Position numbers and translations under genes: made by a program
Origin: a virus
Reading direction: 5' to 3' (one strand)
Length of the DNA stretch: 44,191 bases
Virus record (IMG/VR): IMGVR_UViG_3300020581_000018
Span: 1 to 44,191 of that record
Notes under the pieces: model-generated
The model's database searches: none
What the model was told of the DNA's origin: nothing
What the model saw: only the letters and a program-made list of their open reading frames with translations
Shown here: positions 1 to 44,191 of the stretch, piece by piece
How the letters are laid out: every line of letters starts with the position of its first letter
How positions within the stretch are numbered: the stretch's first letter is position 1

Positions 1-328
1 CAAGACACTACTTCACAGAGATACTGTTTACCTTTTTGCTATCGGTGGGGAATTTCAGGTAGGGGACTCTCTGCTCCCGCTGGTCGCATGATCGATTGGA
101 GTTATTCATACATGCAAACATCCAAGAAAGATAGCACGGGATTTGCCAAACTTGCGCGGCTCGATTCTTTTTTTTTCGCCGCCGGCATCGTTAAAGGTGG
201 CGTAAACATTGATAAACCTTCCATTCACGCGGACCACAGTATTCTCTTGACACAAGGCATGGTAGTTTTTCTACGGGTACTACACAAGATATAGTTTCAG
301 TATTCCTAGTACGCTAGTAATAGAGTTA
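1..328. other. left-end region without a confident gene
   Basis: I see no gene here with a convincing ribosome-binding site. A rightward 68-codon frame (88-294) lacks a Shine-Dalgarno and any known motif. A leftward 43-codon frame (106-237, GTG start) reads like ordinary protein but contains a run of nine identical bases (168-176) and matches no family I know. The window may start inside a gene, or this may be a degraded remnant. Confidence 0.5.
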
Positions 329-994
329 TTAAACTTGACTGACACTATTACTTGTGGTGTCTGGGAACATCCTGACTATAGATTGTGGGGTCAGCCGCCT
401 CAAGCCAACCTTCTTTTCGGCCTCCAAGTGCGGATACTTACTGTTGATGATGGCGAAGCGCAGATAACGAATCTCCCCTTCCTTGTTTACTTTGTTTCTC
501 TGCGGAGCAGGGATTATTATTTTCACCACGCCATGACCTTTCTTTCCGCGAACAAGATAAAGCAGTCCGTGATCCGGTCTGTGCTTGGCAATTAATTCTT
601 TTGGAAGCACTCCGTCCTGGCAAAAGTAAAATCTAAAATCCCCCATCACGGTAAGCGGAACCTCTTTGTAGCCAAACTCCCGCGCTTCCTTCTTTGTAAA
701 TCTTTGCGCGGGCATTCTCCAGCCCTTCTCCTTGTGCTTCCACTGAAAATGTTTTTTCTGGTCAGCCCAAAAATCCTGTACCGAAGTTTTACATTCCAAT
801 ACCGTGCTCCCGTACCACGAACCATTGCTAGACCAACCTATCGCATCGGGAATTTCTGAGCAGGAAGCAATTCCTGAAAATACCGGATTACATCTGCGAG
901 TTCCCTTTAACCAGCAAAGTGCTCGATAGCACAATTCTTCGTGTGGCTTACTTACGTTCCTAAACTCAGGGCAGGTTCCAGTTGGGCGAGTCAC
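329..994 (-). CDS. PD-(D/E)XK nuclease-like protein
   Basis: This 221-residue protein carries a likely PD-(D/E)XK signature. A Pro-Asp pair (Asp50) is followed by a beta-strand reading STVLECKTS with Glu67 and Lys69, then a helix DFWADQKKH. Phage proteins with this arrangement are predicted endonucleases or Holliday-resolvase-like enzymes, but no specificity can be assigned. I chose the GTG start at 994 because a GGGAG element lies 5 nt upstream and the GTG overlaps the TGA of the upstream ASCH gene (GTGA). A TTG at 1012 would add six residues. The N-terminal third contains several cysteines. It is the last gene of a two-gene leftward operon. The superfamily call is fairly firm; the biological role is unknown. 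Confidence 0.6.
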   Translation of the reverse strand: MTRPTGTCPEFRNVSKPHEELCYRALCWLKGTRRCNPVFSGIASCSEIPDAIGWSSNGSWYGSTVLECKTSVQDFWADQKKHFQWKHKEKGWRMPAQRFTKKEAREFGYKEVPLTVMGDFRFYFCQDGVLPKELIAKHRPDHGLLYLVRGKKGHGVVKIIIPAPQRNKVNKEGEIRYLRFAIINSKYPHLEAEKKVGLRRLTPQSIVRMFPDTTSNSVSQV

Positions 995-1353
995 GGACGC
1001 TCCCAGTTCCAAAGCCCTTGATGGCCCACAGCCAAGATGGGCGGATTAAATATCTCCATAAGTTCCATCAGAATACCGAAACGTCCATCATCGAAATTTC
1101 CATAAACATCTGAGGGCATAGATGGACAAGGGAACCGAGAGCACGCTACAACTAGAACAGTGCAAAGAACGGCTCCACGCGGGATGGTATCTGGATTAAA
1201 TCCAAAAGTAACGCAAGCACAGCGGTCAACTTTCTTCGCCGCATGAATTGCCAGCGGTCCACGCCAAGTCATTTCCCAGTGTCGCGTCTCAATCTTCTTG
1301 CGACCGTCAGCAATAAGCGAGGCCCACGGTTGCCACAGCGAAAGTGCGCGCAT
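991..1353 (-). CDS. ASCH domain protein
   Basis: This 120-residue protein matches the ASCH (PUA-like) fold. The N-terminus reads LSLWQPWASLIADGRK followed by IETRHW, then GPLAIHAAKK, and the C-terminus ends in GHQGLWNWERP. ASCH proteins are predicted RNA or modified-nucleotide binding modules, and several phages encode them. The ATG at 1353 is chosen because AGGGGAG lies 5 nt upstream; a GTG at 1371 would add six residues and lacks such a site. It overlaps the downstream nuclease gene by 4 nt, so the two are probably co-translated. Its promoter region is shared with the rightward operon that starts at 1401. The family call is confident; the target is unknown. Confidence 0.85.
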   Translation of the reverse strand: MRALSLWQPWASLIADGRKKIETRHWEMTWRGPLAIHAAKKVDRCACVTFGFNPDTIPRGAVLCTVLVVACSRFPCPSMPSDVYGNFDDGRFGILMELMEIFNPPILAVGHQGLWNWERP

Positions 1354-1364
1354 AAAATCTCCCC

Positions 1365-1399
1365 TTGACACTGTAACACGCTTGCGCTACGCTGCACAA
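1365..1399. promoter_or_regulatory. overlapping divergent promoters
   Basis: Rightward: TTGACA (1365-1370), a 17-bp spacer and TACGCT (1388-1393). The predicted transcription start falls at about 1400, directly on the GTG at 1401, so the message may be leaderless. Leftward: TTGTGC (complement of 1394-1399), an 18-bp spacer and TACAGT preceded by TG (complement of 1370-1375). The two promoters occupy the same DNA and would exclude each other. The -10 elements are imperfect, so this is inference from sequence. Confidence 0.4.
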
Positions 1400-1400
1400 C

Positions 1401-1574
1401 GTGCGGATTTCAGTAATTGTCACGCCAGCGGAACACGCGAAGATAAAGCGAGCGGCAGGACTGATTCCATTGAGCGCATATCTTAAAGCTGCGGCGATGG
1501 AGAAGGTGGCTGGGGAATCCGCGCTTGCGGCGAAGAACGGCGGCGGCGGGCGCGGGGCGAAGGTGAGCAAATGA
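1401..1574 (+). CDS. small ribbon-helix-helix-like protein
   Basis: This 57-residue protein begins with a short beta-strand (VRISVIVTPAEHAKIKRAA) followed by LIPLSAYLKAAAMEKV, the strand-helix-helix pattern of Arc/CopG/MobC-type DNA-binding proteins. A Gly-rich basic tail ends it. It could be an autoregulator of the operon it opens. No Shine-Dalgarno precedes the GTG start, but a TTGACA promoter is placed so that transcription would start almost exactly at the GTG. The stop overlaps the next start (ATGA at 1571-1574). The frame is closed by a TAA at 1374. The fold assignment is by pattern only. Confidence 0.55.
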   Translation: MRISVIVTPAEHAKIKRAAGLIPLSAYLKAAAMEKVAGESALAAKNGGGGRGAKVSK

Positions 1575-1930
1575 GCACGCGGCGAGATTTTTTCAAAGCA
1601 CTTTCGATTATTCCTGCTGCGCTCGTAGGCCTTCGCTTCGGCTTACAGGCGTTCACTCTTCCCGTTGGTTGCGACCTAAGCATGACTGCTCTACAAGAAG
1701 CCATCAATCACGGAACGCGCTTAAATTTTGGCAGGCCACACACGCTCATCATCGGCCCTGAGAATTTGTTTCCAGCGAGAGCATTGCTTGGAATGCCCGG
1801 ATTGCCGTACACGAAAGAGAAACTGTTCAAGCGCGAGGATTTTCTGGAATACGTCGTGCGATACAACCTCCCGCACAACACTTGGAGAGTTCAGTTCGAG
1901 CATGGCATCGTAGAGAGTCAGGGGCCATGA
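1571..1930 (+). CDS. unknown protein with Tat-like N-terminus
   Basis: I do not recognise this 119-residue protein. Its N-terminus, STRRDFFKALSIIPAALVG, fits the twin-arginine export motif (RRxFhK) followed by a hydrophobic stretch, so it may be exported folded. The middle segment RPHTLIIGPENLFPARALLG faintly resembles a segment of phage capsid proteins, including the capsid protein in this window (RPKWLRIPPELEFIAIELLG), but the rest does not follow. It overlaps the genes on both sides by 4 nt, so it is translated as part of the operon. Alternatively the N-terminus is simply a basic amphipathic helix. Confidence 0.6.
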   Translation: MSTRRDFFKALSIIPAALVGLRFGLQAFTLPVGCDLSMTALQEAINHGTRLNFGRPHTLIIGPENLFPARALLGMPGLPYTKEKLFKREDFLEYVVRYNLPHNTWRVQFEHGIVESQGP

Positions 1931-2151
1931 GCGATACCTATTCGATCAAGGTGGACGGCTGCGAAGTAGGCCGCGTATCCGGTGAGGGGTGGGCGTGCGG
2001 GAAAAAGTTAGACAAGCCTGAACTTATGGGTGGAGATTTAGTAGACGATCCCCGAATGCTAAAAATCGTTCGAGACGGAAAAACCGTAGCCGTGTTCTAC
2101 GTCAGCGCGGCTGAAAATGTTACGATTGAGAAATTGGAGGAGAGCGCGTGA
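1927..2151 (+). CDS. hypothetical operon protein (74 aa)
   Basis: I do not recognise this protein. It is a small, mostly beta-strand and acidic protein with strand-like segments such as YSIKVDGCEVGRV and KTVAVFYVSA. The ATG at 1927 overlaps the stop of the previous gene (ATGA), which makes it a better start than the in-frame ATG 45 nt upstream inside that gene. The stop overlaps the next GTG (GTGA). No signal peptide or membrane segment is visible. Confidence 0.6.
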   Translation: MSDTYSIKVDGCEVGRVSGEGWACGKKLDKPELMGGDLVDDPRMLKIVRDGKTVAVFYVSAAENVTIEKLEESA

Positions 2152-2291
2152 GGAAAATCTTGGCAGTATTCGGAGCGATACTCTGGCTGTGGGCCGTTGG
2201 ATGTGATGAACGCTCTCGCGTAACGCCTTGCCGTGTGGCAGAAATGGCGGGACACCGCTGCACTTCTCATGGTCCGCTAGGAGGAGTGTAA
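2148..2291 (+). CDS. small putative lipoprotein (47 aa)
   Basis: This 47-residue frame begins with a basic start (VRK), a hydrophobic stretch ILAVFGAILWLWAVG and a Cys at residue 19. The segment AVGC fits a lipobox, predicting signal peptidase II processing and membrane attachment of a 29-residue mature peptide with three more cysteines. Small phage lipoproteins can be outer spanins or superinfection-exclusion factors, but nothing distinguishes these here. The GTG start overlaps the previous stop (GTGA), with GGAGGAG just upstream. AGGAGG near the end of the frame serves the next gene. Confidence 0.6.
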   Translation: MRKILAVFGAILWLWAVGCDERSRVTPCRVAEMAGHRCTSHGPLGGV

Positions 2292-2292
2292 C

Positions 2293-2550
2293 GTGGACTT
2301 TGACCCCACCAAAAAGAACCAAATCCTCGAACTCGCTAAGTTACGCCGCCCCATCGGTCGCATCATACTTGAGTACGACCCGAACACAGGAAGAATGGGA
2401 TTCAACACTGAGGGACTTGTCCCGATTGAAGAGATTGGATGTGCTCAGTGGTTCATCATGCTTCGGCACGAACAGGTAATGGAAGAAGCTAAAAAGTCTG
2501 TTAAGATCGCGCCAGCGGATTCCGTTCCTCCGCCGCCGAGGGTGAGTTGA
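2293..2550 (+). CDS. hypothetical operon protein (85 aa)
   Basis: I do not recognise this protein. It starts at GTG 2293, with AGGAGG about 9 nt upstream. The N-terminus is charged and helical, the centre is strand-rich (RPIGRIILEYDPNTG) and the last 20 residues are Pro-rich. Its TGA shares one base with the next ATG (TGATG), so it is probably co-translated with the GroES-like gene. Confidence 0.6.
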   Translation: MDFDPTKKNQILELAKLRRPIGRIILEYDPNTGRMGFNTEGLVPIEEIGCAQWFIMLRHEQVMEEAKKSVKIAPADSVPPPPRVS

Positions 2551-3377
2551 TGGCAGACCCAACAAAAATAGGAAACGCCGCAGACGAATTGGGCGAGCAC
2601 CTGGAGGGAAAAGACTTCGGCGTAGCGAATCGAAGCGCTGCCCCACCCCCGATAGATGCTATCCACGTTGACGTTCACGCATCAGGCGAAGATGTTCTGG
2701 TTTTCCCGAAGCGCAACGGGGAACTGAGTCAGAGTATCGGGAACCTTTCCGAAGGCGCTAAAGAGCAACTCGCCGCTGCGATTTTCGATGATCCAAAGAT
2801 GGCCTCAATCGTTAAGCGAGCAAGCGGGAATATTCAACGGAAGTCTCAGCGCGGAAGATTACAGTTCTACGCTTTCACCGGAACGATGGCGGCTGCGGTG
2901 GCCGGGGACCGGCTAATGATTTTGCGAGACACGATGGAATCCGCGTACTCCTGCCGATACTGTAAGGGAGCTGGTCACACAAAAGAAGTCTGTCCAACGT
3001 GCAAAGGTAATCGCGTGGGCATTGACGCGCCGGAAGTCGGCTGCCGGTCCTGCCAAGTTCTCGGATACGAACGAAGCCTGAACATCGACTACAAAATCCA
3101 GTCTGACGACAAGGCACTATGGTACGCGTCCGGGTTTGTTCTGTGCGAGCATTGCCGTGGAGTTGGAACGCCCGCAGGGTTGATTATTCCCGATGCCGCC
3201 AAGACTGCGCCAATCTCTGGCGTAGTCGTATCGGTTGGTCCGCAGTGCGTTGACTACCAGTGGGGGGACCGCGTTCTTTTTTCTCGCTACTCAGGCCACC
3301 AGCTTGACACTCCAGGTGGGGAAACTTATTTCACGATGCACGAAGCGGAAGTTCTACAACTGCTCAAGGAGATTTAA
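2550..3377 (+). CDS. GroES-like co-chaperonin with inserted DnaJ-type zinc finger
   Basis: This 275-residue protein combines two chaperone modules. Residues 118-130 (AGDRLMILRDTME) read like the first GroES strand (PLHDRVIVKR in the bacterial family). Residues 207-275 match the rest of GroES: GTPAGLIIPDAAK, then SGVVVSVG, then WGDRVLFSRYSGH, ending with HEAEVLQLL. Between them, at the position of the GroES mobile loop, lie four CxxC pairs (Cys135/138, 148/151, 165/168, 199/202), two of them in the CxxCxGxG form of the DnaJ zinc domain. Residues 1-110 are unassigned. GroES caps the host GroEL ring, and phages such as T4 encode their own co-chaperonin (Gp31) to fold capsid protein. That role is inferred here. 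The ATG overlaps the previous stop by one base. Confidence 0.8.
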   Translation: MADPTKIGNAADELGEHLEGKDFGVANRSAAPPPIDAIHVDVHASGEDVLVFPKRNGELSQSIGNLSEGAKEQLAAAIFDDPKMASIVKRASGNIQRKSQRGRLQFYAFTGTMAAAVAGDRLMILRDTMESAYSCRYCKGAGHTKEVCPTCKGNRVGIDAPEVGCRSCQVLGYERSLNIDYKIQSDDKALWYASGFVLCEHCRGVGTPAGLIIPDAAKTAPISGVVVSVGPQCVDYQWGDRVLFSRYSGHQLDTPGGETYFTMHEAEVLQLLKEI

Positions 3378-3378
3378 C

Positions 3379-3843
3379 ATGGGATACAACATCTCCGCAC
3401 TCGAAGGACGTAACGGCGGGAAAGATTGGCCTTTGATCGTGGAAGCCGTTCCTTGCGAAACCTGTGGTGCAAAAGAAGGCGAGAAGTGCGTTTCGGTTGG
3501 CACCGCAAAAATAAACGCCTTCTTCACGCCGGGAGCGGAACGCATTGATTATCACGCGACACGCAAGCAGTTCGCCGCACACGTCTGGTACAGTGGAAAA
3601 GCAGAAGGCGTGCCAGAGGAAGAAATCGCTTCGCTGGTTGCGGGGCAAAACTCTCGGCCTGCGTCGGAGTCCGTGCCGGAAATCGCGGACACCGCTGAGA
3701 CTAAAATTCCTGAGTCTGAGGTAGGCGCAGTAGAGCAGATTCAGGCAACAGATTCCGCCCACAGCGGAAAGGAGGAGGAATCCCCAACTCAGGCCACCAC
3801 TCCTGAAATTCCTCCTCCACCTACTGTCGATACGACGAACTAG
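3379..3843 (+). CDS. zinc-binding protein with acidic low-complexity tail
   Basis: This 154-residue protein has a probable zinc site near the N-terminus: Cys26-x2-Cys29-x7-Cys37 followed by His59 and Arg62, a pattern common in short phage and actinobacterial DNA-binding domains (CETCGAKEGEKC). The C-terminal 70 residues are acidic and Pro/Thr-rich without predicted fold. AAGGAG lies 8 nt before the ATG at 3379. It follows the GroES-like gene by one base and precedes the 104-residue gene by one base. Function is unknown; a nucleic-acid or scaffold role is possible. Confidence 0.6.
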   Translation: MGYNISALEGRNGGKDWPLIVEAVPCETCGAKEGEKCVSVGTAKINAFFTPGAERIDYHATRKQFAAHVWYSGKAEGVPEEEIASLVAGQNSRPASESVPEIADTAETKIPESEVGAVEQIQATDSAHSGKEEESPTQATTPEIPPPPTVDTTN

Positions 3844-3844
3844 T

Positions 3845-4159
3845 ATGACCCGTGAATCACTTCTCCGCTTCTATGGAGTTCAGCATTTCAACGAACCCTC
3901 AGATTTTGAGAAAGACTTCCCCAGTACATCGGAGATGGTGTCGCTGGGCCTCACAATCGGCGTCAGACGGCTTATCTTGCTGGTTTCCGATACTTCTACC
4001 GACCCCAAGGACATTATCGCTGCTACGAAGCTCCTAGCGATATTGGCGGGTAAGGACGAAATTGGGGTGGTTGAAGAAACTGTTGGCCGACCTATAGGAA
4101 CCGCAGGGGACAGCGAACTATTGGAAGCGATAAAGCGGAGCCGAAAATCTACCGGCTAA
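3845..4159 (+). CDS. hypothetical helical protein (104 aa)
   Basis: I do not recognise this protein. It is mostly helical and mildly charged, with a central hydrophobic helix (VSLGLTIGVRRLILLV) and a basic C-terminus (IKRSRKSTG). Size and context next to the terminase block would allow a small-terminase role, but it lies on the opposite strand to the large terminase and I see no diagnostic motif. It closes the rightward operon and meets the leftward terminase operon tail to tail. Confidence 0.55.
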   Translation: MTRESLLRFYGVQHFNEPSDFEKDFPSTSEMVSLGLTIGVRRLILLVSDTSTDPKDIIAATKLLAILAGKDEIGVVEETVGRPIGTAGDSELLEAIKRSRKSTG

Positions 4160-4278
4160 TCCCACAGCCATTCCGAACCCTCGAAATACCATTCGCAATC
4201 ACAGATGAAAGGCCAGAGTCCGCCAGGGTAGTCCACTACGATTCTCGTTCTAGGAGTTTGTCGAGGAAGGAAATCCAC
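4156..4278 (-). CDS. possible small Trp-rich protein downstream of terminase
   Basis: A 40-codon leftward frame starting at GTG 4278 reads like real protein, with a Trp- and Asp/Glu-rich end (VVDYPGGLWPFICDCEWYFE). The frame is open upstream to about 4354, but no ribosome-binding site supports any start. An alternative frame starting at CTG 4361 (overlapping the terminase stop as CTGA) gives 41 residues ending at 4236. Only one of these is likely to be real, and both are weak. Confidence 0.3.
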   Translation of the reverse strand: MDFLPRQTPRTRIVVDYPGGLWPFICDCEWYFEGSEWLWD

Positions 4279-4357
4279 TGTGAGCGAAAAACTCGCAACG
4301 ATATGCCAGTGTCGAGGTGCAGAGTCTCGTAGGCAGGAAGGCGTTTCGTTCGATTAA

Positions 4358-6223
4358 TCAGTATCCCGCGTTCCCGATATGCTGCATCCGTTCCCGGTGT
4401 CTCTGTTGCTCGTTGGCTATCCATTTCAGTTGCTCCGATCTGCTACTTAGTCCGAAAGTATGAGGTGAAAGTCCTGCCAAGTAAAGCAAATCCATTGTTG
4501 CGCCGTGTGGAAAGTCCTGGTACTCACGTATAAACAAATCTCGGGCTTCGCCTTCTTTCGGCATCCACCACGCGCCACTCTGATATATGGCTTCCATTCC
4601 TACGATGCTCTTGAATTTCGCGGACTCACTGTGCTCCGCCTTCACTGGGTAAATTGCGAATCGGTTTGTAGCCGAGCGAAGATTCAGTTTCTCTTTGAAC
4701 AGGTTTGCCCACCCCTGTTGGGCCGAAGTCTCAAACTCTCCATACAGCCGGTGGATTTTCCACTTCCATGCAAGTCCGGGACTCGCTGACCGCTCACCAA
4801 TTGCCGCGTCGATCCATTCTTCGTGGCTGCATTCCTTCGCCCATGCGTCGAGCAGATAAATGCGGCGGTGTTCCTTTGGGAGAGTATAGATTCCCAAAAC
4901 AAGAATAGCGTTGCGAACACTTCCCCACTCGCTAGCGTAGCTTGGCCGAATTAGCATCACTCGGTCTAGGTCGGCGGCACGAACATCGTCCATCACTTCG
5001 CCGATAGATACTTCGTGGTGCATCGCCAAGCGCAACCCTCGCGGATTCGCACCAGATTCTTTATCCACTTGCTCAATAGTCATTGACCGCATTTTGGGAG
5101 ACAACTGAAAATAGTTTGCCGTATTTTGCGCTGTTAACTTTCCAACTTCCCACACGCTACGACTATAATCTCGGAGCCAATGTTTCTTGAACTTGGTTGC
5201 TCCTGGAGCTGTCGGATTATTTAGAAAATGGCAGGAGTAGTTATAAGCGCCTTCTGTTTCTCGGATGTGATTCAACTTAATCATGCTGAACTCTTCCGGG
5301 AAGATTGGAAGGCCTGGAGGATGGAACTCGCAGCACCCTCCCTCTGCGCCGTGAGTCAGAATTTTGTAGGTCTTTTCCTTTTCGCGGACGTGTGAGTTCA
5401 GGTCTTTGTGGCTCCAACGGTTGCCGATTATTAGTTGATCTCCGAGTTCGTCGGGATTTCCGGGGATGGAGTCGAAGCAGCCAGGTAGTTTTTTGTGCCA
5501 GTCAATAACACCACGCATCACGGTTTCAGAGTCCACTGCATCCTCACCGATCAAATCGTCTTCAATGATGCGGTCGTAGTGGTTTGACTGGAGAGCAACG
5601 TCTGCTCCTATGAAGTCGTAGGTTCCTTCGGATTGGTACGTGCCATCGTTCAAGCGTCTATGAATGCGTGAATCCTGCGTCCAGCGTTCATTCCCCCTAG
5701 GGATAATTTCGTGGAAGAGGCTCTTGAAAAGTCGGTTCACATCGTAATGATTTTCAATCTTGTCCCCAAACTTGCGAGCGTTTGGCCGAGTCTCAGAAGC
5801 AATTAGCGTGCGAGTGCATGTGTTATGTGCCCGCTTCATCCAGCGTATCCACTCGTCTCCGTAACCGAGCAAACGCATTAGTCGTTCGTCTTCCTCGGTG
5901 AACGGCAGCCCCCACCACATCGGAGCGCCGATAGTAGCGCAAGTAGTTTTGAAATGGTCACGGGGAAACTCGATTAGCGTGCGGATTTTCTCGCGTTCAA
6001 GTTCCGAACAGATGAATTTTCCGTGCAGGTGTGGTGTAAGTCGGGTGTATCCAAGAACGACAAACTCGAAATTGAAAAGAGAGCCTAGCGCGTTAAGGCG
6101 TAGCACCTGCATCTTAATTTCAGGCTTCCAATCTTCCTGTAGGGTTAGAATTTCCCACTTACGGGGTGAGGTTGACGCGACCTTCTCAGCTACCGCCTCA
6201 AAACTAGTATCCAGCCGTGCCAC
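4358..6223 (-). CDS. large terminase subunit (TerL)
   Basis: This 621-residue protein is the DNA-packaging motor. The Walker A region reads EFPRDHFKTT (residues 85-94), the deviant loop typical of phage terminases. Walker B is at 217-223 (DRIIEDD), within a segment ending DDLIGEDAVDSET. The C-terminal half resembles the RNase H-like nuclease in overall pattern (ILVLGIYTLPK then RIYLLDAWAKE), but the first catalytic Asp normally found at the start of this domain is not visible (MLIRPSYASEW, 423-433). Near the end FPHGATMDLL keeps only one acidic residue. The GTG start at 6223 overlaps the upstream gene by 20 nt. It forms a leftward operon with the coiled-coil gene and portal. Confidence 0.9.
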   Translation of the reverse strand: MARLDTSFEAVAEKVASTSPRKWEILTLQEDWKPEIKMQVLRLNALGSLFNFEFVVLGYTRLTPHLHGKFICSELEREKIRTLIEFPRDHFKTTCATIGAPMWWGLPFTEEDERLMRLLGYGDEWIRWMKRAHNTCTRTLIASETRPNARKFGDKIENHYDVNRLFKSLFHEIIPRGNERWTQDSRIHRRLNDGTYQSEGTYDFIGADVALQSNHYDRIIEDDLIGEDAVDSETVMRGVIDWHKKLPGCFDSIPGNPDELGDQLIIGNRWSHKDLNSHVREKEKTYKILTHGAEGGCCEFHPPGLPIFPEEFSMIKLNHIRETEGAYNYSCHFLNNPTAPGATKFKKHWLRDYSRSVWEVGKLTAQNTANYFQLSPKMRSMTIEQVDKESGANPRGLRLAMHHEVSIGEVMDDVRAADLDRVMLIRPSYASEWGSVRNAILVLGIYTLPKEHRRIYLLDAWAKECSHEEWIDAAIGERSASPGLAWKWKIHRLYGEFETSAQQGWANLFKEKLNLRSATNRFAIYPVKAEHSESAKFKSIVGMEAIYQSGAWWMPKEGEARDLFIREYQDFPHGATMDLLYLAGLSPHTFGLSSRSEQLKWIANEQQRHRERMQHIGNAGY

Positions 6224-6527
6224 TGGGAGTTGGCCTTTTCTTTTCGTTTTCAGAGAGTTCTATCTGGCGAGCGATTACGGAAGGCATTTCCAGGAGTTCT
6301 TCGAGCATTTGGATGCGTCCTCGGAGCTGATCTTCCTTGCGCTGAGTGTCACAGCCTACATTCAAAAGTTTCTGGAGTTGGTTTTTCTGGTGAGCAAGAA
6401 AGGCACCAGTTCCTAACGTCCACTCTTCATGCTTGAACCAACGCACGATAGATTCTAGCCGAGGAGAAATACACTCGTTCCAAGATTTCGCCTTGATTTC
6501 GTTTATCTCGTTACTGGGTTCGCTCAT
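6204..6527 (-). CDS. coiled-coil protein between portal and terminase
   Basis: This 107-residue protein is largely helical, with a heptad-like region around residues 45-90 (KNQLQKLLNVG, then QLRGRIQMLEELL). It overlaps the end of portal by 17 nt and the start of terminase by 20 nt. The ATG at 6527 has AGGA about 10 nt upstream. Its position between portal and terminase suggests a packaging or small-terminase-like role, but I see no helix-turn-helix. That function is inference from context. Confidence 0.65.
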   Translation of the reverse strand: MSEPSNEINEIKAKSWNECISPRLESIVRWFKHEEWTLGTGAFLAHQKNQLQKLLNVGCDTQRKEDQLRGRIQMLEELLEMPSVIARQIELSENEKKRPTPSGTAGY

Positions 6528-8493
6528 TCGGCATATCCTCACGCTGCGCTTGTTGGGCCGGTGGAACCGCCTGCGGTCCACCACCTGGAGCGGGTAACTG
6601 CGGCTGACCGCCTCCCGGTTGCTGCTGGCGTTGCTGAATCTGTTGTGCAATCTGCTGTGCCTTCTGCATCTCAACTTGCTTTTCAATTCCTGTGATGCGG
6701 TCCATGACCGTGCCAAGCAAATCGGGGATAGCGGCGCTGGGATCTTCGATCCCGAACTCTTTACAGATTCGCCGCATGACGAACGTAGCGGCCACTGTAG
6801 AGGACAACAGGAAGTGCATAATCTCAGGAGGATTCTGCGGGTTAGCCGCAGCTTGGAGTAGTTGCGCTACCTGCTGGTCGTGAGCGCGAATGTTATTTAG
6901 GAGAAGCATTAAGTTTTGCTTCTCAATTTCTTTGTTGACGGAGCCAGTAGCCGCACGAATAGGAAGGTGCATTCTTCCTTGCCGTACATTGTCCAGCGCC
7001 TTTTTTAGATGCTTTCCGCCTTTTTCTCCTAATGCGCGGATGTCTCTTTCGGAAACTCCAAAGTGAGCATCGTACAAAAGTTTCTGACGGCCAAGAGTGT
7101 AATGGGATGTCCTAAACTCCGTGATGTTCAAATTTGAGCGCGTGTTTCCTTCCTGCATAATCGGGAAAGCGCCAAGAGCACTATATTGACCTTTTTTCGT
7201 AACGGTTCCAGAGCCAGAGCCACTTGAAGATGGGCCAATGCCAGCCCGATCCGTAGCTAGTTGTAAAGTCTGCTGTTCGTCTTTGATGGTTTCATTGGCT
7301 GTGCGTCCGAGTGGGATTACTTCAATGGAGCCTTCTGGTCCAGTTACAAGCGCGTTCGGGTAGATGCTAAAATTGGAGTCGAGCTGTGTACCGTCGCCAG
7401 CGCGTAATAGGTTCGTGTTCGCCAGGGTCGAAGCATCTCCACGACGGTTGTGGATAGCCGTCACTTCCTCTTGATAGTCCTTCAACATCTCGCAGAAGCC
7501 TAAGCCGTAGGCGCGTTCGCCATCGGAGCCAAGCCGCGCCACTAAGTAGGGGATAGAATTTTCCGGGAGCCAATTGAATACCCTCTTGATCGGTTTTCCA
7601 CTTTCCAGATGGCCCGTGTAGATTACGTGGAAGCGTTGTCGGTTGATGGCGTATGGGAAGTAGGATTCGTAGATGTCCCACTCATCGGAGTTCGGTCCAC
7701 CGTCATCCGATTTGACTCCCTGCCCATCCTCGATCTCACGGATTGTTTTTTCTGGCCCTTGCCGGTCTGGAGATTTGAGAATTTCCAAGACGGTCTTTTT
7801 GTCGAACGTCTTGTCGTTCAAGAATCGTTCGACTTCAAACTTTTCCATGCGAGCGCGTTGAGCAACGATGGGATACCGCTCCAGTTCCTTCTGCGTCCCA
7901 GGAATCATAAAATCTTCAAACATCAAGTTGAGGCACACAGGCCCATCGTGGCGGATAAATTCTTGGAACTGCACGCCGCCATCTTCCGAATAACTAGCAG
8001 CGACTTTCTCGACAACCAGTTCAGGCAACAGTTTCACCGCTCCCAATCCGTACTTGGCAAACGTACGAATCCAGATGGGGTACTTCATCATCAAATTTAA
8101 GTGGGAAGGCTCAAGGCCAGAAAAGGAGAGCCACTCCTGAATTGCCTCTCGCTGTTCTTCGGCTTCCTCTTCGCGCTTCCACTCGCCTTGCAATCCAGCG
8201 ACAAATAACGGATCACTACCGACCGTAGCCATAACTACTTTGGCCGTGAACTGGTCTATGTAGCTCCCTACGAGCTGCACGACTACGTTGGAAGCATTCT
8301 GCCAGGGGAAGGATTTAGTTTTTTCGCGTGGAGTCCCGTAGTAAATCTTCCGCATCTGCGTTACTTTTTCTTCACGTATGTCGCGTAAGCTGTGCTTGAG
8401 CGACTTCATGCGCTCCTTCCAATAGGTGTCAACTTCGGCAATCTGTGTCTTGGACAGTTCTTTGGAGAGCGGTATTTCTACTGGGACCGGCAT
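6511..8493 (-). CDS. portal protein
   Basis: This 660-residue protein is the head-vertex portal, through which DNA enters and leaves. It has the length and features of podovirus portals: a charged N-terminal helix, the conserved segment FPWQNASNVVVQLVGSYID (62-80), the stem-like region around DYQEEVTAIHNRRGDAS, and a Gln/Pro-rich C-terminal tail (about 605-660) that may form the barrel or be disordered. The ATG start at 8493 has no strong ribosome-binding site. The upstream nuclease gene ends at 8503, so translation may be coupled. It overlaps the coiled-coil gene downstream. Confidence 0.88.
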   Translation of the reverse strand: MPVPVEIPLSKELSKTQIAEVDTYWKERMKSLKHSLRDIREEKVTQMRKIYYGTPREKTKSFPWQNASNVVVQLVGSYIDQFTAKVVMATVGSDPLFVAGLQGEWKREEEAEEQREAIQEWLSFSGLEPSHLNLMMKYPIWIRTFAKYGLGAVKLLPELVVEKVAASYSEDGGVQFQEFIRHDGPVCLNLMFEDFMIPGTQKELERYPIVAQRARMEKFEVERFLNDKTFDKKTVLEILKSPDRQGPEKTIREIEDGQGVKSDDGGPNSDEWDIYESYFPYAINRQRFHVIYTGHLESGKPIKRVFNWLPENSIPYLVARLGSDGERAYGLGFCEMLKDYQEEVTAIHNRRGDASTLANTNLLRAGDGTQLDSNFSIYPNALVTGPEGSIEVIPLGRTANETIKDEQQTLQLATDRAGIGPSSSGSGSGTVTKKGQYSALGAFPIMQEGNTRSNLNITEFRTSHYTLGRQKLLYDAHFGVSERDIRALGEKGGKHLKKALDNVRQGRMHLPIRAATGSVNKEIEKQNLMLLLNNIRAHDQQVAQLLQAAANPQNPPEIMHFLLSSTVAATFVMRRICKEFGIEDPSAAIPDLLGTVMDRITGIEKQVEMQKAQQIAQQIQQRQQQPGGGQPQLPAPGGGPQAVPPAQQAQREDMPNERTQ

Positions 8494-8502
8494 GGCGCTA
8501 TC

Positions 8503-8913
8503 TTATAGGGATAATGTGCCTCGTAACAAGCTATAAAAATCCTCAACTTGCGTATGCCACTGCTGATTTAGGAGGGACCTCAACCCGACCTGTATTGCGT
8601 ACTGCGAAACAGGGCCTCGAATCAAAAGATGTACCGCCTTTTGGCAGGATGGTATTCCTTCGAGCCGAAGGACATATACATCCGGTTGATCTTTGGGAAT
8701 CTTCCCGTGTCGATGAATGTTAAATTGCCAAAGGATGTGTTCTGCTTTATGTTTTCTGGGCCTTGCCGTCTTAACCTCTACTCGGATTTTTTCATCCACT
8801 AGAATATCAAAAGAACGCGACGTTCTAATAGCCCTCCTTTTGTAGTACCGGAGTAAATTCAATATGCTCCACTCTCCACTCCTCCCAAACTCAACCATTT
8901 CCTTTGACGACAT
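8503..8913 (-). CDS. PD-(D/E)XK nuclease (group I intron-type homing nuclease-like)
   Basis: This 136-residue protein has a clear PD-(D/E)XK core: Glu14 in RSGEWSILNLL, then SFDILVD with Asp36, then RVEVKTA with Glu46 and Lys48, and a later Gln/His-rich strand WQFNIHRHG. The order matches the small nuclease family linked to group I introns and to free-standing homing endonucleases. It is the promoter-proximal gene of the leftward packaging operon. GGAGG lies 7 nt before the ATG at 8913. It may be a mobile nuclease inserted between capsid and packaging modules, or a packaging-linked nuclease. Confidence 0.75.
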   Translation of the reverse strand: MSSKEMVEFGRSGEWSILNLLRYYKRRAIRTSRSFDILVDEKIRVEVKTARPRKHKAEHILWQFNIHRHGKIPKDQPDVYVLRLEGIPSCQKAVHLLIRGPVSQYAIQVGLRSLLNQQWHTQVEDFYSLLRGTLSL

Positions 8914-8935
8914 TAGAACCTCCGTTTTCTTTTCA

Positions 8936-8944
8936 AATATAGCA
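8936..8944 (-). promoter_or_regulatory. leftward extended -10 promoter for packaging operon
   Basis: On the minus strand TGC TATATT (complement of 8936-8944) is an extended -10 element inside a very AT-rich stretch, about 23 nt upstream of the nuclease start at 8913. The -35 position (TACGAA) is poor. Transcription would start near 8929 and give a short leader with a GGAGG site. It lies back to back with the rightward structural promoter. Confidence 0.45.
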
Positions 8945-8981
8945 TATAAACTATTAAATTCGTAGGGGGTTTCTATTTTCC

Positions 8982-9009
8982 TTGCATTGGTACCAGTAGT
9001 TCTAGTATC
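8982..9009 (+). promoter_or_regulatory. rightward structural-operon promoter (repeated motif)
   Basis: TACCAGTAGTTCTAGTATC ends at 9009 and differs by one base from the motif upstream of 21924. TAGTAT (9003-9008) serves as -10. TTGCAT (8982-8987) is only 15 bp away, so the -35 is weak. Transcription would start about 9015, leaving 2-4 nt before the ATG at 9018 and therefore an almost leaderless message. Confidence 0.55.
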
Positions 9010-9017
9010 AATGCTCT

Positions 9018-9710
9018 ATGTTCCAGCGCCAACTTACCGCCGAAGAGATTCTTGGGATGAAGCCCGAGGACTTGAAAACAAAATTGGATTCTGCGGCATC
9101 GAAGGATGATGTCGAAAACACGAAGAAGGCAGTAGACGAAGTAAAGGGAACACTCGAAGCAATAAAAACCTCCCTCGCCGCGCTCACCTCTCCGAGAGAG
9201 CCTGTCATCGAAAAGAACGACGATGATCCTGACCCCGCCGTGAGAATGCTGGCCGACCCAAAGAAATTCGTCTCCGATGAAACCAAAGATTTGAAGAATG
9301 CTAGCCTCGAAACAAAAGCGCAACTGAACGAGATGCGTGCTCGCCAGAATCCCACCCTCGCCCCTGCCTTCCGCGAATACGGAAAAGAAATTATGGGAAT
9401 GGCAGAAAAGATTTCCCTTGAGCAACGTGCTCACCCAGGATTTTGGGAATGGCACATCCGCACAGTCATTGGCGACAAGATGATTAAGGGTGAACTGCGG
9501 CAAGGCTACCCGAGTTTGCTCGGAACAGGTGGCGGTCCGCGTGGGGAAGGAACAGACACGGACGATCCAAACTTCGGATTCGATCCTGAGATGGCACAGT
9601 TCTTCAAGAATCGCGGGAAGCCTCTTAAGGACATGGCCTTTCTTCGTGACCGAATCAAAACGGACGGAGAATTGCTTACACAAGACATTTGGAAGGGAAG
9701 GCCGCACTAA
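9018..9710 (+). CDS. probable head scaffold-type protein
   Basis: This 230-residue protein opens the structural operon. It is very rich in Lys, Glu and Asp, predicted mostly helical and coiled (residues 10-60), with a disordered Gly-rich middle (GTGGGPRGEGTDTDD). Scaffolding proteins of tailed phages have this composition and lie just upstream of the capsid gene, as here. No sequence motif proves it. The ATG at 9018 has no Shine-Dalgarno; the promoter places the transcript start only a few bases upstream. The stop overlaps the next start (TAATG). Confidence 0.5.
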   Translation: MFQRQLTAEEILGMKPEDLKTKLDSAASKDDVENTKKAVDEVKGTLEAIKTSLAALTSPREPVIEKNDDDPDPAVRMLADPKKFVSDETKDLKNASLETKAQLNEMRARQNPTLAPAFREYGKEIMGMAEKISLEQRAHPGFWEWHIRTVIGDKMIKGELRQGYPSLLGTGGGPRGEGTDTDDPNFGFDPEMAQFFKNRGKPLKDMAFLRDRIKTDGELLTQDIWKGRPH

Positions 9711-10303
9711 TGCCTCCCAAAGACTCAGCCCTCAACAAAGAAACCCTGAAACATCCGAACTCTTTCATGGCGCAAGATGGCCGCACAATGTACAAGTACG
9801 AAATGGAGGACAAATCTACCATCGTCCTCCCGAAACCTCTCGAAGAAATGGGCGAGCAGGATTTCTACAAACTTCCCATCACCATCTACGATCAACAGCC
9901 CGGTCGAATGCCACAAAATCTAACTGTTGTTTTCAAAGACGCGCAATGGGCCGGACATTGGTTCAACAAGAAAGCCAAGGGCGGGGTTCGCGTCGGTGTT
10001 GGACGGAGCTTGGGATTTCTTCCTGCCAAGATTCAGGACTTGGAAAGTTACTTCGCCGGGTTGAACGACCAGGACGGGGCGCTTGAAGACAACGATTTGA
10101 TCCTAATGAAGATTCACAAAGCGAAGCTGTACATCAAATACGCCGAGTGGATTGAGCTGGCAAAACAAAAAGGCAGCATCAACGGCTACAAAGACGAAGC
10201 CACGCGGGGACTAGGCCAGCACAAGGAAGATCACATTCGGTATTACCACACCCCGCAAGCCCTTACGGAATTTCAAGGTTTGGGAAAAGCACCAAACGAA
10301 TAG
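9710..10303 (+). CDS. head-region protein of unknown function (197 aa)
   Basis: I do not recognise this protein. It is a soluble mixed alpha/beta sequence with a strand-rich centre (PITIYDQQPGRMPQNLTVVF) and a basic Gly-rich turn (KAKGGVRVGVGR). It lies between the scaffold-type gene and a putative decoration gene, so it is probably structural or needed for head assembly. The ATG at 9710 overlaps the previous TAA, with GGAAGGGAAGG about 10 nt upstream; this start is preferred over a frame extension seven codons longer. Confidence 0.55.
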   Translation: MPPKDSALNKETLKHPNSFMAQDGRTMYKYEMEDKSTIVLPKPLEEMGEQDFYKLPITIYDQQPGRMPQNLTVVFKDAQWAGHWFNKKAKGGVRVGVGRSLGFLPAKIQDLESYFAGLNDQDGALEDNDLILMKIHKAKLYIKYAEWIELAKQKGSINGYKDEATRGLGQHKEDHIRYYHTPQALTEFQGLGKAPNE

Positions 10304-10315
10304 AGGAGAACCTAG

Positions 10316-10975
10316 ATGGCTGCAAACCTTTCCTTACATCTTCCCATTATTCCCGTGAGCACGATTTCCGGGAACCAGGAAAAGATTGCCAACTTCCTTG
10401 AAGCGGCATCACAGACTTGGCCGCAGGGAACGGTGGTTGCTCTTAACGGTTCCGGCAACACGATCATCTGGAGCGGAACGGTAGCTACCTCCACCTCGCA
10501 GGGAACCATTCTTGGGGTTTCACTCATCGGTGGATACAACTACGCATCCGCAGGCGCGGGCGCTTCCCCTCTTTACGGTTCAATCGGATTCCCCGGTGGA
10601 ACGCCGACTTTCGGAACAGTGCTCAACCAGTCGTCAGCAGTCAACTTGCTGCACGGTTCTCCTTTCGCCAATGGAATGTCTCTCGTTGCGTTGGCCACAT
10701 CTGACACGATTTTCGAGATTCAGTTGGATGCAAGCTCCGGTACGACGTACAACGCAACTGCGGCTTTGGTCGGTACGCAGATTGGGTTGACGAAGGATGC
10801 AAGCAACTTCTGGTACGCGGACTTGGGCAAGGTGACGCAGGGAACGAATACCGTAGCCACCGTAGTGTCCCTTAACCCGCAGGATTTGGTTGCTGGATCG
10901 GCAACAACGCAAGTGAACAATGGGCGCATTCGCATCACGTTCAACATCCAGCAGACTTCTGTCCAGGGCTTCTAA
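10316..10975 (+). CDS. probable capsid decoration protein
   Basis: This 219-residue protein is rich in Ser, Thr, Gly and Ala, all beta in pattern, with no charged clusters. It sits directly before the major capsid gene. Phage decoration or cement proteins often look like this (repeated strands around TVVALNGSGNTIIWSG and GVSLIGGYNYAS). GAGGAG precedes the ATG at 10316. The assignment is from composition and position only; it could instead be a minor head protein. Confidence 0.5.
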   Translation: MAANLSLHLPIIPVSTISGNQEKIANFLEAASQTWPQGTVVALNGSGNTIIWSGTVATSTSQGTILGVSLIGGYNYASAGAGASPLYGSIGFPGGTPTFGTVLNQSSAVNLLHGSPFANGMSLVALATSDTIFEIQLDASSGTTYNATAALVGTQIGLTKDASNFWYADLGKVTQGTNTVATVVSLNPQDLVAGSATTQVNNGRIRITFNIQQTSVQGF

Positions 10976-10985
10976 TCTGGAGTTG

Positions 10986-11004
10986 CCGACTATTAACTAG
11001 TCGG
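10986..11004 (+). promoter_or_regulatory. stem-loop abutting the capsid gene ribosome-binding site
   Basis: CCGACTA, loop TTAAC, TAGTCGG forms a perfect 7-bp stem that ends where the capsid gene's Shine-Dalgarno GGGGAGGG begins. There is no U-run, so it is not a simple terminator. It may be an mRNA processing or stability element that raises capsid expression. Confidence 0.5.
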
Positions 11005-11018
11005 GGAGGGTTATCGAA

Positions 11019-11978
11019 GTGACGATGGTCCGAAATCAGTTCTTCCAGGCGATGTCCTTGGACGTTGCCCACAATTTCATTGAGTTCCTTGACCTGCGAC
11101 AGCGCTCCGTACAGTTCCGCGCATGGTTCAACGTGCTTCCCTCGAAGAAAGCCTATGAGGATGCCGTGCACTACGCCGGGTTCGGACCTTCGCAGCCGAA
11201 GAACGAAGGCGAGCCGGTAGTGTACGACAACTTGATCCAGGGCGGTACGCGGCGCTACGTGCATCAGACCTACGGGCTGGGCGCACGCATGTCCTACGAA
11301 TTGATGCAGGACGATCAAACCGGCATGATGGAGCAGTCACCGAAAGGACTTGTGCAGTCGCATATCTTTGGCCAAGAAATGACTGCGGCCAACGTGTTCA
11401 ACCTAGGATTCTCCTCTACCGGAACGCTTGTGGATGACGGCGTTTCGCTGTTCAACAACCAACATCCTTTGCTCGGCGGGACGCCAGCGACAAACATCGC
11501 ACCTGGAGCATCTTCGTTCTCCACGGCATCGGGCACGTATCCAAACCGCCCTCAGACGGACGCGGATTTGAGCTTCACCGCTTTACAGTTCGCAACGATG
11601 AGTTTCCAGCGTATGCCGAACGCACGCGGTATCAGCGTAGCCACCCGACCGAAGTGGCTCCGTATTCCGCCCGAGTTGGAGTTTATTGCCATCGAACTAT
11701 TGGGATCTGCTGGTAAGCCGTACACCACAGACAACGAAGTGAACGCACTTTTGGCCACTGGCCTACAGTACGAGGTGCATTCGTACTTCACTTCGCCTTC
11801 CGCTTGGGGCTTGTTTGGAAACAAGGACGAGCACCGCTTGATGTTCTTCGAGCGCCAGCCGATCTACGGTGACTACGACCGCGACTTCGACCAGCAGGCT
11901 TTGAAGTTCCTTGCTATCGCAAGATATTCAGCCGGTGCCGATACGTGGATCAATACCTTCGGTTCGCTCGGCCCGTAG
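11019..11978 (+). CDS. major capsid protein
   Basis: This 319-residue protein builds the head shell. The C-terminal half carries the hallmarks of HK97-fold or Mu gpT-like capsid proteins: RPKWLRIPPELEFIAIELLG, a following PYTTDNEVNALLATGLQYEV, then SAWGLFGN, and a C-terminal region with RDFDQQALKFLAIARYS. The N-terminal part (MSYELMQDDQTG) resembles the spine-helix region. GTG 11019 is the likelier start, being 8 nt from GGGGAGGG; an ATG six bases downstream is 14 nt from it. A stem-loop sits just ahead of that site. No maturation protease gene was recognised. Confidence 0.88.
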   Translation: MTMVRNQFFQAMSLDVAHNFIEFLDLRQRSVQFRAWFNVLPSKKAYEDAVHYAGFGPSQPKNEGEPVVYDNLIQGGTRRYVHQTYGLGARMSYELMQDDQTGMMEQSPKGLVQSHIFGQEMTAANVFNLGFSSTGTLVDDGVSLFNNQHPLLGGTPATNIAPGASSFSTASGTYPNRPQTDADLSFTALQFATMSFQRMPNARGISVATRPKWLRIPPELEFIAIELLGSAGKPYTTDNEVNALLATGLQYEVHSYFTSPSAWGLFGNKDEHRLMFFERQPIYGDYDRDFDQQALKFLAIARYSAGADTWINTFGSLGP

Positions 11979-11990
11979 AAAGAAGGATTT

Positions 11991-12263
11991 GTGGCGGGGT
12001 GGCCTGGAAAGCATACCGATCATGGCGCGTGGCATTACTGCCAACGCAGCGGGATTCGTTCAAACTTGGACGACATGATTTGGGAACAAGGCCGACTGGT
12101 AGCGCCAGAGTTCTCCGATGTACTCGCTGGGGGAACGTTCGGATTGCTTGGATCCCGCGAATCGGATATTGCAAAGAGATTGAGGCAGAACACTTCGGAC
12201 TTGCAGCCGCACCCGAAGTTGAGTCAACCGAATCTGCCGGATGAGGATGTGTACTTCACCTAA
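11991..12263 (+). CDS. small head-region protein (90 aa)
   Basis: This protein follows the capsid gene. Its sequence WHYCQRSGIRSNLDDMIWEQGRL recalls short phage proteins beside capsid genes that read 'HYCDRCGR...W..G' with zinc-binding cysteines, but here only the first Cys is kept, so metal binding is doubtful. GTG 11991 has AGAAGGA upstream. The last codon is followed by TAATG, which starts the next gene. A head-completion or assembly role is likely from position. Confidence 0.55.
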   Translation: MAGWPGKHTDHGAWHYCQRSGIRSNLDDMIWEQGRLVAPEFSDVLAGGTFGLLGSRESDIAKRLRQNTSDLQPHPKLSQPNLPDEDVYFT

Positions 12264-12517
12264 TGCTTATCAAGCCGCCAAAGGGAGCACGCCTGGGACT
12301 AGAGGGACCAATGGGCGATCCTCTGTGTAACGTAAAAAGCGTAGAGGATTTGACACGCGGGGACGGGCACGAAAATTTCAAATCTGAAGTTGGGCAGTGG
12401 TTTGAGATTCGCCGTGAGGAAATACTTTATTCGCAATACGCAGAGCGTAATGTGGAACTTCCTCAAGCTACCGACAAGCCGTCGCGCAGGGAGCAAAAGA
12501 GAGCAGATTTAGAATAG
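12263..12517 (+). CDS. hypothetical head-region protein (84 aa)
   Basis: I do not recognise this charged, mostly polar protein. The N-terminus is Pro/Gly-rich (IKPPKGARLGLEG) and the C-terminus is basic (KPSRREQKR). It overlaps the previous stop by one base (TAATG), so its translation is coupled. It is probably a minor structural or assembly factor. Confidence 0.55.
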   Translation: MLIKPPKGARLGLEGPMGDPLCNVKSVEDLTRGDGHENFKSEVGQWFEIRREEILYSQYAERNVELPQATDKPSRREQKRADLE

Positions 12518-12542
12518 TAATCATCCTCAACTACCCCATGTG

Positions 12543-12563
12543 CCGACGCGAGTGCGAGGTCGG
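12543..12563 (+). promoter_or_regulatory. stem-loop before structural gene 12578
   Basis: CCGAC and GTCGG pair across an 11-nt loop, followed at once by GGGAGGAG and the ATG at 12578. The outer five base pairs match those of the stem-loop before the capsid gene. There is no U-run. Confidence 0.35.
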
Positions 12564-12577
12564 TGGGAGGAGAAAAG

Positions 12578-13489
12578 ATGTCTCGAACACAAGCAAGGCT
12601 TGACAGTGATCTCCCGTATGCAGATGGCCACATTTTCATCCCCATACTTCCAAACTATGTCACGACTGGAGCAGGTGCGGTAGCAACGCGACCTGCCGCT
12701 GGATTGTACGGAACGTCTTTGCCGACAACGGCGACCGCGTACACGGTAATGATTCCTTTGGGATCACTGCTTTTCCGCTCAGGCGTGCAGGATGACCTAC
12801 AGGAGCAATTCGGTTCTCTTGTAGCCGGTGGCGCACAAGGGCAGCCTACTCCCGACCAGATCACCTACCAGATTGGCTCCGTTGTCGCTGGAGCGAACGT
12901 AAACGTCAACGTGATAACGAGCGGCAACTTCTCTGTTGGGCAAGTCGTCATCTACGACACAGTTGCTTCTGGCGTTCAGGAATTTCCAACGATTACCGCA
13001 ATTCCTGACGGAACCCATATCACTTTCGGAACGATCAAAAACTCCCATTCTGCCAATGCACCGATCACTGGAAACTTGTTTACAACCCCGGCAGGAATAA
13101 CAGGAAGGCCACCTTACACTGGAGTGTCACAGTTGACTCCCGTAACCGCCCCTCGTCCAAAGGGGATTTCGTTCGAGGCGATCTATGCGGTATACACCAT
13201 CGGCACGGCAGCCGCGACGGTCAACACGATTGGATTGACACAGGCTATATTCGCAAATGGTGCCGCCGTTCCAACGGCCACAAACATCATTGCGAACGCA
13301 GCTAACGGTCTTGGAACGGCGTTTGGCGCGACCATGTATGTCACTCCCATCGTTGTTCCGGCAGCGCAACAGTTTTTCCGCACAACGAAACTGACAGAAT
13401 ATGTTCTTGAGTGGGATGTGACCACAGGCACGGGCGGAAACGCAGTCTTGTACGGAGTGTTCTTTGACGTAGAATATAACTACGCTTAG
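12578..13489 (+). CDS. structural protein of unknown role (303 aa)
   Basis: This 303-residue protein is almost entirely beta, rich in Thr, Val, Gly and Ala, with few charges. A short segment NVITSGNFSVGQVVIYD resembles the small beta modules seen in virion proteins. A second decoration or head protein is the simplest reading. GGAGGAG lies 6 nt before the ATG at 12578. I found no enzymatic motif. The gene is abundantly spaced with strong ribosome-binding signals, suggesting high expression. Confidence 0.5.
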   Translation: MSRTQARLDSDLPYADGHIFIPILPNYVTTGAGAVATRPAAGLYGTSLPTTATAYTVMIPLGSLLFRSGVQDDLQEQFGSLVAGGAQGQPTPDQITYQIGSVVAGANVNVNVITSGNFSVGQVVIYDTVASGVQEFPTITAIPDGTHITFGTIKNSHSANAPITGNLFTTPAGITGRPPYTGVSQLTPVTAPRPKGISFEAIYAVYTIGTAAATVNTIGLTQAIFANGAAVPTATNIIANAANGLGTAFGATMYVTPIVVPAAQQFFRTTKLTEYVLEWDVTTGTGGNAVLYGVFFDVEYNYA

Positions 13490-13497
13490 GAGATTTT

Positions 13498-13707
13498 GTG
13501 GCCCGAAGGCACGAAAAATCGGTCGCGCACGAGTACGATTCACGCGATTGCTGTATCCACTGCAATATGTATCGTTGCAACGTAGAGCAGATGTCTCATG
13601 CCTGCAAGCCTTGGCGCGAACAGCAAGTAGACGAAATGGAAGCAGAAAAGTACGGGATGAGCGTTTCTGACTATCGCAAAGGAACAGATTTAGTGAATCC
13701 GACTTAA
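13498..13707 (+). CDS. small Cys-rich protein (69 aa)
   Basis: This 69-residue protein contains a compact set of cysteines and histidines (RDCCIHCNMYRCN, later HAC), consistent with a small zinc site. The C-terminal half is helical and acidic. The GTG at 13498 is preceded by TAGGAGA. It is translated between two virion genes, but I cannot assign a role. Confidence 0.5.
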   Translation: MARRHEKSVAHEYDSRDCCIHCNMYRCNVEQMSHACKPWREQQVDEMEAEKYGMSVSDYRKGTDLVNPT

Positions 13708-13719
13708 ACGGGGTGACTT

Positions 13720-14007
13720 ATTGCCAACGACCTGACAGCCAACCCTTGGAAAATTGACACTGCTGGAGCGGGCGTGCTGTACGCTTTTCCGGTCAAGATC
13801 GTAAATATCGTGTGGGCGAATTTTACGACCACTGGAGACGCTCTAGTTATTCAAGATTTAAACGGTAAAGATATTGTAAACGCAATCGTAACGACAAACC
13901 TTAATACTGGACCGATGTCTTTCGGGACTTTCCTGTGGGTGCGTGGATTGAAAGTTATCACGATGACGCACGGTGAAGTGACCATCGCAATAGGAGCCGG
14001 GAAATAG
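13720..14007 (+). CDS. small virion protein with ATT start
   Basis: This frame encodes 95 residues beginning (I/M)ANDLTANPWKIDTAGAG followed by VLYAFPVKI. It matches a family of about 90-100-residue phage proteins that start MAN..NP..IDTA and have a K-I-x-x-I/M-x-W strand. The frame opens at 13717 after a TGA, and the only codon aligned with the family Met is ATT at 13720, with GGGGTGA ending 3 nt upstream. The nearest standard in-frame start, GTG 13774, would delete the conserved N-terminus. The protein is a plain beta-sandwich candidate in the tail-hub operon. Confidence 0.65.
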   Translation: MANDLTANPWKIDTAGAGVLYAFPVKIVNIVWANFTTTGDALVIQDLNGKDIVNAIVTTNLNTGPMSFGTFLWVRGLKVITMTHGEVTIAIGAGK

Positions 14008-14008
14008 T

Positions 14009-15982
14009 GTGGCCCCAAAGGGCGAACAAGAGGTACTTTACTTTGGTCCCGGACAGCGTTGCGCTGGACTAGACTACTCAGTTCCCTACAACTGCCTCGA
14101 TCCCAACTCCCTTGCTGACGGAACAATCAACACATCTCAGATAAATGGGTTCGTTACCTCTGCGCCGTGGTTAGCGAATGCTCCATTCCAAACTTCTATC
14201 TTCACTAACAATGAGTTTACGATGGGGATTTTCTCCATCCACGTCGGCCAGTATAAGCAAGGCGTACAGTTTCTTCCTCCTCTTTCCTACTTCATAATCG
14301 TCACCAACATTGCGGTCTATATTAGCGTCGGAGCGAATCCTGCTTCGTTCCCAACGTCCGTGACTCCTGGCAATCTCTCTCTATTACACACATGGGCAGT
14401 TAGCGAGATTCAGTTAAATCTTACCGATCCAGGGAATTGCATCTCGTTCGTAGAGGTTAATGGCGTCGTCTACTTCACGGGCTTGATGCTCAATGGGATT
14501 TTCTCCATCAACCTTCCGGCTGGAAACGTGTTTGCCCAGGCAACAAATTATGTCTGCGGTGCGTACATTGCGGAACTTGCTGGACGTTTGATCGTAGCGC
14601 AATGCCGCTTCCCTGGTGGCGGTGGAACTGGGACTGGAGTCTTGCCAACGGTTGCATGGTCTGGAGTCGGACTGTACGCAGGTTCTGGAGCAACCGATCC
14701 GTGGAACCCAGCGAACATAAATAACCTAGGAACGATTGGAGGATTCAACCTTCTCGCTGATGTTCCAGACCAGATCACCGGACTAGCGGGCATGGGACGC
14801 TCTGCAATCATCTTCCGCGAACAAGGGTTGACACAGTGCGACCCAAATCCAGGCAGCGCTAACTCCGGGATTCAGCCGTTTAACTTCTACCACCTTTGGG
14901 CCAGCGCTCAGGGCGTTGGGGCAGTAAAAGGAACTGTAGCCCAGTTCGGATACACAGTTTACTTCCTGTCCTCGGATAACGTGTACTCGATGAACTTGTA
15001 CTCTGGACCGCAACCAATAGGACCACGGATTATTGCGAAGATCATAGCGGACAAAAAGGCCGTAGCATACAACGCCGGATTAGTAGGCTCTGGCACTGTT
15101 GGCTCTGGTTCAGGGAGTTCGTTTTGGTACTACGCAAGCATCGTGAACGTTTCTGGCCAGCTTCATTATCTTCTAACTTTCTCCTCGTACAAAGAATCGT
15201 CTACAGGAACTCAGCAATACAACGCCGCGATTTACGATTGCAACCTAAGCGAGAACGCATGGCACTTCGACAACTTAAATTCCTATGTCACCGTGTCTGG
15301 TACGGTAGGGACCGCGCTAGCCTTTAGTTGCCCAATCTTTCAAGCGTCAGAGTTGCAGGGATACTTTTCAATCTTCCTCGGTTCAACTGTGATTGCCAAT
15401 TTCGCGCCAGAGTTCATCCTTTGTGGGTACATTTCCAATTTTGGTTCCCTTGCTGCGTTCTCTCAGACGGGAACGGTTGGGCAATTGGTGTTCTGGGATT
15501 ACAACTTCAACTCTAACCTCTACTCCTCGTCCATGTGCGGGCCGCTATATCCTCCACTAGCCATGCCGCCGACTACGATTGTTTTCCGGGGTGAAGTTAT
15601 CGCTATCGGTAAGAGAAACACGGAGCGTCGCCTGCTCATTCAGGCAGACAATGCTCCGTTGCCGTTCACACCTACTCTTCCAGTCCAGCAACAGCAAGCC
15701 ACTGTGACGATGCAAGGTTCTTTCGCAGAAAGCGTAAAGACATCTGCTTTGAATTGGACGCAGGGTGGTGGAAAGACGCAACCTTACATGCAGGGAAACT
15801 ACGCGCCGCTAGGTCTTCCCATCCAGACGTACTATGCTGACATGGTGTTGAGCGATGAAATGATTCAGGCGAGTATCACGTCAAACATTGTGGACTCCGC
15901 CAATCCGTGGAACTCGATGTGCGCTTTCCGACTAACCACGGCGATGCTAGTCCTAGATTCTACGAAAGGAACCATTCAATAG
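14009..15982 (+). CDS. beta-propeller tail hub / nozzle protein
   Basis: This 657-residue protein resembles podovirus tail-hub proteins of the P22 gp10 (packaged DNA stabilisation) type. It is all beta with recurrent propeller-blade segments such as GRLIVAQCRFPG, QITGLAGMGRSAIIFRE and VYFLSSDNVYSMNL. Such proteins form the tube below the portal adaptor. GTG 14009 follows the previous stop by one base. Length is above the usual 470 residues for P22 gp10; the extra sequence appears to be C-terminal. The hub call is likely; whether it plays the nozzle or stabiliser role is uncertain. Confidence 0.65.
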   Translation: MAPKGEQEVLYFGPGQRCAGLDYSVPYNCLDPNSLADGTINTSQINGFVTSAPWLANAPFQTSIFTNNEFTMGIFSIHVGQYKQGVQFLPPLSYFIIVTNIAVYISVGANPASFPTSVTPGNLSLLHTWAVSEIQLNLTDPGNCISFVEVNGVVYFTGLMLNGIFSINLPAGNVFAQATNYVCGAYIAELAGRLIVAQCRFPGGGGTGTGVLPTVAWSGVGLYAGSGATDPWNPANINNLGTIGGFNLLADVPDQITGLAGMGRSAIIFREQGLTQCDPNPGSANSGIQPFNFYHLWASAQGVGAVKGTVAQFGYTVYFLSSDNVYSMNLYSGPQPIGPRIIAKIIADKKAVAYNAGLVGSGTVGSGSGSSFWYYASIVNVSGQLHYLLTFSSYKESSTGTQQYNAAIYDCNLSENAWHFDNLNSYVTVSGTVGTALAFSCPIFQASELQGYFSIFLGSTVIANFAPEFILCGYISNFGSLAAFSQTGTVGQLVFWDYNFNSNLYSSSMCGPLYPPLAMPPTTIVFRGEVIAIGKRNTERRLLIQADNAPLPFTPTLPVQQQQATVTMQGSFAESVKTSALNWTQGGGKTQPYMQGNYAPLGLPIQTYYADMVLSDEMIQASITSNIVDSANPWNSMCAFRLTTAMLVLDSTKGTIQ

Positions 15983-15983
15983 C

Positions 15984-16352
15984 ATGGGACAAGTCACTCC
16001 AGTCAACCAGATCGTTAACACAGAGTCTCGTCAGTCGCAGCTCAACCGGACGTTCGGGTTGGCGCAAGCCATCAATGGCGGATTGGATTTCGGTGTGAGT
16101 ACGCAAACTTCCCCCGCAAACTATACTGGGAATATATCTGGACAGTGGGCTAACGTAACCGCTCCAGCGGGAGCCAACACGGAGTTCGCTGTCCCCCACA
16201 CTTTAGGCCGAATCCCGAGTTTCTATTTATTCATCTCGGATCGCGCCTGCCGTCTCTACCAGTTGCCAAATACTGGAACCGTGTGGACACTGAATAACGT
16301 ATACTTGAAGTGCGACACATCGAGCGCCGTGCTAAGGATTTTTCTTCTATGA
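15984..16352 (+). CDS. small tail protein (122 aa)
   Basis: I do not recognise a named family. The C-terminal half carries a motif common in phage tail and fibre genes, with AVPHTLGRIPSFYLFI followed by TGTVWTL, typical of short beta-sandwich heads. ATG 15984 follows the hub gene by one base, and the stop overlaps the next start (ATGA). It is probably a virion component. Confidence 0.5.
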   Translation: MGQVTPVNQIVNTESRQSQLNRTFGLAQAINGGLDFGVSTQTSPANYTGNISGQWANVTAPAGANTEFAVPHTLGRIPSFYLFISDRACRLYQLPNTGTVWTLNNVYLKCDTSSAVLRIFLL

Positions 16353-17404
16353 GCACATTCACCAGTATTGGAGCGCTGGCAAGCGGACTCCCAAACAAAT
16401 ACGGGAATCGGCAAGACCTTGCTGTGATTTCCGATGGCTCCAAGCCTGTCACGGCCATCCGCCAATCCATTGCAGAACTAACCGAAACATACGAATTTGA
16501 AGAGTTGAAGTACCAAACCCCGGTTCCTCCCGCTACGCCTTTACAGATGACGACCTCGCAACCGATTATTTCAATTGCGAGTTTACTGGCTACTATCTCC
16601 GCGAACTCAGCGTTCCCACAGTTCCAGACTCAGAACGTTGTAGACATCACGGACGTTTATACATTCTGGATGTGGTTCTCAGGTGGCGTAAACCAGGCAG
16701 GCCGGACGCTCGACTATCGGCGCGTACCAACGGTTGACCAAGACAGTTATGGAATCACATCAAACACGCAGGGCGCGGTGGGCACGGCACCTCCAACTTA
16801 CTTCACGCGGTTTGGCAATATCCTACAAGTTGGACCAGCGCCGGACAATCCGTACACCTTTTTCGTTCGCATGAAACTACGTCATCCGATGCCTTATACA
16901 GAACCATTCATTCCTGCCGTACTCACCCCGGTGGTTGGCGGTGGAGCGATTACGGGAATAACCGTGGCATCCGGTGGAAGCGGATACCTGCCAAGTCTCA
17001 CGACAATTCCAATGACATTCAACACTCCTGTTGGTGGAACGGTGGCCACGGGAACGGCAACCAGTAGTGCAGGTGGAGTGATTACGAGTGTAACCCTTTC
17101 CAATGGCGGAACTGGGTACACCTCAAACAACGTGAGCATTTGCGGCACAGCGGCAATCGCATCCCAATCCGTTTTCATGCCTGATTCTTGGCATGAGATC
17201 GTGCAGTATGCCGCCTGCTGGAGAATAGCAACATGGAGCGGAGAGCAAGAGTATATCGCCATGTTCGACAACATTTTGAAGAGCAAGGGAATTGATGTGG
17301 CGGAAGCGCGAGCGGCGAAATCTCAGATGAAACGAGACGAAAGACATAACTCTAGGCAAATCTCTTTGCGTCTCGGTTCTCCGTATACGTTTGCTAACCG
17401 ATAG
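16349..17404 (+). CDS. head-tail adaptor-like protein with beta insertion
   Basis: This 351-residue protein resembles podovirus adaptors (T7 gp11 or P22 gp4 type). It has a helical N-terminal region, a central part with WMWFSGG and DYRRVPTVDQDSYG, and a C-terminal helix with a WHEIVQYAACWRIATWSGE element. Between about residues 194 and 260 lies a distinct Gly/Thr-rich segment with two near-repeats (ITGITVASGGSGYL and ITSVTLSNGGTGYT) that looks like an inserted beta domain found in many surface proteins. ATG 16349 overlaps the previous stop. The adaptor call is moderate. Confidence 0.55.
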   Translation: MSTFTSIGALASGLPNKYGNRQDLAVISDGSKPVTAIRQSIAELTETYEFEELKYQTPVPPATPLQMTTSQPIISIASLLATISANSAFPQFQTQNVVDITDVYTFWMWFSGGVNQAGRTLDYRRVPTVDQDSYGITSNTQGAVGTAPPTYFTRFGNILQVGPAPDNPYTFFVRMKLRHPMPYTEPFIPAVLTPVVGGGAITGITVASGGSGYLPSLTTIPMTFNTPVGGTVATGTATSSAGGVITSVTLSNGGTGYTSNNVSICGTAAIASQSVFMPDSWHEIVQYAACWRIATWSGEQEYIAMFDNILKSKGIDVAEARAAKSQMKRDERHNSRQISLRLGSPYTFANR

Positions 17405-17419
17405 GAGTAGAATACCCGC

Positions 17420-18169
17420 ATGGCGATTAACCCGACAGGTGCGAATCAAGGACCGCAAGCGCCGATCATGTATGACCCGCACGCTCCTGGAGCGGCCACT
17501 GGCGGACCGGGAAGCTACAACTTTGGTAACTCGCAAAACCCAACACCACCGCCAACGGGCACAAATCAGAATCCGTTTCAAGTTCCGCTGCCCACAATGC
17601 CCGTATCTATGAATCCTACCGGAGCACCCGGAGGAGCACCAGGAGGAGTTACTACTACTGGGCTGGGCGGAAGCACTGTTACTGGTGGAAATGCCTCTGG
17701 CCTGAACACTCAAAGCAACGATGCGCTCCTCCGCAGCCTGCAAGAGAATTATGGGCAGGGACCAGGTTCCATGATTTTCCAGTTCTTGCAATCCGGTGGT
17801 GGATTCAACGCGCCTCTCGCGCAGCAAACAGTAGAAGCCACAAACAAGGCGATGGAACACAACATCCAACTAGGGCTTGGAAACCTAGAAGGTACTCTCG
17901 GCGGGCAAGGAATCAGCCCGGATTCTTCGGTGGCAGCGCTAGAAACATCAAACTATGAATCGAACGCGCTGACGCAGATGAATGCGATTGACGCAAATAT
18001 CTACAACCAGATGTGGGATCAGTCACAAAACCGAGAACTTTCCTTGATGGAAGGTGTCGCTGGAGTCTCTGCAACCTCAATAGCTAATCAGAATAGCCAA
18101 TGGCTTACTGACTTGACAGGAATTGCTGGAGCAGCAGGTTCAATCATGGGCGGAGTAGCAGCATTCTAA
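17420..18169 (+). CDS. probable internal virion (ejection) protein, short
   Basis: This 249-residue protein has a disordered Pro/Gly/Thr-rich first half and a helical second half (LMEGVAGVSATSIANQN), ending in a short hydrophobic Gly/Ala stretch (GIAGAAGSIMGGVAAF). It is followed at once by two larger ejection-type genes. Podoviruses carry three such proteins, which leave the head and form a channel. ATG 17420 has ATAGGAGTAG about 10 nt upstream. Function is by context and composition. Confidence 0.5.
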   Translation: MAINPTGANQGPQAPIMYDPHAPGAATGGPGSYNFGNSQNPTPPPTGTNQNPFQVPLPTMPVSMNPTGAPGGAPGGVTTTGLGGSTVTGGNASGLNTQSNDALLRSLQENYGQGPGSMIFQFLQSGGGFNAPLAQQTVEATNKAMEHNIQLGLGNLEGTLGGQGISPDSSVAALETSNYESNALTQMNAIDANIYNQMWDQSQNRELSLMEGVAGVSATSIANQNSQWLTDLTGIAGAAGSIMGGVAAF

Positions 18170-18170
18170 A

Positions 18171-19907
18171 ATGGGAACACCTCCCAATCCGATGCAGGCA
18201 CCACCCGCCGACTTGATTACACAGATGCTCGGTCAAGCGGCTGGCCAACAGGCAAATGCGGCAGGGAACACTCAAGTTGCTCCGCAAGTTCCTCAGCATC
18301 AAGTTCCACAACCTCAACCATTCCGGCCACAGCCGCAGCAAGGAACTCAGGCCGTTGGTCCGGGACAGGGCGCAGCCATGCGCGACCAGCGGATGCAAAA
18401 CTTTTCCACTAGCATCCAGAATCTAGTTGGCGCTGTCACTACAACAATTCAAAAAAGGAAAGCACGGCAGGAGCAAAAAGTATTCGACAACTTCGCTAAC
18501 TATGCCAAAGGCTCGCAGGATGCCCAAGGCCAGATGCAAGAGGCAATGGCGGCACTGAAAAAGAATCCGCAGGACAAAGAAGCGTACCAACGCTACTTGC
18601 AGGCGAAGCAGGCTTACGACCAAAACATGCAAAATCTGAACGACCTCGTAAGCGGAAAGAACGAGAAGAACGCGAAGTTGTTGGCAAAGGGCTACGGCAT
18701 TGACGATAAGAACGCAGGCACACCGGAGCGTCAAGCGGCGATTGCAGCGATAAAGAAGACGATGCCGGGGGTGCAGGGGAACGCAGCCAACCTCATGTCG
18801 CGCATGCCACAGGCACAGCAACTCACGCCGCAAGCGCAGGGACAGGCGCAAGCTGTTCAGGCAGGTTTGACCGCTAAAGCTCCTACAGGCGCATCTATTC
18901 TAAATTTCGCGTCGAAAGAGGACGCTATAAAAGCAGCAAAGGAACAAGCAATAGATAAGCGCAAGGCTTCCTTCATCGAGGTGTTACCAAAGATGGAGTC
19001 AGCGGGCTATTCGTTCGACAAAGGTTCAGACGGTAATCCACAGTTTGACGCGCAAGGATTTCCTAAAGTTCATGTGATGACGCAAGAGGAGCGCGACAAG
19101 AACCCCGCGAGTGCCGCTAAGAACGATCTATTGCAGGCCACGATTGATTTGAAGAAGGCGCAAACCGATGCGCTCATGAATCCCAATAATCCATCCTTGA
19201 AAGTAAAAGCGGCGGAGGCTTCGGCACGACTGAGAAATGCTTCCCTGGTGACAAATGGAGACGCCAAAGACATTGCCGCTGGAATTGAACGCGGCGACTT
19301 GCCTCCAACCATGAAGAGTTTGTATCGCAACGCAGCAAGCGTGGAGGCCGAACTAGCTAGACGTGGAGTGCCACTCGCCAAGATGGAGGCGGATTGGATG
19401 GCGACAAATAAACTGCTCGCCACTCTGAATGGACCTCAGCAAGTTCGCTTGCGGCAAGCCGTGCAATTCACTAGCGATTCGCTTGAAATAATTGACGACC
19501 TGTACTCCAAGTGGCTTAAAACTGGGTTGCCCAGTGGATTCAAAGAGTTCAACCGTGCCGCGCTCACCGCAGCTAAGAGCTTACCCGGAGAAGCGGGAAG
19601 TATAGCCAATCGTCTCGACGCGCAGTTGAACGATTTAACATCTGAATTGGGGACCGTGTACAAGGGCGGGAACTCTTCCACGGATGAGTCTTTGAAGTTG
19701 GCCGCAGGAAACTTGAAAGCAGAGTGGAATACAAAGACATTTCACGATGCCATTCAACAGGTGCGAACCAACTTGAAAATCCGTCAGAACTCTATCAAAA
19801 ACTCTCAGGTTGAGGGTGGTAATCCCGATAGTCCCTACAGGCCAACGCAGGATACAAGCGAAGACGATGCGATTCTCAAAATGCTGGATGATAGGGGGAA
19901 TCTTTGA
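18171..19907 (+). CDS. internal virion (ejection) protein, zero-frame product
   Basis: This 578-residue protein is Gln/Ala/Lys-rich and largely helical, with a Pro/Gln-rich start and coiled segments (around residues 95-160 and 240-420). It sits between two other ejection-type genes. The last codons are AGG GGG AAT CTT TGA C, which is the arrangement of the RF2 gene frameshift site. A +1 shift on CTT would continue into the next frame and yield a protein of about 692 residues. Both products could be made. No catalytic motif is obvious in the zero-frame part. Confidence 0.65.
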   Translation: MGTPPNPMQAPPADLITQMLGQAAGQQANAAGNTQVAPQVPQHQVPQPQPFRPQPQQGTQAVGPGQGAAMRDQRMQNFSTSIQNLVGAVTTTIQKRKARQEQKVFDNFANYAKGSQDAQGQMQEAMAALKKNPQDKEAYQRYLQAKQAYDQNMQNLNDLVSGKNEKNAKLLAKGYGIDDKNAGTPERQAAIAAIKKTMPGVQGNAANLMSRMPQAQQLTPQAQGQAQAVQAGLTAKAPTGASILNFASKEDAIKAAKEQAIDKRKASFIEVLPKMESAGYSFDKGSDGNPQFDAQGFPKVHVMTQEERDKNPASAAKNDLLQATIDLKKAQTDALMNPNNPSLKVKAAEASARLRNASLVTNGDAKDIAAGIERGDLPPTMKSLYRNAASVEAELARRGVPLAKMEADWMATNKLLATLNGPQQVRLRQAVQFTSDSLEIIDDLYSKWLKTGLPSGFKEFNRAALTAAKSLPGEAGSIANRLDAQLNDLTSELGTVYKGGNSSTDESLKLAAGNLKAEWNTKTFHDAIQQVRTNLKIRQNSIKNSQVEGGNPDSPYRPTQDTSEDDAILKMLDDRGNL

Positions 19908-20250
19908 CTGGAATAAGTTTGGTCCGCAAAACGCTCCCGGACTTATTAAGCAAGGTAATCTCGACCTCAGCAATCGTCCGGTAATTAAAAATCCCGATGG
20001 AACACACAGTTCTGAATATTCCACGTCTTTCCAAAACGAGAAGGGGCAGGAGGTTCTGGTCCCAACCGTAGTGAACGGTAAATTTCTTACACCGGACGGT
20101 AAAAAGCCTAAAGAGGGAAGCGCGGAAGAAAAGGCTATGTTTAAGAGGGCTTGGGAACATTACCTAAAGACAGGTGAGAATCTTGGAATATTCGACACAG
20201 CAGAGCACGCTGATTCAGCGGCAGAACTGATTCACAACAGGAAACAATAA
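19888..20250 (+). CDS. C-terminal ejection-protein domain (+1 frame)
   Basis: From GAC 19906 this frame encodes 114 residues of a domain recurrent in phage internal proteins: GNLDLSNRPVIKNPDGT, a following KGQEVLVPTVVNGKFL, and the end HYLKTGENLGIFDTAEHAD. As an independent gene it would have to start at ATG 19888 with no usable Shine-Dalgarno, and no other standard start exists until near the end. The best reading is that it is the C-terminus of the 18171 product reached by +1 frameshifting. The domain is well known in podovirus ejection and related proteins, but its activity is not established. Confidence 0.7.
   Translation: MIGGIFDWNKFGPQNAPGLIKQGNLDLSNRPVIKNPDGTHSSEYSTSFQNEKGQEVLVPTVVNGKFLTPDGKKPKEGSAEEKAMFKRAWEHYLKTGENLGIFDTAEHADSAAELIHNRKQ
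19893..19908 (+). promoter_or_regulatory. RF2-like programmed +1 frameshift site
   Basis: AGGGGG (19893-19898), three spacer bases AAT, slippery CTT (19902-19904) and stop TGA followed by C. In Escherichia coli prfB the same layout is AGGGGG TAT CTT TGA C. The downstream reading frame is exactly +1, with GAC TGG following as in prfB (CTT T GAC). The AGGGGG lies inside the upstream coding region and cannot act as a ribosome-binding site for the ATG at 19888, which precedes it. Confidence 0.75.
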
Positions 20251-20251
20251 A

Positions 20252-21850
20252 ATGCCCGATGAAACACAACAGCCAGATGTAGCGCAGCGTTTCAAGTCCC
20301 TACGACAAGACCGTCAGAAGGCATTAATTCAGAAGATGACTCCTGACCAGAAAGCGAAACTGAAAAGCGCCATCCTTGCCTCCCAAACCAAGAAAACCGC
20401 TGAACCCGTAAAGGAGATGGGTGCCAAGGACACAGCAAAAGCTGTGGGCAAAGCCGCAGTCGAAGGATACAAAGATTACTCTGTTGGATTCGCTAAAGCT
20501 GCCGGCGATGTCTCTATGACTATCGCAAAGGGTATTAACAAAATACCTGTAGTAGGCGAGAAGTTGTCGCCAAAGGCTGGCATCCAAGCTGGAGAAGACC
20601 TGATGAAATCCTCCAACACGATGCAAAGTGTTGGCAAGGTAGGAGAAGGAATTGTAGAGTTCGCGGCAGGGGCAGAAGCCATCGAAGGACTGTCAGCCGC
20701 ATTGAAAGCAAAAAACATTCCCGCTGTGGTAAAAATTATTCAGAGGTACCCTTGGCTAGCGAAATACGCAGGAGTTGGAATTAAGAACTACACGCTCGGA
20801 GCAGGGCAATCGCTTGCTCATGGAGATTTGAACCCGAACAAGGCAGGGCTATATACAGCCGCAACCGGAGTACTTGGCGAGCAGACATCTTCTCTATTCT
20901 CCAAGTATTCACCAAAGGCAGCGGTTAAGACGCAAGAGGCAATGAATCGCTATCTCGGACTATCGCAAAAGGACATGCCAAAGTGGGAGCGATTGAACGT
21001 CGGTGACGTGCGTGAAGTCGGGAAAACCGTTATCGAACGCGTTGGCGTAAAAGGTTCCGTGGAAGAACAGGCGCACGCTATCGAGACAGCGAGAAGCAAC
21101 GTCCAGGCACAGACTGAGCGTGTAGTCAAGGGCGGAGCGGCAAGGGCAATACCTCTCAAACAGCGCGTTGACCAAGTGGCCGCTAAAGTAGCCGATGAAA
21201 TGGAGCAGTCTATGCCGATTGACCGCGCACAGTTGGACAAGGCAATTCAGGCAAACGTAGACTGGGTAATGAAGAACAAGATTCTTACGCAGTACGGAAC
21301 GCCTTCGCCTTTTATTTCTGCCGAGGATGCGCTTAAACTTCGCCGCGAAATTGACGATGGAATCAAGTGGTCATCCTTCGGAGATTCCACCAACATCCAG
21401 CAAATGTTCCGCTCTGAACTAAGATCGGCGCTGAACCAGGACATTGAATCGGCACTCTCTCCCGCTGCTGCAAAGGACTTCTCTAACCTTAACCGTATCC
21501 ATAGCCGACTCATTATTGCCAGGGATGCAGCGAGAGGAAACGTAGTGCGCTCAGGACTCACTGGGAAGGTAGTTGGCGCTGGCGGTGGAGCGGCTCTCGG
21601 TGGTTACGAGGGTTACACGCATGGAGGAGCAAAGGGAGCCGTTGTAGGCGCAGCGGCAGGAGCCGTAGCAGGGGCAGCGGGAGGCAAGGCGATTACCGAT
21701 CCAAAAACGCAATTGCTGGCCCGTAGGAGCATTGAAGGGCTACTTCCTACCCTAAGAGCGCTTGCCAAAAAATCTCCTGCTCTACAGTCTTCCCTGAGCA
21801 GCGTATTGGGCAACAGCGGCGGTACTGGTTCCATCTCATCGAACCAGTAA
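20252..21850 (+). CDS. ejection protein with glycine-zipper hydrophobic end
   Basis: This 532-residue protein is basic and helical at the N-terminus (residues 1-60 rich in Lys and Gln), with a helical middle part. About residues 435-480 form a Gly/Ala zipper (GGAALGGYEGYTHGGAKG and a following GAAAGAVAGAAGG), a common membrane-active segment in phage channel-forming proteins. It closes the structural operon. ATG 20252 follows the previous frame by one base. I infer that it inserts into the host envelope during DNA entry. Confidence 0.6.
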   Translation: MPDETQQPDVAQRFKSLRQDRQKALIQKMTPDQKAKLKSAILASQTKKTAEPVKEMGAKDTAKAVGKAAVEGYKDYSVGFAKAAGDVSMTIAKGINKIPVVGEKLSPKAGIQAGEDLMKSSNTMQSVGKVGEGIVEFAAGAEAIEGLSAALKAKNIPAVVKIIQRYPWLAKYAGVGIKNYTLGAGQSLAHGDLNPNKAGLYTAATGVLGEQTSSLFSKYSPKAAVKTQEAMNRYLGLSQKDMPKWERLNVGDVREVGKTVIERVGVKGSVEEQAHAIETARSNVQAQTERVVKGGAARAIPLKQRVDQVAAKVADEMEQSMPIDRAQLDKAIQANVDWVMKNKILTQYGTPSPFISAEDALKLRREIDDGIKWSSFGDSTNIQQMFRSELRSALNQDIESALSPAAAKDFSNLNRIHSRLIIARDAARGNVVRSGLTGKVVGAGGGAALGGYEGYTHGGAKGAVVGAAAGAVAGAAGGKAITDPKTQLLARRSIEGLLPTLRALAKKSPALQSSLSSVLGNSGGTGSISSNQ

Positions 21851-21858
21851 CTTTCCCC

Positions 21859-21887
21859 TTGAATTTACGTACCAGGAGTTCTAGTAT
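21859..21887 (+). promoter_or_regulatory. promoter of the fibre operon (repeated motif)
   Basis: TTGAAT (21859-21864), a 17-bp spacer and TAGTAT (21882-21887) form a good sigma-70-type promoter. The spacer and -10 contain TACCAGGAGTTCTAGTATC, one base different from the motif upstream of 9018. Transcription would begin near 21894 and run into the fibre cluster. Confidence 0.65.
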
Positions 21888-21894
21888 CTACTAA

Positions 21895-21910
21895 GTCTCA
21901 CGATAGAGAC
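21895..21910 (+). promoter_or_regulatory. 5'-end hairpin of the fibre operon
   Basis: GTCTC, loop ACGATA, GAGAC: a 5-bp stem that begins at or next to the predicted transcript start. Hairpins at the extreme 5' end protect messages from 5'-dependent RNase action, so it may stabilise the long fibre mRNA. Confidence 0.4.
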
Positions 21911-21923
21911 AACTGGAGGCACC

Positions 21924-22217
21924 ATGCCGGGACGTGCAGCTTTGAGCGGAACAAGCGATGCGATGGCAGACATTCGCGCCACACGCAAGGGCGAGAATAC
22001 GGCGGGGATTTCAGGTTCGGATACTTCCAAACTCGGCCTAATGGGACGCATGGGCGGGGACGCGAACGGCCAGTTGGTTGATCCGGCTTACACGCGAATC
22101 GACGCGGAAGTAGTTCACAAGGGAATGAACGGGACAGCGGATGGCGGACAGATGGGATTCGAGTCCGGTTCAGGCCGTACCTTTGGCGGCGGCGGTTCCA
22201 GGCGAAAAGAAGATTGA
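21924..22217 (+). CDS. small Gly-rich disordered protein (97 aa)
   Basis: I do not recognise this protein. It is rich in Gly, Ser, Asp and Arg, has no hydrophobic core, and ends in a basic segment (GGGGSRRKED). It is probably disordered and may bind nucleic acid or another virion protein. CTGGAGGC lies 7 nt before the ATG. It is the first gene after the 21859 promoter. Confidence 0.55.
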   Translation: MPGRAALSGTSDAMADIRATRKGENTAGISGSDTSKLGLMGRMGGDANGQLVDPAYTRIDAEVVHKGMNGTADGGQMGFESGSGRTFGGGGSRRKED

Positions 22218-22224
22218 AACGAAT

Positions 22225-23526
22225 GTGCGTATCCTCCTCGCATCGTCCCACGGCATCGGGGCATGGTTCCTCATACGTCTAATCGAAGAGGGGAACCAAT
22301 GCGACTGGTTTTTTGTCGAAGAGCCTACCCAAGCAGAGAAGCGCACACTTCGCGGACTGATACCAGCCCCTATTGAAAATCCAAAGTTTGAAGAGTATGA
22401 CCTGTGTATTTTTGATTGCACGGGCCACGGTGAGATTGCCGATCAAATCGCTAAAGTAACTCCCACCATAGGCGACAGCGTTTTTGCCTCACGTCTGGAA
22501 GATGACCGCCTATTCGGTATCGAAGTTATGGAACGGTGCGGCATTGAAGTTTCACGGTGGGACTCGTTCGCTAACCCCGAAGCGGCTCGCAAGTTCCTTG
22601 CAAAACATCCTTCCCGATACGTCTACAAACCTTTCGAGATTCCCGGTGAAGAGGACCAAGATGCGTCCGCAACCTATGTAAGCGAATCACCAGAGGACAT
22701 GCTCAAACGCCTCGATCAACTCTTTGAGCAAACAATGCACGCCCCTTTCCTTTTGCAAGAGGTTGTAGACGGAATTGAAATCAGCACAGAGGCATATTTC
22801 GATGGTGAGCAATTCTTCTTTCACAACCACACAATCGAAAAAAAGAAATTGATGTCCGGTGATTACGGTCCCAATACCGGATGCGCGGGAAACCTAGTTT
22901 GGAACATTGACCAACAAAACAAACTGTTTAGGCATGGACTTGGGAGAGCGAAAGAATTTCTTGCTGATTCGGGATTCCGAGGAATGATTGATCTGAATAC
23001 CATAGTATGCCGGAACCATGCTTTCGGATTGGAGTGGACTCCTCGTTTTGGTTATGACGCTTCAGCGTCTATCTTCTGCACGATTCAAGAGCATGAAACG
23101 AACTTCTCCGATTTCTTGTACGCGATTTCCACTGGTCCTGTAGAGCCAAATACGAATCCAGTGAAATTGAGAGCGAAGTATGCGGCTTCGCAACGGTACA
23201 GTTTACCGCCATACCCGGAGGAGATGCCGGGACGACACTCACGCGGTATTCCGATAAAGGGCATCAACCCACTAGAGATTCCGCATCACTGGTTTTTGTA
23301 TGACGCAATGATTGATCCCGAACCAGATGAGGATGGTCTTGTAACAGCGGGAACTACCGGCCTTGTATGCTGCCCTATCGCTCCGGGGCACAGTCCAGAA
23401 GGCGCATGGTACGGAGTTCGCAACCTAACGAAGAACATCAAGTTTGCCAACGCGCAAGTGCGTGACGACCTAGAAGAATGCACGGTCAAGATTTTTGAAG
23501 ATTTACAGGAGTACGGTTGGATATGA
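22225..23526 (+). CDS. ATP-grasp ligase (PurD-like)
   Basis: This 433-residue protein has the architecture of ATP-grasp carboxylate-amine ligases close to PurD. It has an N-terminal Rossmann-like start (VRILLASSHGIGAWFLI) and an ATP-binding Lys near residue 134 (YVYKPFEIPGEED). An adenine-contact strand LLQEVVDGIEIS lies near 178, and the metal-binding signature GLEWTPRFGYDAS is near 268. ATP-grasp enzymes form peptide-like bonds from ATP, acid and amine. Its substrate is unknown. GTG 22225 is preferred; the frame upstream overlaps the previous gene. Its stop overlaps the start of the first secreted fibre (ATGA), hinting at a shared pathway. Confidence 0.75.
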   Translation: MRILLASSHGIGAWFLIRLIEEGNQCDWFFVEEPTQAEKRTLRGLIPAPIENPKFEEYDLCIFDCTGHGEIADQIAKVTPTIGDSVFASRLEDDRLFGIEVMERCGIEVSRWDSFANPEAARKFLAKHPSRYVYKPFEIPGEEDQDASATYVSESPEDMLKRLDQLFEQTMHAPFLLQEVVDGIEISTEAYFDGEQFFFHNHTIEKKKLMSGDYGPNTGCAGNLVWNIDQQNKLFRHGLGRAKEFLADSGFRGMIDLNTIVCRNHAFGLEWTPRFGYDASASIFCTIQEHETNFSDFLYAISTGPVEPNTNPVKLRAKYAASQRYSLPPYPEEMPGRHSRGIPIKGINPLEIPHHWFLYDAMIDPEPDEDGLVTAGTTGLVCCPIAPGHSPEGAWYGVRNLTKNIKFANAQVRDDLEECTVKIFEDLQEYGWI

Positions 23527-25988
23527 GAAAAATACTTCTAACCATCATTTTCGCATGTTCTCCAATGGTGTGCTTTGCCCAAAGCACAACGGTATCAGGA
23601 CAAGTTACAGATGCAGGAAGCCAATCGTGGAACAACGGAACGGTAAGTTTTTCTTTTGTTCCTGCTCCCAATCAAAACATAAAGCCTTCCGTCTGGACTG
23701 GCGGAGCATTCAATCCCACGCAAACGATAATCACATCGCTTAACTCTTCTGGGGCCTACTCAGTGTCGATCCCATCGAATACCGCTATATCGCCAGCCGG
23801 ATCGAGTTGGACTATTTGCGCTACTCCGCAAGCCACTTCCCCTCCATTCTGCTCAACACAGGCTGTTACGGGAGGAACGCAGACAATCAATCTAACCCCT
23901 CCTGCTATCTCAATCGGCCCTGGACCTGGAAGCGTGGTCTACGCTACAAGTGAAATCAGTGCTGCGGTGATCGGTTCACAGACTTACTTGCTAGGAACTG
24001 GGTTGGAGATTTGTAGTGCCGTTTCCGGGAATGCCTGCATAACATGGGGATCTGCCGGGGGCGGGGCCGCTCCCAATTCACCATTGCCACTATCCTCCGG
24101 TCCCGGCCCAGTCTTCAACGTCGTGAACTATGGAGCAGTCAACGATGCTCTGTCTACAGCGCAGGGCGCTTGCACTTCTGCCGCTACCACGACTATGACC
24201 TGCACAGGGGCTGGATTCGTTCAAGCCAGAGATGCAGGGAAGACTTTCTTTTGTTCCAACGGAACTTCCAGCTTCTATACAGCACTGACGACCATAGTTT
24301 CCGTGACAGATTCAACGCACGTTGTGACAAGCAACGCATCCTTGTTCAACACTTTCACCTGCACGGCAGTTTGGGGAACGCTAAACGACACTGCGGTTGC
24401 GGCAGCGGCAACGGCGGCAATAGCCCAATCATCCGCCGTTCAATCTGGAGGTAAGAAGTTACCGAGCACTGGTGCTCCGACACTATATTCGCCTGCTGGC
24501 GGATATCTGTTCTGCACTCTGTTGGTAAATGGCGTTGTGAACCTCACGGGAACCGTGGATGGCTTCACCGTATTAGGAGATGGACGCGACCAGACCATTT
24601 GGTATGCAGGAAGCGGAGCCACACCATGTCCACTTACAAATAACAGCTCCTTGGGAGCTTTCGTGAACACGGGTGGAAGTACGACCAACATAACCATCAA
24701 GGGGATAACCTTTGACGGCGCGAACAATGCCAACACGAACCAATCAGCGGGGCTGGGGCTTGCTGGAGCGGTGAATTTGCAGGATGTAACGGTGCAGCGG
24801 TGGGGCAGCGGTGGACCTGCGGTATTTCTTGGCGGCCAGCATTTCGTTGACCGTCTGTTCGTTGTAGCTGGAACAGGTATCGGCATCCAATGCACTGCAT
24901 GCAACGCCGATCTCAATAACATCGGAACATCGAACAATGGAACCAGCTCAGCGAATCTGATCTTCCAAAATATAATTGGTAGTGCCACTGGCTATGGGGT
25001 CCGCGTGCGCGGTGGAAGTATCGTAGATGAATGCGGGAACAACGCCACGGGTTGCACGCAGTTGATTAATTCTCGGGATGTCTGGTTTGAGGGATTGGCG
25101 GCATTCGGAACGCCATCAGGACATTGCTTAAATGTTGACGCCAACTCCTACCTTCACTGGATAGGTGGAATCTGCGGAACGTTCAACAACGACACAAACA
25201 CAGGCGGTCCCGTAATCGCCAACGGTGGAGTGATACAAGCCTCTGATGTCCGCATGATAAGCACTGGGACCGGGAAATGCCTGACGAACAACGGCCAGTT
25301 CAACGACAACGGGGGAAATACCTGCGAGTCCATGTTCCAGATCGTCAGCGGCACATCGACTGGCACCTCGGCGGTTCTGACGCTAACAACTTTGGGAGCC
25401 AACGCAAGCACAAATTGCTCCGTTGGTGACAGCATCGAAGTGGATGGTGCAGGTGTCGCAGGTTATAACGGGTTTTTCCAGAACGCAATCACGGCAACAG
25501 GCGCAAGTTCTCTGACCTATACGAGTGTGGGCAGCAACATGGGAGCGTTAGGCGCTGGTGGCGTAGCCTATTGCAAGAATCTGCAAACCTACTCGGGTAC
25601 TCTGCCAAAAGCCCTGCTTAACAATCCGATCCCCAACACCTGTTATGTAACCGGAACTTTCGGCGCAACAGTTACTGGCGCTCCGATGTGCGCCTTCAAA
25701 ACGCAATCCGCGACTAATATAACGAATATCAAGGCGGCTTCAACTACGGTAACGGCCTGCACTGTGGCCCCAGTCGTCACGATCTCGGACGGAACGGCTA
25801 CTGTCACCTTGACTCTGACCACCGCGAAGTCCTTGTGGGACAGTTCCGTAGACACAAGTACGGGTGTAGGCACGACAATTTTCAAGCCAAATGGAACGAT
25901 TCAGGTGACGAACACAGTGGGAACCTGCACGACACCACCAACGAATTTTTCAGTGAGCTACAATATCAGTCCGATTTTGAGCAACTAA
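23523..25988 (+). CDS. secreted beta-helix fibre/spike-like protein
   Basis: This 821-residue protein begins with a typical Sec signal peptide (residues 1-20, ending CFAQ). Residues 21-110 form a beta module (with WNNGTVSFSFVP and ISPAGSSW) shared with the 26479 protein. A pectate-lyase-like opening NVVNYGAVNDALS near 200 introduces a long repetitive beta region consistent with a right-handed beta-helix. A small module with SVGDSIEVDGAGVAGYNG is at about 615-685. Such folds are usual in phage tail spikes that bind or cut polysaccharide. A Sec signal on a virion spike would be unusual. ATG 23523 overlaps the ATP-grasp stop. Confidence 0.7.
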   Translation: MRKILLTIIFACSPMVCFAQSTTVSGQVTDAGSQSWNNGTVSFSFVPAPNQNIKPSVWTGGAFNPTQTIITSLNSSGAYSVSIPSNTAISPAGSSWTICATPQATSPPFCSTQAVTGGTQTINLTPPAISIGPGPGSVVYATSEISAAVIGSQTYLLGTGLEICSAVSGNACITWGSAGGGAAPNSPLPLSSGPGPVFNVVNYGAVNDALSTAQGACTSAATTTMTCTGAGFVQARDAGKTFFCSNGTSSFYTALTTIVSVTDSTHVVTSNASLFNTFTCTAVWGTLNDTAVAAAATAAIAQSSAVQSGGKKLPSTGAPTLYSPAGGYLFCTLLVNGVVNLTGTVDGFTVLGDGRDQTIWYAGSGATPCPLTNNSSLGAFVNTGGSTTNITIKGITFDGANNANTNQSAGLGLAGAVNLQDVTVQRWGSGGPAVFLGGQHFVDRLFVVAGTGIGIQCTACNADLNNIGTSNNGTSSANLIFQNIIGSATGYGVRVRGGSIVDECGNNATGCTQLINSRDVWFEGLAAFGTPSGHCLNVDANSYLHWIGGICGTFNNDTNTGGPVIANGGVIQASDVRMISTGTGKCLTNNGQFNDNGGNTCESMFQIVSGTSTGTSAVLTLTTLGANASTNCSVGDSIEVDGAGVAGYNGFFQNAITATGASSLTYTSVGSNMGALGAGGVAYCKNLQTYSGTLPKALLNNPIPNTCYVTGTFGATVTGAPMCAFKTQSATNITNIKAASTTVTACTVAPVVTISDGTATVTLTLTTAKSLWDSSVDTSTGVGTTIFKPNGTIQVTNTVGTCTTPPTNFSVSYNISPILSN

Positions 25989-25989
25989 C

Positions 25990-26457
25990 ATGAGAAAACG
26001 GTACATTGCGGGTATAGCGAGCGTTTCCCTTATTCTGCTGACGGTCCACTTCATTCAGGCCCAGAATAATCAGACTGTCGGCGGTCAGGTAACGGTTGTC
26101 TCTGCGTCTCCATCGAATTGCACGCTTGGAACGCTGTTCTTCAACACTACGACGAATCTTCTTTCTGTCTGCAAGGTAACGGACACTCTGGTTACGGTCA
26201 TGGTTCCGCCGTTGCGTGGGACAACTGGAACGATTACTGGAACTATCCTCGTAATTGGAGGCTGCGACACAGGCACGGCATCAATTGCTGGGGCGACAAC
26301 AAGCATGCACGCGAGTGCTAGCCCGGTAACCGACCCTGGGACGGGGGTAGTTTGGCACGCATGGGTATCAAGTGCGAATACCGTGACAGTGAAGGAATGT
26401 GCGTTACTAAGTTTGACTCCGGCAAATACTACTTACAATGTTGTGGTCAACCCATGA
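25990..26457 (+). CDS. small secreted beta protein
   Basis: This 155-residue protein has an N-terminal signal peptide (KRYIAGIASVSLILLTVHF, then IQAQNN), predicted cleavage near residue 25. The mature part is all beta, Thr/Val/Gly-rich, with three or four cysteines and no charged patches. It starts one base after the previous stop. Its order inside the fibre cluster suggests an accessory or adaptor to the fibres. I do not recognise a named family. Confidence 0.6.
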   Translation: MRKRYIAGIASVSLILLTVHFIQAQNNQTVGGQVTVVSASPSNCTLGTLFFNTTTNLLSVCKVTDTLVTVMVPPLRGTTGTITGTILVIGGCDTGTASIAGATTSMHASASPVTDPGTGVVWHAWVSSANTVTVKECALLSLTPANTTYNVVVNP

Positions 26458-26478
26458 ACAACTTAAAGAGAGCATACG

Positions 26479-29400
26479 ATGAAGGGTAAATTCTTATTTA
26501 TATTACTGTGCTTTCTATTTTCCATCAGGTCATCCGCACAGACTACATCGGTAACATTCACGATCACGGATCTTGACGGCATAGCATGGACAAATGGCAA
26601 CTGGACCGCTACTTTCATTCCCAATCCTTCTTTCTCAGGTCCATACAAATATCTAGGAGCGAATTTTGTTCCACAGACTTTCTCTGGAGTGTTGGACGGG
26701 AGCGGACATGGTTCAGGAAATATCCCAGATAATAATTGCATCTCCCCAGCAGGGAGCCAGTGGCAATTTACATTGCAATCGTACACCTCTGCCCCAGCGA
26801 CAAACATCACCACGATAGTTACAGGGAGTCCCGGAAGTTGCACAGGAGGAACAAAAGATTTTACAACGCTTTTTTCCGCTGGAGTGAAGGCACCTAGATT
26901 TTCAGCCACCGCAGGATCATTCGGGTATTCGACGGTAGAAGTAACGCAAATCCCCAATCCTGGTGGCCAGTTTTATAACGTGACATTGGGTTGCATGGAG
27001 ATTTGGAGCGGTTCAGTATTCGCCTGCAACAACGGCGGCGGTGGAGCTAATCCGGCTGGAAACAACGGAGACGTGCAGACAAAGAATGGTGCGAATCTCG
27101 CAGCTTCAGGTCTTAATGAAACAAATGGAGTACTGACTAACACTGATACCAATAGCAACCGAGGACCTAATCCAAGCGTAGACATTACCGCCCCGCCATT
27201 CAATGCTTCTGCTGTAAGCACATCGTCGATTCCGCTTACAACAGGAACAATTACCGGGGGCACAAATTCGCTCGTAGTGGCTAGCAATACTGGATGGCAA
27301 AAAAACTATGGCCTTTCGCAAGTTGGTGGAGGAGCAACGAACTGCGGGACGACTCCGTCTGCACCTTTGGTTACGCCTTCGATTGCTTCTTCTATGCCTG
27401 GGACAGGGCACTCGGTCCCTGGTGCAACTGGCTCTACTTCTTACAGCTACGTTGTTATTGCCATCAGCAAGGGAGGCTGCTATACGGCGGCAAGTTCCAT
27501 CGGAACAACTTCAGCCGGAAACGCGACGCTCGGCGCAACCAACCTTCCGATTACCAGTTTTGTGAATCTGGCTGGTACAGTAACGGCTACGGTTGGCTCA
27601 ACGACTGGCCTAGCTACTGGAATGTATGTCCGCATCGGAGGATCAACGGATGATGGCGAGTTCGGCGGCTATCACAACATCACGGTCTTAAATGGGACTC
27701 AATTCACCTACACAAGCAACGTCAGCAGCATTTATCCGATGTTCAGCACTACAGCAACCGGAGGAACGCTCTACTTCCAAGTTGCGAACCACATCGCCCT
27801 TCCCGCATTGCCAGCCGGCACGAATATGTACAAATTCGCCGTGTATCGCTGTACGGGAGCTTCTTGCGCCCTGCCTGCGAATGCGGCCAACTATTCGCTC
27901 GTCTATATCAGCTACCCGGCGAACCTTGGCTTCATCGACGTTGCCTACAACACTTGGGACGATTACGGAACTGTCAGCACGGTAAATTCGTTTAGTACTC
28001 CGTGGTTCATTCCGACGACCCCTCCAGCAGCGAACGTCAATGACATGCTGGTGACTTCGATCACCAACATCTCAGGAACGACTTTCACTCTCGCGGCCAA
28101 TGCTACAAATAGCACCACATCTCTTCCCGTCCGCTTCGATGGCGCACCAGCGATTACGGCTTGCGAGGCCGCATCGAACACAACCAGCTCGGGCGGTGGC
28201 GGGTCATGCCACATGCCGCCACAACTAGAAAATGGCTCAGGTGGAGTTCTCTGTTACGTCACAAGCTCTTATCTGGTTTTGAACTCAATCACCAATATAG
28301 GTGGCGCATTCTGCCCCGGAGAAACGGTTGAACTTTCTGGAGCACGCTCCGCCCTAAATGGAACTGGCGAAGACACGATCCATTCAACCATACCCGGCTT
28401 TGGCACACAGACTCTTTTGCAATGGACTTGCTTAGGAGCAAATCCCTGTATCTGGCGCAAAGGCGCTCCAATGCGGAATCTCTACATCACATCTTCCGGT
28501 CCTGGAGAGATGCTAGTATTCGATTCAACCGCAGCCAATCAGACGTTGACCGAGAACGTGCATTTCAATGTTCCTGACGGCATGGGGATTGGTTATCTTG
28601 CCTATGAAGCAGCATTTGGCGGATATTGGCGCAACACGGGGTGGACTGGTGGGCCATCTCAAGTTATCGGAGCTACCGCCGCTCCTCTCTACATCAACCG
28701 AGATAGCATCCAAACCAACTTTGATAACATCACTGGCTCGCTTCGCGGTTTGTATTTTGAATGCACAAATAATCCTCCAAACTCATGTGCAAACTATATC
28801 TCTATCAAGCAAGGGAATGAATGGCAAGGCCCTATCACACCACTGGTTACAATTAACGCTTCCAATGGAGGCAGGGTTGGCTGGGTTTATCTGGAGCACA
28901 TGATTCAAGACTCCGGGGCAGAGCCTATATTTGTCAGTGCTTCTAACGGGGGGGCTAATCTTTCATCGCTAATCATCAATGGAACGAATCAGCCTGGTAG
29001 AGATCCCGGCGCACCGCTCGGAGGAAATCAGCCGGTCATCAGCGGAAATACATTCGGCGGAGGCGTGTCTTTGCTTACCGATTCTCCGCTAGTTCAAAGT
29101 GTTGGCATGAATCACGATTTAATGCAATGCCCCCAAGCTAACATCCCCAATCCATCTTATAGGGGATGCGTCCTGCCCAGCTTGAATCTGGCGAATTCCA
29201 CGTATTCCGCTAACCACACGCTTACCGCTTCCGAAGGCGTAGTCAACATCACTGGCACAGCTACGATCACCGTCCCTCACGCTTTGGCCGGACAGACATG
29301 GTTCGTCTATAGCCAGTCCGGTACGACAACGTTGGCGATAGATTCAGGAACGCTCTATGGCAACGGAGCCACAGGGAGTTTTGTCATTCCCAACAGTTCT

Positions 29401-30825
29401 GGCGTATTCGTCACAGCCGATGGGACAAACGCCCATGCTGGAGGCAATGGTGGAGGTGGAGGCGGTGGTTGCGCTCCGGGCGGCATCACAAATGCCTTTC
29501 AGTACAATGGTGGAGGGACGTGCTCATTCAACGGTGTGAATGCTCCAACAATTGCTGGAGATTACGTTTTACATTATCCGACGCCTACAAGTTCTTCCGT
29601 TGCTCCTACGCGTGACCTTGTAGGAATCCCTATCAATCCGCAAACGGGAACCACCTACGTTGAAGGTTCAGCCAACTATCAATGCGACCGCGGATTTCTG
29701 ATTACTGCGAGCAACGCTGGAGCGCAAACCTATACAGTTGGAAACCCGGCCAGTTTTTGCTTTAGTCAGAATTATTTCAACGTCCTCGACAACATCAACA
29801 CTGGCGTAGTTACAGAAACAGCTAGCGGTTTCTCGATCAATGGCGCAGGGTCATTCGTAACTCCGCCGAGTTGGATACGCTGGCTCTGGTCAAATGGTGT
29901 GAATGACTTTGCGGAAGCGGTGCCAACGCTAAGAGCGTTTCCGAACAGTTGCACAACGGCCATAACGGTAGTCGCTGGTGTATTCAACTGCGGCGCTGCT
30001 GGGGCGGTGTCTTCATGGTCTGGAGATGGAGCACTTTATAACAACAGCAGTTCAGTTGGCGCAGTCACGGCTACACTCGCTAACGCTGGGGCTAACACGG
30101 TTTGGGGACGTTGTGTTAGCAGTACCGGACTCCCATCTTACTGCCAAATCACCGATACGATGCTGACGGCAGTAAGTCATGCGGCTCTGTTTAACGCAGG
30201 CAATACATGGACAGGCTTACAGGATTTCTCGGGAGCTACTTGGAAGATTCCCACATTAGGGGGATTCACGGCGGGCGCAGCTTCCATGTGTGGATACGAT
30301 TCAACCGCCAAGATCACGCACTGCTTAACGAATGGCGCTGATTCCGATGTTGCCACAACCACCACTACTTCCACTATAGTGACTCAGGTACTTCACGCTA
30401 CGGCGGTGCCGAGTATTTACGTTCCCAGCGCCATCGTAACCGCCGACCTGCCCGCCCAGTACACCAAAGGCTCCTGTATGGAACTGTGGGGCGGATCGGG
30501 GTCGTCTTTTGTGCTGACCTCTGGCGATGACGCCATCTCAAACAACTCCTGCTACAACGATTCCGGCGTGACACGCACGATTACCGCCGTGAAGTGCTTT
30601 AGCGACAACGCGGCGAACACAACGACCGTGAACCCAACTTTCGGCGCATCCGGCACAGGAACAACGATCCTTTCCGGCGCTCTAACCTGTGGGAACAGCA
30701 ACGCCATGAGTGCGAGTGGAACGGTCAGCAACGCAAGCTGGACGACGGGGACCGGCATTGATCCGGTAATGGGCGGGACTCTGACCGGAACGCACATTGC
30801 AATGATTGTGGAGTACACATTTTGA
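26479..30825 (+). CDS. giant secreted fibre/spike-like protein (1448 aa)
   Basis: This is the largest gene in the window. Residues 1-20 are a Sec signal peptide (KGKFLFILLCFLFSI then RSSAQ). Residues 21-110 share the WTNG and ISPAGSQW module of the 23523 protein. A module at about 365-434 (GLATGMYVRIGGSTDD then NITVLNGTQFTYTS) recurs in two other proteins of the cluster. The middle contains long Thr/Ser/Asn-rich beta repeats and a segment (HFNVPDGMGIGYLAYEAAFG) of beta-helix type. The C-terminus is Gly/Thr-rich and ends in IVEYTF. Putative tail fibre, adhesin or depolymerase. AAAGAGAG precedes the ATG at 26479, and the stop overlaps the next TTG. Confidence 0.65.
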   Translation: MKGKFLFILLCFLFSIRSSAQTTSVTFTITDLDGIAWTNGNWTATFIPNPSFSGPYKYLGANFVPQTFSGVLDGSGHGSGNIPDNNCISPAGSQWQFTLQSYTSAPATNITTIVTGSPGSCTGGTKDFTTLFSAGVKAPRFSATAGSFGYSTVEVTQIPNPGGQFYNVTLGCMEIWSGSVFACNNGGGGANPAGNNGDVQTKNGANLAASGLNETNGVLTNTDTNSNRGPNPSVDITAPPFNASAVSTSSIPLTTGTITGGTNSLVVASNTGWQKNYGLSQVGGGATNCGTTPSAPLVTPSIASSMPGTGHSVPGATGSTSYSYVVIAISKGGCYTAASSIGTTSAGNATLGATNLPITSFVNLAGTVTATVGSTTGLATGMYVRIGGSTDDGEFGGYHNITVLNGTQFTYTSNVSSIYPMFSTTATGGTLYFQVANHIALPALPAGTNMYKFAVYRCTGASCALPANAANYSLVYISYPANLGFIDVAYNTWDDYGTVSTVNSFSTPWFIPTTPPAANVNDMLVTSITNISGTTFTLAANATNSTTSLPVRFDGAPAITACEAASNTTSSGGGGSCHMPPQLENGSGGVLCYVTSSYLVLNSITNIGGAFCPGETVELSGARSALNGTGEDTIHSTIPGFGTQTLLQWTCLGANPCIWRKGAPMRNLYITSSGPGEMLVFDSTAANQTLTENVHFNVPDGMGIGYLAYEAAFGGYWRNTGWTGGPSQVIGATAAPLYINRDSIQTNFDNITGSLRGLYFECTNNPPNSCANYISIKQGNEWQGPITPLVTINASNGGRVGWVYLEHMIQDSGAEPIFVSASNGGANLSSLIINGTNQPGRDPGAPLGGNQPVISGNTFGGGVSLLTDSPLVQSVGMNHDLMQCPQANIPNPSYRGCVLPSLNLANSTYSANHTLTASEGVVNITGTATITVPHALAGQTWFVYSQSGTTTLAIDSGTLYGNGATGSFVIPNSSGVFVTADGTNAHAGGNGGGGGGGCAPGGITNAFQYNGGGTCSFNGVNAPTIAGDYVLHYPTPTSSSVAPTRDLVGIPINPQTGTTYVEGSANYQCDRGFLITASNAGAQTYTVGNPASFCFSQNYFNVLDNINTGVVTETASGFSINGAGSFVTPPSWIRWLWSNGVNDFAEAVPTLRAFPNSCTTAITVVAGVFNCGAAGAVSSWSGDGALYNNSSSVGAVTATLANAGANTVWGRCVSSTGLPSYCQITDTMLTAVSHAALFNAGNTWTGLQDFSGATWKIPTLGGFTAGAASMCGYDSTAKITHCLTNGADSDVATTTTTSTIVTQVLHATAVPSIYVPSAIVTADLPAQYTKGSCMELWGGSGSSFVLTSGDDAISNNSCYNDSGVTRTITAVKCFSDNAANTTTVNPTFGASGTGTTILSGALTCGNSNAMSASGTVSNASWTTGTGIDPVMGGTLTGTHIAMIVEYTF

Positions 30826-31553
30826 TTCAGCTTAAGGCCATCGCTTGCTGCTTGATTTTCCTGCTCGGCTCGTTGCAGGAAGTCGTTTCTGCTAGACGCA
30901 GAGTAAGCAGCGGAGGCGTCAACATCACTCCAGACGCTTTCGCAAATTCGTCTGTAGTTTTCAGCGGCACAACCATTTCGTGGTCGCACACAGTCGGTGC
31001 AGGCTCGCATTCCTTCCTGTACGTTTCTCTCGCGGGAGCTGCCACCACAGGTGCGGCCAGTGCGACTTGTACTTATAACAGTGTCTCCATGACATTTCTG
31101 GCCTCAAAGATTGATGGAGGCAATGGAGATGCGGTTGCGGCTTTCAAGCTCGTAAATCCAACTACGGGCACAAACACGGTTTCCTGTACTTGGGGCGCAA
31201 CTATTTCCACATTAATTGGGCAATCCTCCAGTTGGTTCGGCGTCAATCAAGTCACGCCTAATCGCACTCCATTTACCGCCAACAATGGGGGCAGCGCAGC
31301 CTTATCCCCAACCGCGGTTGTCGTATCGAATGCCGTAGCTAATGACGTTGTGCTGGACACTACGCAAGTCTTTGTCAATCCAATTGCTGTTGGCTCGGGC
31401 CAGACTACCCGCTTCTTGCGTAACAACGTGGGCGGAAACAACTGGGGGTTTGGCAACTCGAGCGAAGGTGCCAGCGGCAGTACAACGATGAGCTGGACGT
31501 ATTCAGGTACTAGATTCTGGGCTGCGATTGGGGTGGCACTGATACCAGGATGA
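30822..31553 (+). CDS. secreted beta-sandwich protein
   Basis: This 243-residue protein has a signal peptide (residues 2-22, ending SLQEVVSA). The mature region is a single beta-sandwich of the lectin-like type often found in bacterial surface proteins: ISWSHTVGAGSHSFLYVSL at the start, TGTNTVSCTWG in the middle and FWAAIGVALIPG at the end. The start is TTG 30822, overlapping the stop of the 1448-residue gene (TTGA), and the stop overlaps the next ATG. A carbohydrate-binding accessory role is plausible. Confidence 0.6.
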   Translation: MIQLKAIACCLIFLLGSLQEVVSARRRVSSGGVNITPDAFANSSVVFSGTTISWSHTVGAGSHSFLYVSLAGAATTGAASATCTYNSVSMTFLASKIDGGNGDAVAAFKLVNPTTGTNTVSCTWGATISTLIGQSSSWFGVNQVTPNRTPFTANNGGSAALSPTAVVVSNAVANDVVLDTTQVFVNPIAVGSGQTTRFLRNNVGGNNWGFGNSSEGASGSTTMSWTYSGTRFWAAIGVALIPG

Positions 31554-34051
31554 GAAAACTATTCCTTATTTTGCCACTGCTTCTTGCCTCGGTTTCGCAG
31601 GCTCAGACTCTATGTCCAAGCACTAGCGGTACAGTTGCTTTTCTTTGCGCGGCTGGAGCGACTACGGCCGATGTAGCAGCGGCAATTAGCGCTGCCACCG
31701 ATGGGGCGGTCATCACCTTCTCGCCGGGTACGTATGGGAACATCATCTTCCCCAAGTTCTCTAGCGCAAAAGGTGTAACAGTCCAATGCGCTACTCCCTA
31801 TCCAATAGGAACGATTTCAATTACCGCGTGGTCGATCACGTCGAATGTTGCCACGTTTACAGCGGCTAATTCATTAGTTGCTGGGCAGACCGTGACTCTT
31901 TCTGCCTTTGGGACTTCGACGTTCTTCAACAATTATCCGATGACAGTTATTGCCACTGGACTAAGCAGCACTCAGTTCGAGGCTAATTTCACTCATGCCA
32001 ACGGATCGGCAACGGAATCAGGTACAGGGAATCTCGAAGCTGGCGGAGCTATAACCAATGCTTGTATTATCAACGCTCATGTAAGCGGAACTTTTCCAAA
32101 TCAGACTTCTTCTACGATTTTCGGTACAGATGCTCTCAGCGGGAATAACACTAAGTTCTATCGCATCTCAGGATTCACTTTCGATGGCGGCGGTTCCACC
32201 GTTCAGCCCACGTTTGGAACCATCTACTTCGACAGCTACAACGGCAGTCAGAATGCCACCATGTCTGGTCCAGCAGGGAACGGCGGTTTTCGCCTTGACC
32301 ATAACACCTTCCGCAATTCCAAAACAGGCTCCCAGATGTTCCTCTGTGGCAGTGTTCCCGGTCCTCCCATCATTATGAATTGCTACGGAGTGATTGACCA
32401 TAATCTCTACGTCAATCCGACAACGCTATCAATGGCGATTTCTGTCGGCAACTTCCCGAATCCCAAGCCCGCTCAACCGCAAATGGGGACAATTTACAAC
32501 ACCTTCATGGAGAACAATGTCCTCAACTTCGCCGCTACGGGAAATACTAGCGCCGAGGGTTGCGTCGATAACTGGATCGGGCCTTACGTCATACGGCATA
32601 ACGTGGCGCTGAATTGTCTCTGGCTCAATCACGGGGAAACTCATTTAGGCGGTCCAATAAACTTCGAGTTCTACAACAATGCAAGCACCATCACGGATAC
32701 AACTACCGGAGTAGGCGATTGCAATGAGCAGGTTCACCTGCAAGGCGCAGGGACGGTGATGCTATTCAACAATACCTGCATGCCTGCTTCCGGGCACACA
32801 AACAATGGCTTTCAGTTTCAGGAATATCGTGGGGGGGCAGGTACGGCGGGCAACACTTTCTCTGTTACGGCGGTTGCGGTAGGCCCAGGAAGTGCAATCA
32901 CGTATACCGGAACTGGATTAGCTTCCGCTCCTCATGGTTGGTACAACTTCAGCGGTTTCGTGAACGCCGGGAACAATACCTTCACGCAAATCACGTCATC
33001 TACAGCTACAACACTAGTCGGGATCACCACTAAAAGCCTTTTGACGCAAGTGAATGAGTCTGGTGCTACAGCCACCGCCAACTTCTCCTCACAGGATGGC
33101 TCTGCTCCGCAGTGTGACGGCACCGTGGCTTCTCCTGCTACGGTTGTATGGGCAACAACGGCCCCGGATGGCAACCGTTCTCCAATCGCTACCTATCGCG
33201 GGTATCCTTGCGGCAACCAACCAGGGCGCGACCTCGCTGGAAATATCCAGCCCATCTATGCAGCAAACAATCTCTTCCAAGATAACGGCGCAATCCTGCC
33301 CATGAAGTTTGGAAGCGTCGGAGGTGTGCTCGATTACTTCTCAGCCCACATGCAATCCCAGCGCGAGTGGTTCGATGAAGTTGGAAACACGGCGCAATCA
33401 AATGCCACTACGCCTTTTAATGGAACCACAGGAACGGGATGGGGCACGCTCGCCAACCGGCCAACTACTTGCACCAGCAATACAACTGAAAACGCCTTCG
33501 GAGCAGGAACCAGCGGGGTCGGCTACTATGCTACCGACCAAGGCTCTCAAGGCACTTGGTATAAATGCACCGCAACCAATACCTGGACATCGTTCTATAC
33601 GCCTTACACCTATCCGCATCCACTCGTAACTGCCACTTCCGCACCTGTTGCCACATTCTCAGTAAACCCCGTGAACATAGGACAAGTTCCTGTCGGCTTT
33701 ACCAGCAACCCAACAGCGACAATTACGCTCACAAACACCGGCACAGCTAACCTAGTCGTGAGTTCCGTGCTTTTACACATCCCCGTCTTCTCGCTCGTCA
33801 ACAATACCTGCGGAACGCCAGCTACGATAAATTCCAGCACTCCCGGCGTAGGCTTTACGCTGACACCCGACTCAAGCTGCACGTTCCAAGTGCAGGCACA
33901 AGCTCCCGCAGGCAACCCGCAGGCATGGTCCGATACCGCCACGTTTGGCGATAACACGCCTGCTACTTTTGATTCTTTACTACTAACGATGAATGCCGCA
34001 GGGCCACCAGCACCAACAATAGGTCTTTCTGCTAGGAGGAACCAACCATGA
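31550..34051 (+). CDS. secreted beta-helix protein with choice-of-anchor D domain
   Basis: This 833-residue protein has a signal peptide ending SVSQAQ near residue 19. Residues about 100-166 are the recurring small beta module (SLVAGQTVTLSAFGTST). The middle shows right-handed beta-helix rungs with HN/NN turns (FRLDHNTF, VIDHNLY, MENNVLNF, VIRHNVA), typical of polysaccharide lyases. Residues about 699-820 match the choice-of-anchor D (ASH-like) domain (NIGQVPVGFTSNPTATITL, CTFQVQAQ). The ATG overlaps the previous stop. Likely a polysaccharide-binding or degrading surface or spike protein; no catalytic residues are identified. Confidence 0.7.
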   Translation: MRKLFLILPLLLASVSQAQTLCPSTSGTVAFLCAAGATTADVAAAISAATDGAVITFSPGTYGNIIFPKFSSAKGVTVQCATPYPIGTISITAWSITSNVATFTAANSLVAGQTVTLSAFGTSTFFNNYPMTVIATGLSSTQFEANFTHANGSATESGTGNLEAGGAITNACIINAHVSGTFPNQTSSTIFGTDALSGNNTKFYRISGFTFDGGGSTVQPTFGTIYFDSYNGSQNATMSGPAGNGGFRLDHNTFRNSKTGSQMFLCGSVPGPPIIMNCYGVIDHNLYVNPTTLSMAISVGNFPNPKPAQPQMGTIYNTFMENNVLNFAATGNTSAEGCVDNWIGPYVIRHNVALNCLWLNHGETHLGGPINFEFYNNASTITDTTTGVGDCNEQVHLQGAGTVMLFNNTCMPASGHTNNGFQFQEYRGGAGTAGNTFSVTAVAVGPGSAITYTGTGLASAPHGWYNFSGFVNAGNNTFTQITSSTATTLVGITTKSLLTQVNESGATATANFSSQDGSAPQCDGTVASPATVVWATTAPDGNRSPIATYRGYPCGNQPGRDLAGNIQPIYAANNLFQDNGAILPMKFGSVGGVLDYFSAHMQSQREWFDEVGNTAQSNATTPFNGTTGTGWGTLANRPTTCTSNTTENAFGAGTSGVGYYATDQGSQGTWYKCTATNTWTSFYTPYTYPHPLVTATSAPVATFSVNPVNIGQVPVGFTSNPTATITLTNTGTANLVVSSVLLHIPVFSLVNNTCGTPATINSSTPGVGFTLTPDSSCTFQVQAQAPAGNPQAWSDTATFGDNTPATFDSLLLTMNAAGPPAPTIGLSARRNQP

Positions 34052-34254
34052 ACATACAACAGATAGTCGATTACGTGAAGTTGCATTGGGTCACTGTTCT
34101 TGCTTTGGGCATGGCGGTTTGGAACTATTCCGCTCCAACCGTACACGCCTACGTTGCCAACCATCCCGGAGCATCGTTCTGGTATGGATTGGCAGCGGTC
34201 GTCGTGACGTTCTACGTCAAGTCACCGATTACACCCACTGCGCCAAAGCCGTGA
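34048..34254 (+). CDS. small two-segment membrane protein
   Basis: This 68-residue protein has two hydrophobic stretches (VTVLALGMAVW and FWYGLAAVVVTFYV) joined by a short loop, the usual outline of a holin-sized protein. Its N-terminus (VKLHWVTVLAL) resembles that of the next gene (IEAHWGDLIAL), hinting at a tandem duplication. AGGAGG precedes the ATG, and the start overlaps the stop of the fibre gene. Holin is possible but unproven. Confidence 0.5.
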   Translation: MNIQQIVDYVKLHWVTVLALGMAVWNYSAPTVHAYVANHPGASFWYGLAAVVVTFYVKSPITPTAPKP

Positions 34255-34448
34255 AGAACTTCATCGAGGCCCATTGGGGCGACTTAATCGCGCTCCATCT
34301 CATTTATCTGGGACTCGGTGTAATTTATTTTGCTCACGGCAACACGGACTACTCACACATCGGAGAGAGTCTCATTCTATCGGGAGGAATGACATTGCGT
34401 TTCAAGGGACAGGAGCCAAAGAATCCCGTTGCGCCATTTGGCAGTTAA
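34251..34448 (+). CDS. small membrane protein (65 aa)
   Basis: This 65-residue protein has one clear hydrophobic segment (LIALHLIYLGLGVIYFA) and a polar C-terminus ending in EPKNPVAPFGS. GTG 34251 overlaps the previous stop (GTGA). It is similar in layout and N-terminal sequence to the gene upstream, so one may be a diverged copy. A role in lysis with its neighbours is inference. Confidence 0.5.
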   Translation: MKNFIEAHWGDLIALHLIYLGLGVIYFAHGNTDYSHIGESLILSGGMTLRFKGQEPKNPVAPFGS

Positions 34449-34465
34449 TTGGATAATCAACGCGT

Positions 34466-34645
34466 ATGGCCGATGAACCCGCCACTAAAGAGTTTGTTGA
34501 TCGAGCCGTAGCAGCGGAAAGGCGGCTGACAGATGAGATGTTCCGGCAGCGCGATAAAGCCATTGAACTGATCGCGTCAAAGGTTCCATTGTATATTTCG
34601 ATTGCTGGGATGCTGATGGCAGCGTGGGCATTGCTGAAAAAATAG
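34466..34645 (+). CDS. small protein with C-terminal membrane anchor (59 aa)
   Basis: This 59-residue protein has a charged helical N-terminal domain (EFVDRAVAAERRLTDEMF) and one C-terminal membrane segment (YISIAGMLMAAWALL). That is the outline of class III holin-like or accessory lysis proteins. ATG 34466 follows the previous gene by 17 nt without a strong Shine-Dalgarno. AGGGGGA after its stop serves the next gene. Confidence 0.5.
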   Translation: MADEPATKEFVDRAVAAERRLTDEMFRQRDKAIELIASKVPLYISIAGMLMAAWALLKK

Positions 34646-34654
34646 GGGGACCTA

Positions 34655-34843
34655 ATGCCGCAACTGAACTCAGACCAAATCCTTTTTGTAAGTGCGGCAT
34701 TCAACGTGTTAACTTATCTCATCATGGTTTGGCGCAAGGACCGTAAAGAAGCCAAGGCCCAAGGGAATCAGGACTGGAAGTTCAAGGCCATGTGGAAGGA
34801 ATACGCTGAGAAGCACGACATCCCTCTGAATGGAGACGATTGA
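34655..34843 (+). CDS. small membrane protein, possible inner spanin-like (62 aa)
   Basis: This 62-residue protein has one N-terminal membrane segment (ILFVSAAFNVLTYLIMVW) and a charged helical cytoplasmic or periplasmic tail rich in Lys and Glu. Topology resembles small spanins or holin regulators, but no partner lipoprotein is adjacent. AGGGGGA lies 8 nt before the ATG. The stop overlaps the next start (TGATG). Confidence 0.5.
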   Translation: MPQLNSDQILFVSAAFNVLTYLIMVWRKDRKEAKAQGNQDWKFKAMWKEYAEKHDIPLNGDD

Positions 34844-35106
34844 TGAGCCACCCGCCCAAAGATGGAGAAGTCTACAAGACAACCTGCACAGTTGCGAATC
34901 CCTCGGTAGCGACCTGCGAAGGTGATGGCCTGACAGCTACAGCGGAGAACGCTGATGGATACTTTGTCAAAGATCGCCGCTACGTATGGAATGTCACTGA
35001 GCTTGCTCCTGACGATATACCGCCTATTTTCGACTTCCCAAACGCCCAGCCGCAGAACAGACCGCCCAGTGGACCCATAGCGGTCAGCACCATGTCTAGT
35101 CCATAA
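34843..35106 (+). CDS. hypothetical protein overlapping a convergent gene (87 aa)
   Basis: I do not recognise this protein. Its first 45 residues look like ordinary protein with two cysteines (TTCTVANPSVATCEG). The last 40 residues are Pro-rich and lie opposite a minus-strand membrane gene (34980-35222), so that part may be dictated by the other strand. ATG 34843 overlaps the previous stop by one base. It ends the rightward operon. Confidence 0.45.
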   Translation: MSHPPKDGEVYKTTCTVANPSVATCEGDGLTATAENADGYFVKDRRYVWNVTELAPDDIPPIFDFPNAQPQNRPPSGPIAVSTMSSP

Positions 35107-35222
35107 CTGGTATCTTGCTGAACCTTGCCGAGTGCCATAGCGAGAGCGAGCGCAAAGTAGACAACGAGCACAGTAAATCCGAAGGAATAGCCAGGCACGA
35201 TCTTTAGCCGGTCGTCACTCAT
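34980..35222 (-). CDS. small two-segment membrane protein (80 aa)
   Basis: This 80-residue protein has two hydrophobic helices (YSFGFTVLVVYFALALAMA and MGPLGGLFCGWAFG) with polar ends, typical of a holin-sized protein. Its ATG at 35222 overlaps the stop of the DUF5675-type gene by 4 nt, so it is the last gene of that leftward operon. Its 3' end runs 127 nt into the convergent plus-strand gene. A lysis role is inferred from size and neighbours. Confidence 0.55.
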   Translation of the reverse strand: MSDDRLKIVPGYSFGFTVLVVYFALALAMALGKVQQDTSYGLDMVLTAMGPLGGLFCGWAFGKSKIGGISSGASSVTFHT

Positions 35223-35629
35223 AAGTCATCCTCATACTCGTTCGTCCGTGGAGCATCAAGAATTTCAATCTCGCAACCTTCGGTATTCACGCCTGCTTGG
35301 ATGAGCGGAAACAGTTCGTTGAACGCTTCTCGCGTTGAGAATATCTCTTCACTGGCCAAATCGCGCTGTTCACCTACCAAAATACACCCGTCGCTGTTCT
35401 GCGGATAATTTCCCCAATGAAGCAAGATGTCGCTGCGTCCCGGTACGTCCAAAAGAATCGGCATCAGCCGATTGAAGTGCGGCGAAGGATACAATCCGAG
35501 TTTGTAAACACCCGATGGGATTACGACTGCAATACGTTCCAGCGTGAATGCTTCGTGCTCACCGCCAAAAAACAGTTCTCCGGGGACCGAGACTTTGGCG
35601 GGGATTCCGCGTTGAAGAGTAAGGCGCAT
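35219..35629 (-). CDS. DUF5675-type phage protein
   Basis: This 136-residue protein follows the DUF5675 pattern: an opening LxR strand, a TLER segment (EAFTLERI), IPSGVYKLGLYPSPHF, then VPGRSDILLHWGN and a DGCILVG Cys. The family is common beside phage lysis genes and has been suspected of peptidoglycan activity; no reaction is established. The ATG at 35629 has no Shine-Dalgarno and follows a terminator-like hairpin and U-run by 3 nt. It is coupled to the membrane gene downstream. Confidence 0.75.
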   Translation of the reverse strand: MRLTLQRGIPAKVSVPGELFFGGEHEAFTLERIAVVIPSGVYKLGLYPSPHFNRLMPILLDVPGRSDILLHWGNYPQNSDGCILVGEQRDLASEEIFSTREAFNELFPLIQAGVNTEGCEIEILDAPRTNEYEDDL

Positions 35630-35632
35630 AAC

Positions 35633-35686
35633 AAAAAAGAGGGAGCCAGTAGGAGGTGAGTCCCCTAGGAATGACCACCGGCTCCC
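35633..35686 (-). terminator. rho-independent terminator-like hairpin before 35629 gene
   Basis: On the minus strand GGGAGCCGGT pairs with ACTGGCTCCC (one G-U), with a loop of about 26 nt, followed by TCTTTTTTGTT. The ATG of the 35629 gene comes 3 nt after the run. This is a terminator or attenuator between the Ig-like gene and the DUF5675-type gene. Confidence 0.65.
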
Positions 35687-35724
35687 TGCATACCACTTAC
35701 TCCTTTCTGTAGTCCAACCTGCGG

Positions 35725-36156
35725 CTACGAAAGTTGATTGAGGGTAAAGTCTGTGATTTGCGGCGGAGCGGCTGCAATTATAGGCACGTTGAAAGTGTGA
35801 CTGAGTGCCGTTCCCGCTGCGTTGGTTCCTGAAACTGTGACATTAAATGATTTTGCTACATCCGTCGCCGCCACAGCAGCGGTGAACGTAAACAAACCAT
35901 CTGTAGACACAGGTCCTAGCGTTACAAGCGTGTCATCCACCGTCACAGTGGGCGGCGAAGGAAGCGGCACACCGTTAGGTGGAACAAAACCGATCTGAAA
36001 AGTTCCTGTTGCTCCTGCTTGTACTCCGGTAATCATGGTTACAAAGTCTCCTATTCTTTGAAATAGCTGAAAGTCTGTGACTGCGAACACCCGCTCCAGT
36101 ATAGTCAGAATCTTGTGAAGCAGGCGTAAAATGTCCTTGTCGTCGTGGCTGAACAC
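35725..36156 (-). CDS. Ig-like protein with helical N-terminus
   Basis: This 143-residue protein has a helical N-terminal segment (residues 1-35, DILRLLHKILTILERVF) followed by a beta domain resembling bacterial Ig-like folds (PSPPTVTVDDTLVT and FNVTVSGTNAAGTALSHTF). Such modules decorate phage surfaces or bind cell-surface sugars. It lies between the cysteine-peptidase-like gene and the terminator hairpin. Its ATG is 1 nt from the previous gene. Confidence 0.5.
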   Translation of the reverse strand: MFSHDDKDILRLLHKILTILERVFAVTDFQLFQRIGDFVTMITGVQAGATGTFQIGFVPPNGVPLPSPPTVTVDDTLVTLGPVSTDGLFTFTAAVAATDVAKSFNVTVSGTNAAGTALSHTFNVPIIAAAPPQITDFTLNQLS

Positions 36157-36157
36157 A

Positions 36158-36880
36158 CTACACCGCTCCCAATTCTTGCAAGAGTCCTGTACTATCGAGG
36201 CCGCTTGGCGAGGTCCCGCTGGCCTTAATCCAATCGGGAGTTACGATAGCGTAGGCTTCCGTCACCCATTGCTGCCAGAACTCCCACACTGTCCTGTAGA
36301 CTTTTCCCCAGGAATCTAGGGCCGAGCCGATGGAGCCATACCCTTCCCAATTTACGCAGTGGCCTTCGTTTGTCGGTTTGTCGTTTCGCAGAAAACTAAA
36401 GGTCGGCTCTATGCCCTGATTCATCTCATCCACCATCGACTGTGGTACGGTGAATCCCGTGTAGATTCCTCCGAAGATGTCGATGACGGCTTTCACCATT
36501 TCGATGTTCTGAACGTCAACGCTGGCTGCGCCAAGAATAATTCCTTTGGCTTTGTACCAGTTGATTACGTCGAGGCAAACTGCCCCATTGTCCGTTGCTT
36601 CCGTCCCATCGTATCCCGTGATAGCGGAGTAATCGGCTATCGCTTCCTCGTCTGTTACGAGAAGTGGGCTTCCCGCTCTGGCTACAGACCGTTGGGTCAT
36701 TCGCAGGTGGTACATTGCGGCCACAGTGCAAAGCCCGATTCTATCGTTGCCCAACATCCCAAGAACTATGTCCCGTTCCCATGCCCGTACAGGGCGGGAT
36801 TTGACCAGTTTCATGTTCATGTGGTTTGACATTGAAGCCATCTTGAGACTACGGACGGCTGGTAGCTTTCCGAACTTCAT
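36158..36880 (-). CDS. papain-like cysteine peptidase-fold protein
   Basis: This 240-residue protein fits a phage family with a papain/C39-like fold. A candidate nucleophile Cys51 lies in NDRIGLCTVAAM, followed by ADYSAITGYDG and a DIFGGIYTGFTVP segment, and a candidate His174 is in NEGHCVNWEGYG; a late EAYAIVTPDWI completes the pattern. Family members are often called hypothetical or structural. It may be an enzyme that cleaves peptides or cell-wall crosslinks, but activity is unproven. ATG 36880 overlaps the stop of the Tat lipoprotein gene (TAATG). Confidence 0.55.
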   Translation of the reverse strand: MKFGKLPAVRSLKMASMSNHMNMKLVKSRPVRAWERDIVLGMLGNDRIGLCTVAAMYHLRMTQRSVARAGSPLLVTDEEAIADYSAITGYDGTEATDNGAVCLDVINWYKAKGIILGAASVDVQNIEMVKAVIDIFGGIYTGFTVPQSMVDEMNQGIEPTFSFLRNDKPTNEGHCVNWEGYGSIGSALDSWGKVYRTVWEFWQQWVTEAYAIVTPDWIKASGTSPSGLDSTGLLQELGAV

Positions 36881-37434
36881 TACTTCACCCGCAACGTCTG
36901 GCCGTTCGCGGCCATGATTGCGTTAAACTTGTTTACGAAATCCTTCGTTGACTTCGCTGGAGCAACTCCAATAGCCGCTTTCATGGCCGCAGGCGGTGGT
37001 GGTGTAACTGGCTGCAACTTGTTGCGAATGCTAACCAGCGTGGCAATCAGCAGGGAAAGGCCCAGCTTGGCAGCGGACAGAACGGCGGCAGGGATACTAA
37101 CTGGCAGAGCAGCAAGAGCCTGAGTCAGGCCGCCTGAGAGCGCGTCGAGCGTGGCGATGATCTTGTCCAAGCGGGTGTTCTGCGGATCAGTCGAGTGCTG
37201 GTAGAGGTTGATGGCGTTCTGCACTGCCGCCCACAGGTTGTCTACCGTGGTAGCAATGGCGGTGAACGGCCCATCCACAATCGAAGCAATGCCATCAAAG
37301 GCCGTCAGCCCTACTGGAACCCAAGTTTCAAGCTCGTTTAACGCGCTGCAACCTTCGAGCGTGAGCGAAGTTCCAGCCAAAGCCAGTCCTGCTACACCAC
37401 CTACCAAATGCCCTGCAAATTGTCTGCGATTCAT
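36880..37434 (-). CDS. putative Tat-exported lipoprotein
   Basis: This 184-residue protein starts NRRQFAGHLVGGVAGLALAG with a twin-arginine motif and ends its hydrophobic region in LTLEGC (Cys29), a plausible though unusual lipobox because of the Glu. The mature part is helical and Ala/Leu-rich with a Pro run in the middle. GGGAG lies 8 nt before ATG 37434. I know no function. Phage Tat lipoproteins are rare; a role in superinfection exclusion or host envelope change is speculation. Confidence 0.55.
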   Translation of the reverse strand: MNRRQFAGHLVGGVAGLALAGTSLTLEGCSALNELETWVPVGLTAFDGIASIVDGPFTAIATTVDNLWAAVQNAINLYQHSTDPQNTRLDKIIATLDALSGGLTQALAALPVSIPAAVLSAAKLGLSLLIATLVSIRNKLQPVTPPPPAAMKAAIGVAPAKSTKDFVNKFNAIMAANGQTLRVK

Positions 37435-37453
37435 AGTTTTCTCCCTTTTCGTC

Positions 37454-37482
37454 ACTTTAGTCTTTTGGCCCAACTTCTACAA
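37454..37482 (-). promoter_or_regulatory. leftward promoter before Tat lipoprotein gene
   Basis: On the minus strand TTGTAG (complement of 37477-37482), a 17-bp spacer and TAAAGT (complement of 37454-37459). Transcription would start near 37447, about 13 nt upstream of the ATG. The -35 is imperfect. Confidence 0.35.
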
Positions 37483-37488
37483 GAACTC

Positions 37489-37608
37489 TTATTGCCCCGT
37501 GTTACCCAGCAATGCCCACCACAAGTTCATCAGGTCATCGAACCAGTCAGGATCATCTATATCGTCAGGGTCGTCTCCTGCTGGTAGGTCGGTCATGGCG
37601 AGCTTCAT
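37489..37608 (-). CDS. possible small acidic protein (39 aa)
   Basis: This 39-residue leftward frame starts at ATG 37608 and overlaps the end of the 258-residue gene by 44 nt. It is strikingly acidic, with repeated Asp-Pro/Asp (PAGDDPDDIDDPDWFDDL), then hydrophobic (NLWWALLG). A GTG further upstream could extend it. No ribosome-binding site is convincing. The composition suggests a real anti-repressor-size or DNA-mimic-like peptide, but that is speculation. Confidence 0.4.
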   Translation of the reverse strand: MKLAMTDLPAGDDPDDIDDPDWFDDLMNLWWALLGNTGQ

Positions 37609-38341
37609 GTCCGCAATAGCGCACACTGACCGAACGCTCGGTCAGAGGAGGATTAGACAAATCTCCGGTGCCAACGGTATCCCCCTCTGCGTTGTGAGTG
37701 GCTAACTCAACCGAACTCTCTGGCGGCACCTTCTCCGCTACTCCGGTGAGCAGGGCCAGCAATTTATTGAGTTGATCCGCTAGCCACTGCAAATCGTCGG
37801 CTCCAGTTACGCTGGAAATTCCAAAACGCCCAGCCAAGAGCGTTTCCAAATGCTCGGGCGTGACCTGCTCCGCCGATAGCTGTGGCCGCTCGGCGCGCTC
37901 TGCCTTTTCTATGGCCTCGTTTGCTGAATCAATCAGGCCATTCATAATTCCGCGCAAACCTGGCCGCTCGGCGGCTACCGCATCCAAAAGTAATCCAGCG
38001 CCGGGCTTGTTTTGAGTATTTTGCGAAGGATTTTTCGCTGCTTTGCCGACAATTCTATCGGCGTATTCGACCGCTTCGTCATAATCTCCTGCTCCCGTCG
38101 TTTTGTCGCAGATAAGCGCATTTCGTATCTCCTCTCGCAACTGTTCCGCTGGCCGCTCGGCTGGCTTCTCTGCGAGGGCGGCGGCATGGCCAGCAAGGTA
38201 AGCCTTTTCCAATCTCGCCGTTAGCACCTCTTCCTCGCACCCACCGCAACCCACAACGTAATCTTCGTGCTTTTTGCAAGGGTCGAACTTCCATAGGCTC
38301 GGCACTTTTACCTCTTTCACTTCCCGCAGTTCCTTTGTCAT
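37565..38341 (-). CDS. helical protein with Cys-rich N-terminus and AERP motifs
   Basis: This 258-residue protein is largely helical, rich in Ala, Glu and Arg, with a Cys/His set near the start (FDPCKKHEDYVVGCGGCEEE). The tetrapeptide AERP recurs three times, encoded each time by the identical 12-bp string GCCGAGCGGCCA. The ATG at 38341 overlaps the upstream stop (ATGA), and AAGGAAACGG is just ahead. I do not recognise a function; it may be a large accessory or DNA-binding protein. Confidence 0.5.
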   Translation of the reverse strand: MTKELREVKEVKVPSLWKFDPCKKHEDYVVGCGGCEEEVLTARLEKAYLAGHAAALAEKPAERPAEQLREEIRNALICDKTTGAGDYDEAVEYADRIVGKAAKNPSQNTQNKPGAGLLLDAVAAERPGLRGIMNGLIDSANEAIEKAERAERPQLSAEQVTPEHLETLLAGRFGISSVTGADDLQWLADQLNKLLALLTGVAEKVPPESSVELATHNAEGDTVGTGDLSNPPLTERSVSVRYCGHEARHDRPTSRRRP

Positions 38342-38475
38342 CGTTCCGTTTCCTTTCGCAGCAACTCCAGAAGCCACGCCTTCCACACAATCCACCGCCA
38401 GCGTAAGTTGTAGAGCCACGGCGGGTCGTTACGGACCCAGCCTACCAACTTCGCTGCACGCTCAAGAGGAGTCAT
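38338..38475 (-). CDS. small Trp-rich basic protein (45 aa)
   Basis: This 45-residue protein is rich in Trp, Arg and Leu (NDPPWLYNLRWRWIVWKAW), likely an amphipathic helix or a membrane-associated peptide. ATG 38475 is followed by a frame that overlaps the next gene's start (ATGA). AGGGACTCC lies 5-10 nt upstream, a weak site. I do not recognise a family. Confidence 0.5.
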   Translation of the reverse strand: MTPLERAAKLVGWVRNDPPWLYNLRWRWIVWKAWLLELLRKETER

Positions 38476-38483
38476 GGAGTCCC

Positions 38484-38693
38484 TCACCAGTAATTGACTA
38501 CATTCGCGCCGTGGTCGTATCTCGGATCACGCGGAATCACTGGACAAACAATGTAGTCTCCATCGGGTCCGGGGTCCGCCACCTTGTGGCAGCGATACTC
38601 CACGGGCGGCTCCCAGCAAGGTTGCGTTATGGGGCAGTCCTGGGCTTGCACCTGCAATGCGGCCAAAAACAGAATCATCGGTATAGTCACCAT
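38484..38693 (-). CDS. small secreted Cys-rich protein (69 aa)
   Basis: This 69-residue protein has a signal peptide (residues 1-18, ending QVQAQ) and a short mature region with four cysteines (DCPITQPC, RCH, IVCPV), which would form disulfides outside the cytoplasm. AAGGAG lies 8 nt before the ATG at 38693. Unknown family; a small exported phage effector is possible. Confidence 0.6.
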   Translation of the reverse strand: MVTIPMILFLAALQVQAQDCPITQPCWEPPVEYRCHKVADPGPDGDYIVCPVIPRDPRYDHGANVVNYW

Positions 38694-38736
38694 TTTTGTA
38701 TCTCCTTTAACTTTCTCGAACGTCTTTCCGCACCGC

Positions 38737-38988
38737 TCACCGTCTCCGCTGGGATTCAGCAATATATGCCTGCAAATCCTCACTCGCCTCGCGTTCACGT
38801 TTCTCGAACTCTTTTGCCAGCGAACGTAATTCGTGGGCAACTGGGTTATCGTTCAGGAACGCTTGCGCTGCACGCTGATTAATCGTTCCAACAACTTCAC
38901 CCAATGCCGCACGCCGTCCAGCACACTGAGACCACGCTCCGCGAAACTCTGGTTCATCATGCGGAAAATCTACTTTCGTCATTGCCAT
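38737..38988 (-). CDS. hypothetical helical protein (83 aa)
   Basis: I do not recognise this protein. It is helical and charged, with an ARG/GLU-rich C-terminus (EKREREASEDL). The ATG at 38988 lies 4 nt beyond the zinc-ribbon gene stop, and GGGTGACGG is directly upstream. It belongs to the leftward accessory run. Confidence 0.5.
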   Translation of the reverse strand: MAMTKVDFPHDEPEFRGAWSQCAGRRAALGEVVGTINQRAAQAFLNDNPVAHELRSLAKEFEKREREASEDLQAYIAESQRRR

Positions 38989-38991
38989 CCG

Positions 38992-39117
38992 TCACCCTTT
39001 CCGCGTCCTCGCCAGCAACGAGCATTTCTCGCTGCAAAATCTGACGTTGGGATGCTCGCTTGCGCGAATCTCCCGACCACAACTCCCGCATCGCCGCTTA
39101 CTCCCGTGCTTTGTCAT
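38992..39117 (-). CDS. small zinc-ribbon protein (41 aa)
   Basis: This 41-residue protein is almost entirely a zinc site: Cys10-x2-Cys13 (RRCGSCGRE) and Cys28-x3-Cys32 (RFCSEKC), with a basic C-terminus. FCS..C is the second half of common phage zinc-ribbon or FCS-type fingers that bind RNA or DNA. Its ATG overlaps the previous stop (ATGA). Confidence 0.6.
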   Translation of the reverse strand: MTKHGSKRRCGSCGREIRASEHPNVRFCSEKCSLLARTRKG

Positions 39118-39446
39118 CGGCTACCTCCCGGCTCGCCTAGAATCGCGGCCAGCAGCTTCCTGCCTTCTTCGCACGCTCTCGCCGTGAATCCCCACGATTC
39201 CGGGCCCCTGTTATCTTCTGCGCGGTATATAGCATCGCGCTTCTCGGCCTCGGCGGTGTTGGATGCGCCCAGGTCGCGCAGGAAGTCGTGAGCTTCCCGC
39301 ACCGCTGCTATGTGCGGGGCCAGTGCGTCGGCGCATACTCCGTGACAGCAAAAATCATCATGGTCGCAGCCAGCGCCTTCCTTTTCGCGCCACTCAGCCT
39401 GCAGCGCTTCCAACCCGCCCGCTGCTCGTTTGCTGGGGGTGCTCAC
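39114..39446 (-). CDS. helical protein with Cys/His cluster (110 aa)
   Basis: This 110-residue protein has a Cys/His cluster GCDHDDFCCHGVC near residue 27-39 followed by helices. Metal binding is likely. GTG 39446 overlaps the upstream stop (GTGA). The first residues (STPSKRA) are encoded by a 15-bp string that also occurs at the start of the upstream gene. The function is unknown. Confidence 0.5.
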   Translation of the reverse strand: MSTPSKRAAGGLEALQAEWREKEGAGCDHDDFCCHGVCADALAPHIAAVREAHDFLRDLGASNTAEAEKRDAIYRAEDNRGPESWGFTARACEEGRKLLAAILGEPGGSR

Positions 39447-39673
39447 TTGGCCTCCAGTGCTGCGATGTGTTTATCTCGAACGTGTTCCCGCATTCTCTTT
39501 CGCATGTTTGCCACTCGCCCAAAATTGCCCATGCTGAAGACTGGCGAGGCCATGAAATCGCAATGATTGCAGACTAAATGCCAAATTGACCTCACACCTC
39601 GACACTCGCTATAGTGGGCGTCTAGTTCATGTCGCGTCACCTCTCGTTTGCTGGGGGAAGTCGGATTGGGCAT
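39443..39673 (-). CDS. C2H2-type zinc-finger protein (76 aa)
   Basis: This 76-residue protein has a C2H2-type pattern: HLVCNHCDF followed by a basic helix and HVRDKH. The two Cys and two His could bind one zinc; the helix is rich in Arg and Lys, suiting DNA or RNA binding. AAAGGAG lies 8 nt before the ATG at 39673. Confidence 0.55.
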   Translation of the reverse strand: MPNPTSPSKREVTRHELDAHYSECRGVRSIWHLVCNHCDFMASPVFSMGNFGRVANMRKRMREHVRDKHIAALEAK

Positions 39674-39687
39674 GGAAAAGGCTCCTT

Positions 39688-40143
39688 TTAGCGAAAAATC
39701 TTTTGGGGGCAAACCGGGTTTGTGGCCGCGATCGTTTGGGCGCTATCGCCATTTGCAGCTTCCTCAAGTTCAGGTGGCTCAACCGAGCGAACCCAGTCGA
39801 TGAGCTGGTCGAGGGTAATTTTCTTGCGCTCGACGGCGAAAAACAAATCGCTGACAAGGTTAAGGGCTGGCAGTTCGCAGGATGCCGCAACGCCGTTTGT
39901 GGACAGCAAGCCTTCTGGGAAAGGGCGATTTTCATTGAGCCAAGGCCATACAATACATTGCGTTTGCCGCCAAACCAGACTCGCTTGGGCGGCTTTGATA
40001 CTGAATGGCTGCTTTAGGTCAGCAACACATGGTTCTTTGCCGACTCCTAGCAGGCCCATCGCCAAAGCGCATCCGCAAAAGGAATGCGGGTCTGTCTGCT
40101 CAATCACCGTCCTGCCCAAAGCAATTGCTGTACTCAGTCTCAT
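39688..40143 (-). CDS. phage protein with RLSxAIxLG N-terminus (151 aa)
   Basis: This 151-residue protein starts RLSTAIALGRTVIEQ and continues with CGCALAMGLLGVGK, a pattern I recognise in many phage and environmental proteins of unknown role (RLSxAIxLG with Cys-Ala-Leu-Gly-x-A). Its second half is an alpha-helical domain (KITLDQLIDWVRSVEP). AAAAGGAG precedes ATG 40143. The function is unknown. Confidence 0.55.
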   Translation of the reverse strand: MRLSTAIALGRTVIEQTDPHSFCGCALAMGLLGVGKEPCVADLKQPFSIKAAQASLVWRQTQCIVWPWLNENRPFPEGLLSTNGVAASCELPALNLVSDLFFAVERKKITLDQLIDWVRSVEPPELEEAANGDSAQTIAATNPVCPQKIFR

Positions 40144-40243
40144 CGTTTTTCTCCTTTTCGACTGAACTTGCTACAAAATCCAAATGGGCAGTAGCCGAAA
40201 GCCGAGCGCCTAGGCGACTCAGGTTCACCCCCAAAAACTCCCC
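40144..40243. other. spacer between leftward genes
   Basis: This 100-nt gap contains the ribosome-binding site AAAAGGAG of the gene starting at 40143, a short palindrome CGCCTAGGCG, and a G-rich tract on the minus strand. No clear promoter is seen and no gene is supported. Confidence 0.5.
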
Positions 40244-40534
40244 TCACCCCTCGCCCCCGCTGGGCCGCTGGACGGCGGCGCTGTGTTTTCCATCGTTGTC
40301 GCATCGACCTAGGCAAACTTCAAAATATCCTCGCCCTCTGCAAAATTCGCAGGGCATATTCGACTCGGGATCTTCACAGCAGCAGCAATCTTCCCCGCAA
40401 TCGTGCCCATCTAGCCCCTCATCGCATTGCTCGCATTCTTGCGCGACAACTTCACAGCATCCACAGCGAGAGCAGACCTTTGAGCCATCGCCCCGCCAAT
40501 CAAGCAACGCTTGCAAGAACTCCCGGTTGTCCAT
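40244..40534 (-). CDS. Cys-rich zinc-binding protein (96 aa)
   Basis: This 96-residue protein contains fifteen cysteines, in CxxC and CCCC runs (VCSRCGCC, CEQC, DCGEDCCCC, PCEFCRGRG), and resembles small Cys-rich phage proteins with the C-x2-C-x-G-x-G motif also seen in DnaJ. Zinc binding is likely, and several ions may be held. The C-terminus is Gly/Glu-rich. The start is ATG 40534. Confidence 0.6.
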   Translation of the reverse strand: MDNREFLQALLDWRGDGSKVCSRCGCCEVVAQECEQCDEGLDGHDCGEDCCCCEDPESNMPCEFCRGRGYFEVCLGRCDNDGKHSAAVQRPSGGEG

Positions 40535-40577
40535 CCCCCTGCCCCCTTCTGGCGCGGACTCAGCGCCCCGGCGTCGG

Positions 40578-40772
40578 CTAAAAGTGGACCGTAGACAGTA
40601 CCCAGAGTACTACCCCAATTCCGATAATCGCCCCAGCGAGGCGTAGGCCGTAGCGCAATGCCGCGTCCAGCCGCATAGCAGCGACCGCTGCACGCCTTTC
40701 TCGCTCGGCTACGGCCCGCAAGCCTTCCACGTAGTTTCGCTGCCTCTGTGCGGCTTCCCAGTGGTTGTTCAT
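40578..40772 (-). CDS. small protein with coiled coil and C-terminal membrane anchor
   Basis: This 64-residue protein has an N-terminal charged coiled coil (QRNYVEGLRAVAERERR) and a C-terminal membrane segment (LAGAIIGIGVVLWVLS). ATG 40772 overlaps the stop of the upstream nuclease gene (ATGA). Tail-anchored proteins of this size can sit in the host membrane; function unknown. Confidence 0.55.
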   Translation of the reverse strand: MNNHWEAAQRQRNYVEGLRAVAERERRAAVAAMRLDAALRYGLRLAGAIIGIGVVLWVLSTVHF

Positions 40773-41113
40773 GGCTTGTCTCCTATCCCCCACGTTCTCA
40801 GGAACTCTTTAGCCTCTCCCTGTGCTACCTGCTGATTAGAGAAGCGTAACAGCCTGTAACCTAGCATTTGGGCGACATTCTGCTTCATGTAATCATCGGC
40901 CAACGCATCCCCCCGCTTGTGCCCTTTTCCTCCGGGATACAGGCCACCGTCGCACTCGATTAACAATTTCAGATCGGGGAGGTAAACATCAGCTTTCCAC
41001 TGGCGTCCGCCGTGGAAGCGGAACTCGTACTCGATACGCAGAAACTTACTCAATTCTCGGATGTGGATTCCGAGAAGTATTTGAGCTTGGCTGCGATGGT
41101 CCTTCTTCTTCAT
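40769..41113 (-). CDS. DUF559/Vsr-like PD-(D/E)XK endonuclease
   Basis: This 114-residue protein has the pattern of the Vsr/DUF559 nuclease family: HGGRQWKADVYLPDLKLLI with Asp42, then IECDGG with Glu53, a KGHKRGDA loop, and ending GYRLLRFS. Such proteins cleave DNA near mismatches or act as small resolvases; many phages carry them. ATG 41113 overlaps the next gene's stop. It is the third PD-(D/E)XK-type protein in this window. Confidence 0.7.
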   Translation of the reverse strand: MKKKDHRSQAQILLGIHIRELSKFLRIEYEFRFHGGRQWKADVYLPDLKLLIECDGGLYPGGKGHKRGDALADDYMKQNVAQMLGYRLLRFSNQQVAQGEAKEFLRTWGIGDKP

Positions 41114-41247
41114 GCTACCTTCCTGAGTTCGTTATGGCGCTTTCGGCATGGGCGACACATCGTCTTGCCATTACTCTTGCGCTTTCCACAGCGGATACAC
41201 TTTCCCGCTGCTTGTTTCTTTAACTGCCACGCTCTCCTTCTGTCCAT
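41110..41247 (-). CDS. small zinc-ribbon protein, first gene of leftward operon
   Basis: This 45-residue basic protein has a zinc ribbon: KCIRCGKRKSNGK with Cys17 and Cys20, then MCRPC with two more. Lys and Arg dominate. It overlaps the nuclease start (ATGA). The promoter upstream is placed so that transcription starts at about 41248, one base before the ATG, so its message is probably leaderless. Confidence 0.6.
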   Translation of the reverse strand: MDRRRAWQLKKQAAGKCIRCGKRKSNGKTMCRPCRKRHNELRKVA

Positions 41248-41254
41248 ACGCGTC

Positions 41255-41333
41255 ACTTTCGCAGGTTGTTTCTGGAAAGTCAAGTACTGTTTTTATTTTG
41301 GTACTTGACAGAGCATTTTGCTGCGCGTATTGT
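41255..41333. promoter_or_regulatory. divergent promoters sharing an inverted-repeat operator
   Basis: Rightward: TTGACA (41305-41310), 17 bp, TATTGT (41328-41333), start near 41340. Leftward: TTGACT (complement of 41278-41283), 17 bp, GAAAGT (complement of 41255-41260), start near 41248. GTCAAGTAC (41279-41287) and GTACTTGAC (41301-41309) are perfect 9-bp inverted arms, 22 bp apart, and cover both -35 boxes. A dimeric repressor bound there could silence both sides. Confidence 0.65.
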
Positions 41334-41339
41334 TGGCCC

Positions 41340-41462
41340 ATGTCCGAAACTTCCCACTCGGGAGCTAGCCAGAACGCTAAAGGGCGTGCCGCGAAGATTT
41401 ATCCGCTCCGCGACCAGACTGGATGCAGACTCGCTAGCTTCCTAGTGGGAGGTTTCATATAA
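41340..41462 (+). CDS. leaderless 40-residue peptide (HNH-like fragment?)
   Basis: ATG 41340 lies at the predicted transcript start of the rightward promoter and opens a 40-codon frame reading SETSHSGASQNAKGRAAKIYP. The segment GRAAKIYPL recalls the N-terminus of small HNH endonucleases in phages, but the Cys/His core is missing. It may be a leader peptide or a truncated gene. Its stop is followed by GGGAGGG for the next gene. Confidence 0.4.
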   Translation: MSETSHSGASQNAKGRAAKIYPLRDQTGCRLASFLVGGFI

Positions 41463-41474
41463 CGGGAGGGAATG

Positions 41475-41972
41475 ATGGAAGACTTCGACAAAGAAGTAGA
41501 CCTAGCAACGTACTTCGGCCAAGACCCGCAGGAGCGCATCGAATCACTGACCAAGAAGAATTGCGAGGATTGCGGTCATGCAATTTCCGCACACGGCAAA
41601 CACGGCTGCGAGATCGAGCGCGGAGACGTGTGGATTGAAGGAACGAATTGCGGTGGATTGGTAGCTTCGGGGCCATGCGGCTGCCAAGCCTACGAAGCGA
41701 TCAAAGAAGGATCACGCCTTACAAATGACCTCGGCACTGTAGCCGAAGCGAGAAAGGGATTCACTTATCCACTCACTTATCCACCGTGCTCCAATTTGGC
41801 CGTCTCAGAAGGACTTCAAAAAGCGTTGGACGCGAGAAGCGATAGAGCGATGCGAGCAGCCTGCACGCCGAACGACGACCCGCTGCAAGTAGCACTTGCG
41901 CTGTACGCACGCGAGATAGCGAGAACTGGGAAAGTAATGCATAGCCTCGGGAGAAAGTGCGATGCCGACTAA
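41475..41972 (+). CDS. Cys-containing regulatory or accessory protein (166 aa)
   Basis: I do not recognise this protein. It is acidic at the start, with a possible zinc site (NCEDCGHAISAHGKHGC) near residue 30, a later Cys-rich loop (GPCGCQAYE), and a helical C-terminus. The start may be either of two ATGs (41472 or 41475); the second is better spaced from GGGAGGG. Its stop lies within the next gene's start region (11-nt overlap). Confidence 0.45.
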   Translation: MEDFDKEVDLATYFGQDPQERIESLTKKNCEDCGHAISAHGKHGCEIERGDVWIEGTNCGGLVASGPCGCQAYEAIKEGSRLTNDLGTVAEARKGFTYPLTYPPCSNLAVSEGLQKALDARSDRAMRAACTPNDDPLQVALALYAREIARTGKVMHSLGRKCDAD

Positions 41973-42225
41973 ATCAACCTTACGCGACCGCGTTCCGCCA
42001 CTCGTTTTGGAATCGTTGGACCGATATGTTCAACACCACATTGAACCAGGAGGATTCCTTCGCGCTGTGTTAGAGAATAATCTAGAGAAATCTTTCGCAC
42101 GGGCCGACATGCAGAATCGTTACGCCCTATTCGACATCGTTTCATATATCTACAATGACGTACCAATGCGCTGCTGTGGAAACGAAGAGAGGGTAAAAGA
42201 ATGGCTCAAACTGGCGAACAGTTGA
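41962..42225 (+). CDS. phage protein with RYVxxxxxPGxFLxAVLxN motif (87 aa)
   Basis: This 87-residue protein belongs to a family common in phages: a segment DRYVQHHIEPGGFLRAVLEN with a NL helix, then FARADMQNRYAL, then a VSYIYNDVP element and a KEWLK end. Members sit in early or recombination regions. The function has not been established. The ATG at 41962 overlaps the previous gene by 11 nt. Confidence 0.6.
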   Translation: MPTKSTLRDRVPPLVLESLDRYVQHHIEPGGFLRAVLENNLEKSFARADMQNRYALFDIVSYIYNDVPMRCCGNEERVKEWLKLANS

Positions 42226-42605
42226 AACTGGTCGGGATCGAGAAGGCGGTAGCGAAGCACGGCCCGGAGATGATGCGAGCGCAACTCGTAGCGGAAATGT
42301 TGGGAATGGGCGGAAACTTAGTGACCGCCGATGATGTCCGCGCAGAGTTCGAGAAGCACTACCAGCGACCGCTAAAAGTGGGCAACGCTCTAGGCCGATT
42401 GTTCCTCACGCGCAAGTGGGAGTTGATGGGATTCGTTCGTAGCAAAAGAGCGGAAAGTCACTCGCGCATGATCCGCACTTGGCGACTGAAAGAGCACTAC
42501 CAGCGCAAGCCCGAACCTTTCACCGTGGGCGTGGAGAACGGTGTACGGTTTTGCCTCACCTGCAATCTGGAAACCGAAAGGTGTACATGCCAGCCAAAAA
42601 GTTAA
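42201..42605 (+). CDS. putative winged-helix-like protein (134 aa)
   Basis: This 134-residue protein has a helical N-terminus, a central region ADDVRAEFEKHYQRPLKVGN and NALGRLFLTRKWELMGFV that could be a winged helix, and a Cys-rich end (RFCLTCNLETERCTC). DNA binding is plausible. The ATG at 42201 has GAGAGGG 7-8 nt upstream. The start overlaps the previous gene by 25 nt. Confidence 0.5.
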   Translation: MAQTGEQLKLVGIEKAVAKHGPEMMRAQLVAEMLGMGGNLVTADDVRAEFEKHYQRPLKVGNALGRLFLTRKWELMGFVRSKRAESHSRMIRTWRLKEHYQRKPEPFTVGVENGVRFCLTCNLETERCTCQPKS

Positions 42606-43093
42606 CTCTGAGCGAAAAGATATTTGCTATTACACAGCGTTGCTCCGCAATCGAGCGAAACGGCGTAGGCGAATCGACTGACCCAAACAAACCGCTGTAT
42701 AGCTACGTCAAGATAGAGGACGTGTTGGCAGTAGTGAATCCACTACTGAAAAGGCACAAACTAATCTTGACCGGCCAAGTGGCGAAAGAGCCAGTAACAC
42801 ACGTAAGCAAGAATTTTACTACCACAGAAGTGCTCGTTGACTGGACGCTGGAGGACACGGAAGGCGTCGAAGTCGTTGACGACCCGATCAGGAAAGCAAT
42901 AGTGCTGAAAGAAACGCGGACATGGCGCGTACCGGGCTGTGGTTCCGATGAGAGCGGAAAAGCAATCTACAAGGCGATGACGGGCAGTCGCAAACAATTC
43001 TACACAATCGTTTTCAATCTCCAGTTTGGCGATGAGCCAGAAGAGGTGCAAGCCAAGCAGAAAGAAGAGGTGTCCAGTGGCGCGGTGTCCTGA
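42587..43093 (+). CDS. ERF-type single-strand annealing protein
   Basis: This 168-residue protein matches ERF family annealing proteins: a start EKIFAITQRCSAIER, the central YSYVKIEDVLAVVNPLLKRH, and the ESGKAIYKAMTGSRKQFYT block, ending in QFGDEPEE. ERF proteins bind single-stranded DNA and promote recombination in phages. The ATG at 42587 is 3-8 nt from AAAGG. It overlaps the next gene. It is shorter than many ERF proteins (about 180-200 residues). Confidence 0.75.
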   Translation: MPAKKLTLSEKIFAITQRCSAIERNGVGESTDPNKPLYSYVKIEDVLAVVNPLLKRHKLILTGQVAKEPVTHVSKNFTTTEVLVDWTLEDTEGVEVVDDPIRKAIVLKETRTWRVPGCGSDESGKAIYKAMTGSRKQFYTIVFNLQFGDEPEEVQAKQKEEVSSGAVS

Positions 43094-43463
43094 TTGCAAC
43101 AAGTTCGTACCATATGAGCAAGGCGATGTTGAATTGGACGTGAACGCAGAATTGGTGATGGAAGAGGAGAAGCCAGTCGGCGCGGTAGTCAGCGGCAATG
43201 TCCGCCTAATCCTCACCTGTGGCGAGTGCGGTACGGAGATGGCGGAAGCGAATCCAGACTTCGACGTTGATGTACCACTTGAGCACACGGACGCGAAGGA
43301 TCACGAAGTCGAAGTTGTAGATGAGGACGCCAGCAATACGGACCGCTACGATGGGAAGCCTAACACTCCATCACGCTACCGTCGTCACTACTGGGGCGCT
43401 GAAGTTTCAGGTAAAGTGAAATGCTCTTGCGGCGCTGAGGCTGAGTTTCGCATTACCGCTTGA
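43077..43463 (+). CDS. zinc-ribbon protein (128 aa)
   Basis: This 128-residue protein carries two Cys pairs, RCPDCNKF near the start and TCGECGTE near residue 50, and a further KCSCGAEAEF at the end. The middle is acidic. GTG 43077 has AGAAGAGG about 7 nt upstream; an ATG much further upstream overlaps ERF more deeply and is less likely. It overlaps ERF by 17 nt and may help it. Confidence 0.55.
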   Translation: MARCPDCNKFVPYEQGDVELDVNAELVMEEEKPVGAVVSGNVRLILTCGECGTEMAEANPDFDVDVPLEHTDAKDHEVEVVDEDASNTDRYDGKPNTPSRYRRHYWGAEVSGKVKCSCGAEAEFRITA

Positions 43464-43488
43464 GAGAGCGCTTGAGATCTCCGCAGAG

Positions 43489-43611
43489 ATGCGCGATTAC
43501 ATTCTCAATGTGAGCAGTTTCAAAGACGACAACGAAAAGCAGTGGAGGGCTTTTATCAAAGAGCATCCACAGGACAAAGCTGCAACGTTTATGAATGAAG
43601 TGTTGCGGTGA
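43489..43611 (+). CDS. small hypothetical protein (40 aa)
   Basis: This 40-residue frame encodes a charged helical peptide (RDYILNVSSFKDDNEKQWRA), with ATG 43489 only weakly preceded by a purine stretch. Upstream the frame is open to about 43420 but with no standard start. It resembles normal protein composition. Confidence 0.4.
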   Translation: MRDYILNVSSFKDDNEKQWRAFIKEHPQDKAATFMNEVLR

Positions 43612-43702
43612 GGCAGCTTGACGTACTGCCTCCGAGGTGATTAGCCAACGCTTGCAACCCGGAGAGCCACCCCAGGACGGGATAGCAGAGGGGCCGCGAA
43701 GA
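43610..43702. other. intergenic hairpin and spacer
   Basis: GAGGCAG (43610-43616) and CTGCCTC (43626-43632) form a 7-bp hairpin directly at the stop of the 40-residue gene. There is no U-run, so it is at most a weak terminator. A GTG frame (43638 onward, about 42 codons) reads QRLQPGEPPQDG but lacks further support. No firm gene is seen before the minus-strand repeat gene. Confidence 0.4.
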
Positions 43703-44191
43703 TCACGAAACTTCTACGAAATTTCCTTTCGCATCCAATTCATACCACACGTTAGGCTTTAGACTTCCTTCTCCTTGCCCAGTCAACGCGCAACGCATTT
43801 CTGAACGCTGTTCTTTTTCGTTCCACCACGCAAGGGCGATACAGCCATATTCACCACCACGCGCTCTGCTGTAAAGGCCAGTCGCTACGGCTACCGAGGC
43901 CAACCCGGTCGCGCTCGATGCGCCTCTGTATCCGGTCGCGCTCGATGCGCCGCTGTCTCCGGTCGCGCTCGATGCGCCGCTGTATCCGGTCGCGCTCGAT
44001 GCGCCGCTGTATCCGGTCGCGCTCGATGCGCCGCTGTATCCGGTCGCGCTCGATGCGCCGCTGTATCCGGTCGCGCTCGATGCGCCTCTGTCTCCGGTCG
44101 CGCTCGATGCGCCGCTGTATCCGGTCGCGCTCGATGCGCCGCTGTATCCGGTCGCGCTCGATGCGCCGCTGTATCCGGTCGCGCTCGATGC
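43703..44191 (-). CDS. tandem-repeat protein, 5' end beyond the window
   Basis: The minus frame runs from the right edge to 43703. About 95 codons encode a nine-residue repeat ASSATGYSG with Y/D and S/R variants; then a C-terminal domain of about 66 residues begins LASVAVATGLYSRARGGEYG and ends NVWYELDAKGNFVEVS. This matches a family of phage and bacterial proteins with (A)ATG-type repeats followed by a C-terminal WY domain with similar ending. The repeats probably form a beta structure. The start codon lies outside the window. Function is unknown. Confidence 0.75.
   Translation of the reverse strand, partial: ASSATGYSGASSATGYSGASSATGYSGASSATGDRGASSATGYSGASSATGYSGASSATGYSGASSATGYSGASSATGDSGASSATGYRGASSATGLASVAVATGLYSRARGGEYGCIALAWWNEKEQRSEMRCALTGQGEGSLKPNVWYELDAKGNFVEVS
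43905..44191 (-). repeat. 27-bp coding tandem repeat (about 10.6 copies)
   Basis: Ten full 27-bp units (43905-44174) plus 17 bases repeat almost perfectly. The only variations are in one codon (Tyr/Asp) and one base (Ser/Arg). 27 bp equals nine codons, so copy-number change keeps the frame. The window ends inside the array, consistent with an assembly break in a repeat. Confidence 0.9.

Follow-up and report, generated by a model that had tools for sequence, protein, structure and literature searches.

A prfB-type +1 frameshift cassette at the junction of a probable phage ejection gene and an accessory domain

The window, i.e., the whole stretch of 44,191 nucleotides analyzed here (positions 1 to 44,191 of IMG/VR record IMGVR_UViG_3300020581_000018, L122), contains a block of three genes with an additional reading frame between the second and the third. 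The following features were assigned.

17420..18169, + strand: gene 1, a small P22 gp7-like protein of 249 aa, with homologues in the same order in L259, L266, L273, and L274.
18171..19907, + strand: gene 2, a probable ejection protein of 578 aa with its stop TGA at 19905-19907; its homologues in seven relatives lack the downstream domain.
19893..19908, + strand: prfB-type +1 frameshift cassette AGGGGG AAT CTT TGA C, read directly, matching the prfB consensus and identical over 16 nt in L013.
19906..20250, + strand: +1-frame extension, an accessory domain of 114 codons plus TAA, with homologous domains elsewhere and an AlphaFold2 pLDDT of 88.
20252..21850, + strand: gene 3, a glycine-zipper-containing protein of 532 aa, with its own Shine-Dalgarno (SD) sequence and homologues in L259, L266, and L273.

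The gp7-like label of gene 1 reflects its position and composition only, and the protein matched neither PHROGs nor Pfam. Gene 2 has no family match in Pfam or PHROGs, so its assignment as a probable ejection protein draws on its position and on the homologues of the adjoining domain; its 578-aa product looks like a complete protein of the ejection block. The glycine-zipper matches of gene 3 are weak and below the curated cut-off, and its SD was computed at -4.3. Single-protein searches of viral contigs revealed no close relatives of gene 2 or gene 3, and a capsid search of bacterial genomes gave no host or prophage match. Two neighboring genes were also of note. The product of 16310-17404 has residues (about 198-283) which are common to L259 and L274, skipped in L266, L272, and L273, and match head-closure and baseplate PHROGs, suggesting another inserted domain. 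The ejection block is adjoined by a 461-aa ATP-grasp (GARS_A) protein (22141-23526), which is unusual among virion genes.

The zero frame of gene 2 reads GAT AGG GGG AAT CTT TGA C at its 3' end, and its protein terminates in ...LDDRGNL*; the preliminary description had given this end as AGG GGG AAT CTT TGA C, which is exact on direct reading. The published prfB consensus comprises AGGGGG, three nucleotides, CTTT(GA), and then C (PMC12421855). Every element of this +1 cassette is found in the window, namely the internal SD-like element AGGGGG (19893-19898, with a run of five Gs), the 3-nt spacer AAT (19899-19901), the slippery CTT (19902-19904), the in-frame TGA (19905-19907), and the C at +4 (19908), so the earlier claims on element, spacing, slippery codon, stop, and context all agree with the consensus. 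The computed pairing of AGGGGG with the anti-SD is -9.3 kcal/mol in the window and -10.6 kcal/mol for the Escherichia coli element. Directly past the site, the frame previously said to be exactly +1 and to begin GAC TGG AAT is indeed coding, from GAC at 19906 to TAA at 20248-20250 (114 codons). A shift would yield a fusion of 578 + 114 = 692 aa, the size of about 692 residues anticipated earlier, with the predicted junction peptide ...MLDDRGNLDWNK, also written ...DDRGNLDWNK. An 11-bp hairpin is predicted at 19912-19947, four nucleotides past TGA-C. As for a downstream RNA stimulator, the fold of 100 nt was no better than shuffles (z -1.0), and no Rfam family was matched.

The extension had been described as a known ejection-protein domain. 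This holds as far as homology to portions of proteins annotated for DNA transfer or as internal virion proteins goes, and fails in that neither a Pfam nor a PHROGs model exists for it. The domain is up to 72% identical to domains of other phage proteins and by sequence matches parts of DNA transfer, internal virion, and head proteins in Citrovirus, Uetakevirus, and other phages, including the DNA transfer proteins of Aeromonas phage 4_4512 and Bas106, an IVP-C-like protein (Klyazma), and a head protein (SPN1S). A search of bacterial genomes returned only distant matches of Stenotrophomonas-type and enterobacterial origin. AlphaFold2 predicted a small alpha/beta domain with confidence (mean pLDDT 88); the fold had no match in the PDB, and its fold matches were only phage proteins, mostly long and uncharacterised.

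Among 80 related loci, 74 carry the domain inside a larger ORF (at least 170 aa, or running off the end of the available stretch), and six carry it as a short ORF, of three distinct kinds. Free-standing short versions are those of L159 and L166 to L169, clear in L159 and L166. Homologous proteins have the domain close to the N-terminus, centrally, or C-terminally, and it thus acts like a module that moves among ejection proteins. The phage L001 (IMGVR_UViG_3300036886_000043) resembles the window in having the same domain (66% identical) in a protein following a small gp7-like gene, but there the domain is in frame and internal to a 705-aa ORF, with no frameshift site.

A completed scan of the 2.9 million viral contigs of IMG/VR for the exact motif AGGGGGNAYCTTTGAC found it in 60 stretches. 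Besides the window, only L013 (IMGVR_UViG_3300047509_000381, the L013 / L284 phage) combines a zero frame of 100 or more codons upstream with a +1 frame of 100 or more codons downstream. Most other exact-motif matches reflect GG-x-FD codons that occur by chance within coding sequence, in some cases near gene starts, as in L053 (MNPLIVGGIFD). Three further candidates were rejected. At L022:6707-8246 the +1 frame looks like coding sequence even before the motif; a C5 methyltransferase-like gene changes frame there near 7640, and since the motif falls in an already coding frame, this change is probably an indel. L084 has just 35 codons downstream, and L153 has a weaker SD-like element in frames which resemble non-coding antisense. 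A 25-nt repeat, AGTAGGGGG(A/G)TTCTTTGACTACCCC, with a conserved stretch after it, is present in many IMG/VR contigs (L049, L026, L027, and dozens more) and has no Rfam family; its copies make up most exact prfB-like matches among the matches listed and are not frameshift sites.

L013 carries the exact cassette as well, again in an ejection-type gene of a phage. The two phages share the identical 16-nt cassette, an extension in the +1 frame, and the same kind of gene block, which in L013 comprises genes for 209, 651, and 808 aa; a 58-aa segment is common to the 808-aa protein and the product of window gene 3 (E 5e-6). They differ in that the L013 cassette follows gene 3 rather than gene 2, ending the 808-aa ORF, and in that its +1 frame specifies 405 aa that include DUF7178 (PF23802, E 4e-32), with no ATG, GTG, or TTG before the site. 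The capsid and portal proteins of the window have no match in the L013 phage and are not detectably related to its own. In the five nearest relatives of L013 (51-56% identical), the DUF7178 frame is open for at least 1000 codons upstream, which indicates a plain fusion there. In L013 itself, no route to the downstream part other than frameshifting is obvious. The RF2-type reading first proposed for the window holds up, and it is strengthened by the identical site in a second phage.

A capsid search recovered 17 relatives of the window phage at 75-89% identity, seven of which have a gene 2 homologue. The domain was seen in none of the 17, several of whose records are fragments. Where gene 2 is present, cassette and domain are both missing, and no relative with the domain at the equivalent place was found among the records searched, from which those very close to the window may be missing. 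Absence of the site from closely related phages had been put forward as a refutation, and the outcome is that site and domain are absent together, not the site alone, which speaks neither for nor against frameshifting. Relatives carry gene 2 without the domain, which is therefore an addition that was probably acquired between two ejection genes; the cassette marks the point where gene 2 and the domain meet. The fusion geometry described earlier is sound, but gene 2 and the extension are not two halves of one split gene.

These comparisons bear on whether the broken frame reflects an assembly error or a recent mutation, the true or ancestral junction being a plain in-frame fusion and an extra G in the run of five having displaced the frame. 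One G fewer would indeed give an in-frame ...DDRGIFDWNKFG... fusion in the window and likewise one in L013, and L022 demonstrates that a chance motif beside an indel-like frame change does occur in IMG/VR. Two unrelated phages would, however, each need the indel at the very position that produces a complete prfB cassette, and gene 2 of the relatives ends in a stop rather than a fusion, so that no ancestral fusion is known at this place. We regard this explanation as very improbable.

The closest relative, L275, has a gene 2 about 70-71% identical to that of the window over residues 363-549 (C-terminal half). In the nearest relatives gene 3 follows gene 2 directly, and the gene 2 ends are comparable to that of the window (...EDDAILKMLDDRGNL in the window, ...GDDDILKGLDALGK in L259, and ...KKGDPLGIL* in L275). 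Gene 2 of L275 ends GAT CCT CTG GGG ATA CTC TGA TGG, in which CTGGGGA is the SD (-5.5 kcal/mol) of a gene 3 start overlapping the gene 2 stop; the window counterpart is GAT GAT AGG GGG AAT CTT TGA CTGG. An SD before a stop that overlaps the next start may be a ready precursor of an RF2-type site, which insertion of the domain past the gene 2 stop and a few substitutions would complete. In this proposed route from the gene 3 SD to the cassette, the final few codons cannot be aligned with confidence. By the same comparison, AGGGGG could be a functionless remnant, an old gene 3 SD left behind by the domain insertion, with the domain little translated; the GGGG in L275 serves precisely such a gene 3 start. 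The domain ORF is intact, however, its protein is well conserved, and the window element is closer to prfB than that of L275 (AGGGGG, CTT, and the added C). As an account of what the site does today, a remnant is highly unlikely, and it is better seen as bearing on the origin of the site than on its present function.

The downstream domain had further been stated to be without a usable own start. Two in-frame ATGs do exist, so the statement is not literally correct, but both are poorly equipped for initiation.

19888..19890, + strand: ATG, rival start codon for a separate 120-aa protein, with no anti-SD pairing at usable spacing.
19867..19869, + strand: ATG, second rival start codon, with a weak SD (-3.6 kcal/mol at an 11-nt gap).

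By comparison, the median SD is -5.4 kcal/mol for the annotated genes of the window, a few of which are also weak, and -2.1 for background ATGs. No ATG, GTG, or TTG lies in frame after AGGGGG at SD distance, so AGGGGG cannot serve initiation of the domain.

The main rival to frameshifting is an ordinary overlapping gene, in which a separate 120-aa protein (127 aa from ATG 19867) would be made by coupled re-initiation at ATG 19888 after TGA 19905, the likeness to prfB being coincidental. That ATG lies 17 nt before the stop, which is within reach of coupled re-initiation, and the likeness could come from the +1 codons GGG GGA ATC TTT GAC (GGIFD), much as chance GG-x-FD codons such as those in L053 account for most of the other exact matches. 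The free-standing domain versions in L159 and L166 also fit an independent gene, and L136 (3911-4330) has the same geometry, with the same domain in +1 after an 812-aa ejection-type gene and an ATG 17 nt before the stop. On the other hand, ATG 19888 has no SD, 74 of the 80 loci have the domain within a larger ORF, and coincidence would require AGGGGG, CTT, TGA, and C together at a gene end in the right frame. The ATG of L136 is likewise without an SD, and its upstream gene ends CCC TAA, which resembles the CCC_UGA +1 slip sites of Listeria phages (PMC5009743). As its stop follows CCC, a known +1 slip codon, L136 does not clearly favor re-initiation and is possibly another frameshift-appended copy of the domain. 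Re-initiation at 19888 is possible, and an ordinary overlapping gene strikes us as unlikely.

How improbable such a coincidence is was estimated from 146 viral loci not picked by motif (1.17 Mb, 1,221 long ORF ends). CTT TGA C terminates three of the 1,221 long ORFs, an in-phase AGGGGG near C-termini occurs in three of 36,630 hexamers, and 31 of the 1,221 ends are followed by a +1 frame with 80 or more open codons and no start in the next 40 codons. If the three features are independent, the joint chance is ~5e-9 per gene end and ~3e-7 for a 60-gene phage. Over all IMG/VR the chance expectation is probably below one yet not negligible, depending on the total gene number, and context must therefore carry part of the weight.

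Frameshifting of the RF2 type is the explanation we favor, and programmed +1 slippage probably supplies some copies of an ejection-block protein, complete in itself, with the accessory domain. Most ribosomes would stop at TGA 19905 and release the 578-aa gene 2 product. A fraction would be held by pairing of AGGGGG with the 16S rRNA anti-SD and by slow RF2 termination at TGA-C, slip from CTT to TTT, and read on into GAC TGG AAT..., producing a 692-aa form with the C-terminal accessory domain, which would have entered the block as an insertion separating gene 2 from gene 3. Slippage and its efficiency, a reliance on the RF2 of the host, and long-form protein in virions are what we infer from this arrangement.

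The RF2 frameshift cassette is among the most conserved recoding signals known. The window site and bacterial prfB have in common AGGGGG, the 3-nt spacer, CTT, TGA, C, and coding in +1 past the stop (PMC12421855). The prfB site lies near codon 26 and that of the window near the end of a long phage gene, and the E. coli spacer is TAT where the window has AAT. Unlike in prfB, the zero-frame product is a full protein, and the extension is an accessory domain without a Pfam or PHROGs family instead of release factor 2; with no RF2 encoded, there is no autoregulatory loop. The site probably works like that of prfB, and it is not part of a prfB gene. The Listeria phages PSA, A118, and A500 have +1 frameshifts in capsid and tail genes and so share with the window the shift in structural genes, the C-terminally extended second form, and, in tsh, a slip codon beside a UGA stop (PMC5009743). 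They slip at CCC (within AAA CCC UGA in the case of tsh), and PSA cps additionally has a pseudoknot (PMC5009743), whereas in the window the codon before the stop is CTT, accompanied by AGGGGG. The cassette itself is already known from prfB, and according to a 2024 tool paper, every +1 RECODE entry with a CUU-stop motif is a prfB gene (PMC10885494). No report of the cassette outside prfB or in phage virion genes was found in the open-access literature, which is not proof of novelty.

If this reading is true, the cassette works in phage virion genes as a free-standing module, virion composition would be linked to the release-factor level of the host, and domains which gene callers annotate as separate proteins, or miss, would be explained. 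Judging from L275, such sites could arise from the SD of a following gene whose start overlaps the TGA. More tentatively, it is possible that the prfB cassette is a portable module, evolved or captured by phage ejection blocks on two or more occasions, where it would append mobile C-terminal domains to ejection proteins, with the host RF2 level setting the share of each virion form.

Follow-up and report, generated by a model that had tools for sequence, protein, structure and literature searches.

We propose that five consecutive genes of a virus encode tail fibres or spikes that are exported through the host Sec system, lose their signal, acquire disulfides in the periplasm and attach to the virions at lysis, a reading that we consider probable as a whole. 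Export is well supported, and we infer the attachment to virions. The DNA analysed (the window, 44,191 nucleotides, IMG/VR record IMGVR_UViG_3300020581_000018) is best explained as the genome of a podovirus-like soil phage. It encodes a terminase (phrog_38), an SU10-like portal, a Phage_capsid_4 major capsid protein and a Cpn10-domain protein (2547-3377, a phage protein with the GroES domain at its C-terminal end). A search of isolated phages with the terminase found two distant records only and no close isolate, and the fibre genes starting at 23523, 26479 and 31550 had no tblastn match in 50,697 phage records.

The gene order runs from internal virion proteins to an ATP-grasp gene, the five signal-peptide genes and small membrane proteins (Table 1). 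T7 has the same order around gp17, with internal proteins, fibres and small membrane proteins following one another, and podovirus tail fibres and tailspikes (T7 gp17-type position; K1/K5 lyase-type spikes) lie, like the genes described here, between internal virion and lysis genes. In IMG/VR the ATP-grasp gene has 219 relatives among viruses; a distant one in MW202796 likewise stands behind internal virion genes. The small membrane protein at the far end would be the first gene of a putative holin/lysis group, and a DUF5675 protein is encoded close to these putative lysis genes (35219-35629, minus strand).

Table 1. Features of the window discussed in the text (SP, signal peptide; a slash marks the predicted cut)
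Feature	Position	Strand	Remarks
Three cysteine-free genes; by position, probably internal/ejection proteins	17420-18169, 18171-19907, 20252-21850 (span 17420-21850)	+	no signal peptide
ATP-grasp (GARS_A-like) protein	22141-23526	+	conserved immediately 5' of the exported fibre genes
Predicted exported fibre/spike-like protein 1, 821 aa	23523-25988	+	SP, then a TTR-like N-terminal domain and a low-confidence beta-helix; mature chain with 24 cysteines
SP of protein 1	23523-23579	+	MRKILLTIIFACSPMVCFA/QST, predicted cut before Gln; +1 Gln common to nearly all relatives
Conserved N-terminal domain of protein 1, ~165 aa	23580-24074	+	pLDDT about 90; putative virion-attachment module
Predicted exported small protein 2, 155 aa	25990-26457	+	SP 25990-26061, MRKRYIAGIASVSLILLTVHFIQA/QNN (A/Q); 4 cysteines
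Predicted exported fibre/spike-like protein 3, 1448 aa	26479-30825	+	SP 26479-26538, MKGKFLFILLCFLFSIRSSA/QTT (A/Q); N-terminal domain 26539-27033; cysteines 33 in precursor, 32 in mature chain
Predicted exported protein 4, 243 aa	30822-31553	+	TTG start with SD; SP 30822-30893, MIQLKAIACCLIFLLGSLQEVVSA/RRR (A/R); 2 mature cysteines
Predicted exported fibre-like protein 5, 833 aa	31550-34051	+	SP 31550-31603, MRKLFLILPLLLASVSQA/QTL (A/Q); 16 cysteines
Two-helix membrane protein, 68 aa (sequence reading)	34048-34254	+	after AGGAGG

The sequence-only reading held that these five genes begin with Sec signal peptides, and all five ORFs were confirmed. In a home-made, rule-based scan (criteria: a basic n-region, nine uncharged residues as hydrophobic core, and small residues at -3/-1), with gene starts set mechanically on metagenomic contigs, they outscored every other plus-strand gene of the window (5.2-5.95), each with an n-h-c organisation and small residues at -3/-1. 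On the minus strand, two ORFs likewise exceed a score of 5, namely 18423-18851, which is probably spurious, and 36880-37473. Glutamine is the predicted +1 residue in four of the five proteins. The TTG start of protein 4 is supported because the ribosome-binding region ahead of it, GTGGAGTACACATT, is nearly identical in a relative (G005), which has TGTGGAGTATACATT ahead of an ATG. Protein 3 shares 65% identity in its C-terminal domain with a signal-bearing protein of this same relative, and protein 2 contains a GTLFFNTTTN motif resembling one found in the N-terminal domain family.

The cysteines of these proteins bear on cleavage independently of signal prediction. An even cysteine count is an accepted sign and predictor of exported, disulfide-bonded proteins (PMC7678975), and all five window proteins have an even number in the mature chain, as had all of the first 20 proteins compared. 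With the set thinned to 60% identity, the count is even in 49 of 53 mature chains (binomial p about 4e-11) and in 35 of 53 precursors, versus 72 of 156 other genes (46%); a larger, overlapping sample gave 61 even and 11 odd for mature chains, and 47 and 25 for precursors. Where signal removal shifts the parity, the shift favours cleavage in every case (14/14). Cysteines make up 2.0% of the signal-bearing proteins versus 0.16% of the upstream structural ones, and those of the N-terminal domain are gained or lost pairwise: both members of its main pair are present in 63 of 82 sequences, both absent in 13, and only 6 keep a single one. The bias is only mild in the exported sets of Granulicella (17 even, 13 odd) and E. 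coli (9 and 5). Even counts that appear only once the signal is removed argue that it is cleaved and that the chains fold in a compartment with oxidising conditions. Removal of the signal by host signal peptidase I, usually before Gln, is thus strongly supported as a prediction, as is the formation of disulfides by the mature chains in such a compartment, for which the periplasm is the simplest candidate.

It is very improbable, in contrast, that the hydrophobic N-termini stay uncleaved and anchor the proteins in a membrane or in the virion, or work as a signal-anchor-release (SAR) device. Export signals that stay uncut do occur in phages, as in the SAR endolysins (PMC6116005), but here the 14 parity shifts, the canonical residues at -3/-1, the Gln at +1, and the existence of signal-less relatives beginning at the domain boundary (see below) all speak for a cut. 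Secreted endolysins (Lys44 of fOg44 and the SAR endolysins) resemble the proteins described here as tailed-phage products that use the host Sec pathway, yet they are lysis enzymes rather than virion parts (PMC6116005).

A Gln at +1 is possible for 33 of 46 phage signals and for 23 of 37 from a Granulicella plasmid, versus none of 21 from E. coli. A preference of this kind has been reported in Bacteroidetes as the Q-rule (PMC5837995). Some 60% of the signals predicted on the Granulicella tundricola plasmid pACIX901 (L071-L090) could be cut before Gln, a Q-rule-like bias in Acidobacteriota. Our guess is that the host belongs to the Acidobacteriota, with Bacteroidota as the alternative. The genome search for the host yielded no kin of the virus records, and the N-terminal domain is absent from the Granulicella plasmid.

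Judged by their sequences, the signal-bearing fibre-like genes are a trait of the whole lineage, shared by dozens of uncultured relatives. Relatives found via the terminase and the first fibre gene carry up to five signal-peptide genes in the corresponding cluster. The mature N-terminal domain alone, used as an IMG/VR query, led to 17 loci, and in 16 of 16 examined a signal peptide directly precedes the domain and the mature chain starts with Gln, the weakest case (L065) having been judged by eye. For a sample chosen independently of the fibres, the ATP-grasp protein served as bait and gave 80 viral loci, 59 of them with at least 3 kb downstream; a signal-peptide gene of at least 250 aa follows in 48 of these 59. 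Among non-redundant genes, 72 of 95 downstream of the ATP-grasp gene passed the signal test versus 10 of 252 upstream, and the former figure is a lower bound because several downstream 'negatives' bear a signal by eye. Shine-Dalgarno-like motifs precede 67 of 85 signal-peptide starts of relatives versus 15% of random sites. Larger soil phages sharing the small module of protein 5 mix signal-bearing and signal-less members, some with odd cysteine counts; they belong to another lineage and were set aside. Compared with L001/L035, protein 1 is nearly identical in its C-terminal ~130 residues and differs in its N-terminal domain, an apparent recent domain swap in which the signal was retained.

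This distribution bears on whether the genes could be bacterial, within a stretch that is chimeric or stems from the host, or carried as accidental lysogenic-conversion cargo. Their signals do resemble those of the Acidobacteriota plasmid, but we find this origin scarcely credible: the genes occupy the same slot between virion and lysis genes on tens of independent viral contigs, and 84,980 species genomes, scanned twice by an exact-pattern method of only moderate sensitivity, returned no relative of the N-terminal domain.

The domain that follows the signal (~165 residues) is a transthyretin/carboxypeptidase-regulatory-like beta-sandwich, predicted with a pLDDT of about 90. Among its distinct relatives, 84 of 93 bear a signal (76 with Gln at or adjacent to +1) and nine bear none, these nine beginning at the domain boundary or close to it (MP-SSTTVSGQVTDS is one example). 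The signal-less members contain 0.44% cysteine versus 2.01% in the signal-bearing ones (p 4e-6). They are dispersed over the tree, on which the label switches at least six times, four of the switches being forced by well-supported branches; the closest relative of the protein 1 domain is itself a signal-less, cysteine-free protein (L135; support 100/97). Three clusters (L135, L143, L161) hold signal-bearing and signal-less members together, and in two others (L134, L141) no signal-bearing fibre was found. The signal thus seems to be an accessory that is acquired or dropped where the domain begins, and the conserved domain appears a better candidate for the virion anchor than an uncleaved signal. 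The sequence-only reading had offered a choice between an exported set of proteins and N-termini that serve as virion anchors. Export with cleavage is borne out by the even cysteines after signal removal, the Gln at +1 and the pairing of signal absence with low cysteine content. Anchoring by the signal is not, as the 165-residue module behind it also occurs signal-less in proteins of tail-fibre families, and the data favour fibres that are also exported.

The evidence for fibre or spike identity comes from homologues. The five window proteins themselves match no PHROG or Pfam family, hence no fibre or spike family. Signal-less relatives, on the other hand, match tail-fibre/virion families, namely L141 (phrog_9502, 3e-13, and YadA_stalk), L148 (phrog_30742, 1.4e-5) and L134 (phrog_6002, 1e-12); apart from L148, these matches lie more in the C-terminal portions than in the shared domain. 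A signal-bearing relative (L137) ends in a K1-lyase_C tailspike domain (3.7e-9), so that fibres or spikes are recognisable among members with and without a signal; another relative (L065) carries a GDSL esterase domain. The fold of the N-terminal domain gave middling matches to the tail and neck fibres of cyanophage A-1(L) and to the Ur-lambda tail tip (Z 8.6-9.3), and because this common fold also matches many secreted proteins, bacterial ones included, it is indecisive by itself. Beta-helix or beta-sandwich domains had been suggested for four of the five proteins. This holds for protein 1, with a confident sandwich and a low-confidence beta-helix (middling Z, region mostly under pLDDT 60), and for the homologous domain recognised by sequence in protein 3, but proteins 2, 4 and 5 received no assignment. 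An AF2 model of protein 3 (pLDDT 40) was discarded, the PDB sequence search gave no significant match, and Foldseek against BFVD gave no usable full-length one.

The main rival explanation, which we regard as unlikely, accepts export and denies the virion part: the five proteins would be secreted depolymerases, adhesins or decoys that, for example, free progeny or block superinfection. Signal peptides, Gln at +1 and the disulfide signature agree with it equally, the fold matches of protein 1 include secreted polysaccharide lyases such as RbmB besides tailspikes, and the N-terminal domain resembles secreted bacterial proteins. WceF of Pantoea stewartii is an exported protein with a tailspike-like fold, as proposed here, yet it is encoded by a bacterial gene in an exopolysaccharide cluster, carries a Tat signal and has no phage part (PMC7949094). 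Closer in kind are five Q-rule genes of Porphyromonas gingivalis phages ('Nixviridae'), phage genes whose products would likewise expose Gln upon cleavage; these have no assigned function, are not described as fibres and were interpreted as envelope modifiers (PMC10367356). Against mere secretion stand the signal-less proteins that share the gene slot and the N-terminal domain and match tail-fibre families, the signal-bearing member with a terminal tailspike domain, and the gene order. Moreover, no other fibre candidate was recognised in the window, and no outer-membrane export signal was seen in the five proteins.

According to the reading that we prefer, the five proteins would serve in receptor binding and in matrix degradation or binding, and would be routed through the host Sec translocon. 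Signal peptidase I would cut off the signal, and the mature chains would form disulfides, most simply in the periplasm, where they would remain until lysis, no signal for export across the outer membrane having been seen. At lysis, virions assembled in the cytoplasm would meet these chains and bind them via the conserved N-terminal domain, which would complete the particles. The signal-less fibres that carry this domain in some relatives would follow the ordinary assembly route. Since exported as well as cytoplasmic proteins carry the domain, in some cases within one phage, its partner should be reachable by both kinds, and the simplest candidate is the virion as it crosses the periplasm at lysis. 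In P22 and T4, spikes and fibres attach in vitro to finished particles, so late attachment would be feasible. We found no precedent in tailed phages for exported fibres attaching at lysis. We give about even chances to the general form of this proposal, a two-compartment assembly that would be widespread in soil phages of Acidobacteriota-like hosts. Head and tail tube would form in the cytoplasm; the receptor-binding fibres would, after export, be trimmed and acquire their disulfides in the periplasm and would click onto the particles at lysis; and in some relatives one virion would receive fibres of both origins, exported and cytoplasmic, that share an anchor domain.

The virions of tailed phages are assumed to be completed in the cytoplasm, and the known podovirus fibres and spikes are made and attached in this reducing compartment. 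The proteins described here share with the latter a conserved N-terminal module, variable C-termini, K1-lyase_C in one relative and, in a low-confidence model of protein 1, a beta-helix, but differ by the cleavable Sec signal and the paired cysteines. Filamentous phages do have Sec-exported virion proteins (pIII, with disulfides, and pVIII), yet these are membrane-anchored, assembly proceeds by extrusion at the membrane, and the phages are not tailed. Our literature search, limited to open-access full text and thus weak evidence of absence, turned up no account of tailed-phage fibres with signal peptides. If true, fibres that travel via Sec and contain structural disulfides would alter the picture of tailed-phage assembly, and the route would explain how very stable spikes are made. 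Such genes are also easily confused with the secreted auxiliary carbohydrate-active enzymes of soil viruses, a warning for annotation. Because some relatives combine fibres of both kinds, with and without a signal, on one anchor domain, the question lends itself to direct testing.

Some further export-like N-termini were seen. In MW202554 (L069), a GenBank uncultured podovirus distantly related to the window virus, a Collar-domain fibre protein and adjacent genes (13349-14374 and 24079-29579, minus strand) have signal-like N-termini, which counts in favour of exported fibres; that of the Collar-domain protein has no basic n-region, and the annotation is silent on signals. In the window, a 119-aa ORF (1571-1930) starts with a Tat-like motif (MSTRRDFFKAL...), and the minus-strand protein at 36880-37434 (ORF 36880-37473 in the signal scan) combines a twin-arginine motif with a lipobox-like LEGC (MNRRQFAGHLVGG...TLEGCSALN), making it a possible Tat lipoprotein.
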